A stretch of 64,000 nucleotides of DNA from Cymbomonas tetramitiformis (Eukaryota; Chlorophyta; Pyramimonadophyceae; Pyramimonadales; Pyramimonadaceae), in the NCBI GenBank assembly GCA_001247695.2, contig LGRX02030619.1, forward strand, positions 1 through 64,000. The letters run 5' to 3'. The translations under genes and the position numbers were made by a program. This document shows, piece after piece, positions 1 to 64,000 of this stretch; the first letter of the stretch is position 1, and the number at the start of each line of letters is the position of its first letter. The notes under the pieces are model-generated. The model ran no database searches. It was given only the letters and a program-made list of their open reading frames with translations, and was not told the DNA's origin.

Positions 1-49
1 CAGGATTCACGCTGCCAGGCGAGCACACCAAGCACGAGCAAGTGAGTAT

Positions 50-345
50 GCTTTACCCTTTTGTGGCAGAGACTCTTCCTTCAGAATGAGTGTGCTTTAC
101 CCTTTTGTGGCAGAGACCCTTCCTTCAGAGTGAGCATGCTTTACCCTTTGTGGCAGAGACTCTTCCTTCAGAGGCAGTGTGCTTCACCTTGTGGCAGACT
201 CTTCCTTCAGAGTGAGTGTGCTTTACCCTTTTTGTGGCAGAGACTCTTCCCTTCAGAATGAGTATGCTTTACCCTTTTGTGGCAGAGACTCTTCCTTCAG
301 AGTGAGCATGCTTTACCCTTTTGTGGCAGAGACCCTTCCTTCAGA
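50..345. repeat. Minisatellite, about 44-bp unit
   Basis: About seven head-to-tail copies of a unit containing the core TTTGTGGCAGAGACTCTTCC followed by TTCAGAGTGAG and GTGCTTTACCC. Copies differ by single substitutions (AGAATGAG/AGAGTGAG, CTCTTCC/CCCTTCC), and one unit near 180-200 is shortened. Short ORFs across the array only reflect the repeat and are not taken as genes. Confidence 0.9.
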
Positions 346-2050
346 GTGCAATCGCTTGAAACGAACGTTACAAAACAGTGCTTTCAGGCGGGGACTAAGC
401 ACATACCTGTGATTGAAGTCGGACCGGCATGGAGCCTTGATGGCACGAAAGACACCATGCATCACGAGGCTTGCGATAAGGCCCAAGACCCGTTGTGATT
501 ACTTCCCCCCGCGTTGACGACATGGTCTGTGACACAGTGATGCATCAAAGGCGGCGGAATATGACTCAATGCTTTGCAACCACCTCCCGATGGTGCGAGA
601 ATACCTCGCACAAATGGAGTCCGCAGACAGCGCAGCTGCGCAACGAAAGATCGCAGCTGCTGAGGCGGACATACGACGTGAAATGCAGAAGCGCCGTGAA
701 CAACAAGTTGCAGATGGTGTGCACCACTTCCTGTCCGCCACTTTATTGATGGTGCAAAACGTTGCGGCCTGCCAATTACTGCACGGAATTGATGACTGTT
801 ATGACACCTTGTACAGTTGCTGCTGACGACGAGGATGTGTACGACCTTTATATTTGTGAGGAGGAGAGCTCTGGTGAATGGGCTGATGGGAGCTTATGGG
901 AAAGCCGGCTGCAGGACATCCCTGTGATCAAGGTCGGTGATGCTCGCGATCCTGTGGAGCTTGTGAAGTAGTAATGAAGTGCATTTCAAGTGCTTAATAG
1001 TCGATTCTTTTGCTGTGGAAACTTCATCTTGAGGACCATAATTAGATTACCTCGTCGACATGGGATGCTTGATGAAACACAATCTGAAAAACGTCGATGA
1101 AAGGTGGCCGCAGATTTGTGAGGACGGTGACGACTGGCTAGTCGTGGACGAGGAAGGAGCCGGTTCGGATTCAGATGATTCCAATCGAGAGCAGGATTAT
1201 CCTGAAGAAGAGTCCGAAGACGACGACGACGGCGACGACGACGATGGTTGGGATAGATGCGCTGGCGTCGGGGACTCCCACCGCAGGAGTTGGTAAAATC
1301 TGCACTTCGCTCTTCCTCTCGTGTGATACCCTCATTGCGCACCACACAGATGGAAGCAAGACGACAGCAAACAAACTTGTTGCCAGTACCACACCAACTT
1401 GTGTGCTGTTGCAGTTATTGTCGTCTGCTGTCGAGTTTGCTTTGGCACTCGAACAAAAGGAGATGAGCTTCCAACGAGGAAACTCCTGTTTGCCACAAGA
1501 CCAAACCCTCCGTGCCGGAATCTCCAACATTTGGTGCAAAATGAACACAGTGGGGACTCGGTCAGCGGGTCGCGGCAAATGTAGCTGGCTTGCGAGGTCC
1601 TGTCGGGGGAAGTGGGTTGTTCTTACCCAGGTGCATACTCAGCTGTGGGCAGCATCTGTTTCGGGGCAGTTCCGGAAAACATTAGATCGCGCAGGGAGAA
1701 AACTTCGCTCAGGGCCGCATGTCGGTTACAAAGGGAGTCGATGATACCCCACACTTTACATGAAGCTTTTGAACATCAGTATGAGTACAGTTGTGCACCA
1801 CAATATGTTTTCCGCGGCAGTCCGATGGCTAGGGCATTGGCTATGAACGAGATTGGATGCTACAACGACACAAACAATTGGACGTCCAACTCACACATAC
1901 ACACACAGTGTATGCTGAATCCTTCGATCCCCGGTGTGGGTACATAGTACAGCCGATCTTCTGCGGCGAGGTCCCAAAGTAATGGGTCTCAGGATAACCC
2001 AAACACATGTCTGTGGCATATGATACTTACATGGAGGAGGAGGTAGAGAT
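346..2050. other. Region without a confident gene
   Basis: Only weak coding signals are present. At 569-826 (+) an ATG-started stretch encodes an Ala/Glu/Arg-rich helix that could form a coiled coil, and at 1060-1296 (+) an ATG-started stretch ends in a strongly acidic Asp/Glu run. Two places (near 402 and near 918) encode the same short phrase IPVI-E/K-VG, which hints at duplicated coding material. No family is recognised, no splice structure could be established, and I assign no function. Confidence 0.3.
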
Positions 2051-4585
2051 TGGCCTTGATATTCAGCCAATAAAGTCGGCGGCTGTCTCGCCTGAGGGAG
2101 ACGTCAGTTGCTTCGCAGATGAGATGCCGGATGCGCGAGGGGAGCTGGACTTGATTGAAGTCTTGGGATTGCCGATGAAGGCGGCGGCTGTCTCGCCTGA
2201 GGGAGGCGCCAGTTGCCGCAGATGAGATGCCGAATGCGCGAGGAGCTGGACTTGATTGAAGTCTTGGGAGTTGCCGATGAAGGCGGCGGCTGTCTCGCCT
2301 GAGGGAGGCGTCAGTTGCTTCGCAGATGGGATGCCGGATGCGCGAGGGGAGCTGGACTTGATTGAAGTCTTGAGAGTGCTGGTGGGGAAGCCTGATGCAG
2401 ATACTGTGGAAGCTCGGGCACGTGCAGGCTTAAGAGCTTCTGCTTCGCTTCTATGCACTTGGCAGTTCCATAGGATGGAAGGAGAAGTGCTTATCCGGCG
2501 GGCCCAGGGGCGATGCCCAACTAGAGGTGGTTGGCGCTGGGCTGGTGGAGGGGTTGTGAGGGGGGAGGCATGGGCCTTAACCCTGATTAGGGGAAGGGGG
2601 CTCGACACAAGGAGGTGGAGAGGTTGGCGGGGATGGACAAAAATTGGATAAACACTTGGGAGGTCGCGATTGAGAAGACGGCCTATGCTACGCAGGATGG
2701 GCAAGTTGGATATGATGGCGGAATGCAAGGGTATGGGGGAACGCGGCATGGGCAGTCCGGGCAGGCTTCCGGTCGAGCGGGTGAGACGGGAAGGATGGCA
2801 TTGAGGCTCTTGGAGAGCATGGAGGATGTGTGACAGGAAGCAGAGAATCTTTGGGCGGTGGACGGTCACGGACTAGGTACCGCGAAGGCTTGGCCTGCAG
2901 AGGTGCTCGTGGAAGCAGGCGGTCTCGTCTCATCGCCTGAGCGTCCAGGATATCTTGGCAAAGGGGGATGATCTCTTACTGTTGGGCCCGGAGCGCGGGG
3001 TCTGGACTCAGGAGCAGGGCGGGGCCTCGCCAGAGCAGGCGATGGCCTTAGCCGAGGAAGGGGTGGCTAATCTGATGGGGGCGAGCAGGCGCATGACTCA
3101 GCTTCTTGAAGGGGGTGTCGGCACGGGGGAAACCGGTGGGGAGGGTGCTGAGCGGGCTGCGGGTGGAAGGGTGGTGGGTGGAGTTGACACTTGTCGGGTC
3201 CCTCAAAGCTTTGGGGCCCGTCCCAGCAGCGAAGACCACTCACGACAGGTGGCACGGTGATATACTGTGTCTCAACAGCTTCCCTGCCCACGTGGCGAGG
3301 GCGATGGCCATATTCGAATGACAATGATGAACAGCAGTCGGGAAGGCTTGGGACACATCAGCAAATGCGATGATGGGACCCCAAGTGGGAACGGAGACGG
3401 ACAGCAGCTGCAGCGCGACGAAGCCCTTGCGCTGGACTCCTGCGAGTAAAGCTGCGGTCTTGAGCAATGGGCTCCCATATACTTGGTGTTGGGAGCAGGG
3501 GTCTTCGAGTGCAGATCGTTGGGCACAAAGCCACAAGGAAGCAATTTGGTCTGGCATTCTCGAGCCCACGGGATGACTCTCTGCAACACTCGAGTTGTGG
3601 GTGGACAAGCTCTCTTAAGACCAACCTTTGGGGCAGACAGGGAGCAGCGTGGTAGTTTTGAGCGCAAGCTTGGTGATGGGGAGATGACTCAAGCGGCTCA
3701 TGGGGGAAAGGTGGAGCGGCTTTACATTTACAGCTTCAATGTGCAAGTCGTGCAGCCGGGGCGGCACTCGGGTGCCCTGGTGAGGCTTAGGGGGGGGGGC
3801 GTTCTTCCCTCGTGAGCTCCGGGAAATCCGGATACGAGACCCGAAGTTTTTGCTGAATCCGTTGATCCTTGGCGTGGGTATATAGTGCAGCCGATTTTTG
3901 GTGGCTACATGGTGCTGAAGTTATGGGTCCAAGGATACGCCACACATCAGCCAGCTGGCTCGGGACACACCAGCTCAAAGGGTGAACTATTGGCCGCCAG
4001 GAGGGCTTGGGACACACCAGCTCGAAGGGTGAAGACGGGACCCCAAGACAATGCAAAACAACAATTGCAGCTCGCATGGGGGGCATATTCCTCAAGATCG
4101 CAACCTACCCACAGGCTGTCCAGTGCCAGAGCATAGAGTTGGTGTCGGGGGTAGGGGTTTGCAAGGTTGTTCAGTCTAAGATTCTCCAGCCCTTGGGACG
4201 GCCTCTTGGGATACTCGGCATGTTCTGGTGGACAAGCTCTCCTGAGGCAAGGCCTTGGGGGAGCCAGGGAGCAGGGTAGCGGTTCGGATCGTGGGCTAAG
4301 TGGCAGGGAGATGGCTCGGGCAACGTGGGGGTTAGAGGTGGACCCAGTTCGGAGGCATAACTTTAGTTTGTGCACAGAGCAGTCACAAAGGCGCTTCGGT
4401 GTCCCAGTGAGGCTTAGGGGGTCCCATCGTGCACTAGTGAGCTCCGGACAATCCGGAAAAGTGTCCCGCAGTGTGTGTGTGTGTGTGTGTTGAATCCTTT
4501 GATCCCTGATGAGGGTACATAGTGCAGCTGATCATCCGTGGCTACGTGGTTCCAAAGGAATTGGTCCAAGGAAATGCCACACACA
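1915..4585. repeat. Dispersed repeat, three diverged copies (about 1915-2010, 3852-3945, 4492-4585)
   Basis: A sequence of about 90 bp recurs at about 1915, 3852 and 4492: GCTGAATCC, then ATCC...GGGTA-CATAGT, then GCAGC-GATC, a variable stretch, and GGTC-CAAGGA ending in CACAC. Two copies are preceded by CA or GT dinucleotide runs. A fragment of the same sequence (AATTGGTCCAAGGATAAG) also occurs near 7843. This looks like the terminal part of a degraded mobile element; the element itself is not identifiable. Confidence 0.5.
2078..2385. repeat. Tandem repeat, three units of about 103 bp
   Basis: Three consecutive copies of a unit beginning GCGGCGGCTGTCTCGCCTGA and ending GATTGAAGTCTTGGG-TTGCC. 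The middle copy has small deletions (GCCAGTTGCCGCAG instead of GTCAGTTGCTTCGCAG). The unit can be read as protein on either strand, but the frame is not kept between copies, so I do not call a gene. Confidence 0.85.
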
Positions 4586-4600
4586 TACCGACTTGCCTTG
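2386..4600. other. GC-rich noncoding region with short internal repeats
   Basis: No family-level coding signal. Recurrent phrases such as GGGACACACCAGCTC, GACGGGACCCCAAG and GTGGACAAGCTCTC appear two or three times between 3340 and 4260, so this segment has probably grown by local duplication. A GT dinucleotide run lies at about 4470-4491. Confidence 0.5.
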
Positions 4601-7600
4601 TGTACTGAATCCTCCCTTCGTTCTTTGTGGTCTCAGGTCTAGTGGATCAGAAGTTGACATTTATGGCGGAAACAACGAGGTGCCTTCCTGATACCTTCAT
4701 GTGGGGATATTTATGTTCACTCACACCTTTCGAATTATTTGTGGTGCCACGTGGATCGAGTTATGGCCCGAGGTTTGGTAGTGGTGTTAGCACATGCGGT
4801 TGCAGCAATCTTTTTCGTGACGGAAGCAACGTTGAGAACATAGTAAGTTAATTGTCTTCTGATTGCTGCGAATGAGTTGACATTTATCTGTTGTGGTGCA
4901 GGAGTACAGTACCGAGGTGTACGAGTATGATGATGCGGCTCAACCGGATTTTTGATAATTCAGTAATCCCGATATAGCTTCAAGGGGTTACTTGTATGAT
5001 TGAGTTAGAGATAGTTAAGCATGGCATACTGACTGACAAGTTCTTGGAGTTGACCTCGATTTCTAGTTATTTAAGGGACCCATCGGGGCAAAGTCTCTCA
5101 AATAGCATCAAGTTCTTGAACTTGAACTTGATCTTGTGAAATTACAACAAAAATGAAGCAGAAACTATTGGTAACTAATAACGAGTATTTGTCATAATGC
5201 CCCCTTAAGACTTCAAAAAGAGTTTCAGAAATGTTTATTGACTGTGGATGCTCTCATTAACTACTAACATAGTTTTGAAGGATTGAGCTGACGGTGCAAT
5301 AGTATAAACGTTGTTCGCCGTTTAAGGAAGATGGCCACCAACATGCAGACCTAGAAATGATGAGCGGGTGACACGCGGTTTTCAATTCTGAAATAGTTTA
5401 GCTAGTGATACTTCTGATGTAATAGTAATAGCTGGTGATCAATATAGATTTTGATATGTTTCACTTCTGGCGCAATACGCATGTATCAATCGATGGCAAT
5501 ATATAACTTTTGCTGATCGATTTCATGTAATTATTTCATTTAGACTGGTTATACATATATATGCAGACAGCGAGATCATTCTAAAATTTCGAGCACTGCT
5601 CAACAGCTGTGCGCAGCAACGTACCCTGCAGCTAATGCATGCAAATTTCGTAAATGTGTTTATTTTACCAAGTTCAATAAAGGTACAGAGTTCGAGTTAC
5701 AGGAACTAGGGACAACTATGTGATCACTTCAGGATCGTGAGAAAATACCTAGTACGGTCGTAGCCGCCGCTTACATTTTGGGATCTCGCCACGATCTTTC
5801 CTCTAAGCTAGCTTCGCGCTAAGACCCCAGACGTCGTCCGGCGCAAAATATACGAAACAGTTTCAATGGGAAGAGTCACCGTTTTCCTTTCTTTTCCTTT
5901 CGAAACACTAAACCGAAATTAGACTAACGTGTAAGCTAATACAAAATGGGCTTTTGATTCTAGCGCCGCGGGAAGCCGCTCTTCCATTCGGCCGCGGAAA
6001 CCTGGGATCCCGCGGCGGTTAGCCGCTAACCCCCGCCAAACCTGCAGAACGAATAACCGAAACATCAACCAGTCGGTTTGGCAAAACAAAAAAACAAGCA
6101 CCATCAAGCACGATGCTTAAACAAAGGTGTGTCTGAAAAGCGTTGCACGTTGGAGGGGAAATCATGCTACAGAATCCGGGTCCGTTCGTGGCCGTAATAA
6201 TCTACGTGCCACTCAGTCGTGGCCGTAAATCTGCGAACACAGCCCATTGAACGAGGGTAGCATGGCCAGTGATGACGACCGCGGACGATCCTGCCTGGGA
6301 AATCCCCCAGATGCGGCCCTGCTAGCTCACCGCTTATCTAAAAGCAAACATGAGAACGAATTTATCCAAGATTCGACCAGTCAAGAAAGCGTACACTACG
6401 CAGGCACGCAAAAGTGCAAACAGACAGCACGCACGGATGCAAAAACACGGATAACTGAAAACGAGTGAGCAAACTGAACAATAGCAGGAATAATAACAAC
6501 ACCATACGAATGCACATGCCATCATGCCGTACAGGTCAGTCTCGCACATCAGGCAGCGCGGTCTGGCCCCCGGGTTCGGATCTTTGGAATTGAAAAGGAA
6601 TTCCCAGACTCGGATTTCGACTAATAAGTGTTTGAACTTTGAAGGAACGACGACATTTTAACTAATCAAATTTGAGAACGCAAATCCTCGTATCGATCGA
6701 TGGATCGACTGCGGTTCCCATTCGAAATCAAAAAAGAAAAATAAGTTTTGATTAAATATATATTTTTTCTACTAGAAATGATTACACGGTTCAATGGACA
6801 ACAACTGTGATACACGATGGCAAACCTGCCCGAAAGATATGACGAGCGATATGCAAATAGATGACATCGCCAGATTTTTCTCTAGAGCCCTACAGTTTTC
6901 AATCCTAACGACGCAGCAATTCCCGATTGTTTTTCGTAGCGTTCTCATCTCTTGGGAACCCAGGATGGCATACGTCACACTGACACACGCTAATCTCAAG
7001 GTCAGTCGTACAGTCACAGTCACATTTCAGTCTTAATGGATGGCGACAGCCTGTGGATGACACCACTTTCCCTTCTTAAGAATATAAAAGTCGCAAAATT
7101 AAAACTGAAAAACAGCCATATGTTTAGCACAAAAACAAATTGACCTGCGTTTTTGAACGCATTTTTTATATGCATAGCCCCCACCGTACCGTGGAAACAT
7201 TCTACATGCCCATCAATAAGATGATACAAAACCCTCCCTCCTCCCTCCCTCCCCTGGACAAGTATTTTAGCTAGAGTTTTGAAGCAATTTCATAATTGAC
7301 GAGGATGATACGCAAACGGTCAAAGGGTAAACGTAAATAACTATTATTGCGCTAGGTGAGTGTATGCAGTCAGACATGCGTTCGCCAGACCTACTGTCTA
7401 CCCTCGCTAATAGGCGGTTTGCCCCTGATTATTGACCTCGGCTACCCTTGGTTTCTTGCAGGCATACATGTAAACACCAAACTATCTACTTGACTTACTG
7501 TTTTTCAGTTCGTTCCGTTATTAAGGTGTGGACGTTTCGTTCAATATATATTTGCGAATCTAGCTTCATGCATGCTTTGCTGCCCTTCCATCACGCACTC

Positions 7601-8143
7601 CTTTCGGTTACTCTTTTTGGCTCCCTAAATGTTGTATCCTGGAAACTTTTACTCACAATTTTCCGTGGTCTACCTTCATATAGCTCATTCCTGAACCATC
7701 TTATGGCCAAGTTGCCGCTTTGTGCAGGTGGTAGGCACAACACTTCTCAGTGTGCCCTCATGTAATAGTGCGATGCATGCTTACGGTACTCACTTATGAA
7801 GTCCTCGATTTGGCTGGTCTGTCGTGGCAGCAAGATCTCCCAAAGAATTGGTCCAAGGATAAGTCACAATCGAGCAAACACCCAGTGTTCTTCATTGCAC
7901 TTGAGCCCAATGTACAATCCCACAACGACCACTATCGAAATATATAATTAATGTGGCATAACTGGCAGAGGGACACACCGTACACAATCTAGCCACCCTC
8001 AACATACATTCCACATTGAAGCAATCTATAATGTACAATCAGTCCACAATTGGATCATTCTTGTGAATCTGGATTGGATTGGATCTAAATGCATTGGATC
8101 AGACCTGTGAATCAACAGCCAGAGCAACAATGTTGTATGTGCA
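4601..8143. other. Intergenic region; nothing recognised
   Basis: AT-richer sequence with no ORF resembling a known family, no LTR and no recognisable RNA gene on either strand. Possible coding stretches are short and do not join through convincing splice sites. The part beyond about 7300 lies downstream of the minus-strand transporter and may include its 3' UTR or terminator. Confidence 0.5.
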
Positions 8144-11100
8144 CTATGGTGCTCCACGCAAAGCACTGTAGGAGGCAGTTTCAGGAGGCATTTCTTCACC
8201 CACTTGGCATTCTGGCGGCATCGTGTAATTCAGTGGATAAAAGTGGCACCAACTGCGTTTCCGTGCCTGATCAATCAACCCGTAGAGAAAAATACCGGTA
8301 GGAAGTACCGCTCCGGCAACCAGCATATTCTGCCAGGACGAGGTGCATATGATCAATCCACAAAATATAACAGCCGGAACTAGCATCAACGCGCATCCGC
8401 AGGTCCCTGCAGTCCACCACAACAATAAATGCACCGACGCGGCAAGACTCTCACCTCTTGCGCTTAGTATGACTGAGCTAATGCACACTGTCCCAAGCAC
8501 CGCAATAACAAGTTTCATAGTGAGTGCGTCTTGCAGGCAACTCGCTGCTATAGCTTCTCAAGTGATCGGTAACCACATCCCGTCAAAGCCCGCTCTAGAA
8601 GGTGTCTTACACATGTGCTGCATGCGAAGATCAAGTAAAGCTAGAACAGAATGGCCTAATATCATGACCGCCCCTTCATCGGCAACCCTTCCCCTCAAGG
8701 CAGGCATCTGAACAACGGAAAGAACCAGAGGAGTACCAGCTATAACCTTATCAAGAATATCCTAACCGAACCTATGGGTTCACCATCAAAATTTCAAAAA
8801 CTTTGGTTAGCCACGACCTAAGAAACCAGTCCCCGAGTTTCATCCCTTGTTTTGTGTGCACTCACCAAGGGGCACAGTGAATGGTCGGGGAATGTCGGGG
8901 CGAGCTATGCGCAGCTTGATAAATGCGGCAATCTCCAGCAGCGCTGCCATGCAGTAGAGCACATTCACCAGCTCCACAACGGATGAGAAGCTCTTGGATA
9001 TCTGCGCCACGCCCATATGCATGGGACCTCAAGGACAGCCGTTATGCGGCAAACTACTGCGAACCACCGCGAGGAGGCAGTGCGGCTAGAAGCACACGCA
9101 GGGTGACACCCAAACCAGGATGACAGGCAGCAGCTGCGCAGACAAGTGGCGGACTGCACCCGCGTAAGGCAGCAGCAGCTGTGAGCACAAGCGGCTGATA
9201 GTGCCCAAACGAGGGGTGACAGGCATGAAGTGGACCTGAGGCAGCTGCAACTACAAACAGCTTATTGGCACCAGACGAGGTCGACAGGCAGCAGCTGCAA
9301 ACTTTCACCGGCATCATTCTTGCCCGTGAGCATACGATGAGAAATGCCGATGTGAAAACCCATGGATGGCATCGCGTAGCGCGCTGGGAAAACGGAAGCA
9401 AGGTCCTTTAACCAGGAATCACATGAGGCGAGGATGAACCTGTGTTGCAACGCCTAAACTTGAAAGTACGATCGGAACCAAGGGTGTGCCATACTGGGAC
9501 TTCTTAGCCAGGAAAGCAGGAAGCATGCCTCGCTCCGCCATCCCCTGTTCCCCACATCAGCAGAACCCGTGATGCAGCGTCCATGATGTCTTGACAACTG
9601 CTCTCCGCGAAGCTGCCAGCTGGCGGCATGCAGAGTGCACGAAGGAGATGAGAGCGGCAGATGCACCTGCAGTTGAAAGGAGTCACTGCTCATTTCAGCT
9701 TCGAACTGACCGATGTTAGATAATGCTGCCGAAACTAGGATCCAGATCCCCAACCAGCGTCCCCCGACATCATTTGCGATGGTCTCCAGGTACCCGTCCT
9801 GCACGAACCAACAAATATTGCACTTAAATGCTCAAAACGAAAGGCAAACATTGAATCCTTGGAAACGAACACGAGAGCTGTAGGGAGCGCACATACCTCC
9901 CAAAGATCGCTGTTTGGATGTGTTCCAAGGCCGACGAGCAACGGGAAAACATAAGAGCATATGACAAGCAGCCCAGCGAAGAACAGTCCTCTGCCATGCC
10001 ACCCGCGAACCTCACTCTCAGTCCTTCATATTCCAGGAGATCTCCACTTCCTTCACAAAAGTTTCCACAAACACAAAAAAATCCAGAAAAAGGGACTTGT
10101 TTCGAGAGCATACTCTACTGTGATGGCGTACTAGCGGATGGAAAAGGCGCGGAGAAAAGGAGAAAAGGACCGTCGGCGGATTCGGAGTCCCTTGCACGTG
10201 GTGTGTTGGTGCGAGGGGGCATGAAGCAGGGCGGATGTCACATGCCTCGAGAAGTCACGCTTCGGATCAGCCACCTCGCCTGCGAGGGTGGATGCGCTGT
10301 CCCAGTAGTTCACGTTCCAGAAAATGTTTTGCAAAAAGTCTCCCCAGTGCACTTTGCCGGCCTTCATCTGCGCAATGGCAGCATCGGGCAGCATCGTCTT
10401 CGTCTCTCTTGCGGGGAGTTATCAATGTGGCAAACCACAGCACCTTGTTTGCAGGGCCGTTCAGAACACTTCGACGCTATGCTTACATGAAGAGCTTGTT
10501 GGATAGGGCTTTTACTCTGGCTGCTGCTGTGCGGCGGCGGACAGGGGTATCGCTGAGCCTGACCTGGCTCCTACTGTATGCTGCGATCAATTCGAAGGGC
10601 GCTGAACCAAACTTCAGGGGCGCTGAAATACACTCAGTACGGATCAAAACACCTCACCTTTCCCCAGTTTTTGGGATTGATTTTTGGAATACCGATGAGC
10701 ACGAGGACGACGAACGGTAGCAGTGTGCAAGCCGTGAGCACAATAGCGAGTCTGCAGGAGCACGTCCGAGAAGTGACTTCTTTGACAGAGAAGGGAAGTA
10801 TGGCTTGCTTACGCGCCGTTCCAGCTGAAGCTCTTCACCCTCACCCGGTTTTCCAAGGCTATTGTACCAGGTCAGGGCTCGCAATTCTCACGATTCACAT
10901 ATTTAGGTGCTTCCCAAGCGCAAGTGCCTAGTAACGCGCGCGCTGGGAGGAAAGGGAGAAAGAGACCCGCGCCAGGGTAGACAGCAGGTCCCCCTGAAGC
11001 AGGCTTCCTACACTGCTCTCAAAACAGATAGCGCATGAACGTGAAGGACTGACCTTCCCACAAGAGTGAGGCCTCGATAGTTGAGGTAGGTCAAGATGAA

Positions 11101-12766
11101 AACAGTGGTGAAAAGGAACACCCTGCTTGGGTCCCGCGGGAAGTGGCTAAGTAGCACATATTATCGTCAACGCAAAGGCACATCGGCAGCAAACTATACG
11201 TTTCCTCAAGGGACCAGAAATAAGCCTTGCTGGGACTTTTGAGCTGGACTCGAGCTTAATTAGTTACCAACTTGCTAAGGAACGCTCCAACAGCACTAGG
11301 ACAACACACAAGCCGGTATGAAAGAATAGCAAGCCAGGAAAAAGAGGCGCAGCAGAAAGAAGTGAACCCGGATGACTGGAGTGCGACTTACGCCATCACC
11401 GAGTTCGCAACCGCCAGTAGCGAGCGAGAGATTTGAGCTGCCAGAACAGCGGTGCGAACAATGCTCTTAACCGACGAATTCGGCGGGTGACAAAAGGGCA
11501 GAGTATTCGAAAACGGGAGAAGACGTTTGTACCAGTGCCATAAGCCTTCTTCGAGAACTGGCGCAGCCTTTACTAAGTATGACAGAAAGAGCACTGGGTA
11601 TATGGCGTTGTCACTCACACCACTTAAGTATGACCAAAGTCCCTGGCCAATATCTCACACCCCACGCAATAATATTCGGATTGCAGTGAGCACAGTTTCT
11701 GCCGCAAAATGTTGCAGCGTCGCGGCTCGATGCACGGCAGCTGCAACCACCAAGGTTGGCCGAATTTAGTCCGGTATCCTTCTAACAAGTGCAAAAAATG
11801 AAGTGGCACCTGGACAAGCTAAAGTTGCTAAATAGATAGGATCGATATAAATTCCGAGTTATAAATAATCTAGAGTTGGCTCTGGCGCTCGTTGATGACG
11901 TTCCCAAAACGTGATCCAGTGTAGCTTGATTTTCAGTGCACTGTCCGCGTGAGAAACTCTGGAACGAATGTTTCGTGCAGACACTCACGCGAGGAACGTA
12001 TGGGAGGAGTGTCCCACAACAGCTGCATCTGGAGCAAGAGGTGACAGCTTCGGCTGAAATCCTGAGGATTTGATTTCGAGAGGCTAGCAGGAAAGTGTGC
12101 GAGAGTCAAGTGCACATGAGGCAAAATGAAGACGCAATCCCTAAAAAGTTGGGGAAGAAGGAAGACTGTCAGAATAGACCAGATGAGGAAGATTGTCAGA
12201 AAGACGTGAAGGAAGATTGTCAGAAATCGTGTGTCAGAGCGCGCAACACCTGAAGAAAACTGCAAAAACACTAACAAGGGATACGCGTAGGTACGCACTT
12301 CCTGAAATCCCCAAAAAGGGCCAAACGCTGCCGTGATCCATGCGACGTATCCAGAATTTTCCGGAAACATAGTTGACAGTTCAGCTGCCATCAGGGCTTC
12401 AGGAATAGACCAGATGAGAGGCAACGCAACGAAACCAAGAACAGAATAGAAAGGCCCTCCTGCGTAGACTGCGCCCTGAAAGACACGCAGCAACACCCTC
12501 AATCAATAACACGAGAAGCTGTGAAACCTTTAACAAAAGATGACACGAACTTGACGAAGTCCGGAAGCTTGAACAATATATAAGTTTCCAATAGCAAAAA
12601 GCTAACTTGGGACTAGCCGCACCTCCAATCCAAAGGGGCCACCGCTAACTTCATAAAAGATTATTGCCACGAGAGGAAGTAAGGTAAGCGGAGAACTTTG
12701 CGGAGCATGTCCTTGGCGTTGGCTTGTAGGTTCCCCATCAACTTCGCTGTTTGAATGCATCTTCAT
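8144..12766 (-). CDS. Polyamine/amino-acid transporter (PUT/LAT family, APC superfamily), multi-exon
   Basis: Membrane cation-coupled permease expected to import polyamines or amino acids. Exons read on the minus strand: 12766-12623 (ATG, ends GGPFGLE), 12475-12299 ([27 protein letters not shown]), 11642 to about 11550 ([17 protein letters not shown]), about 11437-11392, 11122-11054 (LTYLNYRGL), 10751-10658 ([12 protein letters not shown]), 10367-10246 ([17 protein letters not shown]), 9990-9897, 9798-9667 ([17 protein letters not shown]), 9544-9440 ([14 protein letters not shown]), 9001-8866 ([18 protein letters not shown]), about 8739 to 8690, 8529-8455 and 8406-8144 (TAG stop). Phases agree across nearly all these junctions; the 3' end of exon 3, the acceptor of exon 4 and the end of exon 12 are uncertain. 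The motifs are those of plant polyamine uptake transporters. Most introns are GT-AG; one appears to be GC-AG. No break is visible, so it looks functional. Substrate is inferred from family only. Confidence 0.88.
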
Positions 12767-13231
12767 ATCACACTCGTTATAGTATAGCGTCGACGCCACA
12801 AAGGTGTCACCAATCCGCCGTGCTGGCTGCGTCCGATATGCTACCCCATGTTCCGTCCAATTTTCACATTGACGAACCAGTCGATCTTTTTGCTACCGAC
12901 TACGACGAAGATTATACTGCATCACGCGATCTGATGTGGAGGATTATGGGCCACGAAAGCATAACGACAAAGTCCTCCGAAAGTTTGTAAAACGCGAAAG
13001 TTGTAAGGTGCGTGCTCGAAGTTTCTGATGTTAGGCGCGGAATTATAGAGACGAACACCTGTATCAAGATGACTTTTCGCAAGCAAAGCAATGGGGACTT
13101 CCTTGGGGGACGTGTTGCAATTTCGACTATTGAAATTTGCTACAATGTCAAAGGGCATGAACACATTGCTGTTAATTCCAGGCCCGTCTGCACTTTCAGC
13201 GTAAGCACCTTGCAAAACGCTTCTTTGAAAC
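12767..13231. other. Upstream region of the transporter gene
   Basis: No TATA box or conserved promoter motif stands out. The transporter's reading frame stays open upstream to about 12799 but without another ATG, so 12766 is the preferred start unless an upstream exon exists. Some short open stretches (for example 13012-13272, plus strand) have no recognisable product. Confidence 0.35.
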
Positions 13232-13310
13232 GTTTTCTAATCAGCTGCGGCTACATAGCCCAGCTTGCATGACACATATGACACATATGTGAATGGAACC
13301 CGGCCGGTGC
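13232..13310 (-). mobile_element. 79-bp solo fragment of the DIRS/PAT-type element 3' end
   Basis: This block appears identical to 27526-27604, where it contains the last codons of the tyrosine recombinase gene and the start of the element's 3' untranslated region. Here nothing else of the element is present. It is either a relic of an excised or truncated copy or part of a terminal repeat of this family. Confidence 0.8.
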
Positions 13311-13690
13311 GGTGCCCTGCGTGTGGAATTACAAAAAATAATGAAGGCGCGTTGCGTTGGACCCTCCCGTCTCCTCTTCTGTATCAATACGGAAAAGTTT
13401 TTTAAGACTGAGTCGAAAGGGGGCTCCGCCCCCCACACCCCGTAAGTACACTTTTTTGGGGACTGTCTGGTGGGGGCTCCGCCCCCTACAACTGTCTCCC
13501 TTAAGCCCAAACCTTTGAGTACACTGCGCCCCGTGGGGCGCCCCACACACAAACTCGTTACTTTCGTTTTTTTTGTTCATACATATCCTACATATGCACC
13601 TACTTTCGGTAGTCGTCTCGTATCACGGCGTGCCATGAATTTCTATCACATATGTTAGAGAGTCGTATATCGCGGAATAACAACCGGATT
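13311..13690. repeat. GC-palindrome-rich noncoding segment
   Basis: Contains GGGGGCTCCGCCCCC palindromes at about 13421 and 13472, and CGCCCCGTGGGGCG at about 13526. The phrase CCCCGTAAGTACAC followed by a T run occurs here (about 13438) and again near 18700. The second occurrence shows that it belongs to a dispersed repeat. No gene seen. Confidence 0.5.
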
Positions 13691-13695
13691 TTGTG

Positions 13696-14277
13696 CTATA
13701 TACCGCCAACCCGATAGGGTCGAGAGAACGACCTCCTTCTTGCCCTTGGATTTCTGCTGCACCAGGTCCATGTTGATAAGAAAAGCAGTATTCTCAAGTA
13801 GGTAGTGTCTCCCTTAACGCGTTGAAGGAGCTGCTCCTTGAGGGTGTCCACGAAGATGTCTAGATGCTTTCGGTCTTCCTCGAGTAGGACGGTATCATAG
13901 AATTCGGTTTGCAGCTTCGAGCTTCCGCTTCCCGCAGAAGAGTGGAAAACCTCAAGTTTGCCCCCGGTCAACGGTACAACCCCCGGTGGCACTCTTTCCC
14001 AGTTCTTTATCTTGTCCAAGGCTTCCGTCCACATGCTCGCGAACCGCTCTCGAAGATGGGCGTCCGTAGCTTCGGGTAAAGCCAAGGTAAAGGGCGCGGC
14101 GAAGCCGATGGCGGTTTCGCGGTTGAACTCGTCCAGCTGCTTTGTGCCTCGCCTGCGGCCGGCGCATCGATAGCATCGCAGCTCTTTATGCATGCGCTTC
14201 CGGGTGCACCTCTCCCCGGGGACATGGCTGGGGTTGGCATCCTTGCATATTACAAGTTGACCCTTCTTGTCCAGCAT
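13696..14277 (-). pseudogene. Hypothetical protein fragment, Cys-rich N-terminus
   Basis: An open stretch of about 190 codons with protein-like composition. Near the N-terminus four cysteines (CKDANPSHVPGERC, then CYRC) could bind zinc, followed by basic residues and a predicted helical part around LDIFVDTLKEQLLQR. At about 13795-13805 the sensible reading frame changes by one base: the other frame continues YLLENTAFLINMDLV and VVLSTLSGWRY. The upstream end runs into the 51-bp tandem array at 14359, so the 5' part is missing or lies in a distant exon. Not recognised; same strand as the coding remnant at 15451-17704 and could belong with it, but I cannot show this. Confidence 0.4.
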
Positions 14278-14358
14278 ACCGCAATTGCAACGGTCCGTTG
14301 AGGAGTCTTCGGAATCTGTTGAAACCGCGAGAGTGATACACGTGAGGATCCGCCGACA

Positions 14359-14511
14359 TATGTTATCACATACATATTTGAGTGTCGTCTAGGGCGGTGC
14401 ATGCGGTGAAATGTTATCACGTATATATTTGAGTGTCGTCTAGGGCGGTGCATGCGGTGAAATGTTATCACGTATATATTTGAGTGTCGTCTAGGGCGGT
14501 GCATGCGGTGA
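14359..14511. repeat. Tandem repeat, three 51-bp units
   Basis: Three copies of a 51-bp unit that includes ATGTTATCACGTATATATTT and GTGTCGTCTAGGGCGGTGCA. The last two are nearly identical and the first is diverged. They are followed directly by three or four copies of the 9-mer CAGCTGAAC (14511-14539). Confidence 0.9.
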
Positions 14512-14546
14512 ACAGCTGAACAGCTGAACAGCTGAACAGTAAACAT

Positions 14547-15090
14547 AATAATATGGTATCTTGACCGTGAATAACTTTTGAGTCACGAGGTCTTTTGGAA
14601 TGAAACTTTGCATACATAAAGGGATTTTATAGGCGAACACAACGATATATTGTTCGTTGTGATAGGATAAGTGAAACCAAAAATCTGATACCCATTTCTT
14701 GTGGCTATATACGAGCCGTAAATAATATGGTATCTTGACCGTGAATAACTTTTGAGTCACGAGGTCTTTTGGGATGAATCTTTGCATACATAAAGGGATT
14801 TTATAGACGAACACAACGATATATTGTTCGTTGTGATAGGATAAGTGAAACCGAAAATCTGATACCCATTTCTTGTGGCTATATACGAGCCGTAAAGAAT
14901 ATGGTATCTTGACCGTGAATAACTTTTGAGTCACGAGGTCTTTTGGAATGAAACTTTGCATACATAAAGGGATTTTATAGACGAACACAACGATATATTG
15001 TTCGTTGTGATAGGATAAGTGAAACCCAAAATCTGATACCCATTTCGTGTGGCTATATACGAGCCGTAAATAATATGGTATCTTGACCGT
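14547..15090. repeat. Tandem repeat, about three 174-bp units
   Basis: Units start at about 14547, 14721 and 14895, and a partial fourth starts at about 15069. Each begins AATATGGTATCTTGACCGTG and contains a small inverted repeat (ACAACGA ... TCGTTGT) near its middle. Because 174 is a multiple of three, the minus strand stays open through all units (58 residues per unit). Codon content gives no reason to prefer this over chance. Copies differ by only a few substitutions, so amplification is recent. Confidence 0.9.
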
Positions 15091-15450
15091 GTAGTGTGGT
15101 GCGGGCGGGGAATTGTTAGCACACAAATATTTGAATATATATACGTAGTTTGCAAAGTTATTAAGTGCGGTGCGGGGAATTGTTATCACACACATGTATG
15201 AATATGTAAAGTATGCGAAGTTATTTATGCACCTACTTAATGAAACAAGCAAAGGAATATGGATGCGCATATGCTCTTATCAAGAATAGAAGCAAAGCAA
15301 GGCTAGTTAGGATAGTTATCCTAAGTGTTATGAACACATACATAAAGAAGGAAAGGAAGCATACGGATATCAAGAATACAAGTATTGCAAAGCACAAGAA
15401 GTTAAGTGTTAATACTCACTATGAATGAAGTGGATTACACGGCACTTAAG

Positions 15451-17704
15451 TCATCGGCATTTCTTTTCCGAGTTTCTATTTGTTGTGACAAGGGTATCCG
15501 TATCCCACATATGGAACACCATGACACCACGGACCCCCATGGGTTTCTTGGCCGCAAGAACTTTGAAGCAAGGTTGTCAATCAGACATAATCAGAATCAG
15601 ATCAGATCAGATCAGATCAGATCAGATCAGAATCAGATCAGAATCAGACGAAAATCAGACGGGTAGTAACGATCATATGTCGAGTGATACCGTAACGAAA
15701 TGGAATACTCGTTCGTTGGTACTGGGAATATTTCGATAAATTATCGATGTTGATCGATAATATTTCGATTTTGTCGATGGATATTGACATGTGTCGATAA
15801 AATTTCGTAGTTTGCCGATAAGATATCGATGTTTACCGATAAACGTATTTATGAGTCGACATATATCGATAAATCATCGACATACATCGATAAAATATCG
15901 ACACGATTCAGTTTGCTTTTCGCGAACATGCTTTCGAGTGTGTCCTCACAGCCCACAATGGTCGATAATTCATCGATGTGTGTCGATACCTTCATGTTTT
16001 AATGATAAATATCGACATTATGCGATTTTTATCGATACTCGTCGATAATTTATCGATAACCGCCAATATTTCATCGATGAATCGGATTCTTAGAGTGCGC
16101 CGATGTAAAATATCAGATGTGACGCTTTAATATGGGTAAAAATTGTCCAAAATGTCCCCAAAATAGTCCCTTCAGGCACCCATATGTTCCCGTGCCTCCC
16201 ACGATCAGACGAATCAGAGGTATCAGAGGTATCAGATCAGATCAGACCGATCAGATCTGATATCAGTCTGATTTTTATCTGATTGACAACCTTGCTTTGA
16301 AGCCCTTGGTTGCGATGTCTCCACTCAAGACCAAGAGCTCCCCACTCCCAACACTCAACTTGTTGACGGCATTGAACTTCAAGTCCACCGATGTTGGTGG
16401 CCGCGGCGCTTTGGGAATGGTGAAGGAGGTAGGATCCACCTCCGTGGACTCCGCGGGTGCCTCTTCCTCGGCGGTCTTGTCAAAAACAACAAGGACTACC
16501 CGCAAATGATCCTTAAAAAAAGAAAACTTTGGTAGTCTTTTTTGAAGGCAAAGTCCACTTCCACCCGAGCCGAATTGTGCGCCTTGGGCAAGACATGGAC
16601 GTGTACCGCATTCACTTGGAACGGGTTGACGTCATGCCGCCCACGATTGGCCTCTTGTGTGGCCAAAAGCATAAGGCTAGCCATGACAAGATCCGGCGGT
16701 TGCACGTCGGACTTGCTTAGGCGGTAGCCAAAGGGTTGGTTCGGCATCAAACCACACCCAAACCAAAAGCTAACGGCCTCGCCTAAGGCATCCTTTCCCC
16801 CCGCGCATTCCTTGGCCTTGCTTTGAAGGTATTCCAATAAAAAAGCACGGCCGGACTCGGAGTGCCTTGAGGCGATGCGCACATTTCCTAGGTCAAGGGT
16901 TGAAGCATCCCTTGAAGGCACTAGGGGAAGGAAGGTGGGAGGCGATTGGAGGAAGGTGGGAGGCGATTGAGCGAATGTCTTGGAGACCAAAGATGGGGCG
17001 CCACCATAAAATAACAAGTCGAATTGCTCTTGTTGTATTGGAGGCCCACTAGCGGAAGGCCCATACCCCGCTTTGAATGGCCTCGTGGCCCTCTTGTTGT
17101 AGACTTGTCTATCCAAGAGACTTGCGAGGGCATGGAAAAGGTTGTCGTTGAAAAATTGGCCGTTGCTCTTTTGGCTCAAGACTTCGGGCCCCAACACCAC
17201 TCGCTTTTCATCGAGGGGTGGAGGAAACAATAAAATCATTTGCACGCGAAACGCGTACGTGGGCACATCGACTGCCCTTGGGTCGAAGTGGGGGCTCCAC
17301 CAAGTTTTCGCGGCTACCTTTTCGTTCAGGGTTGCGCGCATTAAGGCACGCCTATCGTCGCGCAACCCCTGATATTCCTCGAATGTCCAGGGGCTCAAAT
17401 CAGCGAACAGGGGATCCCTCAAGGAAAAAAAGGGACCGAGTAACAAGAGCCCAAGAATTCTTGAGCCCTCTTTCGCTTGAGTCACAAAGTCCCGAGAGGC
17501 AGCCACGAGAACGACAAAATTGTCGTTAGAATTGTGCACTACATACTTTCGTAACACTTTCGACAACGAGCCAGACTCGAAGGCCTTGAGCTCGTCGTGG
17601 GTGAGAAAGATGACCGGGATACCTCCTTGGTTCATCGCAAAACGCAATAGCTCTCGATTAGCTTGCTCCTCGCTTCCAACCGCACCCGACATCAACGGCA
17701 ATAC
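15451..17704 (-). pseudogene. Unrecognised protein gene exon, split by a MITE
   Basis: Minus-strand coding exon of about 500 codons without a recognisable domain. It begins after a good splice acceptor (TTTTGCGGTGCAG, exon start at 17704), so at least one 5' exon is missing from this description. Recognisable parts: a segment GIPVIFLTHDELKAFESG then VLVAASRDF near the start, and a Pro/Ser-rich centre with a duplicated SPPTFLQ phrase. The frame breaks at an A7 run (16515-16521); one extra base there joins the 404-codon part to a 76-codon part in frame. At 16294/16295 it is interrupted by the MITE. Removing the MITE and one target copy restores the frame through to a TGA at 15453-15451. This suggests a gene functional until recently. 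No function assigned. Confidence 0.5.
15569..16294. mobile_element. hAT-type MITE, 726 bp
   Basis: Perfect 17-bp terminal inverted repeats CAAGGTTGTCAATCAGA at both ends. They are flanked by exact 8-bp target duplications CTTTGAAG at 15561-15568 and 16295-16302, as expected for the hAT superfamily. Subterminal regions are packed with ATCAG/GATCAG repeats (15590-15660 and 16205-16280). The centre (15735-16080) is filled with TCGATA/ATCGAT motifs. There is no transposase gene, so it must be mobilised in trans. Confidence 0.92.
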
Positions 17705-19386
17705 CTGCACCGCAAAACAAACCGTAATTTTTAAGATTTTGCGCAGCGCTTCCGCCCATCATGGAGCATATTCAAAGAAAACCCTAAGACCTATCACTAC
17801 CATGGCAAACACACCTCGACCTTAGGTCCGCAGGTGGTATAGTTAGTGGATGAACTGCCTCGATCTTAGATCCGCAGGCGATGGTATGAATGCAAACGAG
17901 AGTTCCGACCTTGGGTCCGCAAACAACTCGTTGCAAAGGATGATGTTTCTTTCAAGCAATTTTCAACGGCAACACCACGCAACGTACCCTTTCCGCTTCG
18001 CCTTGCGCGCTATCCCATTCTCCAACAATATTATCGGCCATATTTATATACGGAGGGACGGACGGACGGCGGGAAGGACGGAAAACGACTACAAAAATAC
18101 GAATATTATCGACTACGACGTCGATATATTATATTGAAAAAAACAGCAGCCAGCAAGCAGTTCGTTAAAGGTTGCCTAAAGTTACAGGTTGCCTAAATGG
18201 GCCTGACACATTTCGCGATAAGTTCGATTTCTGCGTGGGACGGCGATCGAATCTGGGATTCTGGGTCAGTGTCGCTCGAATGTAAAGTTGATCCGACGTG
18301 CAGTATTCGCGAAAGCTAAAAATTCGCGACCATGAATCAGAAATTCATGGTCATGAATTTAGAATTCATGACCATGAATCTGAAATTCGCGACCATGAAT
18401 TCCGAGGAACGTTGACCACAGCGGTTGTCATTGTCGGGCGAGAATTTGGAATTCTCGGGCGAGAATTTTATGTCACGCTCTCATCGTCGCACTGCTATTC
18501 CGTCATCATCATCATCGTCATTAGTTTCCATGTCATATCGTGTCGTTGTTTTCATCGTTGACTGACTCGTTCACTTCCGTCTGACGCGCCAGTGTCGGCT
18601 TTTGCAGAATCGTGACCGTTTTGCAATTTATGTCCGTTTTTGCAGTCCTTTTTTTTTCGCGTACCTCTGTTTTTAACTGCGCCCAGTGATACACCCCCCC
18701 GTAAGTACACCTTTTTTTTGGTGACTGTGTCACCAACTTGCATTCTGGGAGCTTTGCAGACTGCGTCACATGTCGTGAAACTTGGCGACCACCTATCTGA
18801 ACACAAAGTGTCGACGACGACAACGACAACGCTTTGCGGGCGTCATCGTCACCGTGTCCTGTGACACTGTCTCAGACTGTCACCAACTTGCACTCTGGGA
18901 GCGGGAGCTCGAGCTCTGCGAGCTCCTGTGTATAATTCCCAACGCTCATGACACTGTCACCAACTTTCATTCTGGGAGCTTTGCGGACTGCGTCACATGT
19001 CGTAAAACCTGGCGACCACCTACCTGATCACAAAAGTGTGACGACGACGACGACCACACTTTAAACGCCGCATGGGCCCTCCGTCGGAGACGGGAGGGTA
19101 TAATACGACATATCCAGAAGTGCCAAAAATCAAGGACTCCCGTCAGACAGGAATCAGGGTCCCACGACCCGACTGCCGACCCCAGCCTTCTGCATGCGGG
19201 CACACGCCCCTCGTGCCAAAGGACTGAGGCCTGCAAATACTATCATTACCCTAAAGAGTACAGACTATGGACCTAAAATGCTATGCTAGGGCTGAAACCC
19301 TCAAAAAGCATAATTACCCGCTCCAGCTCAGAGTCAGGCATGACAGCAATAGCAAAGCCATCACCTAGCAAAGCCTACTGAACAGT
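17705..19386. repeat. Noncoding region with short inverted and direct repeats
   Basis: Three diverged copies of a CTCGACCTTAGGTCCGCAGG-like phrase lie at about 17814, 17858 and 17912. At 18318-18400 there are alternating ATTCATGACCATGAAT palindromes. An approximately 90-bp block starting CACCAACTTGCATTCTGGGA (18730) is repeated at about 18957 and in part near 18887. The only candidate gene features are possible 5' exons of the gene ending at 15451, which I could not fix. Confidence 0.55.
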
Positions 19387-19602
19387 TGGCAGATATATAG
19401 TTCGGCGGTAATATATATCTAACTGGTGAGATAAACCCTGAGTTAAGGGGTACGGAATCAGAACGGTAAAAGGTGTCTTGATAAAAGAGGTATACACATA
19501 AATACTAACGGGTGTTTCCCGTCTACTGGTGACGGTCACCCAGCCTACTCGTATAGGAAGTGACAGGTGACAGATTTGATTGTCGGTGTGTCACATCCAG
19601 CA
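19387..19602 (-). repeat. 3' LTR of the composite gag-only element
   Basis: Matches the LTR at 26882-27097 over its whole length. On the left it is flanked by ACAGT, which is repeated after 27097. It adjoins the internal 3' region (19603-20095) that also appears at 23943-24435 and, in reverse orientation, at 50600-51069. Confidence 0.88.
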
Positions 19603-20095
19603 CACCACCTAGGGTGGTGACCGGAGCCAGTAGTGAACGAAGCAAACAAACTCCCTACTCAACTTCAGGAGGAAACTAGCACAACTGGGGGCCTGTACTC
19701 TTGGTCAGGGCGGTCCCAGGTCACAGCAAGATTGTCAGATACTGCTGTTACTTTGCTAAAAGAACTAAACACAGCTCGAATTTAGAGCGCTCTTCTACAC
19801 ATCTAGGAAGCTACACTATAGCTAACCCCTAGGCAGGCACGGCGTGACCAATTTTAGCCACGAGGGGTCTTCGGAGCTGGTTGTCCGGCTCGGAGCAGCG
19901 TGACTGTGAAGCAGTTGCCGGCCCCCGGGGCCGGTGATGAATCATTCGTAGAAGAAATTGACGAATTCTCGATCACGGGAGGCTGCACTGCACCGGGGTG
20001 CTGCCAAGTGCTGCCCGACGGTGGGGCCTCGTCATCTGAAGACGACGCCGGCGACAGTGGAGGACCGTCCTCAAACAACTCGGCAGGCGGTGGCG
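19603..20095 (-). pseudogene. Truncated 3' part of the gag-element second ORF
   Basis: Encodes on the minus strand the C-terminal tail also found at 24196-24435 (phrases DGPPLSPASSSDDEAPPS and ENSSISSTNDSSPAPGAG) plus the 3' untranslated region. Similarity stops abruptly at 20095/20096. Upstream coding parts are absent here, so it cannot make the full protein. Confidence 0.75.
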
Positions 20096-20775
20096 TTGGA
20101 ATTGTTGGCGCTTGGCGCCAGCCAGGCGCTCGTGCAAAAATTCTGAGCCTGGGTACGATTGGCGTAGGACTCGTACCTTCGGAACCGGGGGTAAAAGGCG
20201 AACAGGCTCGCGCGACACACGCGCGGTCAGAGTATACAGATGTGTAGAGTATTGTATAGTGTCACCATTATATAGTTGAGGCACTATGCTCAGGCTCGAG
20301 GCTGCGGCTGGGACGACAGGACGAGGGCTGGCGCGGGGCACTATTAACTCTGCCAAGAATTTCAGGCAAGAATTTCATTCCGACTTTGGTCGATACTGCA
20401 CAATATCGACCAAAGGTACTGTATGCTATGGCCTTTCGAAGATCTAACGTCACCACCACACGAGCTACCGATATTGAATTTGGTTTCGGCTCGAGAGGCT
20501 ATTGAGGCAGTATCGAGGCTGGGACGAGGCTGGGACGACCACTGGTTAATCATCGGTAGGCTGGGACGAGGCTGGGACGAGCAAGTTATCGATGGGTGGT
20601 CGGGACGACACCACACGAGCGTCACAAACGGCAAGTGTTGAGAGCTTGAGACCGGGTTAAGCAGTAAAGAGTTCTTTTCTCGACACCACTGTAAGCTATT
20701 TTCTCGTGCTCTCAGACGCGCGCAGTGATTCCTTACTTTTTATTTGCGGCAAGAAGTCTTCACGACGTACAACGA

Positions 20776-23625
20776 ATGCCTTTCAATAAGTCAGAAAAGA
20801 TTCCATGCCCTCGTTGTCAAAAGTTAGTGAGACGAGACAACATGAGCAAGCATGCAAAGACGCAGCACGGCATATCAAAAGGTCAAGTTCCACTTCAACG
20901 ATTCTTTGCGAGCAATACTAGCGAACCTGAATCCCTTGCCCAACAGACTAGTAATCACGAGGAAGTTCAAGAGCCAGATTTTGCAACAGTTTCTCGCGAA
21001 AGCCAAGCTCACAATCAAGTCCAGTCGAGTGAGGTGCGTGCGTGCATGCGTGCGTTCGTTGCAAAATGTTTTGAATCATCGACCTTCTTTTCCGAGGTCT
21101 CAGATATCTCTTAACTAGTTTCCTTTTGCGCATGCGTGGTATGTCCCAGGTTCTCGTCAAGCAGGTTTATTCTGTAGTCTGCGCGACTTTGGACAAGCTG
21201 AAGGCGGTATCATCGAAATTACAACCGCTGCTTGCATCCGAAGCTGATGTACGAAGGCTTCTCGATGAGATGCCGGATTCTGTCGCACTTCAAGTGCTCG
21301 AGGTTCAGGCCCGCAAAACTGATGCGGAGTCCGCTTCTTTGTCTTTGCTTGAAATGAATTTGTCGCGTTGCAAGGATGTCGCAGCGATCAGTGACGCATC
21401 TGATTGTAGGTTTGACGTGGAATGTGAAAAACTAGTTTGCCGAAGTTGTTTGCGACACCGTCATACTTGTCCGCTTTCTTTACTGCGAGGAAATAATAAG
21501 GACACTCTTGGAACCTTCAACCCAGATCAACTCCTGAAAAACCTGCGTAAGTCAATTGTTTCTCACTTTCGGTCTGCAGCGCATGTCTATTGCCAAGAAG
21601 CGGATGCGGAACAGGTGCGCGTGTACAACACTTCTAAGAAGATTGGGATAACGCTAGGTAGGCTCGCATATGAAATTATTCGCGAGGGTGACTCATATTT
21701 GAAATATGAGCGACGAGTGGTAAAGCGACACTTGCTTGGGACAAATGTAGGCAGGTATCCGCACAGCCGCAAGTGGGTTGCTGAGATGCTGCCTGTGTTT
21801 CACTCCGTTTTGCAAGAGGGTCTTATGAAATTCTTGTCCTCTCCTGATCCTGCCACGAGCATGCCTCCTGTTTTCGCTTTGGCTGCTGATAAGGTCACGG
21901 AACTACGACGTACGGGGCAAGTTATCGGCATTTTAGCAATGGTACGTGGAGCCTTCCAAGCCATTTTTCTTGCCGATCCTCCGGTGGTAGAAGGCCACGA
22001 CAAAGTAGGGATAACCGATAACATTCATGACGTGGTGCTGATAGGTCAGTGCAAGTTTTCGAGTGCAAGGCTCAAACAGCAGCTAACTGGTGGAGGTTTC
22101 GATGGACAATATTTCCGACTAGGTGTGAATCAGGAATTGGCTCGTCGTTTGGGCAGCTCGCTCTCTTGGTTGATGTTAGGTTGGGATGGCGCTCACAAAA
22201 TCGAGCTGGTGCTAGGATACACCCGCGCAGACGAGTCCCTGCATTGGTATAAAGACCTCTCCGACTTTACAAGTGAAATCTGTTCAAAGATTTCATATGG
22301 GAAAGGTTTCGAAAAGTTTAGTGAGGCAGCCAAGGCTCTAAATCGGCGGGCTTACTCACCGCTTTCACACTGTGAAACACGGTTTGCGCAGGCTAAGCGC
22401 AAAGTGTACAAAAACTTCCTCAGGAATTGGCCTGCCATGGTTTTGAGGGTAGAGAGTGTTTTAGCAGACCCAAGTGCTAAACCTGATGCGCACACCATTG
22501 CGCGCACTCATCTTGCAAAGCTTCTGGAGTTTTCATTTGTGGTGTTGTTGGCTGGGGTAACTGATTTGCTTGAGCACATAAAGGACGTCTCCTTGGTGCA
22601 GCAAACAGTAAACACTGTACCATGGGAGGTGGCTAAAAGGGAGGAAGCCTTGATCCAGCTTTTCGATAAGGTGCCTGAGGAACAATTGGATCAGGGAAAA
22701 CTGTGTCCCAAAACCTTTCCCTTATTATCTCAGTTGAGAGGAGAGGTGATAACTGGAGTGTTTCACGGTAAGAAGTTGTCCCTCACAGAGGGCATTCAAG
22801 CAAGATCAAGGAAGTCACCTGTCGATGCTTTCAACTACTTGTGCAAGTATAAACTAGCCAAGTGGTGTGATGTAGTGCATCAACGCATGGGGGAGCGCTT
22901 TGTTCAGGAGGACGTGTATGAGAGACAAAGCCCCACTAGGCGGGAGCGTGTTAAGGTTATGGAAGGTTGCTTTTCATTGATCCGGTTGTGTCAGGGACGG
23001 AGTTCTGCTGAAGACTTAAAGTCGATCAAGCAGTGGGCAACTGAGGAAGCTCCGCATATCCCTTTTGCCCCATACGAACAACTTCACGCGCAGCAAGAGC
23101 TTTTGTCCGCGAGACTGCACGCCGCTACGCTTAAGGAGCCATATTTAAACCGGTGGAAACACGTCGGTGCTAAATGTTGATAGTGTGTCCGATACCGGAG
23201 TTCCAGTGCAATTCGCTGAGCGGAGTGAGACAGTCATAATGAAAGACGTCTTCACAGATAGGATTTTTTATGGGGGAACTCAAGAATTTCTTTACCTGTT
23301 CACACACTGTGCACTCAAAATTCAGAACGAGGCAGTTGTTGAAGGCATGGGGTCTACTGTTGACCGGCATGCGAGTTCCACTCGTGGGTTGAAGCAAGAA
23401 AATTATGTGATGGAAAGCTTTATAGACTACAATGGACCTGTATCACATAATGCTGAAGAGTTTATAAAACTCAGCCTTGACAAATACTATGGGTCCCGAG
23501 GTCAGTGGCACTTTGATAGTGAGGATGAAAGGCAACGTAATAAGGTGTACAAGGTATCTCAAGTTGTGGACAGGCATTTGCGCGAGACGAGTAGATTGCC
23601 TTTCTTAGAATTTGGATCAACATAG
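20776..23625 (+). CDS. hAT-like (ZNF862-related) transposase with one intron and a late frame break
   Basis: Exon 1 (20776-21033) starts at ATG and encodes a C2H2-type finger, CPRC...H-x4-H. A 116-bp GT-AG intron (21034-21149, acceptor ATGTCCCAG) keeps phase 0. Exon 2 runs to 23180. It contains a second Cys/His cluster (CRSCLRHRHTC), a GTNVGRYPHSRKW phrase, an ADKVTE segment that may hold a catalytic Asp, and hAT-like features GAHKIELV and HCETRF. The conserved C-terminal block (NEAVVEGMGSTVDRHAS, ENYVMESFIDYNGP) is one frame over (23167-23625), so there is a +1 break near 23165-23180. I know this family as uncharacterised, transposon-derived zinc-finger proteins; assignment to hAT is inference. 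Terminal inverted repeats and target duplication were not found. Confidence 0.6.
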
Positions 23626-23713
23626 TAACATTTGATATTATAATGAGCGATTGATGATCAACACTTGTCTTTACGCTTAATATTTGAAACTAGATAAGTA
23701 GCATACATTTGCA

Positions 23714-23806
23714 TACTCCCAAAAATGAATGGAATATTCCCCAAAAATGAATGAAATATTCCCCAAAATGAAAAGAATATTCTATGAAATGAAAGGAATA
23801 TTCCCT
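23714..23806. repeat. Short tandem repeat, about 22-24 bp unit
   Basis: Four imperfect copies of a CCCCAAAATGAA-GGAATATT unit directly downstream of the transposase gene. Confidence 0.75.
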
Positions 23807-24195
23807 AAAAGATTTCGGGCATATTTTTCCCTCCCTTCGCTCGTACCTCGCATTAACCTGGCTCGCGCCAGCTTTGCCAACAATTCCAACTAGGCTATAG
23901 GAAGTGACAGGTGACAGATTTGATTGTCGGTGTGTCACATCCAGCACACCATCTAGGGGGGTGACCGGAGCCAGTAGTGAACGAAGCAAACAAACTCCCT
24001 ACTCAACTTCAGGAGGAAACTAGCACAACTGGGGGCCTGTACTCTTGGTCAGGGCGGTCCCAGGTCACAGCAAGATTGTCAGATACTGCTGTTACTTTGC
24101 CAAAACCCTAAACACAGCTCAATTCAGAGAGCGTTTCTGCACATCTAGGAAGCTACACTATAGCTAATCCCTAGGCAGGCACGGCGTGACCAATT

Positions 24196-25437
24196 TCAGC
24201 CACTAGGGGTCTTCGGAGCTGGCTGTCCGGCTCGGAGCAGCGTGACCGTGAAGCAGTTGCCGGCCCCCGGGGCCGGTGATGAATCATTCGTAGAAGAAAT
24301 TGACGAATTCTCGATCACGGGAGGCTGCACTGCACCGGGGTGCTGCCAAGTGCTGTCCGACGGTGGGGCCTCGTCATCTGAAGACGACGCCGGCGACAGT
24401 GGAGGACCGTCCTCAAACAACTCGGCAGGCGGTGGCGGCCCGGGATGCCACGGCATCGGAGCCATATAGAGGCCCTGCCGTCTCTGCTCCCGCCGCTGGC
24501 GACGAGGCGGAATAGCACACGGCATGTCACGAACCACGTCAGTTGTCGAAGCCTCCGTAGCCGGGACTGCTGAGGCAGTCCACGTAGCACCACCGACCGG
24601 TGGAGCCGTGCATGTGCGCGCATCGGCACCACCGACACCGGCAACGGCGTGCGGTGCGGCGGTGGCACAAATTATAAAGAGTGCGCACACCAAGGAGGAA
24701 GTGAGGAGAGACCTCGCGAACCTCGGAATCCCGTTCCCGCAGCCGTACCGTGGCCGCGGCAGTGCAACCGAGTCATCCTCGTCGTCATCGTCGCTCGTGG
24801 CGTAAGTCGCGGGCTTGTAGTCCATCACGCGTTCCGGCTCCTCAACCGCGGAGAGCAAATTCATGCTCGGGGCCGGCTCGTCGGGCACCAATGCAATGCC
24901 CGTGCTCTCAATGAAATCGGCGAACGTGCGGGTGACGGGAGGGCAGAAGGGGTGCGGCGGACCGGTCCATTCTTCCTCGGACTCAACCGACGCGGGCGGG
25001 GAGTGTGCGGGTCGGCTCCGACACCACCGGCAAGTCGGCAGTGAAGGTGTTGACGTTGAATGTCGAATCCCCAGCCGCGCGCGCCAACTCGGAGAACTCG
25101 GTGACGGCGGACACGAGGGCCTCACCGTCCTCCTCGCAGAACGAGCACGCGGAGAGGTCGGCGAAGATGTCCGGCTTCCCGCCCGCGAGCATGCAAAGAG
25201 CGTCGAACTCCTCGGCGTTGTCGTGGTCGATGGCATGCTGAAATTTTGCGGCCAACACCGAGTTCTCGGCCTCCTCAGCGAAAGCGTAGGCCGAGAGCCC
25301 GGTTCGGCCCCCGTTCGGGCAGTCCCGATGCCAATGCCGCGCCTTGCCCTTCGCGCACACCTGATTTTGGCAGTACGGCACGCGTCGCGCCGGTGTCGCG
25401 ATGGAAGGCCACCTTCTTGGAGATGGACTGAGACCAA
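24196..25437 (-). CDS. Second ORF of the gag-only element: acidic/Pro-rich protein with one membrane segment
   Basis: Continues in protein terms from the gag ORF but in another frame. Its informative part (from about 25010 down) reads ADFIESTGIALVPDEPAPS, an acidic run around SDDDDEDDS, then a hydrophobic stretch SSLVCALFIICATAAP (about 24650-24700), then an acidic Ser/Pro-rich tail ending at TAG/TGA near 24196. The first part, 25381-25437, is out of frame relative to the zinc-knuckle segment at 24983-25381. A related copy lies at 50166-50819. Role unknown; the membrane segment suggests that the Gag precursor or its C-terminal product could be membrane-anchored. Comparison of the copies shows small indels, so this copy is probably not fully functional. 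Confidence 0.55.
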   Translation of the reverse strand: MVSVHLQEGGLPSRHRRDACRTAKIRCARRARRGIGIGTARTGAEPGSRPTLSLRRPRTRCWPQNFSMPSTTTTPRSSTLFACSRAGSRTSSPTSPRARSARRTVRPSCPPSPSSPSWRARLGIRHSTSTPSLPTCRWCRSRPAHSPPASVESEEEWTGPPHPFCPPVTRTFADFIESTGIALVPDEPAPSMNLLSAVEEPERVMDYKPATYATSDDDDEDDSVALPRPRYGCGNGIPRFARSLLTSSLVCALFIICATAAPHAVAGVGGADARTCTAPPVGGATWTASAVPATEASTTDVVRDMPCAIPPRRQRREQRRQGLYMAPMPWHPGPPPPAELFEDGPPLSPASSSDDEAPPSDSTWQHPGAVQPPVIENSSISSTNDSSPAPGAGNCFTVTLLRAGQPAPKTPSG

Positions 25438-26498
25438 TTGCCTCCCTTGGGGAGGGGCGAGGCCGCGAAACGAGTCTTGATGCGGCGGTCCGGCTTGTCC
25501 GCGCGAGGAGTAAATCCCCGCGGAGCCGGTCCGGACTCGGCGGTGTCGAGGAATGCGGCCAATTGACGCTTCAAGTCGAGGACCATCGTCCTCAAGTCCG
25601 CGAGCTCACCGGGTCCACCGGAGTCATCGGCGGCCCCCTCCATGAAATGCGTGCCGTGGGAGTAGCGGTGTGCGGACGCCGTGGCGGTGCCCGCCCGCAC
25701 GTGCTCGGAGTAGCATTCACGCACCCATTGTTGAATCGTGAGGAGGTCGTGAGCGGCTCGTTGATCATGGAGAAGCAACCGCGACACCACCGGCTGGTAG
25801 AAGACGGTGACGAGGGACTTGATGAACGGCGCCTTCACGTCCTCATCGTGGAGTGTCGCCCGCGTCCTCGCAGCCTTCAGAGCGGCGTTGAAGTCGCTGA
25901 TCTTGTCATGCGGGTCCACGCCCGCAGAGATGCGGATGCTCAACATGTCCGCTTGACCCTGAAAGGGGTCACCCGCCGGGATCATGCGGCGGGCAAACTC
26001 AAGAAGCACCCGCTTACCGTCGTTCGGGAACGTGGAGTGCGAGGAGTCCATCCAGTCCGCTGCCGGCGACGCGGGGTCAACCATGAGCTCGAGCGTGGAG
26101 AACAACAAGGCGTTGGCCTCCACGCGGATGGGAAGTGTAGCATCGTCCAGTAGGAAAAGGGGTGCGAAACCAATGTCCTCCGTGACAAATGCTGTCTGCA
26201 GCGCAGAGACCATCCTGGCGAAGATCGCAGACGCGTGGCCCTCAGCCGCCGAAAACCGCCCGTTCTTGTCCTCGAACAACTTTTGACGAACGGACTTGGA
26301 GACCTTCATGTCGAAGTGCTCCCGCTGAAGTGTACGCACCGAGGCAAGGAACGTAGCACCTGCCGAATTGGCAGCCGGCTGAGCTGCCGGCGGTGTGGCT
26401 GGAGTGTTGGCGTGTCTCGCAGCTGCCGAATCAAAAATCGTGGCTAGTGCTCGTCGGCGATTCGCCATGCTAGCGGTGGCTCGAGTAGAAGCTACCAT
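25275..26498 (-). CDS. Gag-like capsid protein of the gag-only element (frame-broken at the zinc knuckle)
   Basis: Starts at ATG 26498 (alternative ATG 26468). About 400 residues, helical and Ala-rich, typical of a retrotransposon capsid (segments FARMVSALQTAFVTEDIGF, DKISDFNAALKAARTRAT, DLLTIQQWVRECYSEH). It ends in a linker before a zinc knuckle of the form C-x4-C-x9-H-x2-C, CQNQVCAKGKARHWHRDC. In this copy one extra base around 25385 (compare 49630) shifts the frame just before the knuckle, which then reads in the frame of 24983-25381. The copy at 49602 keeps the phrase intact in frame. Packaging of element RNA is the expected role; with no pol in the element it would depend on another element for reverse transcription. 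Confidence 0.65.
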   Translation of the reverse strand: MVASTRATASMANRRRALATIFDSAAARHANTPATPPAAQPAANSAGATFLASVRTLQREHFDMKVSKSVRQKLFEDKNGRFSAAEGHASAIFARMVSALQTAFVTEDIGFAPLFLLDDATLPIRVEANALLFSTLELMVDPASPAADWMDSSHSTFPNDGKRVLLEFARRMIPAGDPFQGQADMLSIRISAGVDPHDKISDFNAALKAARTRATLHDEDVKAPFIKSLVTVFYQPVVSRLLLHDQRAAHDLLTIQQWVRECYSEHVRAGTATASAHRYSHGTHFMEGAADDSGGPGELADLRTMVLDLKRQLAAFLDTAESGPAPRGFTPRADKPDRRIKTRFAASPLPKGGNWSQSISKKVAFHRDTGATRAVLPKSGVREGQGAALASGLPERGPNRALGLRFR

Positions 26499-26881
26499 AC
26501 TGAGAAGGACTGAAGGGGCGGAGTGAGGCAATGAAACGTGAGATGTGCGGCAGTTTCGGGCGGCCAAGAAACGCGCGGGTCGCCGATACGGCAGCCGTGA
26601 GAGATCAAATAATTCCGGGAAGTCGTGTGGTAGCGGCGGCCGATACGCAACGGTGTGGGATCCAACCAGAAAACGTAAACCAGTCCAACGTTAAGTCCCG
26701 TAAGAAATTCGTTCTCCAACCGGTGCGGCGTGCCGTAAATCAACCCATAAAATTTAGGCCATACCCGTGACTGCCGGCACTCTCACGCGCGGAGTGCCTC
26801 ACTCCATCCCAGGCGTCCGAGCTTAGCCACTCATGGTGGCAATCTCGCAGTGGCTAAATAAAGCGCAAGTGGGGCCAAACC

Positions 26882-27097
26882 TAGCAGATATATAGTTCGG
26901 CGGTAATATATATCTAACTGGTGAGATAAACCCTGAGTTAAGGGGTACGGAATCAGAACGGTAAAAGGCGTCTTGATAAAAGAGGTATAAACATAAATAC
27001 TAACGGGTGTTTCCCGTCTACTGGTGACGGTCACCCAGCCTACTATAGGAAGTGACAGGTGATGACAGATTTGATTGTCGGTGTGTCACATCCAGCA
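26882..27097 (-). repeat. 5' LTR of the composite gag-only element
   Basis: Coding-strand LTR begins TGCTGGATGTGACACACC and ends ATATATCTGCTA. It is followed inside by TGGCCCCACTTGCGC, a plausible primer binding site. Right flank ACAGT matches the flank of the LTR at 19387. Confidence 0.85.
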
Positions 27098-27372
27098 ACA
27101 GTGCCTCGATGAGAAGCAGCATGAGGCAGCTTCGCAGCCCCCCACCGAAGGATCACTATAGCTACCTCTCATCACAGCGGTCGGCACTGAACAGGCACAG
27201 GTCCTAGTCTCCTCTACCTACACTCCAATGAGCCGACTGCCCCTCTGCGGGCCGGATCTGCACGGCCTCCAGCTCAGAGCCCAGCTGCTCCAGGTCCTCC
27301 AAGTCCTACAGCTCCTGCACTAAAAGCGGCCGCTCCTCATCCGTACCTGAAGCACAAGGGAGGACGGGTGGG
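27098..27372. other. Spacer between two elements; nothing recognised
   Basis: GC-rich spacer beginning with the ACAGT target copy. No ORF or repeat matches elsewhere in the window were noted. Confidence 0.4.
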
Positions 27373-27527
27373 AAAGTCCACACAATCACAGTAACACGGC
27401 AAGAGGCCCTCTCAGTCCGTTGCTGGCCTCTTAGGCCTCCGACTGATCAGAAAACCTCAGTTTTCAGATCTGCTCCGGATGACAGTCATACTACTTGTCA
27501 TCCTACACTGATCAGAAAACCATCAGT
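27373..27527. repeat. Terminal repeat A of the DIRS/PAT-like family
   Basis: About 155 bp starting AAAGTCCACACAATCACAGT and ending ACCATCAGT, repeated at 51797-51952 with very few changes. It contains inverted motifs such as CTGATCAGAAAACCTCAG and TGATCAGAAAAC. Confidence 0.8.
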
Positions 27528-27544
27528 TTTCTAATCAGCTGCGG

Positions 27545-27913
27545 CTACATAGCCCAGCTTGCATGACACATATGACACATATGTGAATGGAACCCGGCCG
27601 GTGCAAGCACACAAAGATCACCACAAAGTAGTGCACGTATAATGCATGACAACAACAAGCAATCAGACAAGAAAGGCCGCCTACTCTGCTGAGCATGGGG
27701 CATGCTTCTGGACACCGCCAGCCTGCGGTTGAGGTTGGTAGCTTTGTAGGTGGCCGCAGCCGCCGACGAGCTCCAGCCACCGTACTGATTGAACTCGAAA
27801 TCAGTAACCTGGTCAGCCGCAGCCACCGCCGTAGCCCCACCAGACCGCAGGGACTGGGTCCCATACAGCTGCCTCAGAGCATCGGGGTCCAAGCCAGAAG
27901 CCTCACCCAGCAT
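27545..27913 (-). CDS. Tyrosine recombinase, C-terminal catalytic part
   Basis: Contains the recombinase box SLRSGGATAVAAADQVTDF, the downstream GGW and the ATYK tyrosine region, in the spacing of DIRS-type recombinases. In the usual H-x-x-R motif the first position reads Gln (QSLR), so the catalytic histidine seems replaced. The last codons lie in the 79-bp repeat also found at 13232. It is separated from the N-terminal part by gaps at 28055-28330 and 28331-28464. A GTAGGT donor (28450 region) and a TTTTGTGCAG acceptor (28331 region) could mark an intron. Confidence 0.7.
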   Translation of the reverse strand: MLGEASGLDPDALRQLYGTQSLRSGGATAVAAADQVTDFEFNQYGGWSSSAAAATYKATNLNRRLAVSRSMPHAQQSRRPFLSDCLLLSCIIRALLCGDLCVLAPAGFHSHMCHMCHASWAM

Positions 27914-28054
27914 CCTGAACAGGTACCTCCTCAGCTGAGGATAGTCCAGCCTCTTCCCCGTCAGGCAGTCAGCCGACGGGTCCCGCTGAAACCGCCTGCC
28001 ATAATCTGCTGAAACAGGGGCTCGTCGGGCTGCACTCCCCGTGCAATCTGAGTG

Positions 28055-28330
28055 TCAACCCACCTCTGACAGACCTCCACTGGGCACAAAGGCTGCCCCT
28101 CCGCCGCCCGGGCAACCTCCACCAGCTGACCATACCTGTACTTGTCCGTCTTCCGCTTCTCGAGGAAGGTGCGTGGTCATGTGGGTTTCACAGAACTTCA
28201 TATCCCGCAGTCTCACCTTCTCCGCACAGTCATACCGCCAGAAGCCTGTCCACATGTCCAAACCCAGTGTAGCAAACATCTGCCGAGTGACACCTCCCAG
28301 CATCAACCAGCAACGAGCACCACTCTGCAC
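28055..28330 (-). pseudogene. Probable middle part of the tyrosine recombinase
   Basis: An open stretch between the N- and C-terminal recombinase parts, on the same strand. It begins right after a splice-acceptor-like TTTTGTGCAG and starts SGARCWLMLGGVTRQMFA. It carries a Lys/Arg-rich segment. I recognise no motif; assignment is by position. Confidence 0.4.
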
Positions 28331-28464
28331 AAAAGCAAACTACCGGAATATCCAAGTACACTAGATATCAGAAAGTCCCGTACTCGTGTGGATAAACTGT
28401 CCAAGATAAATGAGCCGCCTCGGACCCCTAGCCTACCTGTGACCTCACAGTACGAACCTACGGA

Positions 28465-29169
28465 TCAGTGAGCTGCCTCCTGCACCGGGACTCCCACCGC
28501 GGCCACCCAGCCTCCTTCCTGATGAGAGCTGCAGGGAAGATATCTTCCTGGGATTGGCCGGCCCGGGGCCGTGTCACGGAGGCCCGGGCCGAAGGCGGGC
28601 CGAAGGAAAAATTGCGGATGGGCCGAGTCGCATTGAGGGGAAAATCGATAAATTTCCAAAATTTTATCGATTTTTGACAAATTGTCATACTTAAAATTAA
28701 AATTTTGCGGCGGGCAATTTTGGGTTCGGGCCGAGACGGGCCGAAACGTGGCCGAAGTAAATTCCCAATGCGGGCCGTGTCGCCTCCGCGGAAGATATCT
28801 ACCCTGATGAGAGGTGGGGTTCCGGTCCGCCGGGACCAGAGCCAAATCATGAGCGGTGAAAACCATAGCCGAAGCGGTCTTCACCACAGAGAAGGTCCTG
28901 GCCGCATTGGCTATGTACTGCAAGTACATAGCCACCGTGACCGGGTCGGCAGGAACAGGCACCCTAGGTGGGTCACGGTCCTGACAGAAAGCCTGGTACC
29001 GTACGAACACCCGAGAGTAGCCCCGCATGGTGCTAGCCTCACGGGTGCCGGACACCGCCAACAGCATGTCTGCCCGCAGCTGCATCTCCAGCGGGTCCGT
29101 CACGGAGAACTGCAGCCCAGCCCACTGCTCCCCAGTGCCTACGATGCCTGCATGAAAGGCAGCCCCCAT
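28465..29169 (-). pseudogene. Tyrosine recombinase N-terminal (SAM-like core-binding) part, disrupted
   Basis: The first ~120 residues look like the core-binding domain of DIRS recombinases (TREASTMRGYSRVFVRYQAF, then PVTVAMYLQYIANAARTFSV, TAHDLALVPADRNPTS). The frame overlaps the end of the RNase H/Dam ORF by about 30 bp. A 275-bp insertion with 10-bp target duplication (28519-28813) splits it. After the insertion a few codons lead to a TGA at 28465. It is therefore inactive as it stands. Confidence 0.65.
28529..28803. mobile_element. 275-bp MITE-like insertion with 10-bp target duplication
   Basis: Flanked by CTGATGAGAG at 28519-28528 and 28804-28813. Ends carry an inverted repeat centred on GGAAGATATCTTCC (left) and GGAAGATATCTACC (right). 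The interior has GGCCCGGGCCGAAGG-type repeats on both sides of an AT-rich core with AAATCGATAAATTT. A 9-10-bp duplication would fit the Mutator superfamily, but the ends are too short to be sure. Confidence 0.65.
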
Positions 29170-30431
29170 CTCATACCCCTACCCCAGTCACAAGCCATGC
29201 AACCTCCCAAGGTACAGCGGGGACCAGGGCCCGCAGGCTCCCTCTCATCGAAGGAGACCCGCAAGAGGAGGACCCGAAAATCCGGCAGGCCCACCCCCCC
29301 CTCATTGGCCCTTCCGAGGCCAGGGAGGAAGGTGTCCGCAGAGGGCTGGAGCTCCGTCCACTGCACCACACAGTCTGCTAAGTGAACCCCGTCGGGACAC
29401 AGCAAGACCCACCACGGCTGGAAAGTCCAGACCGGGGCCACAATGGAGGCTGCAGCCCTCTCAGCCTGCAGAAACAGCAGGAGCCTCCCGATCATCCGAA
29501 AAGGCGGGTTGCACCAGTTGACGTGCTCCCGCCAGTCCGTCTGACCGAAAGTGTCAACCCCCGACGTACCTGGACAGTGCCAAGCACTGTTGAAGGAGGG
29601 GGCACCTGCACTGTCAAAAACAAGACAATTCTTGTCAGTTGCAAACCTGTCCCGGGTGTGCCTCCATCCCCCGGCAATCCATGGGTCAGCCCACCGAAAG
29701 ATTGCCGGGTTGACCATCCAGTCATCATGGTCTCTGATCTTGGACAGGGCATCAGCCCGGGCCTCAAACTCCCTGGGCATCCAAAGGGAGGACAAAACCA
29801 CCCCGTGGTCAGCACAGAAATCATGCACCGCTAAAGCCAGCTCCTGAAGCTCCTGATGCCTGCTGCCAGACTCAATGACAAAATGCACAGCCTGGTTGTC
29901 ACAAATGACAAGCACCCTCTTCCCTCTCAGCCTGCCAGCCACATCAAATGCTCGGAGAGAGTCAAAAATGCCCCTGAGCTCCCTGAGAGTGGATGACTTC
30001 AGTCTGTCCGACATGGTCAGATAACTGTGGCCAAGCAGCTCAGGTCCCCCAAAGGACTGCTCCAGCCAGGAACCCCATGCCACCTCAGAGGTGTCCGCAT
30101 GGACTGTCTCCAGCTGAAGCCCCGCCCCCCTGGGCTCCCAAATGCCTCTTTGATGCCTACGAAAGCCGTCTGTCAGCCAAAACTCTAGCTCTGTCCGAAG
30201 AGCATCAGTACCCGGGACATGAGAAGCCCACGAGCCCCAAGTCAGGGTGTCGGCTATGAGTACTGCAGCCGCCCTAGTATACAGTCTGGTGACACCCCCT
30301 AGTACAAACCACTGTGCATTAACTAAGCCTGCAAACTTAGCCACAAGTCTCAGAGGCAACCTATGAAATAGCCTCAACAAGTCTGACACACAAGCACGGA
30401 TCTTGCCCAGAGCCTTCTCAGGCACGAACAA
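29139..30431 (-). CDS. RNase H and Dam-like N6-adenine methylase of the DIRS/PAT element
   Basis: First third: the RT thumb/connection and RNase H (HADTSEVAWGSW, then LRELRGIF, VICDNQAVHFVIESG, ARADALSK) with the acidic residues in the expected places. Second part: a Dam-like domain with FDSAGAPSFNSAW, the methylase motif IV NPPF in VNWCNPPFRMIG (about 29490-29515), and hydrophobic strands APVWTFQPWWVLL. This combination after RT is typical of DIRS and PAT elements. It is separated from RT by a C9 run (30434-30442, G9 on the coding strand); removing one base or adding two joins the frames. No internal stop. Confidence 0.82.
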   Translation of the reverse strand: MFVPEKALGKIRACVSDLLRLFHRLPLRLVAKFAGLVNAQWFVLGGVTRLYTRAAAVLIADTLTWGSWASHVPGTDALRTELEFWLTDGFRRHQRGIWEPRGAGLQLETVHADTSEVAWGSWLEQSFGGPELLGHSYLTMSDRLKSSTLRELRGIFDSLRAFDVAGRLRGKRVLVICDNQAVHFVIESGSRHQELQELALAVHDFCADHGVVLSSLWMPREFEARADALSKIRDHDDWMVNPAIFRWADPWIAGGWRHTRDRFATDKNCLVFDSAGAPSFNSAWHCPGTSGVDTFGQTDWREHVNWCNPPFRMIGRLLLFLQAERAAASIVAPVWTFQPWWVLLCPDGVHLADCVVQWTELQPSADTFLPGLGRANEGGVGLPDFRVLLLRVSFDEREPAGPGPRCTLGGCMACDWGRGMRWGLPFMQAS

Positions 30432-31311
30432 GACCCCCCCCCTCCAGGTCTATGCCTATGCCAATATGCACAAGGGCCCGTGTGAAAAACAGCTGAGACT
30501 TGGACTCAGACACGAGCCAGCCTGCCTCCCGCACGTCCCGCATAATACGGGACAACACAGCCAAAGCCGAGGGGTCCGTGAGGGTAGGAGCCCTCACAGC
30601 AAAAGCAAAGTCGTCCACGTAGGGGTGGACACGGAACCCGAGACCCCGCCACTTACCTACGAGCTCCTTGTTGATCTTCGTAAACACCCAGCAAGCAGGG
30701 GCTAGACCAAAAGGCAGCACACAAAACTCAAAGAATCTACCCTGCCACTCAACAGCAACATAGGTACGAGACATCTCGTGGAGGTCTACGTGGTAATACC
30801 CTGACTTATAGTCAAAGTAAAACAACCCGTCATCCCTCCTAAGCAAGTCTACAAAAGGCTGAAGGTGTTCATACTTGAACTTAGGAAAGATTAGAAAGGC
30901 ATTGAGCCACTTACCGTTGAAAATCAACCGTAGCTTGTCCCGAGAGTCGTCCACCATTAAAGGCAGGACAACCCGCGGCTTGCTGGGCACCTCTCTCAAG
31001 GCGCCCATAAGCACACACTCCTGCACAGCGTCAGTAACAAAAGCGGCATGCCTAACAGCAGACACGTGGTTAGTCAAGTGCACTCGGGGCGGAGCCCTGC
31101 CATCCTTAAACTTCAAGTTAAATCCTCTCTCAATCCAAGACATCACGTAGGAAGAGCGGACAAAGGTCCGCCAAAAGGAGGCTCGTTCCCTAAGTCTTCC
31201 CGCAACACGGGGCACAGGAACGCCCTGTTCACACAAGGGTATGGCCTCGACAATCTCTTCCTCGGACAATTCAGAACCTGGAACACAAGGAAACAACAGC
31301 CCGCGGGCCAA
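30418..31311 (-). CDS. Reverse transcriptase of the DIRS/PAT element
   Basis: About 297 codons with RT motifs in order: MGALREVPSKPRVVLPLMV, KLRLIFNGKWLN, YFDYKSGYYHVDLH, VLPFGLAPACWVFTK and the catalytic YVDD box in HPYVDDFAF (about 30600-30625). The catalytic residues are intact. The frame ends at RA-stop just past the G9 homopolymer, after which RNase H continues in another frame. Confidence 0.88.
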   Translation of the reverse strand: MARGLLFPCVPGSELSEEEIVEAIPLCEQGVPVPRVAGRLRERASFWRTFVRSSYVMSWIERGFNLKFKDGRAPPRVHLTNHVSAVRHAAFVTDAVQECVLMGALREVPSKPRVVLPLMVDDSRDKLRLIFNGKWLNAFLIFPKFKYEHLQPFVDLLRRDDGLFYFDYKSGYYHVDLHEMSRTYVAVEWQGRFFEFCVLPFGLAPACWVFTKINKELVGKWRGLGFRVHPYVDDFAFAVRAPTLTDPSALAVLSRIMRDVREAGWLVSESKSQLFFTRALVHIGIGIDLEGGGLVRA

Positions 31312-31667
31312 AAGTTCATTACAAATTTAGGGTTTCGTCCCCAAGAAGTTACATTTAAGTTGGGCATTCCACCTCAACTGCCAAGCATTCCGCTAAGCTG
31401 AAAGTACTAGCCTTCGTGGCTCTACATTCGTTACAATTCAACGGTCCGAGCCTCTGCCACGGCCTCTGCCGGCTGGTGACTACTATCCCGAGGTTGGGTC
31501 CTCTCACAAGGACCGAAGTAAAATGCGGCTCTTGCACGGATATTTACCTTACGACGATGTTACCCGCACATTTTTACATCATTTATGAGTCAAAACAATA
31601 GTTGAACATGTCGGATGGATTGGTTGCTCAATATCGGTCGTCATTAGACACGTGTGCTTTAGGTGTA
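31312..31667 (-). other. 5' remnant of the DIRS/PAT element and insertion target
   Basis: A short minus-strand open stretch carries CNECRATKASTF, perhaps the end of a gag-like zinc motif. The phrase GGTCCTCTCACAAGGACCG at about 31498 recurs at about 46120 on the other side of the Ty3 insertion. The last five bases, GTGTA, are the target duplication of the Ty3 element. Confidence 0.4.
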
Positions 31668-32094
31668 TGTGCTAGGAGGCAAGCACAAGAGCAAGAAAAA
31701 CGGCTAAGTATAAAACGCAGGAGTACTCAGTACGGAGTACAGTAGGACCGATCAGAATGATGTTGATGTGAGGTGCCTAGACTGTTGTACGGAGTACTCA
31801 GTACAGTTGAGTTATGGAAAGAGTTCCTGAATGTATAAGAACTCTAAGAGTAACCCGTTTCGGGGAGATGAACTGAACTGAAAAGTAAAACATAAAAGTA
31901 AAGAGCCGTAACTGCTGTATATTGTGTATTGAAAGCATGCACTGATAGCAAAAGCATAACTATATAGATTTACGAAACCGAAGTCTTGTAGTTGACCAAC
32001 CGTAAGCATACCTCGTGCGGTCGTTTAATAAGTGTAGAATAGTATAAGTCCGAAACCGTAAAGAAGAGAAGAAGTCAAGGTGTAGACTCCTACA
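31668..32094 (+). repeat. 5' LTR of the Ty3 element, 427 bp
   Basis: TGTGCTAGGAGG...CTCCTACA. It holds a TATAAAA box at 31709-31715. A palindrome-like phrase GAGTACTCAGTAC occurs twice (about 31721 and 31794), a candidate U3 regulatory repeat. Same sequence as 45658-46084. Confidence 0.95.
31709..31715 (+). promoter_or_regulatory. TATA box in the 5' LTR
   Basis: TATAAAA within GCTAAGTATAAAACGCAG, followed by the GAGTACTCAGTAC repeats. Position near the LTR start would make U3 very short, so a second TATA-like element further on (for example TATAAGAACT at about 31837) is an alternative. Confidence 0.4.
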
Positions 32095-32353
32095 AAATGG
32101 TAATTAGTTCGTGTTTTCACGTTGCTTCCTTGTCTTTCTTGCGCAAATTCTGATCAACCCGCCCCGCCTTGTGCGATTAGTTAGCGAGTACTTGCACTAC
32201 GAAATCGAGAATGCCTGTGCTCTCGTTCTTGTTGCGCGGTGGTGTGTGGGATTGATGGTTCCAGGTTGCTTGGAGCCGCGTCGTTGTGGAGAAATCTAGC
32301 TCGACGACAATCTTTTAAGGTGCGAGCGTTGCCTTAGTCCTAGCACGCATACA

Positions 32354-32688
32354 CGCATAGCACGCATATCCGTGCTTTTGGACTCGCAGGTGCGGGAAGA
32401 CCAAATCGCCTCCGTTTTTCGGCAATTCCGACCCTTCGCGGCGGAAGCGCTGCGCAAATTTTTCAATTTTGCGTAAGCCTTTGCTGAAATTCGGGGTTGG
32501 TTCGGGGTTTCCCCTACCTTTAATTTAGCCTTCTAGTCCCCCCTATTCGGGAATCTCCGCGCTTCGGCCGGTGTGCTTACTTGTGCTCGCGCGCAAGTGG
32601 CGTATTCCTGGGATCGGGTGCTAGTTGCCACGTGTGTCGTGTGCACTTTCGGTTTTAGCTAAATTAGATCTCACGCATAGCACGCATA
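32354..32688 (+). repeat. Direct repeat of a 15-mer in the Ty3 leader
   Basis: CGCATAGCACGCATA occurs at 32354-32368 and again at 32674-32688, the second copy ending two bases before the ATG at 32691. Function unknown; could be a packaging or translation signal, or the trace of a duplication. Confidence 0.6.
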
Positions 32689-32690
32689 CT

Positions 32691-32972
32691 ATGCCCATGT
32701 ATTCAGATGAAGAGGAATGCCTCGGTCGGTCGGGCCGGCGTGGGGGGGGTCGGGCCGGCGCCGCCCCCGGCTCGGCCGTGGGGTCCGGTCGGTCGGGGTC
32801 TCGCGCTGCGAACCTGCCAGCCGGCCCAGGCTCTGGGGAGTTCTGGGGCGCAGCAGGCGGGTCAGACAGCCGGGATTGGCGCTCCCGTGAGAGGGGGGGG
32901 GAGTGCGGCGCGCGCTTGCGCGCCAATACGGCGGTGAAGCCCTCGAGGTTACACCGGCGCGCACGCCCCTGA
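32691..32972 (+). CDS. Leader ORF feeding Gag by a -1 shift
   Basis: The first ATG of the element in good position starts MPMYSDEEECLGRSG, a Gly/Arg/Ala-rich disordered segment. It continues to 32972 in its own frame. The main gag frame has a stop at 32888-32890 and no ATG for about 200 codons. At 32893-32901 a G9 run provides the in-frame heptamer G-GGG-GGG (32894-32900); a -1 slip, or one extra G in the real sequence, joins this leader to gag. I therefore read it as the true Gag N-terminus rather than a separate protein. Confidence 0.55.
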   Translation: MPMYSDEEECLGRSGRRGGGRAGAAPGSAVGSGRSGSRAANLPAGPGSGEFWGAAGGSDSRDWRSRERGGECGARLRANTAVKPSRLHRRARP

Positions 32973-35900
32973 GAGCCCCTCCAGGGTTGTCTGGTGGGCC
33001 CCGTAGGGCCTCGCCACCAAAAGCCCCTTCACCAGCGAGGGTCAGTGGAGCTGAGCCAGTGTCCGAGCTCGCATTGAGCTCGGCGCTACGGCAGCCGGCG
33101 CGCCGGAAGCGTGCGTCGCCCGAGGCTCCGGCACCGCCGGCGGCAGGCGCCGGCTCCGGGTCGGACTCGGACCGCTCTGCTAAGGGGTTGAACCCCTCGG
33201 CAGCTCCCTTCTCCCCACTCCCTGCGTCCAGCAGGAGTGCGAGTAGTAGGGTCGTCCGTCAGGAACCGACGTCGGGACCGGCAGCATCCTCCCTCTCTTC
33301 CCTCGTGGGGAGCGAGCAAGGGAATCTCATCAGTGCCCCAGGGCGCTTTGAGGTTTACCGAGCCAGTGACTGGAGTCCCCCGGCAGAAGGGGAGTCTGAT
33401 GATGTCCGGCGCCCAGAGCAGCTAGACGTCGTCCAGTCACGGGGGCGCGAGTCTCGCATCCAGCCCAATCCGGCTTGGCGAGGAGAGCGACGTCAATCCA
33501 TGCTCGCATTGGCCCTCCGTCAATGGAGCACCTGGGCGCTGAATTCAGCGCAACGACGTGCGAGAGTCTCCCTGCCATCTCGTCAGCGCGCAACAGCGCG
33601 GCTTGCGTGGGTCGCATGGAGGGCCAGGACGGACCAGTCAGCGCATCAGCGCGAGCTCCGGCGCCTGGCATTCCAAGCGTGGAATGACGTCACCCAACAG
33701 GTCGCCCAACTTCAGGGCCTGTTTGACAAAGGCAGTCGGCGCCGGGTCGAGTCCGCTTTCGCAGCATGGCGCCAGCATGTCGTCCAGACACAGGGTCTGT
33801 GGCGCAGAGGCAGACGTCAAGCTGGAGCAGTCTTCATGGCATGGCACCAGCAGACGATGCTCGCCAAGGAGAGGAGCACCTGGTGGGTTGGAGCCCGGAG
33901 ACACCGGATGACCCAGATGGGCAGGAGGTGTCTTCGCGAGTGGCGCCGGCTCCCCAGGACGACCCCAGTCAGCTCGGACTCGTCCCAGGGAACGAGTGCT
34001 CGGCGTCCGGTAAGGAAGGCGGGAACCTCATCCGGTGTCAGCTCTTGCTCGGATTCCGACCAGAAGTCCATGTGGCAGGACATCCGTCGAGGCCTAAAGC
34101 GCCTGGGGAAAGACCACCCGCTGTCAGGGCTAATGTGGTTCCAGCTCGAGGACTATGGGCTCTCCGAGGACGGCGCTTATCGTCTGGAGATCCACCAGCA
34201 GTCAGTCTCCGAGTCCAGGGTGTTGATGCAGCAAAAGCGCGAGGACCCTCACAACTCCCTTGGGAGGTGTAGATTCTCTGTCTTTGCCATCAACGCCGGC
34301 AGACCAGGGGAGCTGGTACGCCAAGGGGCGGACCTCCAGGAGGTAAGGAGAGCGGTCGTCGCGGCCGTCAGAATGAGCGGCCGCACCCGGAAGTCACACA
34401 GGGGTCTTAGGAAGTCAGGTGCAGCACCTCCGAGTTCCGCAGCCCCCGGTGGGAACTGGTCGAACCGGTTTGCTCCCCTCTCGTCCTCATCGGAGGAAGA
34501 GCATCCCGCGGAACGTCCGAGGCCCAGGACTCAGGCGCCTAAGCCGAGCGGCCCCAGTCGCCCGGTGCCTCGCACCCGGAAGCCCAGTCGAGCACCATCG
34601 GTCCCGCACCCCGGTCCGACTTCCTCAGGGAACACGTCGTCGTCCCCGGAGTCCACTTCGAGCAGGAACAGTCAGGACCTGCAAGAGCTGAAGGAAGCCT
34701 GGCAGAAGGAGTCGCAAGCTCGGGAGGCAGCTGCCGAGGCTCGCCTGGAACAGCTGTCTCGGCAACTCCAAGAGAGTCAAAGAGCTGCCGAGGAGCGCAG
34801 GATCTCCGATCAGCGCGCTGCCGAGGAACGCAGGGTCTCCGAGCGACGCGCTGTCGAAGAGCGCTGGGCTGCAGACCGGCTGGCCGCAGAAGCCCGGGAG
34901 ACTGCCCGGCAGTTGGCTGTCGACGAGAGCGTCGCTCAGCAGGTAGCCGCCGAGGAGCGGCGAGCGGCAGCCGAGGCCCAGCTGGAGGAGAGGCTGCAGG
35001 CGGTCATAGAGTCACAAGTCCAAAGGCTCGCCCTGGTTCAGGCCTCGCCCCCAGGGCCCGTGGAGTCAGACGCTCGGGGGCCCTCAGCGGCAGCGTCGAG
35101 TCCGGTTCAGGAGACGCCCATCTCCCGAGAGGGACATGAGCTGGTAGAGCCGACTTCCGTCGTCACCTGTGACGTCGAAAACCGGGACGTTCAAAGCCCT
35201 CCGGAGGAGTCGCGCGCGGACGTGACAGCGTCTCCACCGCACTCATGGGACTTTATTTCCCTTCCTATACGGGTCTGCGACGCCCTCCGGAAACACGTGG
35301 TCGGGTATGCCAACTCGGGGATCGACGCCCAGCGCCTGTTTTACGACGCTGCTCGTAGGTATCGCGCCCTTGGTCAGGTCGCCGGGTGCTTACACCCTTC
35401 CAACCAGATCAGGCAGTGCCTGAAGGCAAAGTTCTCGGACGAGAACAGGGTCCTCGGGGCCCAGGTGATTCACAGTCTCACGACGGCCTTGGCGTCCGTC
35501 GCAGAGAGCTGCGCTCGATGTGGGTGCGGGCACGAGGAGAGCCCGGTGCGTATGTGGGCGTGTCAGGCAAGCGCTAAGAGAAGTGTGGTGGCGCTCATGA
35601 AAAAGGTGTACCTGCCGGTGTGTGGGTTTTGCGCCGCGGACGTGTGGCCCGGTGCTTTCGACCACTTTCCGGCTGTGATGCCACCTCCGATTCCTAAGGC
35701 GGCAGACACACCGGGAGACGGGGGGGGGATGGTCCCTCAACTGGAGCACTCGGAGCCAAACGAGCTTTCGGAGATGCCCGGTGCCGGCAGTCATGGTGGT
35801 CCTGGTGGCTCGGGGAGCGGTGACCCTGGAGGGCCGGGAGGCCCGGGGAGTCCGGACGAGGACCCTGGCGGCGATGGCGAAGACGGGGATGGCGACAGCC

Positions 35901-36997
35901 AGTTCACCTTCTCGTCTTCCTCTCGTTACAGGGAGCCCCGGAGCCATTACAGTCGTAAGGACGAGCAGCACGCTCTCAAGGAGGCCACCAGAGCCATGGA
36001 GAAGGCAGTGGACAAATACCACACAGAGGTGGAGGGGTCGTCCCACGTCTTTGGTCGGCTCCTCCGATTTGTTCGGCAGGTCAGGGAGGTTCGGGAACTG
36101 GAGCCGGTGCGCTACGCCATGGAGATGGCGCGTCTGGGACCACTAGAGAGCGGGGGTGAGGAGAAGGTGTTGTCGGACCACTCCCTGCTGTCAGAAGTGG
36201 CCAGACACTGCTTCGGCAAACTCAGCTCCGAGTACCGCGAGCTTTCTTCGGTGTTGACGGAGGCTCGGGAAGGTAAGAACCTCACCCTGGACGTCATAGT
36301 GGTTCCCTTGGCGCAGCTGGTGATGCCCGACAAGGGGGAAATGGCGTCGATCGGTCCGTTCCTGCGTCGCGTGCGTCAAAGTCAGGACAGACAGACTCGC
36401 ACGGTCCGCGAGTTCTGGGACGGGGTGCACCTTGCTCACGACATCGTGAGCATGCTGGCTGCCCACGAGCTCACCTCTCCGGTGCCGGAAGAGGAGCTGC
36501 TGGAGATATTCCTTACGGGATTGATACCGGAGATAAGGAGGAAGGTCTTCCTTATAGCCGAGAGGAAAGGCGCTTCGGTCCTGACTCTGAGCCGGACGGC
36601 CAGTAAAGGCCGCCACGAACTCCTGACTTGGGCCATAGAGGCCGAGCGGGAGTTGCGGCAGAGCCAGGATAAGACGAGCCGCCCGGTCCAGCTGCTGGCC
36701 CACGTAGATGTCACGGAAGAGCTGCTAGCCATGGCGACATCCGCTGGCGCTCCGACACCCACAGGGCAACGACTCGGCTCCCCAGAGTACGAGGGCTGCC
36801 GTCTGTGCAAGAGCATGGACCATTATGCCCGCGACTGTCCGCAGGCGAGCCAGCGCCCGAAGGAGTGGGCCAAGTGCCTCCTGGAGGACACCCTGGCGTT
36901 GATAGGGGACGAGTCGGTGGAGGAAGCTTTGGCTGCCATCGGTTTGGATTTTGTCCAGGAGGACGCTCCCCAGCCCGGGGCGTCCTCCCCGCAGTAA
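32903..36997 (+). CDS. gag: Gag polyprotein with Sfi1-like Trp repeats, coiled coil, capsid and zinc knuckle
   Basis: About 1,360 residues, far longer than usual Ty3 Gag. Order: a disordered Pro/Ser/Ala-rich start; residues about 205-350 with six A-x2-F/W-x2-W motifs (TARLAWVAWRA, RRLAFQAWNDV, ESAFAAWRQHV, GAVFMAWHQQT, RCLREWRRL) spaced 21-33 residues, resembling Sfi1 centrin-binding repeats; a long Glu/Arg/Ala coiled coil (about 592-702) built on AAEERR units; a Cys cluster (CARCGCG...CGFC, about 865-915); a Gly/Pro linker; a helical capsid (about 1015-1250); and a CCHC zinc knuckle CRLCKSMDHYARDC (about 1300). It assembles particles and binds RNA by family. The next ORF overlaps it in the -1 frame (open from 36673). 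Confidence 0.85.
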   Translation: MRRALARQYGGEALEVTPARTPLRAPPGLSGGPRRASPPKAPSPARVSGAEPVSELALSSALRQPARRKRASPEAPAPPAAGAGSGSDSDRSAKGLNPSAAPFSPLPASSRSASSRVVRQEPTSGPAASSLSSLVGSEQGNLISAPGRFEVYRASDWSPPAEGESDDVRRPEQLDVVQSRGRESRIQPNPAWRGERRQSMLALALRQWSTWALNSAQRRARVSLPSRQRATARLAWVAWRARTDQSAHQRELRRLAFQAWNDVTQQVAQLQGLFDKGSRRRVESAFAAWRQHVVQTQGLWRRGRRQAGAVFMAWHQQTMLAKERSTWWVGARRHRMTQMGRRCLREWRRLPRTTPVSSDSSQGTSARRPVRKAGTSSGVSSCSDSDQKSMWQDIRRGLKRLGKDHPLSGLMWFQLEDYGLSEDGAYRLEIHQQSVSESRVLMQQKREDPHNSLGRCRFSVFAINAGRPGELVRQGADLQEVRRAVVAAVRMSGRTRKSHRGLRKSGAAPPSSAAPGGNWSNRFAPLSSSSEEEHPAERPRPRTQAPKPSGPSRPVPRTRKPSRAPSVPHPGPTSSGNTSSSPESTSSRNSQDLQELKEAWQKESQAREAAAEARLEQLSRQLQESQRAAEERRISDQRAAEERRVSERRAVEERWAADRLAAEARETARQLAVDESVAQQVAAEERRAAAEAQLEERLQAVIESQVQRLALVQASPPGPVESDARGPSAAASSPVQETPISREGHELVEPTSVVTCDVENRDVQSPPEESRADVTASPPHSWDFISLPIRVCDALRKHVVGYANSGIDAQRLFYDAARRYRALGQVAGCLHPSNQIRQCLKAKFSDENRVLGAQVIHSLTTALASVAESCARCGCGHEESPVRMWACQASAKRSVVALMKKVYLPVCGFCAADVWPGAFDHFPAVMPPPIPKAADTPGDGGGMVPQLEHSEPNELSEMPGAGSHGGPGGSGSGDPGGPGGPGSPDEDPGGDGEDGDGDSQFTFSSSSRYREPRSHYSRKDEQHALKEATRAMEKAVDKYHTEVEGSSHVFGRLLRFVRQVREVRELEPVRYAMEMARLGPLESGGEEKVLSDHSLLSEVARHCFGKLSSEYRELSSVLTEAREGKNLTLDVIVVPLAQLVMPDKGEMASIGPFLRRVRQSQDRQTRTVREFWDGVHLAHDIVSMLAAHELTSPVPEEELLEIFLTGLIPEIRRKVFLIAERKGASVLTLSRTASKGRHELLTWAIEAERELRQSQDKTSRPVQLLAHVDVTEELLAMATSAGAPTPTGQRLGSPEYEGCRLCKSMDHYARDCPQASQRPKEWAKCLLEDTLALIGDESVEEALAAIGLDFVQEDAPQPGASSPQ

Positions 36998-38991
36998 AGG
37001 GCGCGGGCCCCGTCACTGCGGGGTCAGGGGGACAAAAGGGCCCCGCGCCGGCGTCCACAGCGATGCAGGTGCTGCATGATAGGTGGAGAAGGTGTGGGAG
37101 ACACCTTAGTGGCAGCGCCAGGCGCCACCTCAAGAGCCAGAGTCGAGTCGAGAGGTATGAGCAGGAAGGTTTAGACATGCTAGCCGCCACCCGCACGGAA
37201 AGCCCAGAGCCTCCTGAGCGGGAACAGGTCGAGCAGCGCGTCCAAAGAGAGCAGGCAAACTTCTGGAAGTCCGCCAGAACCCCAGCAACCGCCTCAGTTC
37301 CGCGTCCCGAGGAGCCGTGGGAGCTGCTCTGTTGGATCACCGGTGCGGACACCCGGGGTAAAAACCGGTCGAGCCACACAGTTGAGCCACGGGCAGTCTA
37401 CCAACAGCACCTGGAGAACCAGGGGTCGGATGTTGCGAGAGTTCGCGGGCACTGGAAGTTCAGAGCTCAGCGTTTACCCCCCAGAGTTAGGAAAGCCTTT
37501 CAGGCCCAGCAGCCAAGTGCTCGCCTGCGTTCCGCCATCAGGGCGCTAGAAAGGTATCTAAAGCTGGAAGAGTCAGAGGTCCGGCCAGTCAAGTCCCTTG
37601 CGCTTTGGAGGGCAGGGCAAAGGCGGATGAGACAGAAGCTTGGACCCACGACTAGTAAGCCCCAGTTGAATCGAGAAGAGTTAGATAAGCGCTTGAAGCG
37701 GCTCGTCAGGGTGCGCGAGTTCAATCGCCGACGCAAAGCCATCTTGGATCAGGAGTTCGGACGGTTTGTTCGCGTTGCCAAACCCAAGCCTGCCGAGGGA
37801 GAAGAACTCTCACCACCAGAGAGAACTTCAAAGCCCAGTCGGCCGTGGTTGACCCGAAGCAGGGCTCGCCAGGCTTTGGGCCCGAAACGCAGACCATGGC
37901 TGACTCCTGAAGACAAGGCGCTTCGAACCTCTCGATTGCAGCGCAGGTACGAGTTGGAGGGTAGGGACCCGGCTTCTACCTCAACAGAACGCCATGCGGA
38001 CTTCCACGCCTTCGTAAAGGAGGAGTTGGAAAGGGAGAATAGGGAACTTCAGCAAGACAATGAGCTGATGCACCGGGACGAGCAAGTCAGAAAGCACATA
38101 GCGGCTAAACTGGCTGCAGCGTCAGTCCAAGTCGCGGTGTCCCCACCAGACTTCCCAGAGCGCAGCGCAGTTCAGAAAGCAGTCGCCATCGGCCTGCTAG
38201 CGGACGCGTGTACTTACTGCCTCCCGGACTGTGACTCCGACGCAGAAACGTCAGTCACCCGCCTGGACTGCATAATGCAGGACGGCGATATCAGTCCGAG
38301 CTGGTGTGAGTCCCTGGCAGCGGTGTCCTCGATGGGAGTGCGCCCGAAGAGTTTCGACAGGCACAGTCGCACACCGACGTTGTTGCTGTTTTGGGCCTGG
38401 ATTGCGGGCGTCAGAGTCAAGGTGTTGGTGGATTCGGGAGCATCCACCAATATCATCGCAAAGAGTACACTGCAGAAGCTCTCCGGCGTCAAGCCGGTGC
38501 GCCACGAGCAAGCCATGCGGGTTCGAGTGGCTGACGGCACCACGTATGATGCTAATTCCTGCATCAGGCCCAAGCTCCTTGCTGAGACGTCGAAGGGGTC
38601 TTACGGCCAGCAGGTTGAGCTTCGGGTAATGCCACTCGACCTCAAGGTGGACGTCATCCTGGGGGGTCCTTGGCTGGCGAACCTTTCCCCGGTTACGCTG
38701 GATTATAAAAACTGGGGTTCGGTCCGGTTCACCAAGGGCAGGGAAGAGGTCGTCATCACCGGCTGTTCGCCGGGGTCACCGGACCCCAGTCGGTCCAAGG
38801 ACACGGCAATGGCACTGGTACAGGGAGTCCTTTTGAGCCAACGTCGGGCTCGCCGGGACCTGCGGACCCTCCGAAACAGAGAGGAGCAGGCTTTCGTCGT
38901 CTACCTCGGCCCCGATGGGACTTTTGGCGCGTTGGCCTGCAACAAGGGGGGGGAGACTCCGACGACGACGATTCCCCCAACGATGTTGTAG
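36805..38991 (+). CDS. Protease protein of the Ty3 element
   Basis: Long basic, helical N-terminal part followed by a retropepsin-like aspartic protease: catalytic DSGAS in VLVDSGASTNIIAKS (about 38430), then MRVRVADGT, ELRVMPLDLKVDVILGGPWL with the ILG strand. Cleaves the Gag-Pol precursor by family. It is in the -1 frame of gag, overlapping it by up to 325 bp; I found no canonical slippery heptamer in the overlap. An ATG at 37063, 65 bases after the gag stop, would allow separate initiation. It ends at 38991, but the G8 run at 38946-38953 contains the in-frame heptamer G-GGG-GGG (38946-38952) where a -1 slip leads directly into Pol. Confidence 0.82.
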   Translation: MQEHGPLCPRLSAGEPAPEGVGQVPPGGHPGVDRGRVGGGSFGCHRFGFCPGGRSPARGVLPAVKGAGPVTAGSGGQKGPAPASTAMQVLHDRWRRCGRHLSGSARRHLKSQSRVERYEQEGLDMLAATRTESPEPPEREQVEQRVQREQANFWKSARTPATASVPRPEEPWELLCWITGADTRGKNRSSHTVEPRAVYQQHLENQGSDVARVRGHWKFRAQRLPPRVRKAFQAQQPSARLRSAIRALERYLKLEESEVRPVKSLALWRAGQRRMRQKLGPTTSKPQLNREELDKRLKRLVRVREFNRRRKAILDQEFGRFVRVAKPKPAEGEELSPPERTSKPSRPWLTRSRARQALGPKRRPWLTPEDKALRTSRLQRRYELEGRDPASTSTERHADFHAFVKEELERENRELQQDNELMHRDEQVRKHIAAKLAAASVQVAVSPPDFPERSAVQKAVAIGLLADACTYCLPDCDSDAETSVTRLDCIMQDGDISPSWCESLAAVSSMGVRPKSFDRHSRTPTLLLFWAWIAGVRVKVLVDSGASTNIIAKSTLQKLSGVKPVRHEQAMRVRVADGTTYDANSCIRPKLLAETSKGSYGQQVELRVMPLDLKVDVILGGPWLANLSPVTLDYKNWGSVRFTKGREEVVITGCSPGSPDPSRSKDTAMALVQGVLLSQRRARRDLRTLRNREEQAFVVYLGPDGTFGALACNKGGETPTTTIPPTML

Positions 38992-39041
38992 CAGGCCTAG
39001 CGTCAGAACCCTCCTCCGGGTCCGAGGATAGTGAAGTCAGC

Positions 39042-42000
39042 GTGCGTCCCAGCGCAACGGTGCCGGACGGAGCTGAGGAGTCTGAGGGGCCGGGAGGGTT
39101 GGTCTCGGACAGTTCCGGGTCCGGCTACAGTGACGTGGAAGGAGCGTGTCATTTGCAGAGAGTAGGGGCGGTGGTCGAGGATATTAGGCCACAAGGATTT
39201 GCGAGTACGGTCGACGAGGCCGGGGATCACCCTGACCCTCTCAGCTTTTTCGCTAGCAAACAGGAGGCGAACGGAGCATTTGCGTTGCTTCCGCCAGCGG
39301 TGCGTAGACAGGCGATAGAGGATCACGCGGCCGGGAAGCCACCCACCTGGCACGCGCAGGCAGCCGCGGCGCTCCAGCAGGGCCGGGGTCTGGTCGCGGA
39401 GCGACGACCCCGAGCACGGCGTAAGCGAGTGCGTTGGCGTGACCAGGTCGCAGCAGTCGGTCAGCCTGGTGCTGAAAGTGGCCCCTCCACCGAGCAGCCA
39501 CCGGGACCGAAAGTCCCCACTGTCCCGAGTCCTCAGAGTCAGAAGTCGCGAGCCTCGGCACCAGTCCCGTCGCCAGCTCCGCAGACCACAGACCCGCCGG
39601 TACCGGCCGCCCCGCCAGGTACTACCTCGCCGCCAGCCCCACAGACTGCTCAGGCCTCCCCGGAACCGCCGGAGGACGAGATAGACGAGACGGTGTCGCC
39701 GGAAATCTGGCAGCAGCTTAGGGACCTGGAAAAGGAGTTCGCAGATGTCATTTGCACAGAGTTGCCGGAATCAGTCCAGTCAAGGGAATTCAAGTCCGGC
39801 GTCCGGCTCAGGCCAGATTGGAATGGGAACGCCTTGCACCGGCGAGGGTACAAGCTGTCGCAGGAGGAGTTGCGGCAACTCCGGCAACAGCTAGATGAGC
39901 TCTTAGCCAAAGGGTACATACGACCCTCGGCCTCTCCGTGGGGCTGCCCTGTGCTGATGGTCCCCAAGCCGAGTAATCCCAAGGAGTTGCGTCTAGTCAT
40001 TGACTACAGACAGATCAATGAGATCACAGTCAAGGACAAGTACCCCCTCCCGGATGTCCAGAGTCTCTTAGATGATCTACAAGGGGCTACCGTCTTCTCT
40101 ACGATGGATGCCCTTTGGGGATTTTGGCAGGTCCCTATGAAAGCAGAGGACGTGGAGAAAACCGCAATGACTACGCACTTTGGAGCGTACGAGTGGTTGG
40201 TCATGCCTATGGGATTGTCAAACTCCCCAAGTACCTGGCAAAGGATGATGCAACAGTACCTCGGGCACCTACCCTTTTGCAGAGTATTTGTAGATGACAT
40301 CATGATTTTCTCGGCTGAGGTTCCGGGTAAGAGCGCCCATGAGGTACACCTCGACCACCTCCGCCAGGTCCTGGAGGCATGCCGAAAGAATTCAGTCTAC
40401 CTCAAAAAGTCGAAAGTCAAATTGTGCAAGCGATCAGTCCGGTTCCTAGGGCATGTGGTGGATCGGGATGGATGTCGTCCACAGCAGGATAAGGTTGCGT
40501 CGGTACGCGATTGGCCAGACCTAGAAACTGTCACACACGTGCGACAGTTTCTGGGCATGTGTGGCTTCTACCGGAGGTACATCCAGAACTTCGCAGATAT
40601 CGCGTACCCGTTGACCCGCCTCACCAAATCCGGCGTGGACTGGACCTGGGGCGAGAATGAAAAGGCAGCATTTAAACAGCTAAAAACTGCCTTGATCTCC
40701 TCCCCAGCCTTGGCCCTACCCGATCAAAAGGGTGCAGCAGACGGCTCCAGACCCTTTTTTGTGCAGACAGATGCCAGTGGAGTAGCACTAGGGGGTGTAC
40801 TCATGCAGGATCAGGGACGAGGCTTACAGCCCTTGGCCTTTGAAAGCCGGCAGTTCTCCAGCGCTGAGCAGAACTATCACGCTGGGGAACGGGAGCTTTG
40901 TGCCATCCATCACTGCACCACGGTCACCTGGAGACATTATCTGATTTTCACATCATTTAAGCTCATGGGAGACCATAAACCCCTTCAGTGGCTCTTCGCC
41001 CCAGCTAGGGAGCTCAGCCGACGTCAGGCTCGCTGGTACGAGGACTTGGTAGAGGTAGGAGTCCATCAGATGGAGCACGTGCCAGGGCGCTGTTTAGTAG
41101 TACCAGACGCGCAGTCCCGGCGACCAGACTATCAGGAAATGTCAGCCAGAGAAGGGTTGAAGGAAAAAGGGATTGTGGATCGCGCCACGGATGGGCCCAG
41201 AGACTCCGCACCGGCAGGCAAGGGGTCCGAAGAGGACGAGGATCCTACCTCTGTCCTCGGGGCAGTGGATCGCACCACCGATGTATCTGATGGACCCGGG
41301 TACTCTGAGCCGAAAGGCAAGAGATGCGAAGGGGACGAGGATCCCACATCTGTCTTAGGCGCCACCTTCGAGTATAGTGATTCCGAGGACGAGTCCTTCC
41401 CTCCCACCAGTCCAGCACCGGTCATTGGTGAGCTCACCCATCTGAATGGGCTCACGTGGGTAGAGTCGCCGGCCCTTTGGCTGGACGCAGCTGCCACCCT
41501 AGCAGTAGGCGAAAAATCCTTGAGGGATGCCGAATCGCTAGCAGTCATGACCAGAGCAGACCGAGCTAGGGAACAGGCCACAGCAGAAGTCCAGAGTCAC
41601 CCGAAGTTCCCCCACCCTGAGGCCCAGAGTCATCCAAAGGCGGCCGGAAAGGTACCTGAGCCCGTTAAGCCCCCAGAAAGTAGCTCCCACTACGACCAGG
41701 TCGTAGATCGCCAGGACTGGAAGCTGATCAGGGAGCGCTTTGAGGAGATAGCAGCCCAGTACGGGGTGTTTGACGTTGACGCGTGTTGCGACTCCATGGG
41801 CGTTAACCGGCAGGTTGACACCTATTGGACCGATTGCTTGAAGGAAAAGTGGCGCGGGAAACACGTTTGGTGCAACCCCCCTTACACGAAGGATTCAGAC
41901 TTGATAGAAAGAATTCTTCGGCATTTCCTTGCTGAGTGGCGCGCCGATCCGGAAAACACCTCGGCGATGTTCCTTCTGCCAGACTATGACGCCCCCTGGA

Positions 42001-44936
42001 GGCGGTTGATTCACCCCAAGTATGGGCTTCATCCGGTCAAAGTCTTTGACACGAAGGACGAAAAAGGTCGTCCCAACCACCTCTTCGAGTCCCCTGATGG
42101 AGGTCGACCCCCGCTGCGCTGGCCGGTCCTTCTGGTGTGGGCCCCAGCAGCCAGCAGGGCAAAGCCCCGAGCGCCGCCTGCGCGAAAGGACAATGAGGCA
42201 GAATCCGACGAACCTTTAGTCACTACAGGGGTTGCAGCAAGGGCCAGGGCGGCATCAGGCCCACTGAAGGCTGATGAGTTCGTCCGCGCCTTGCAAGCGG
42301 AATACGAACGCAGCCAGTACCTCAGCTCGTTGAAGGAGGAACTGATCGCAGCCCCACATCAGAGGACAGACACATTTCGCATGGTAGACGACATGATATG
42401 GCGAGTGGCAGAAGGGCGGTATCAGCTAGTGCTAGCTCAGGATTCCCCCCTCAGAGAGCTGGTGATGCGCGAAGCACACGAGTCCCCAGCAGCAGGGCAC
42501 ACAGGAAGGGATAAGACACTGGACAGAGTATCCCGTCGCTTTTGGTGGCCACGCATGAGCAAGGATGTCACCGACTGGTGCAAATCCTGCGTTGTGTGCC
42601 AACAGACCCGGCCACGCAACGGGTATCCAGACGGTCAGCTTAACCCCCTGCAAGTCCCAGTAAGACTGTGGCAAGTGGTTAGTATCGACTTCGTCACTGG
42701 GCTGCCCCGCACAGAGCGAGGGTACGACGCGTTTGCTACCTTCACGGACAAGTTGTCCAAGATGGTGCACGTAGTCCCCATGCTTTACGCTGACAGCTCA
42801 GCTGCACAGATCGCGCGCATGTATTTCGACCAAGTGTGGCGTTTGCACGGCGCTCCCATGAAGATCGTCTGTGATCGGGACTCCCGCTTCAGGGATGAGA
42901 TGCATCTCGAGCTACATCGGTTGATGGGAGTCCAGGTTGCCTCTACCACGCCGTACCACCCACAAGGTGATGGGCAGGCAGAGCACACAAACCACACGGT
43001 CGAACGCATGTTGCGCGCGTACGTCGACGCCAACCAGCACGATTGGGATTTATGGTGTACCCCGGTCGAGTACGCCATTAATGACTCTCGTTCCGCCGTC
43101 ACGGGATTCACCCCTTTTGAACTGACGTATGGTCACGCTCCGGCCTCTCAGCTGGACTTCTTCGTGGAGGCAGCACTTGCATCACGGAGAGGCCGAGCTA
43201 AGGGGGGGAGGGGCGCAGCAGTAAAAAAGGGTACAGCCCACGAGACAGCCCGCCAATTTGTTCGCCAGTTGCAGCTCGCTAGGGAGAAGCTGCTCTTAGC
43301 TCAGCAGCAACAGATCGCCCAGTACGACGCGCGTCACAGGTCCAGGAGTTACGCAGTAGGCGATGAGGTTTGGGTGGATGCCACGCACCTCACCCAGCCG
43401 GGCGACCGCGGGTTGCACAAGAAATTGCTTAAGAAGCGCCTTGGGCCCCTTCGGGTGCTGGAAGTCTTTCACAGCGACAGGCAGATGGCCCTTCCCGCGA
43501 GCGATAGAGGCGCACCGTCGGCCTATAGGTTGCAGACGCCTAAGCAGTGGAAAGTGCACGATGTGTTTACCGTGGACCGGCTTTCGCCAGTAGAGTCGGG
43601 CAGCCGCTTCGTTGAGAGAGCTAAGGAGATTCCCCCTCCTCCGTTGGACGTCAGCGGGCGCAAGGAAACCCACGTCGAGAGGGTGGAGCGTTCGCGCACG
43701 CGCCAGCGCCAGGGCAAGAGGTGGACAGAGTACCTGGTCAAGTGGACAGGAATGCCCCGCAGTGAGAACGAGTGGAAGACCCGAGAGGATCTGGAGTGGG
43801 ACGGAGCCGGCAGGCCCGGTGTTCCCAACCGAGCGTTGTTGGAGTTTGAGAGGATCGAGGCTAAGAGAGTGGAGCGAGAGAAGCTTAGGGTCCGTAAGAG
43901 ACGCGACGAGTCCGCAGGAGCGGTATGGACCACGCTATCGGAGGAGCTCAAGGTAGACGGAGCAATGCCATGGGTGCCAGAGGAGAGGTTTGATGAGGAG
44001 GTAGGAACTTTCGCGAGAGTATCTGCTCAGAGCACCCTGCCGCCAGTCAACGGAGCCGCAGCACTTGAGAAGGAGCCAGTCGGCCAGTCTAAGATTCTTG
44101 TATTGTTTTGTGGGACCGGGTCAGTCGAGAGGCAGTTCACTAAGCAATTTCCCAACAGCGAAGTAGTTGCTGTAGACATTCAGCCCAAGTGGGGCCCCAC
44201 ACATTGCGAGGATATCATGCGATGGGACTATCGACAGTTCAGACCAGGACACTTCGACGTAGTCTGGGCTAGCCCACCTTGCACAGAGTACAGCCAAGCG
44301 AAGACGGTAGGCATCCGAGATTTGCGTGCTGCGGACAGGCGAGTTCGTAGGACATTGGAGATCATCCGGTACTTGAGGCCCGAAGCATACTTCATTGAGA
44401 ACCCGAGGGGAAGAGAGCCCCACGGGTTGCACACGCGTCGCTGCATGAGCAATCTACCAGCTCCGCACCTCGTCACGTACTGCAAATACGGGACCGCATA
44501 CAGGAAGCCCACGCACATCTGGACCAACGTTCCGTTGCGCACACCCTTGCGAGTGTGCGATTCCGATACGCCTTGCGAGTTCTTCCGGCAGCACGGTAGG
44601 CACGAGAAAGTAGCGCAAGGAGGGCGCGCGATGAGAGCCGGAGGTGTGTTCGCGAAGGGCATGGGAGCGCGAGAGAATTTGTATGGGATTCCGTCAGCAC
44701 TGTTAAAACAGCTTTTCCACAACCTGACCCTACATGAAGAGGTGCATGCGTTCCTGTCTGAACTGCTTGTCAGGGAGGAGCTGAGCGAGATGAGCGTTTT
44801 AGTCCAGTCAGCTGTTGTTGAGAGTGACCCGCCCGAGTTTGAGCCGGAACCGATAGCGTTAGCAGGAGTGCGAGCGGAGGTGACGATCATACCTGAGGGC
44901 GGATGGGAATCTGACGCGAGTGGTCTTAGCGATTGA
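39042..44936 (+). CDS. pol: Pol: RT, RNase H, Dam-like methylase, integrase, chromodomain, C5 cytosine methylase
   Basis: Frame open from 38946 after the G8 run. Domains: RT (about 39840-40330; VIDYRQIN, VDD at 417-419); RNase H (Asp 577 in QTDASG, GERELCAIHH, GDHKPL, VVPDAQSR); an acidic linker with a duplicated DEDPTSVLGA unit; Dam-like methylase (about 41686-42160; FDVDACCDS, NPPY at 945-948); integrase with H-x7-H and C-x2-C zinc site, then D1216, D1278, E1314 (DD35E); chromodomain (about 43670-43860; YLVKWTGMP); and C5 methylase (44090-44720) with motif I LFCGTGSV, motif IV SPPCTEYS (nucleophile Cys 1747), motif VI ENPRG and YCKYGTAYRKPTHIWTN. All catalytic residues I could place are present. 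The chromodomain probably steers integration to marked chromatin; the methylases may modify element or target DNA, but this is inference. Confidence 0.93.
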   Translation: MRPSATVPDGAEESEGPGGLVSDSSGSGYSDVEGACHLQRVGAVVEDIRPQGFASTVDEAGDHPDPLSFFASKQEANGAFALLPPAVRRQAIEDHAAGKPPTWHAQAAAALQQGRGLVAERRPRARRKRVRWRDQVAAVGQPGAESGPSTEQPPGPKVPTVPSPQSQKSRASAPVPSPAPQTTDPPVPAAPPGTTSPPAPQTAQASPEPPEDEIDETVSPEIWQQLRDLEKEFADVICTELPESVQSREFKSGVRLRPDWNGNALHRRGYKLSQEELRQLRQQLDELLAKGYIRPSASPWGCPVLMVPKPSNPKELRLVIDYRQINEITVKDKYPLPDVQSLLDDLQGATVFSTMDALWGFWQVPMKAEDVEKTAMTTHFGAYEWLVMPMGLSNSPSTWQRMMQQYLGHLPFCRVFVDDIMIFSAEVPGKSAHEVHLDHLRQVLEACRKNSVYLKKSKVKLCKRSVRFLGHVVDRDGCRPQQDKVASVRDWPDLETVTHVRQFLGMCGFYRRYIQNFADIAYPLTRLTKSGVDWTWGENEKAAFKQLKTALISSPALALPDQKGAADGSRPFFVQTDASGVALGGVLMQDQGRGLQPLAFESRQFSSAEQNYHAGERELCAIHHCTTVTWRHYLIFTSFKLMGDHKPLQWLFAPARELSRRQARWYEDLVEVGVHQMEHVPGRCLVVPDAQSRRPDYQEMSAREGLKEKGIVDRATDGPRDSAPAGKGSEEDEDPTSVLGAVDRTTDVSDGPGYSEPKGKRCEGDEDPTSVLGATFEYSDSEDESFPPTSPAPVIGELTHLNGLTWVESPALWLDAAATLAVGEKSLRDAESLAVMTRADRAREQATAEVQSHPKFPHPEAQSHPKAAGKVPEPVKPPESSSHYDQVVDRQDWKLIRERFEEIAAQYGVFDVDACCDSMGVNRQVDTYWTDCLKEKWRGKHVWCNPPYTKDSDLIERILRHFLAEWRADPENTSAMFLLPDYDAPWRRLIHPKYGLHPVKVFDTKDEKGRPNHLFESPDGGRPPLRWPVLLVWAPAASRAKPRAPPARKDNEAESDEPLVTTGVAARARAASGPLKADEFVRALQAEYERSQYLSSLKEELIAAPHQRTDTFRMVDDMIWRVAEGRYQLVLAQDSPLRELVMREAHESPAAGHTGRDKTLDRVSRRFWWPRMSKDVTDWCKSCVVCQQTRPRNGYPDGQLNPLQVPVRLWQVVSIDFVTGLPRTERGYDAFATFTDKLSKMVHVVPMLYADSSAAQIARMYFDQVWRLHGAPMKIVCDRDSRFRDEMHLELHRLMGVQVASTTPYHPQGDGQAEHTNHTVERMLRAYVDANQHDWDLWCTPVEYAINDSRSAVTGFTPFELTYGHAPASQLDFFVEAALASRRGRAKGGRGAAVKKGTAHETARQFVRQLQLAREKLLLAQQQQIAQYDARHRSRSYAVGDEVWVDATHLTQPGDRGLHKKLLKKRLGPLRVLEVFHSDRQMALPASDRGAPSAYRLQTPKQWKVHDVFTVDRLSPVESGSRFVERAKEIPPPPLDVSGRKETHVERVERSRTRQRQGKRWTEYLVKWTGMPRSENEWKTREDLEWDGAGRPGVPNRALLEFERIEAKRVEREKLRVRKRRDESAGAVWTTLSEELKVDGAMPWVPEERFDEEVGTFARVSAQSTLPPVNGAAALEKEPVGQSKILVLFCGTGSVERQFTKQFPNSEVVAVDIQPKWGPTHCEDIMRWDYRQFRPGHFDVVWASPPCTEYSQAKTVGIRDLRAADRRVRRTLEIIRYLRPEAYFIENPRGREPHGLHTRRCMSNLPAPHLVTYCKYGTAYRKPTHIWTNVPLRTPLRVCDSDTPCEFFRQHGRHEKVAQGGRAMRAGGVFAKGMGARENLYGIPSALLKQLFHNLTLHEEVHAFLSELLVREELSEMSVLVQSAVVESDPPEFEPEPIALAGVRAEVTIIPEGGWESDASGLSD

Positions 44937-44939
44937 GAG

Positions 44940-45260
44940 CGTTGGGGAGCGTCGGGAAGAGCGGTGGCTCCAGCCTTGGCGAGACCAGGCGGCAGGTGAG
45001 AACCTGGGTAATCCATCCGAGAGAGCAGTGGCTCTAGCCTCGGCACAGCCAGGCAACAGGTGGAAATCTGTATAATCCATTTGAGCAGTGGCTCTAAGCC
45101 TTGGTATGACCAAGCGGCAGGTGAGAACCTGGGTAATCTATCCAAGCGAGCAGTGGCTCTAGCCTCGGCGCGACCAGGCAACAGGTGGAAATCTGTATAA
45201 TCCATTTCACGAGAGCATTGGCTCCGGACCTGGCACGACCGGGCAGCAGTTGGAGATCTG
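44940..45260 (+). repeat. Structured tandem repeats in the Ty3 3' untranslated region
   Basis: Five units of about 60 bp built on GAGCAGTGGCTCTAGCCTCGG, a GACCAGGC phrase and CAGGTGGAAATCTGTATAAT. Two unit types alternate: A with GTGAGAACCTGGGTAAT and B with GTGGAAATCTGTATAAT. Each can fold into short stem-loops. They lie after the Pol stop, where packaging or export signals may sit. Related GATCTGTATAA phrases follow to 45600. Confidence 0.7.
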
Positions 45261-45643
45261 GGTAAAAGCTCTAGCACTCCGAGGAGGCGGTGAAGGTTTA
45301 AAACCTTTCCTCCGGGCCGGCATCCCGAGAACTGTCAGGTAATTGGCAAACCTATTGTCATCCCCTGTAAGTGTACCGTGTTGGGAGGTTTAAAACCTTG
45401 AGCGTGGTAATGGATGTGAAACCTTGAGCCTTGGGGGAGCCTGGTAGTGCAGATGGCAGACCGGTGAGAGGCCGACCCTTGTGCTTAAGAGGTCGATCTC
45501 CTTATTGCGGTGTGTCTTGGGAAGTGTAATGTCATCCCAGACAACAGGCGGCTGAGACCTGTATAATCATTCAGAGCAACAGTAGAAGATCTGTATAAAA
45601 ACTTTACTGGTCCGACGTGGTCAGCGTGGACGTGACCTTCCCT

Positions 45644-45656
45644 AAGGGGGGGGGAG
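45644..45656 (+). promoter_or_regulatory. Polypurine tract of the Ty3 element
   Basis: AAGGGGGGGGGAG immediately before the 3' LTR start at 45658, the expected plus-strand primer site. Confidence 0.85.
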
Positions 45657-45657
45657 T

Positions 45658-46084
45658 TGTGCTAGGAGGCAAGCACAAGAGCAAGAAAAACGGCTAAGTA
45701 TAAAACGCAGGAGTACTCAGTACGGAGTACAGTAGGACCGATCAGAATGATGTTGATGTGAGGTGCCTAGACTGTTGTACGGAGTACTCAGTACAGTTGA
45801 GTTATGGAAAGAGTTCCTGAATGTATAAGAACTCTAAGAGTAACCCGTTTCGGGGAGATGAACTGAACTGAAAAGTAAAACATAAAAGTAAAGAGCCGTA
45901 ACTGCTGTATATTGTGTATTGAAAGCATGCACTGATAGCAAAAGCATAACTATATAGATTTACGAAACCGAAGTCTTGTAGTTGACCAACCGTAAGCATA
46001 CCTCGTGCGGTCGTTTAATAAGTGTAGAATAGTATAAGTCCGAAACCGTAAAGAAGAGAAGAAGTCAAGGTGTAGACTCCTACA
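45658..46084 (+). repeat. 3' LTR of the Ty3 element, 427 bp
   Basis: By eye identical to 31668-32094. Followed by GTGTA, the target duplication. TATAAAA at 45699-45705. Confidence 0.95.
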
Positions 46085-46435
46085 GTGTATAATTTAATTC
46101 AAAATTAATTCAAAAACCCGGTCCTCTCACAAGGACCGGACTCCCCAACACCCTTTGGACCCACTAGATGGCCTCTGGAGGGCATATATTCTTGCACACT
46201 TCGACTTTGGGACTTAATGTTGATGTGAGAACCGCACACGCCCTTGGTTTTGCACTTTACCATTTTGAGGGCACGTCACATAAGGCACCACCCTCAAAAT
46301 ATTTGAGACGGCGGTATTTGTGCGTGATTTATTTTTATATGTGATAGGGTGGAGCTATGAACCAATGCCACAAAAATGATCGGATTGCCATGGATACACT
46401 TTCTAAAAGATTTCATATGTATATGCATTCAGTTG
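46085..46435. other. Flank of the Ty3 insertion; possible intron
   Basis: Continuation of the sequence interrupted by the Ty3 element. Contains CGGTCCTCTCACAAGGACCG, a perfect hairpin (compare about 31498). No exon of the downstream DDE gene could be identified here. Confidence 0.35.
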
Positions 46436-46940
46436 GGTTAAGCTAATGAGCAGGTTTTCTTTTTTTTATAGAATTCTCTTAAAGTTTAAATGTTTGTGCA
46501 TATTCCTGAAATCTTGCCAAAACTGCTCATTAAGCTAATGAGCAGGTTTTCTTCTTTTTTATAGAATTCCCTTGAAGTATAAATGTTTGTGCATATTCCG
46601 GAAATTTTGCCAAAACTGCTCATTAAGCTAATGAGCAGGTTTTCTTCTTTTTCATAAAATTCTTTAAAAGTATAAATGTTTGTGCATATTCCTGAAATTT
46701 TGCCAAAACTGCTCATTAAGCTAATGAGCAGGGTTTCTTCTTTTTTATAAAATTCCCTTGGTGTATAAATGTTTGTGCATATTCCTGAAATTTTGCCAAA
46801 ACTGCTCATTAAGCTAATGAGCAGTTTTTCTTCTTTTTTATAAAATTCCCTTGGTGTATAAATGTTTGTGCATATTTCTGAAATTTTGCCAAAACTGCTC
46901 ATTAAGCTAATGAGCAGGTTTTCTTCTTTTTTATAGAATT
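46436..46940. repeat. Tandem repeat, five to six 93-bp units
   Basis: The phrase AGCTAATGAGCAG starts at 46441, 46533, 46626, 46719, 46812 and 46905. Each unit has a 7-bp stem GCTCATT...AATGAGC with a 5-base loop. This is followed by a pyrimidine run ending TATAG or TATAAA and then AATTC. The array lies directly before the exon at 46963, so it is probably intronic. As 93 is divisible by three, the minus strand stays open by chance. Confidence 0.92.
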
Positions 46941-46962
46941 CACTTTGCTTGTATATTTACAG

Positions 46963-49267
46963 GTGTGCTCGGCATTCTACCAGAAGGTTTACAAAATAAG
47001 CCAAGGATATTTCTGCGACGTGCGCGAGCGGGTTCTCTCTGGAAGAACAAATTTCATTCACGGGCTGACGGGCAGCGAGGCAAATCGGCGTTTGTCCAAC
47101 AAAAAATCAAATGTCGTCGCCTTCGTGAAGAAATATGCGGAAGAACAGGGTGAACCCCAGCCACATAAACCTGAGACGCATCTCCCGTCGGGGAAGACAA
47201 GAGAAGAGATTTGGGATGATTATCTCGATTCCTTATCTATTCACGACCGCAAATCCAAGGAAGTCTCCTTGCCGTACTTCTACGAAATCTGGAAAGACGA
47301 GTTCAAATCTTGGCTCAAAGTTCCGAAGTGCAAGCGTTTTTCGCAGTGCAGTGTATGTGCTTCGATCAAACTCTTGAAGGAGGGTACACCTAAATCCCAG
47401 CACGGTAAGCTAAATTCTGAAAAATATAGTATTTGCATTCGGTTTACGTTGTTTTAGAAGTTTGTATATTAAAACGTTTTTTTTTTCAGGTCAATACGAC
47501 AAAATGCGAGAGGTGCACCTTAACCAAGCGCGTGCCGAACGTGAGAAGTTCTACAAACACGGCCGAAAATCCAACATGACTAAGAGCATTAAGGAAAACA
47601 AGACGTGGTGGAAATATTCCTCTGTCATCATTGACGGGATGACCCAATGGACGACGCGCCTGCCGCATTTCAGGCGCATGCCATCATATCTGGACCGAAA
47701 GGACTTCTTGGACGTGCACAATATGGGTAGCATCATCGAAAACGTTGGCCGGTTTATGGACTTCAACTACGCGAATTACGGTGACGACGCCAACTTCCTG
47801 CTGAACGTGCTGCATCGTGACGTCACTCGAATTCAAGAGCACCGTCGTAAAGGGGATGGCGAGGAACCGTACCCGATGCCGGAAGTGTTATACGTCCAGC
47901 TTGACAACGTGGGCACCAACAAGAGCATTATGCTTTTGGCGTATATCTCTTGGTTGGTTATGTCTGGCGCGTTCAAGAAGGTGAAGGTGAACTTCCTAAT
48001 CGTCGGCCACACCCACGAGAACATCGACCAGATGTTCTCGCGTTTTTCTGTGCGCTTAAAACGCAAGCTTGCGATGACCCTTGACGAAATGATGGAAATC
48101 GCAAAGGAGTGTTTCTCGGATGGCATCTTCACGACCGCGGTGGCGAAAGTGCACGATTTGAAGACCTGGTTCGGTGGTCGATACGAGAACGTCTGTGGCA
48201 TCTCCACGCAGCAGACCTTCAAAGCGTTCAAGAACGAGGCCGGCGAAGTGGTCGTGCAATACAAGATGTATTCCACCGACAAGAAGTGGCTACCAGAGGA
48301 GGGCCTCAAGGTGTTGAACTCTATGCCCGAGAACCTGCCTGATTTTGTCAAACCGAAAGCTTTCTCCGAAGAAGGGCTTACGAAGCTCGAGGATCTGGTG
48401 GACGGGATGCGGACCATTTTGAGTACGACGTTTACACCTACCCACGAGGCGTGGTGGGCGGAGCTGTTGAGGAAGCAACGAAAGCTGACCGAGGAGGGCA
48501 TTTTCGAGGAGCCCAATGTCCCGTTCGTTTTGCCGAGCAAATTGCACGCACGTCTGAATGCCCCTTTGGTGCATGCCCTGGAAGCTCCTCTCAGACGCGC
48601 CGAAGCTCAGATGCCAGCAGCAGCAGAAATTCCAGCCCGAATTCAAGAACGCGTAGAACGTGCACCGATTGCCGTGTACACGGGCAAACGTAAGGCGGTG
48701 AATCGGGCTGCTAGAAAAGCAGAAGCGTACGTGGCCAACCCGGTATGGGAGGTTTCGTTCGATCAGATGACCGTAAACAGCTACGCCGTTTGCTTCGGAG
48801 AAATCACGGGCGTGAAGGCCAACGATGTATGCCAATTCCGTGTCAAGCTCAACGGCAAAGAATGGTCGGACCCCCTGATGCTTGTCCGAGTGCATGCACG
48901 GATTGTCTACGCGAAGGAGTTGAAGTACAAGTACCTGAAAGTGAAGACATACACGGACACTAAGGAGCGAAGACTCGGAAAGGTGTTGGCAGCGAAAGCG
49001 GGAGCCTTCTGGGAGAACGCATCCGATACGCCGTCAACTGAGCCCTTCAAAAGTGCAGAGATATTGCTAGCGTGGAACATCGCAGCTAACGAAGCAAAAG
49101 GTTGTATCCCATATGAGCAGTATGGGCAACTTATAGTCGCACTGCTGGCGCAAAGAGCCAAGAAAAGACGAATTGATAACGGGCAAGTGGAAGAAACAGT
49201 AGGCGATGAAGACAATAGCGAAAACGAGGAAAATGAGCTAGACGACGGTAGCGATGTTGAAATGTGA
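46963..49267 (+). CDS. DDE transposase-like protein (DUF7869 type), at least two exons in view
   Basis: Exon at 46963-47404 follows acceptor TATATTTACAG and starts VCSAFYQKVYKISQGYF with an IHGLTG phrase, then a C-x2-C pair (CSVCASIK). An 85-bp intron (GTAAGC...TTTTTTTCAG, 47405-47489) joins in phase 1 to 47490-49267. The second exon carries three acidic motifs of an RNase H-like fold: IIDGMTQW, YVQLDNVGTNKS and VGHTHENIDQMFSRFS. A basic and acidic tail ends at TGA 49267. This family is widespread in protist and algal genomes with unknown function; a transposase origin is inferred from the D-D-E pattern. Exons 5' of 46963 are missing; the Ty3 insertion is upstream and may have separated them. 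Confidence 0.7.
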
Positions 49268-49585
49268 ATAGAATCAGCCGACTAAGACGCACGAAATAGA
49301 TGTACATAATGTAAATACGATTATTAGAGAAATCTGATATGGCAATTGCTCATTTCTTTTGTATGTCATGCTCGCTACCATTTACATCACAGAAAATAAA
49401 TTGCATGCATCACCGTGTCTTGGAAACATTTTCCTACGTGTCTTGTAATTTTACCGTTGCGGAGGCCTGCGAGCAAAATTATTTTCAACATTAACTTTTT
49501 CAGCACATATATTTTCTAAATATCGCAAAAAACAGCTAATGTCAATTATCTACCCTAATGTCAATTTCATCGAATAGCGTGTTCA
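49268..49585. other. 3' flank of the DDE gene; AT-rich, nothing recognised
   Basis: AT-rich sequence with an AATAAA at about 49394, a possible polyadenylation signal for the upstream gene. It ends at the truncated gag-only element copy. Confidence 0.4.
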
Positions 49586-49601
49586 ATCCATCTCCAAGAA
49601 G

Positions 49602-50150
49602 GTGGCCTTCCATCGCGACACCGGTGCGACCGTCCCCTACTGCCAAAATCAGGTGTGCGCTAAGGGGAAGGCGCGGCATTGGCATCGGGACTGCCCGAAC
49701 GGGGGCAGGACCGGACTCTCGGCCTACGCCTTCGCTGAGGAGGCCGAGAACTCCGTGCTGGCCGCGAAGTTCCATGCCATCGACAACGACGACCCCGTGG
49801 AGTTCGACGCCCTTTGCATGCTTGCGGGCGGGAAGCCGGAGGTCTTCACCGATCTTTCCGCATGCTCTTTCTGCGAGGAGGACGGCGAGGTCCTTGTGTC
49901 CGCTGTCACCGAATTCTCTGAGATGGCGCGCACGCGGCTGGGGCTACGACATTCAACGTCAACACCTTCACTGCCGACTTGCCGGTGGTGTCGGAGCCGC
50001 CCGCGCACTCCCCGCCCGCGTCGGTTGAGTCCGAGGAGGAGTGGACCGGTCCGCCGAACCCCTTCTGCCCTCCCGTCACCCGCACGTTTGCCGATTTCGT
50101 TGAGGGCACGGGGATTGCATTGGTGCCCGACGGGCCGGCTCCGAGCATGA
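49602..50150 (+). pseudogene. Gag C-terminus with zinc knuckle (truncated copy)
   Basis: Keeps the in-frame phrase FHRDTGATVPYCQNQVC and the zinc knuckle ending HWHRDC, confirming that the knuckle belongs to gag. It has a further Cys pair (ACSFCEEDG). Around 49925-49940 it diverges from the 25-kb copy and leaves the sensible frame. No start region is present. Confidence 0.7.
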
Positions 50151-50165
50151 ATTTGCTCTCCACGA

Positions 50166-50819
50166 TTGAGGAGCCGGAGCGCGTGGTGGAGTACAAGCCC
50201 GCAACGTACCTACATCGCGAGCGACGACGACGACGAAGATGCCTCAGTTGAGCTGCCACGGCCGCGGTACGGCTGTGGGAGCGGCATTCCGAGGTTCGGG
50301 AGGTCTCTCCTCACTTCCTCCTTGGTATGTGCGCTCTTTGTGATTTGTGCCACCGCCGCACCGCACGCCATTGCCGGTGTCGGTGGTGCCGGTGCGCGCA
50401 CATACACGGGTCCACCGGTCGGTGGTGCTACGTGGCCTGGCTCGGCAGTCCCGGCTGCGGAGGCTTCGCCGACTGACGTGGTTCATGACGTACCATGTGC
50501 TATTCCGCCTCGTCGCCAGCGGCGGGAGCAGAGACGGCAGGGACTCTACATGGCTCCGATGCCGTGGCATCCCGGGCCGCCACCGCCTGCCGAGTTGTTT
50601 GTGGACGGCCCTCCGCTGTCGCCGGCTTCATCTTCAGATGACGAGGCTCCACCGTCGGGCAGCACTTGGCAGCAACCCGGTGCGGTGCAGCCTCCCATGA
50701 TCGAGAACTCGTCAATTTCTTCTACGAATGATTCATCACCGGCCCCGGGGGCCGGCAACTGCTTCACAGTCACGCTGCTCCGAGCCGGGCAGACAGCTCC
50801 GAAGACCACTAGTGGCTAG
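50166..50819 (+). pseudogene. Second ORF of the gag-only element (membrane segment, acidic tail), truncated copy
   Basis: Encodes the acidic run (SDDDDEDAS), a hydrophobic segment SSLVCALFVICATAAP, a basic RRQRREQRRQG patch and the Ser/Pro/acidic tail ending TSG-stop at 50819. Parallel to 24196-25000 on the minus strand. Conservation of the hydrophobic segment in both copies argues that it is a real part of the protein. Confidence 0.65.
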
Positions 50820-51069
50820 AATTAGTCACGCCGTGCCTGCCTAGGAATTAGCTATAGTGTAGCTTCCTAGATGTGCAGAAGAGCTCTGTAAAGTTGAGCT
50901 ATGTTTAGGGTTTTGGCAAAGTAACAGCAGTATCTGACAATCTTGCTGTGACCTGGGACCGCCCTGACCAAGAGTACAGGCCCCCAGTTGTGCTAGTTTC
51001 CTCCTGAAGTTGAGTAGGGAGTTTGTTTGCTTCGTTCACTACTAGCTCCGGTCACCACCCTAGGTGGTG

Positions 51070-51281
51070 TGCTGGATGTGACACACCGACAATCAAATCT
51101 GTCACTTGTCACTTCCTATAGTAGGCTGGGTGACCGTCACCAGTAGACGGGAAACACCCGTTAGTATTTATGTGTACCTCTTTTATCAATCTGAGACTTT
51201 TACCGTTCTGATATCGAAACCCTTAACTCAGGGTTTATTCCCCGTTATCCGATATATACACACCCGACTATATATCTGACA
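51070..51281 (+). repeat. 3' LTR of the truncated gag-only copy
   Basis: Starts TGCTGGATGTGACACACC and ends ATATATCTGACA, 212 bp. More diverged from the LTRs at 19387 and 26882 than those are from each other. Confidence 0.8.
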
Positions 51282-51952
51282 GCGCGCAATACCCTTCTCC
51301 GCAGTTTCAGACAGGAATTCCAAAGCAAGAGTGGCGGTCTCAGGTAGCTCCACACCTTCCAATTCCTTCTTGGCATCTTTAAGCGCTAACTGCGACGCTG
51401 AGTGTGCCACGAAGTGGTGCTGTGTCTCTAAGAACTGCTTGCGGAGACCTTTGTCTTTTCCATCATCGTTGCGAGTTAATTCTAGGCGATCGGACCCTGG
51501 AAGCTGAGTGAGGTCTACTGCTGCCTCCCACGGACGCTTTCGGTCACCTGAAGCAACTTGCGACAGCCCTTTGAGCTCAGCAAGTCGGGCTGTCGCTCTC
51601 TCCATTTGTCGAATCAACTTCATTTGCGGTTGCGAGAGGTCCTCTCCATCTTGGAAAGCGGCAAAAGCGGTCGCGTACGCCGGCTGCGCGTGCAAATCAT
51701 CAATCCGTCTCTGACACAAAATCGGGTCGGTAAACCACTCCATAATGATATACGATATACACTGAAAATATACACTGAAAAACTTACGGTGTTACGAAAG
51801 TCCACACAATCACAGTAACACGGCAAGAGGCCCTCTCAGTCCGTTGCTGGCCTCTTAGGCCTCCGACTGATCAGAAAACCTCAGTTTTCAGATCTGCTCC
51901 GGATGACAGTCATACTGCCTGTCATCCTACACTGATCAGAAAAACCATCAGT
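51282..51952 (-). mobile_element. 5' fragment of a DIRS/PAT-like element with gag-like ORF
   Basis: Minus-strand ORF from ATG at 51743 reads MEWFTDPILCQRRIDDLHAQ and then a helical, Gln/Glu/Arg-rich segment, until it meets the LTR edge at 51281. Upstream of the ATG lies terminal repeat A (51797-51952), shared with the DIRS/PAT element at 27373. I infer that this is the gag-like first ORF of that family, which is missing from the 27-31 kb copy. The function of the ORF is not otherwise recognisable. Confidence 0.5.
51797..51952. repeat. Terminal repeat A of the DIRS/PAT-like family, second copy
   Basis: Matches 27373-27527 with a few differences (GCCTGTCATCC versus ACTTGTCATCC; one extra A). 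Confidence 0.8.
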
Positions 51953-54900
51953 GATCTTGTCAAGTTGGAGTGTATGTTCATGTGCTCTGTCGTGTGACAG
52001 CAGCCGTGACACAAGTGGACACGGACACGGACACGGACACTGAACTTGTCAACTGTCGAACTGTATAAAGATACTCTCACAAGTCAGAGCCTCCGGACGC
52101 GGCGATTTTCTCCCGGTTTATCGATTTTTTTATTTTCTGTGGTAGTCCGGAGCTTACGAGCTGCTTTCCATTGCTTTCTGTCGAGAATCGCGCGATCGGC
52201 CGCGCAGCGGCCGAAGCTCGTAACCTCTGGCTTGCGAGAGTACTATTATACACGAGTTTTGAGTTTCAAGTTTTGAGTTTTGAGTTTTGAGTTTATAAAC
52301 TCAAAACTCATTAAATCGACGGAGATTTCTCCATCCAGCCCTACAGCATGTTGGATTATTCTGTCCCCCTCTATCGCCATCAATTGACATCCAGTTGTTA
52401 TCGTGATCAAACTGGATGGTACTATGTATCATGTTTGATATGATTATTGATTATTGCACTTTCGAGTCAGTGCATTATCAATCTACATAGTAGTGTCAGT
52501 GATAATTTATTACACTTGTGGATCAGTGTAAGGTCATATATTTAATGATACATAAGTGATGCATAAGTGTAGTGACTTGTTTAAGCAGTGACTTATGTTT
52601 ATGTACTTGCTGATTGAGTACATGTAAGTGTGTGTGGAATTGTTCACTATACACACTTGTATGCAGGTGATTTCTGGTATTACAATATACCAAGATGATT
52701 TATCATGCAGGATGATCTGTATACCAAGTACTGAATAAATCTAGCATGATATATATATCAGCTTAGTGGTGATTGTAATCCTGCATACTCTCATTTACAG
52801 TAATGAGTTGCTTGGTTTATTTCACATGTAGTTCCGGTGAGCATTCCATTCAGTGATCCACCATAGAACGAACATGCTCATCCCAAATCCTTCGTCAGAG
52901 CATGTCGAGCTAATTATGGTGTTAAGATCACCTTCAGGCACCTTACACTTACATGGGTTCCAATATAGCTTACATGCACTGCAGTATGCTTTGTGCAATG
53001 TATGATGTATTGTGATGTGATGCTATATGTCCCAGTTGTTATCGTGATCAAACTGGTTTGTACATTACAGCTGTTATCGTGGTCAAGCTGTATGAATAAT
53101 GCATGCACATATCACAGTGATGCAGTTGCTCAGTATAATAATGTACATGTGGTGAAATGCACATCTGCTGCATGCACTCAGTATATACTCAATAATGGTG
53201 TATACTGCAAGTATATATGTGTGTGTGTGTGTGTGTGGTGCTGCAGGTATTATTATCTCCGCACACTCGAATTTTACACACACTATGATGTTGCTGCAAG
53301 TATTCAATGATCTGTCATGTTGAGCGTGTATGTGTGTGTAAGCTCTTCACACAGCATGTATGCAGTTCACACTCATGATTGCAGGTTAGTATACGAATCT
53401 GACAGTGAATAGATTATAATATCTCAGCAAGCATCAGAGTATTGTGTGGCATGCTGCAATATACTGTCATCATGCGTCCGTTCATGATAATCCCAGTAAG
53501 TATACACATATTCTGTCAAGGATATCGTGACGCGCGCAGATGATGCATCAGTGATTATTGCGACTATCGATAATGACGGTGTGTTGATGACATTTTGCAT
53601 ACTGACATCGTCATCAAAAAACTGCAAAATAATCATCGTGTACAGTAAGCGATTTATTGCGATCATGAAAATCGCGATGGTGCGCGCTGCTGATAAAGAG
53701 CACATCTTGTCGCAGTATGTATAGCACATGATACGAGTGCTATTTTTCGCGCGGATAATGATTCCGCTGATGATTTTTGTGTCCGCGTCTCATATTGCGA
53801 ATTTCGTACAGCTGCGAATCGTATCTGCGCGTACATGTGATCGCTGCGCATATGTATGCCGCATGCACACCTTTTCGCGCTGTATAGGTGACGATCAACT
53901 GTGATGTACGATCTGCGATTGTGTATGTGACGATATATCCTCGCGCACAATATTCGCTTATGCAGCGGTCAGTATATGCAGTATATCAGTATTTGTGCGA
54001 TTGCGACGCCAGATATTATTCGCGCTCCGCAACCTGCATACACAAAATATTCGATATATATGTTGCACTCACACTAGAGTTCTCGTTCTCGCCTTGACGA
54101 TCGAATACCAACTGTTAAGGTCTCACAAGCGAGCCTTAAGATATAACATGATATGATAAAATAGCACGGTGTTATTGAACAGTAACACTCGGGCAGCGTA
54201 AGAGCGGGTGATGAGTGCAGACAGACTTCGTCCGAAGATACTGCTGTAGCACAACGCTACCTCATCTATACCGAATGCCTCCCATCTCATAGAGGGCACC
54301 GCTATTGGGTTGTGAACCCAAGGCATTGGTTGAACGACTAGTATCGGCTGAACGAATAATGCGTTCGCCATATGATACTCCGCATGCTTGTTCAGAACAT
54401 GCTAGAAGCGAAGATGCATTCTTCTCCGAACCATTCGGTACTTCAAGATAGCATCTTGCTTCGCCATCTCGAGTCCGACATACTGGCCTCTCGATGACAT
54501 GTGTCATTCAAGTCTTACCTTGAATAAATGACAGATGATATGACTTATCATCTCGATGACATGTACAGTCATAGTCGACCGTACTGACGACTGTCTGTCA
54601 TTATAATATATGACATGACTCGACATGACATGCCATGACATGGTATAACATGTCTGACAAGTATGACATGTATGACAGGTATGACACATGTGTCATCGGT
54701 CATAACCTTGACAATGCACGTGCAAGTTAGCATTGCCTTGTAGATTGGACTTGACTTTTAGCCGTGCTAGCCGAGCCGGTGTGGCTCCTAGTCTCTGCAT
54801 TGCTTTAGCCGCCTTGCCTGGTGACACCTCATCCCCACGGGGTGAGGTGGTGTCACGGGAAGCCCTCCCCCCCCCACTGTAAGGGGCGGTGGGTCACCCG

Positions 54901-56150
54901 GCGTTCACCCGACCTGTGTTGTCACCAGTCACCGTGTCACCGCTCATTGACTCAAAAAAAACACTCTGCTCCGTATTTTATCTCATCTTAGCACACAGTG
55001 AATCTCTGCCACCTCATGAAGGGGGCGACTTTGTGCCAATGACAGTCAACCCCCTTTCCGTGTCACCCCTCACTGCGAGTGTCACTTGCAGACTGTCACG
55101 TGCTTTCCGACCGACAATCCGACACACACAAAACCCTAAGTAATTCTGTGTTATCAAATTGTCTTAGCCGTTTTGCCCGTTCCTTGACTGTTTCCTGAAG
55201 TTGTGAATATATATCTTAACTATATATATATATATATATATCACACTCTTCGTGAGGTTATGGGCCCACCACGCTTCCACTGCCATTCTGTTTCACTGCT
55301 TACCGTGATATGTATATATATATATGTATATATACCCAATCATGTATATATATCACCTCTTTCGTGATATATGACGTCTACCAAACGTACGAAGCTGGAC
55401 AGCAGAGGTCTCACGGGGGACTAGATATACCGTACTGCCCCCTGTATGACATTCCTCGATGCATGTGACAGATGACTGCATTATTATTCGGCTCGAGACC
55501 GCGAGTCATAGCGACAGAGACCGCGAGTCACAGCGATAGTGACTGCGAGCCACGTGTTAGAGTACTCGAGCATCACCGTAGCCGTACTCGTACAGACTTA
55601 CACAGCGCACGTAGCATAAGCTACTTAGACTCTCAGACTCTCATATGTGATATCTTTACAGACTTATCACCGTTTTCAGCCTCATATTTATGCGTACAAC
55701 GATAGTATTAAAACACGGATATATAGAATATTCTACCCTATATGTGTTTCATACTATCTATTAGGTTATGTTATACCACAACGCACCACTGCAATCTCTG
55801 ATGAAACAACAAATTTCAAATTAGCCGCCAAAAGCACATCGAACTGGCAGTCAGCGAAAATGTTTGAAAATTGCGACTTGCTTTGACACTAACCCTCCGC
55901 AGGTCGGGCCGGTTTCAATTTTAACTCGCCGAAACCTTTTATGATTGGGAATTCTTTTACGATTGCCCTCTCGGCCTTTCATTTAACTTCAATGTTGAAA
56001 CGCGACCGTTAATTATCACATCGCTCTGCCAAAATTTGAGGGACGCCTTAGATTTTAGGTAAATTACGAGCATTTACCGCGGAAGCGCTGGCCAATTTTT
56101 TGAAAATTAACAAAACTTAGAGAAAATCTTCATCTCAACCCCTAGGAGAA
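51953..56150. other. Hairpin-rich, AT-rich noncoding region
   Basis: No gene recognised. Features: tandem TGAGTTT units with an inverted partner at 52258-52312; several perfect short hairpins (52391-52415, 52455-52474, 52510-52531, 53032-53056, 53067-53091); a TG run at about 53219-53237; TA runs near 55215-55240 and 55313-55335; and three copies of an AGACCGCGAGTCA-AGCGA unit at 55484-55555. Small ORFs at 54123-54507 have no recognised product. Confidence 0.6.
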
Positions 56151-56203
56151 CGTCTTGCGCAACATCGTCGCCTTCACCGCCACCAACGGTCCGAAGGTCT
56201 GCC

Positions 56204-59200
56204 ATGTCAACGTTCACACCAACAACAACTCCGGGATCCCAACCGCCAACACAAGAACTTCAACCACGTTCTCAACGACGATTATTTACTTCACGACAAC
56301 CTCTTCCCCCATCTCCAACAAACGAAGAAATCTCCATCACCATCAACGCCCTTCTTCAAGACCTCCATGCCGTCACCGCCAAAGTGGACGAGATCTCCAC
56401 CACCATTACCTCACTTGGATCTGCATTTCAGCGCTCATCTGCTCAGTCCGACGAGATCCACGAGAATTACGTCACGAAGGAAGAACTCAACGACGTCAAT
56501 CAACTCAACGAGACCATCCTCGACGACTCAATCAAAGTCCGCGACGAATGCGTCAACGCCACCTCTCTGGCTCGCACTGTTGCGAGTAGAACTACTTCAT
56601 CTTCGACGCCATCTTCAGTCGTAATTACTTCGGACAAGATGTTCGACGCCACCAAGGAATTGGAGACTATTCCAGAGGTTACGCCATTGCAACATCGAGA
56701 TGGGCAACCACTTCCTCCAACCAAGATCAAGCACATCATGGACGACAACACCAGCGCCTTCAACACCCGCTCCACCACTCCTGACGTCACTCCGCTCCTG
56801 AAGCAGTTGAAGACCGCCTATTATGCCCTCACGGACATTCACGAGCGACAACAACAACGTGAACTCCAATTGAACTTCCTCACCGCGGGCGGCGACATTG
56901 TGTTCAAGAAGTTCTGTGAGGCCCTGACCCGTGTGCTCACCGCCACCCGACCTGGACACGCCCCAGCACTACTTAACCTTCAACGCCGACTGAAGGACGA
57001 GCCCTACGACGGTATCTCCAATGGACTTCTAGCTCAACTTCTGCTTGCGGCCACTTGTGCCAACACACAGATTGTGTTGGCACAAATTGTGAAGGACTCC
57101 CCCCAGGCTCAGGTGGACGGCAGACTGCCTCTACTGCACGTGCACTGCCGCCTGATCACCTACCCCCCCTCCACGGACCACTCCAACCTCACCAAGGCCA
57201 AGGCCCTCCGAATCTCTGAGTCCGAGGACCCCGGCTTGAAGCTGAACACCTTCGCCACCCTCATCGGCAGCCACAGGCAGCTTCACCCCGCCTTCTCTGG
57301 ACAGCAGGAGCAGGAGGTCCTCATCGACATCTTACGGGCCTCCCAGGACACGGCCGAGCACCTCTTTGACATCCCCCTGTACAGTACTTCGATGTCATCC
57401 GCACCTACGAAGAGAACAACCGCATGACCTCCTCTGGCTTCCCCGGTGGTCTTCAGAAGTTCATTGAGGCCATCGGTAATGTGTGGTACACCCGGGGCTC
57501 TGCCCACCATTCCCAGCTCCCTGGCTCTTCATCCCGCCCCCGAGCTGCCTCCATGACGGGGGAAGTCCGTGAGGGAGGGCGGGGCTCGGCTGACACCACC
57601 AAGCCGAGAGAGAAGCACCCTAACGGCAAGGGCGGCAAGGGGGGCAAAGGTGGCAAGGGTACGCACCCTCGGGCCACCACACCACCTCCATCCAGGCCCC
57701 GCTCACCACTACGGGGCGGCAACAGAGCTGCCTTCATTGAGCACGAGAAGGCCATGTACAAAGCGGCCAAGCTCAAGCACGCCGGCTCCACCAACAAGGA
57801 CTCCACCCCCTCTGGCACCTGGGACCGCTTCAAGTTCACCCCCTCCGACCCCAATGACAAGTCCATCGGCCACCCCTGCCGCTCCTGCAAGTACAAGTTG
57901 AACAAGACCGTCACCCACCCCCTCGGCAGGTTCGGCTGCCCCTGCACACTGGCTGAGAGAGCCGACATGTGGGTTAAGGCCGGCCCCCCTCCATCTGTGA
58001 ACCATGTCTCTGCCCCCCGCCCCTCCACACCCGCACCCCCTGCCACCCCCACCGCACCCCTGCCACCCCCACCTCACCCCCCTCCGACAGTGCATCAGCC
58101 AGCACCGCATCCGAGCTGGCAGCTCTCAGGCAGGAGGTTGCACAGCTCAGAGCAGCCACCCCCTCCGCCACCCCGCCCCCCCGCCGCTCTGAGTTTCACC
58201 ATCCAGCTCAGGCAGTCAGCTTCCAGGCAGACCAGGAGGATGATGAGACTGAGTGGCCCGCCCTCACCAGTAAGCCCTGGATCCCTCAGTTCTCTGGCCC
58301 CTCACCTCACCCAACCCCCTCGGCTTCGGCCAACCACTTCTCCCCCAATCCCTTCAGCTCCCTCTCCCCCTCCGCCTCTCCACCCGACACCCAGTTCACC
58401 TTCCCCCAGCTGGAGCCCACCGCCCTCTTTGCATTCAGATACTTTGACACCGTCACGGCTACTGACTTGAGAGAGGACCCGGACCACGAGGACCCGGCTT
58501 GGGAGAGGACAAAGCGGCAGAGGAAGCGGGACAAGGAGAAGCAGAAGAAGGCCATTCAGCAGCAGCAGAAGCTTCAGCGGCAGCACCAGGTAGCTGAATC
58601 ACTGGCTTCGGCCAACAGCACCGCCACCGCCCCAGTCCAGACAGACATCACCGTGGACTGCAACACCCAGTGCCCTGTGCCCTACCTGACTGACCTCTTG
58701 ACCGGCAGCACCTCAGTGGCCTCCACCATCTCCGAGGACACTCTGGACACTGCCTCCGAGGACACTCTGGACACTGCCTCCGAGGACACTCTGGACACTG
58801 CCACCGAGGACACTCCGGACACTGCCACCACCCCTCCCACCTCCACCGCTCCCCTCCCACCACCATCACCACCCCCCGACTGCCACCAGCCTGAGCCTCG
58901 GGCCATTGGTATCCCCCCAGCCACCACAATTGCACCTGACACTGCATGCATTCATATTGCAGTGCCTGGGATGGGGATGCATTGGGAGGGCACGCATACG
59001 GACCCAGTTCACATTGCTGCCGTACACACCGCCACACCACAGCCTGGCTGTAACACTCCCTCGGTCACACGCACCCTAGTAGCCATTGCCATGCACTGGA
59101 TCTCCTTCCACGTTGCTGTGCTCCTCGCACTTTTGCACATAACACTGACATACACATTCTATATGTCACCTCGGCCGGCTATCACCTTCTCACAGCCGGC

Positions 59201-60410
59201 CTATGCCAGTGCCACGGCACCGGCCAATGCCTCACCTCAGCCAGCCTCCGGTAGTGCCACGGCACCGGCTACTGCCTGCACTCAGCCAGCCTCCGGTGGT
59301 GCCACGGCACCGGCTACTGCCTCCACACAGCCAGCCTCCGGTGGTGCCACGGCACCGGCTAATGCCTCCACACAGCCAGCCTCCGGTGGTGCCACGGCAC
59401 CGGCTACTGCCTCACCTCAGCCGGCCCCCGGTGGTGCCACGGCACCGGCTACAGCCTCACCTCAGCCGACCTCCGGTGGTGCCACGGCACCGGCTACAGC
59501 CTCACCTCAGCCGGCCTCCGCCAGTGCTACGGCACCGGCCAACCACACACCACATTTGCCCTCCAGTGATGTCACCACAGCTCCCACCACACTCTGTGAG
59601 CCAGCAGCTGCCTCTACACCGCCCCTGGGACACGGTGCCGATGAGGCGCTTGTGGGCACGCCCACCGATCACACCGTCTGTACTGACGGTGCAACCACCG
59701 CTGACACCCCTACATCTCTAAGCACAGCTCTCGGGGCCGACACTACAGTGGCCTCCGGGCAACCGCCTACACTCGGTGCCTCTGACAGCTCTCTAGCCCC
59801 CTTGGAGTGTGCATACCCCGGGCTTGAGAGTATTGGCCTCTGGGCCGATGTCTCCGACTCAGGCTCCGAGTCAGACACCGAGGGCTATCCGCCCCAACAC
59901 ACACCTCCTCCTCCTCCTCCTCCAGTATCCGACACTGACGGTACGGTGCCTGCTCAGCCCACTGCCGATAGGGCAACTACACGGGCTACAGCGGGCACCC
60001 TGCCTGCATTGGTGGACACTGACCGGCTGGCTGCTACCTCAGACACACACATGCAGCCCCCGGTCCCGTCCACAGTGCAGGCCTGTGCCGTCACACCGGA
60101 TTTCCAGTTCCCTCCTATCCCTGAATCTCAGGAGGACACCTCGGAGACCACTACTAAGTGGAAGCAGTTCATGGCAGACACCCCGATCCGCACTGACACA
60201 CCTCGGCCACGGCCAGATAGCTCACCCTCCCCAGAGCACTCTCAGTGGGATTTCTCAGTTGTGCCATCTCCCTCCTTCCAACAGCTTAATCAGTTCCTGG
60301 AGAACTACACCCTGACTCACCCCTCATATTGCACCAGTGACCCTAATGAGGATTGGGCCCAGTTTGAGGTCTTTGATGACCACCATTTGGGCCCCTGGGG
60401 TCAGCATTGA
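56204..60410 (+). CDS. Gag-like polyprotein of a Ty1/copia-type element, read in three frames
   Basis: Three consecutive open stretches, 56204-57427 (ATG), 57424-58470 and 58467-60410, form one protein if single bases are added at a C5 run (57373-57377) and a C6 run (58077-58082). The sense of the protein continues across each (YFDVIRTYEENN upstream of 57424; ELAALRQEVAQLRAA and WPALTSKPWIPQFS upstream of 58467). Parts: Ser/Thr-rich start with coiled coil, helical capsid (56800-57480), a Gly/Lys patch (GKGGKGGKGGKG), a CRSC...CPC zinc-like site (57875-57945), Pro-rich linker, coiled coil, Arg/Lys patch, four SEDTLDTA repeats (58733-58825), one membrane-like segment HVAVLLALLHITLTYTF (about 59110-59155), seven 15-residue repeats (59195-59545), and an acidic tail. 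The protease follows at 60438. Assignment to copia rests on that protease. Confidence 0.6.
58733..58825 (+). repeat. 24-bp coding repeat, four units
   Basis: TCCGAGGACACTCTGGACAC plus TGCC, repeated with minor change in the last unit; encodes SEDTLDTA. Confidence 0.85.
59195..59545 (+). repeat. 45-bp coding minisatellite, seven to eight units
   Basis: Each unit encodes 15 residues of the type QPASGGATAPATAST. It lies just after the hydrophobic segment of the gag-like protein. Frame is preserved throughout, which suggests selection on, or recent amplification of, a coding repeat. Confidence 0.88.
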
Positions 60411-60437
60411 GGTCTACGACCCTGCGGTTGCAGCGCC

Positions 60438-60902
60438 GTGGGGAGAGACCTCAGCTGCACCGACAGTGCCCCGCACTGTCCCCACGGCACACCGGTCTTC
60501 CTCCCCCTGCTTGGGAAAGGCCGCCGTGCCTCCAACACGCACGGGCACCTCCTTGTAGATTCAGGAGCCTCACATCTCCTCCTGAACAACAGGGAGCTCT
60601 TCACTGAGTTGTCCCCGTGCACCTCCAGCATGACCACAGCCTCAAATAAGCATTACAAGCCTCACAGTGTCGGCACAGCCTCCATTGATTTCCAGTACAC
60701 CGACGGCACTTGGATCACACTCCCCTTTCTCCAAGCCTTCTATGATCCAAATGCCCCAAACCTCCTCTCAGTCCGCCAGATGCTCAGACACGGGGTGAAC
60801 AAGGCTACAATTCAAGCAATTGCAATATCTTTATGGCAGGAAAGATTGACCAGTAAATTACAGGTTGAGCAACAGCTCCTCCAAATAGTTACTTCAAGTT
60901 AG
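60438..60902 (+). CDS. Ty1/copia-type aspartic protease, truncated
   Basis: Contains LLVDSGASHLLLNNRELF (catalytic Asp codon 60558-60560), then a typical copia protease tail with FYDPNAPNLLSVRQML. It lies in the same frame as the upstream gag part, from which it is separated by a TGA at 60408-60410; the stretch between also makes sense in another frame (IEVYDPAVAAPWGE), so a double frame change is an alternative to a stop. After about 60902 no integrase or RT of copia type follows, so the element is cut off, possibly by the minus-strand Ty3 element. Confidence 0.7.
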   Translation: MGRDLSCTDSAPHCPHGTPVFLPLLGKGRRASNTHGHLLVDSGASHLLLNNRELFTELSPCTSSMTTASNKHYKPHSVGTASIDFQYTDGTWITLPFLQAFYDPNAPNLLSVRQMLRHGVNKATIQAIAISLWQERLTSKLQVEQQLLQIVTSS

Positions 60903-61067
60903 AACAGCCTCCAAATGGGCAATATTCAAGTCTTATACTTTCAAGGCGCGCAGTTCATATTCTCTAATCGATCTGTCCCATGTCGGCTGGCATATCATCA
61001 TCTGCCACCTATACAAATCCTAATCAGAGAATCTGCATTTGGACAATCCTAATCAAGACAGTTGATT
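60903..61067. other. Junction between the copia-like fragment and the minus-strand Ty3 element
   Basis: AT-rich sequence with no ORF. The 3' LTR of the minus-strand Ty3 element would be expected near here or to the left, but I could not recognise one because no second copy is in the window. Confidence 0.35.
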
Positions 61068-62117
61068 TCATTGTCCCTTGCTGATCTTTGCTTTCTTCCT
61101 ACGAGGAGCCACGTCAAGCCCTTCTTCTTCATCACTGTCACTTCTTATGGAATACTTCAATTGAGTCATATACTCATGTGTCCAACATCTCGGATATTTC
61201 CTAGGTTGCCTCTTCGTCTCTTCAGACACCCCAGCCTTATTCTCACCCATTGAAGTCAATCCAGTATCTGACCCATAAGGTTTCTTCGGTGGTGCATGAA
61301 CAGTCTCCACCACAGAGGCTGGGGCATCCTCAGATATGGCCTCAGACTTCTGCTCGGTAATAGGCTGATCATCGGGCTGAACAGGTGAGGTCGGGGAGGT
61401 GCCCTTTGGTACCCAGTGAAGTTCACCCTTCTCATCCATGATCAATTGCAGTCCCAGTCTCTTCAACCTTCGAGCTTCAGCTTGTTCTTCAGCATCGTCA
61501 GCTACCAAGTCATCGAACTCGCTGACGTCATCCTCGGTGTCATCATATTCAGGCGAAGTTGGCTCCCATTTCGGACTGGCAGTGTCCATGTCATGTATGA
61601 CACCCGCGTCATCTTTGTCATCCGAATCTGGTAGCTTCTCCTTACTGTTAGTGACACCTGCGTCATCATTGTCATCAGAATCTGGTAACTTCTCCTTACT
61701 CCAGGACACAGCGCCTGTACCCGAATCTTCACTGTTCGTAGACGCTGAGTGTGTAGGCTTACGCCCCTGGTAGGGAATTCCATGATATTCGTCATCGTCA
61801 ATCACAATCGTCGGATTCCAGTACGCGATCCCAACGCGGCTAATCGGTAATGAGAATGGCGCTACCGGCGCCTTCAACTGAGTGGCGTCTTCTAGAAACC
61901 AGCCGCCGCCCCTATTACGCTCCCAGCGGCGTAGCGCACCAGAAGGGTGTACGATAATATGCTGCCAGCTATAATCAAGTCCAGGCTTTCGCTCCCCATA
62001 GTACGAAGTCAATGGCTCGGGAGTCCCCTTCCGAGCCCATTGCCATCTCACTGCCCCAGTATGCATAAATACAATATGCCAATCGAATGGCTTGGCCGGG
62101 CTATTGTTCCCTGGCAC
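61068..62117 (-). CDS. Accessory ORF downstream of Pol in the second Ty3 element
   Basis: About 350 codons on the same strand, starting about 80 bp after the Pol stop. The first 80 residues contain two related Trp-rich units, DWHIVFMHTGAVRWQWARKG and WQHIIVHPSGALRRWERN. The middle is acidic with a duplicated KEKLPDSDD-x-DDAGV unit of 18 residues, followed by Asp/Glu-rich stretches. The end is basic (RRKKAKISKGQ), a possible nuclear signal. No membrane segment or signal peptide, so not an envelope. No family recognised. No ATG at the upstream edge (first codon is GTG), so its true start or its link to Pol is not known. Confidence 0.5.
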   Translation of the reverse strand: MPGNNSPAKPFDWHIVFMHTGAVRWQWARKGTPEPLTSYYGERKPGLDYSWQHIIVHPSGALRRWERNRGGGWFLEDATQLKAPVAPFSLPISRVGIAYWNPTIVIDDDEYHGIPYQGRKPTHSASTNSEDSGTGAVSWSKEKLPDSDDNDDAGVTNSKEKLPDSDDKDDAGVIHDMDTASPKWEPTSPEYDDTEDDVSEFDDLVADDAEEQAEARRLKRLGLQLIMDEKGELHWVPKGTSPTSPVQPDDQPITEQKSEAISEDAPASVVETVHAPPKKPYGSDTGLTSMGENKAGVSEETKRQPRKYPRCWTHEYMTQLKYSIRSDSDEEEGLDVAPRRKKAKISKGQ

Positions 62118-62198
62118 AACTCCTCCCCTCTTAGCTTGTTAGTACAAAGAGATGATAACTCAGAGTCATTTGTACAGCAGCTAAGATCCAGACACAGA

Positions 62199-63992
62199 TC
62201 AGCCATGCTTATGGATGCGTGATATGCTTTTCTGATCGAACAGGTGCTCGAAGAGTTGACGAAGCAATCCAGCGGGAAGAGGGTATACAGCAGTGGAAAC
62301 TCCCGCTCCTTGTTGCCCTGGATGAGGTCCCAGTTGAGCAGTTTCCGGATGTGATCCCAGAGTCTGTTGGTGAAGACAAGGAGTATCCATCGTGCAGTAC
62401 CGTAGATCCACTGGAGGAGGCGACTGCGTCCAGATGCAAGTAGGCTTGCGATAGCCAGTACCATACATACAGTAAGAGCAATACAACGGGGTAGGTAACC
62501 GGCGAACTACGGGTCGAAATCGCAGCGCAAAAGGAAACCTGCCCATCGGATTTTCCATAAACCAATGCTGGGGTTTGAGAAAGTCAAAAATTTGGAGCGT
62601 TCGGCGTACACAAGCATCAGCCTGTCGCAGTTGTCGCACCCCAGTGGTCTTAGCCTGACTGTATTCGGTGCACGGTGGACTAGCCCAGATGACGTCAAAG
62701 TAACCAGGTGCATAACGCTTGAAGTCCCAGTCCTGAACCTTCTCAGCGTAGGTAGGTTGCCAGCGAGGATCATGATCGACGGTGACCACAGTGCTCTTCG
62801 GATAACATGACATGAAACTTCTCTCCACACTTCCTGTACCACTGAAAAGGACTAGTAGTCGCAACTCGCGTGTCGAGACCCCAGAGCCCAGAAGAGCTAG
62901 ATGCGTCACAAAGGCGTCAGCGGAGCGACAGTATTGTTCCCAAGGTAGGCAGTTGTCCAGAGAAGTGAGTTTTACTTCATCAGAGGTGTCCAGGAAAGTT
63001 AAAGCTCCGACGCGTTCCCGCCTTTGCTTCCGCTGCATTCTGACCTCCTGTAAGGCTTTTTCCCGGGCTTGTCCTTCTCGTGATAGTCTCAGGTGTTCGA
63101 ACTCCGTGAGCTGTTCGAGTTCACCCCCGTAGTTCAACGACTCACGGGTCTTCCAGGAGTCATGAGCGTTAGAGTACCCAGTCCAGCGAACCAGAAATTC
63201 TTCTACTTCCTTGCCTCCTTTCATAGGTTTCACTCTTCGAGCCAGAATCTTAGACACATGGGTCTGGGATTGTCCATCCACGAGAACCTTGGCAGGAGTA
63301 GGTATTTGTCGACGCAGCGCAAAGGCTTCATCCGCGGTGCGGTATTCCTTGAGGCGATGCTGCGCAAAAACATCGTGGATACGCCATTTAGGGGGTAACT
63401 TGAGCCGGTAAGCCACCGGAGCACCTCTGTCAATTTCGGGTAGCTCTCGCTGCTGGTCGCTGAAGAACCTCTCGGTGATGGGTAAGGGCCCGTGCCAGCG
63501 AGGTCCCAGCTTCCTGAAGGATTCGCGGTTCATGATATTTTCCGTGAGATGCTTGGCATCTACCCAGACCAAGTCTCCTAACTGAAAGGATTTGGCGGTG
63601 TGACGCTGGTCAAACTGATGTCGCTGGCGTTGCTGTGCCAGTTCTAGCTTAGTGCGGGCGTCCTCTAGTTGAGCCGCGAATTTACTAGCCATCTCGTGTG
63701 CCGTACCTTCTCCACCCTTACGCTTGGAGTGTTGTCCAGCAGCCGCTTGCAGGAACAAGTCCAGTTGCGACATAGGCGAGTGCCCCAAGACCAACTCAAA
63801 CGGGGTAAAGCCGGTTACATCGCTCCGCGTATCGTTTATGGCGAACTCTACGTTGGCACACCACAAATCCCAGTCCTCTGGATTGCTGCCTACGAAGGAC
63901 CTTAGCATGTCTTCTACCACGCGGTTGGTATGTTCAGCTTGTCCGTCCGAACGAGGGTTGTAAGGCGTGGTGGAGGCCACTTTAGTTCCCAT
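62199..63992 (-). CDS. pol: Pol C-terminal part of a second Ty3 chromovirus: integrase, chromodomain, C5 methylase (partial at window edge)
   Basis: Begins inside the integrase core (STTPYNPRSDGQAEHTN, holding the catalytic Glu) because the window ends. It continues through the integrase C-terminus (GDLVWVDAKHL, GPLPITERF), a chromodomain (FLVRWTGYSNAHDSWKT, about 63080-63260), a basic linker, and a C5 cytosine methylase (about 62860-62330). The methylase has LVLFSGTGSVERSF, WASPPCTEYSQAKT (Cys codon 62672-62670), MENPMG and YCMYGTGYRKPTCIWT. It shares domain order with the element at 31668-46084 but differs in much of its sequence, so it is a distinct family. No internal stop. Confidence 0.9.
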   Translation of the reverse strand: MGTKVASTTPYNPRSDGQAEHTNRVVEDMLRSFVGSNPEDWDLWCANVEFAINDTRSDVTGFTPFELVLGHSPMSQLDLFLQAAAGQHSKRKGGEGTAHEMASKFAAQLEDARTKLELAQQRQRHQFDQRHTAKSFQLGDLVWVDAKHLTENIMNRESFRKLGPRWHGPLPITERFFSDQQRELPEIDRGAPVAYRLKLPPKWRIHDVFAQHRLKEYRTADEAFALRRQIPTPAKVLVDGQSQTHVSKILARRVKPMKGGKEVEEFLVRWTGYSNAHDSWKTRESLNYGGELEQLTEFEHLRLSREGQAREKALQEVRMQRKQRRERVGALTFLDTSDEVKLTSLDNCLPWEQYCRSADAFVTHLALLGSGVSTRELRLLVLFSGTGSVERSFMSCYPKSTVVTVDHDPRWQPTYAEKVQDWDFKRYAPGYFDVIWASPPCTEYSQAKTTGVRQLRQADACVRRTLQIFDFLKPQHWFMENPMGRFPFALRFRPVVRRLPTPLYCSYCMYGTGYRKPTCIWTQSPPPVDLRYCTMDTPCLHQQTLGSHPETAQLGPHPGQQGAGVSTAVYPLPAGLLRQLFEHLFDQKSISRIHKHG

Positions 63993-64000
63993 AAGTCTCA

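What the first reader, a model, noticed from the sequence alone, without database searches (positions are those of the whole stretch)
41686..44720. Adenine-type and cytosine-type DNA methyltransferases in one Ty3 Pol polyprotein
One 1964-codon frame places a Dam-like domain (NPPY, 41874-41885) between RNase H and integrase, and a C5 methylase (SPPCTEYS, ENPRG) after the chromodomain. Cytosine methylases in retrotransposons have been reported from dinoflagellates and charophyte algae, and Dam-like domains are standard in DIRS elements. I do not know of both in one gypsy polyprotein. Such an element could mark its own DNA, with effects on silencing or integration. All catalytic motifs I could place are intact and the element looks young.
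Basis: partly seen in the sequence, partly recalled or inferred. Interest (0 to 1): 0.92.

Follow-up and report, generated by a model that had tools for sequence, protein, structure and literature searches.

The report
Alga retrotransposon with two DNA methylases
A very abundant family of jumping genes in a marine green alga carries two DNA-marking enzymes, both of a type known from bacterial viruses, inside its own copying-and-inserting protein; both are kept by selection, which suggests that the element chemically marks its own DNA.

The parts
31663..31667 (.). target-site duplication GTGTA, left copy
   Evidence: read
31668..32094 (+). 5' LTR, 427 bp, TG...CA ends
   Evidence: identical to 3' LTR over 427 bp
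32891..36997 (+). gag-like frame, 1368 codons stop to stop, zinc knuckle about 36794-36844
   Evidence: zf-CCHC 0.0028, below cut-off
36673..38991 (+). protease frame, aspartyl protease about 38398-38670
   Evidence: Asp_protease_2 2.6e-7
38946..38953 (+). run of eight G near which the match changes from the protease frame to the Pol frame
39042..44936 (+). Pol frame, 1964 codons
39960..40457 (+). reverse transcriptase (FVDD at 40287)
   Evidence: RVT_1 2.5e-30
40647..41051 (+). RNase H
   Evidence: RT_RNaseH 8.8e-28
41697..42146 (+). Dam-like N6-adenine methyltransferase domain, NPPY at 41874-41885
   Evidence: PF05869 2.1e-8; phage-contig profile 5e-20 and hhalign 99.6%
42444..42962 (+). integrase: H2C2 zinc domain and rve core (D, D, E stretches at 42684, 42867, 42972)
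   Evidence: H2C2 1.2e-23; rve 3e-4, below cut-off
43359..43592 (+). Tf2-1-like SH3 domain of integrase
   Evidence: PF24626 6.1e-5 (below cut-off)
43671..43796 (+). chromodomain
   Evidence: PF00385 1.6e-7
44091..44726 (+). small phage-type C5 cytosine methyltransferase (GTG motif 44103-44129, SPPCTEYS 44271-44294, IENPRG 44394-44411)
44972..45207 (+). two 111-bp direct repeats 125 bp apart in the 3' untranslated part
45644..45656 (+). polypurine tract next to the 3' LTR
   Evidence: read by eye
45658..46084 (+). 3' LTR
46085..46089 (.). target-site duplication GTGTA, right copy
62199..63998 (-). second, diverged member (integrase part, chromodomain, C5 with SPPCTEYS), cut by the window end

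Best explanation
A lineage of Ty3/gypsy chromodomain retrotransposons in a prasinophyte green alga (and in at least one other, unidentified source) has taken in two methyltransferases of phage/prokaryote type: a Dam-type domain behind RNase H and a small C5 cytosine methylase behind the integrase chromodomain. SHOWN: architecture, homology, co-occurrence in diverged members, purifying selection on both domains in one family. INFERRED: after processing, the Dam domain travels with reverse transcriptase/RNase H and meets new cDNA, while C5 travels with the integrase-chromodomain part and meets the cDNA ends and the target chromatin; together they put 6mA and 5mC on the incoming copy or its site, so that the copy is tolerated by, or fitted into, the host's marked chromatin. 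C5 motifs look the more constantly kept; the Dam motif has been lost in some families.
For: Domains. Of 25 database polyproteins found with the Dam region, 13 carry C5 over 106 or more profile positions and one more (P0021) a stub. RT-RH, Dam, integrase and C5 trees all contain the same well-supported clade of P0001-like elements. L017 has RH-Dam-IN-chromo-C5 in one frame, 36% identical, with NPPY, SPPCTEYS and ENP. Dam is 44-56% and C5 47-54% identical to diverged members; the RH-Dam and chromo-C5 linkers 15-33%, the Dam-IN linker 28-44%. 17 of 20 chosen genome stretches keep both in one ORF. dN/dS over 91 pairs of 14 copies: Dam 0.057, C5 0.131, RH 0.047, IN core 0.051, RH-Dam linker 0.70. 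PPC and ENP are kept in all 15 of 22 rows that reach those motifs. The C5 rows tied to retroelements fall on one side of a branch with support 100/94.
Against: No enzyme assay, no methylation data. NPPY is lost in P0022, P0023, P0024, and is NPPF in P0020, so adenine methylation is not needed by every family. In L017 the Pfam Dam score is 27.4, just under the cut-off of 28.1, and PF00145 is not listed. One of the 14 genome copies, L108, has ETP for ENP. CpG observed/expected in the element (0.87) equals the flanks (0.86-0.88): no trace of CpG decay, though a young copy need not show one. With all 17 copies the C5 dN/dS was 0.35-0.39; it fell to 0.13 only after three copies with a partial C5 match were dropped. 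The copies were picked for long open frames, the pairs are not independent, and they are not of the window's own family. The Dam fold was not modelled.
Confidence: 0.6

Rival explanations
1. Only the C5 domain works as an enzyme; the Dam domain is kept as a folded spacer or nucleic-acid-binding part between RNase H and integrase.
For: Three database proteins lost NPPY while keeping most of the domain; one has NPPF. Position behind RNase H could suit a tether role.
Against: 17 of 21 rows with the motif region keep NPPY, L017 at 36% overall identity among them; the dN/dS of 0.06 over the domain cannot tell fold from catalysis.
Confidence: 0.2
2. One or both domains act on RNA (the element's genomic RNA or host RNA) rather than on DNA.
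For: Suggested for the LINE DNMT in PMC5890265 (discussion section read). Pol proteins meet RNA as well as cDNA.
Against: Relatives are annotated as DNA methyltransferases; the C5 model aligns over most of its length with the DNA enzymes DNMT3A, M.HhaI and HaeIII methylase. Annotation and fold do not prove the substrate.
Confidence: 0.1
3. The marks serve self-limitation: new copies are methylated so that the host silences them, sparing the host.
For: A chromodomain beside C5 could bring the methylase to already marked chromatin; very high coverage with ordinary transcript levels is reported for such repeats (PMC5741210 section 20).
Against: No methylation data here; adenine marks are not generally silencing (recalled).
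Confidence: 0.12
4. The two domains are a chance fusion, assembly chimera or dead passenger.
For: This copy has a frame change before Pol.
Against: Recurrence of the pair in diverged families, in L017 and in 17 of 20 chosen genome stretches, C5 in a second window element, low dN/dS.
Confidence: 0.02

Closest known systems
KnitGypsy-Dnmt3 of the charophyte Klebsormidium nitens (PMC5890265; abstract and sections 6, 9, 11 read)
   Same: Gypsy retrotransposon with a C5 methylase in the Pol frame, under purifying selection (Ka/Ks below 0.2 in the paper)
   Different: There a captured host-type Dnmt3, no Dam domain mentioned in the sections read, repeats arranged as in DIRS; here small phage-type C5 plus Dam, ordinary direct LTRs
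DIRS-type retrotransposons with a methyltransferase domain behind RNase H (PMC3266345, passages read)
   Same: Methyltransferase (Dam-type, per PMC5890265) placed straight after RT and RNase H
   Different: DIRS use a tyrosine recombinase and no rve integrase; no C5 in the standard form
SymbioLINE-Dnmt and SymbioDIRS-Dnmt3 of Symbiodinium (PMC5890265)
   Same: C5 methylases in high-copy retrotransposons
   Different: Other element classes, only a C5 described
High-copy C. tetramitiformis repeats with chromodomain, RNase H and cytosine DNA methyltransferase homology (PMC5741210, section 20 read)
   Same: Probably the same kind of elements, seen as three of four scaffolds with over 10,000-fold coverage
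   Different: Not described as one polyprotein; Dam not mentioned in what I read
Phage Dam (PF05869, TIGR01712, phrog_111) and small phage C5 methylases (phrog_757)
   Same: Homologous domains
   Different: Phage proteins, not fused to Pol

Membership tests
Ty3/gypsy LTR retrotransposon | identical or near-identical direct LTRs with TG...CA and 4-6 bp target duplication | tested here: met
   427/427 bp, GTGTA
Ty3/gypsy LTR retrotransposon | order protease-RT-RNase H-integrase | tested here: met
   protease in another frame
Chromovirus | chromodomain behind integrase | tested here: met
   PF00385 1.6e-7
Chromovirus | RT phylogeny inside the chromovirus clade | not tested
   no named chromovirus RT in the trees; PMC10675990 (passages) relates a Cymbomonas pol to Chlamyvir
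Phage-type Dam (PF05869) | profile match above curated cut-off with NPPY | tested here: met
   34.4 against 28.1 bits; NPPY; TIGR01712 24.2 bits is under its equivalog cut-off of 97
Phage-type Dam (PF05869) | adenine methylation activity | not testable with these tools
   needs an assay
C5 cytosine DNA methyltransferase | FxGxG, PC, ENx motifs (recalled) and C5 fold | tested here: met
   Pfam PF00145 19.5 bits is below cut-off 22, second window element 23.0 is above
C5 cytosine DNA methyltransferase | canonical QxRxR motif VIII (recalled) and large target-recognition domain | tested here: inconclusive
   YC.YG...KPT.IWTN stands in that place in most rows of the alignment; domain only about 212 residues
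Dnmt3 | branches inside eukaryotic Dnmt3 | tested here: inconclusive
   no Dnmt3 sequence in the trees; profile of standalone small proteins fits at 5e-78; the best fold matches are DNMT3, which fold alone cannot settle
DIRS | tyrosine recombinase in place of rve integrase, split or inverted repeats | tested here: not met
   H2C2/rve integrase found, no recombinase family listed for the three frames, direct LTRs

The most novel reading that the evidence does not exclude
A retrotransposon that carries its own two-letter epigenetic writing kit: 6mA laid down with the reverse-transcription module and 5mC laid down with the integrase-chromodomain module, so that each new copy arrives marked in two chemistries and sets its own chromatin state in the host.
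Probability: 0.35. Interest if true: 0.88.

Novelty: new variant of a known kind. Interest (0 to 1): 0.72.

Why it matters
Methylases in retrotransposons are known singly. Two unrelated ones, both of phage type, held together in one Ty3 Pol and both under purifying selection, point to a use for base marking in the retrotransposon life cycle. Nanopore reads of the alga were made for its assembly (PMC10675990, passages), so the question of whether elements mark their own DNA could be tested directly.

Tried and rejected
Rejected: chance motifs (profiles, shuffled-column control, fold); chimera or dead passenger (recurrence, dN/dS); DIRS membership (integrase type, LTRs); bacterial origin of L017 (its record title says Verrucomicrobiaceae, but it encodes a retrotransposon Pol; taken as a misbinned contig, not proved).

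Limits of the profile evidence: the C5 profile was made from hits of the window's own C5 and the phage Dam profile from nine of the 80 kept IMG/VR loci found with the element's Dam, so they show homology to free proteins, not independent discovery.

Led nowhere: PDB sequence searches for both domains (none; one chance match at E 0.64); viral-contig scans with the element's own Dam (none, with L017 added, 152 relatives, 80 kept); GATC and CpG counts showed nothing striking; a one-clade AU test of the 14 polyprotein C5 rows was rejected (p 0.0001) but says nothing, since near-identical fragments such as P0027 were left outside the group. Ten PMC searches listed no paper that I could see to describe both methylases in one Ty3 element; I opened eight of the papers listed, and most subscription papers and Repbase reports are not in the library.

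Not obtained: structure of the Dam domain, Foldseek search of the PDB, search of the genome for copies of the window's own family (all unanswered, machines busy). The genome copies compared belong to the P0016-like family.

Full report
WHAT IS THERE. Proteins 99% identical to pieces of the element are recorded from Cymbomonas tetramitiformis (CYMTET_12107, CYMTET_13849), a prasinophyte green alga, so the host is very probably that species. At 31668-46084 lies an LTR element of 14,417 bp: two LTRs of 427 bp without a difference, ends TG...CA, flanked by GTGTA on both sides. Three long frames follow each other: gag-like with a zinc knuckle, protease, and the 1964-codon Pol frame. The match to relatives changes from the protease frame to the Pol frame near a run of eight G; eight of nine related proteins compared have both parts in one protein.

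NOT A SINGLE CASE. The Dam region found 25 database polyproteins, 19 of them named as Cymbomonas, six unnamed; 13 of 25 also carry C5 over at least 106 profile positions, P0021 a stub, the other 11 no match; gene models are often cut short. By Pfam alone Dam is matched in 24 and DNA_methylase in 13 of 26 members, window included. A second element in the same window, 62199-63998 on the minus strand, has integrase end, chromodomain and C5, and is cut by the window end before any Dam could be read. L017, one of two relatives in the genome-contig scan with the C5 alignment, filed under a Verrucomicrobiaceae MAG, encodes RNase H, Dam, integrase, chromodomain and C5 in one 1325-aa frame, 36% identical to the window protein from Dam to C5 (Pfam Dam 27.4 bits, just under cut-off). 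Short database proteins join chromodomain and C5 (P0032, P0045). In a careful tree of 56 of the 141 C5 rows held, the 14 polyprotein rows and 15 retroelement-like fragments, with four other short proteins, lie on one side of a branch (100/94) and 23 standalone proteins on the other: compatible with one capture, though the root is not known. RT-RH, Dam, integrase and C5 trees contain the same P0001-like clade.

SELECTION. Against diverged members, Dam is 44-56% and C5 47-54% identical, beside 51-76% for RNase H and integrase core, 29-41% for the chromodomain, 23-33% for the RH-Dam linker and 15-27% for the chromo-C5 linker (P0002 and P0007, close relatives, left out of these ranges). In the genome, 150 of the 150 scored Dam candidates matched; 7,257 were found at first look and the rest not scored. 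Of the 20 stretches taken for listed frames of 2380 aa or more, 17 hold Dam with NPPY and C5 with SPPC in one ORF; in two (L110, L116) the domains are in different frames; in one (L118) no C5 was found in an ORF of 150 aa or more. The eight loci are about 3 kb and too short to judge (L105 is the same place as L107). Among the 17, dN/dS of C5 was 0.35 and 0.39 in two divergence bins, Dam 0.06 and 0.03. Three copies with a partial C5 match (L117, L119, L121) drove the C5 figure; without them (14 copies, 91 pairs, not independent) C5 is 0.131, Dam 0.057, RH 0.047, IN core 0.051, RT 0.155, chromo 0.226, RH-Dam linker 0.70. Choice by open frame biases such figures, yet the linker in the same ORFs is near neutral.

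CATALYSIS. In the 22 rows, PPC and ENP are present in all 15 rows that reach them; five rows have gaps there, P0020 other letters, P0023 nearly none. NPPY is present in 17 of 21 rows, NPPF in P0020, and it is gone in P0022, P0023 and P0024. Of the 14 genome copies, one (L108) has ETP in place of ENP. So C5 motifs look needed nearly wherever the domain is present, the Dam motif not always.

HOW IT MAY WORK (inference). Domain order puts Dam beside RT/RNase H and C5 behind integrase-chromodomain. The simplest use is marking of new cDNA and of the insertion site. De Mendoza et al. (PMC5890265, abstract and discussion read) proposed self-methylation of retrotranscribed DNA for single-DNMT elements and report de novo CG methylation by retrotransposon DNMTs. 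Whether the marks protect, camouflage or silence is open. CpG observed/expected in this young copy equals the flanks, which neither supports nor excludes CG methylation.

KNOWN OR NEW. Singly, a methyltransferase behind RNase H is known from DIRS (PMC3266345, passages), and C5 in Pol from Klebsormidium Gypsy elements (PMC5890265). Burns et al. 2015 (PMC5741210, section 20) saw over-10,000-fold coverage scaffolds with chromodomain, RNase H and cytosine methyltransferase homology in this very alga. Morozov et al. [quoted passage not shown] I found no report of both in one Ty3 Pol, nor of a phage-type C5 fused to an integrase chromodomain, in the searches listed under Tried and rejected. Other papers seen as passages only: PMC10675990, PMC12477816 (a ParB-like plus N4C/N6A methyltransferase gene in algal DNA transposons), PMC9289625, PMC12730594.

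Noticed in passing
62199-63998 (-): Second diverged chromodomain-C5 element, 45-61% identical to the database polyproteins compared, cut by the window end.
   Followed up: yes
L017:4391-8863 (+): Open frame of at least 1491 codons without a confident Pfam family just downstream of a Dam-C5 Pol, on a contig filed as Verrucomicrobiaceae; the contig looks misbinned.
   Followed up: partly
46360-47034: Tandem array with 93-bp spacing right behind the element.
   Followed up: no
47414-49267 (+): Long frame with DUF7869 (1.3e-43).
   Followed up: no
30421-31311 (-): Reverse transcriptase fragment (RVT_1 2.4e-10) just left of the element.
   Followed up: no
56204-60410 (+): Three closely packed or overlapping long frames (407, 348, 647 codons), no confident Pfam family in any.
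   Followed up: no
L099-L104: Genome loci with a WCNPPF variant of the Dam motif (five of these six; the script found no WC motif in L100) in shorter frames: perhaps a separate family in decay.
   Followed up: partly
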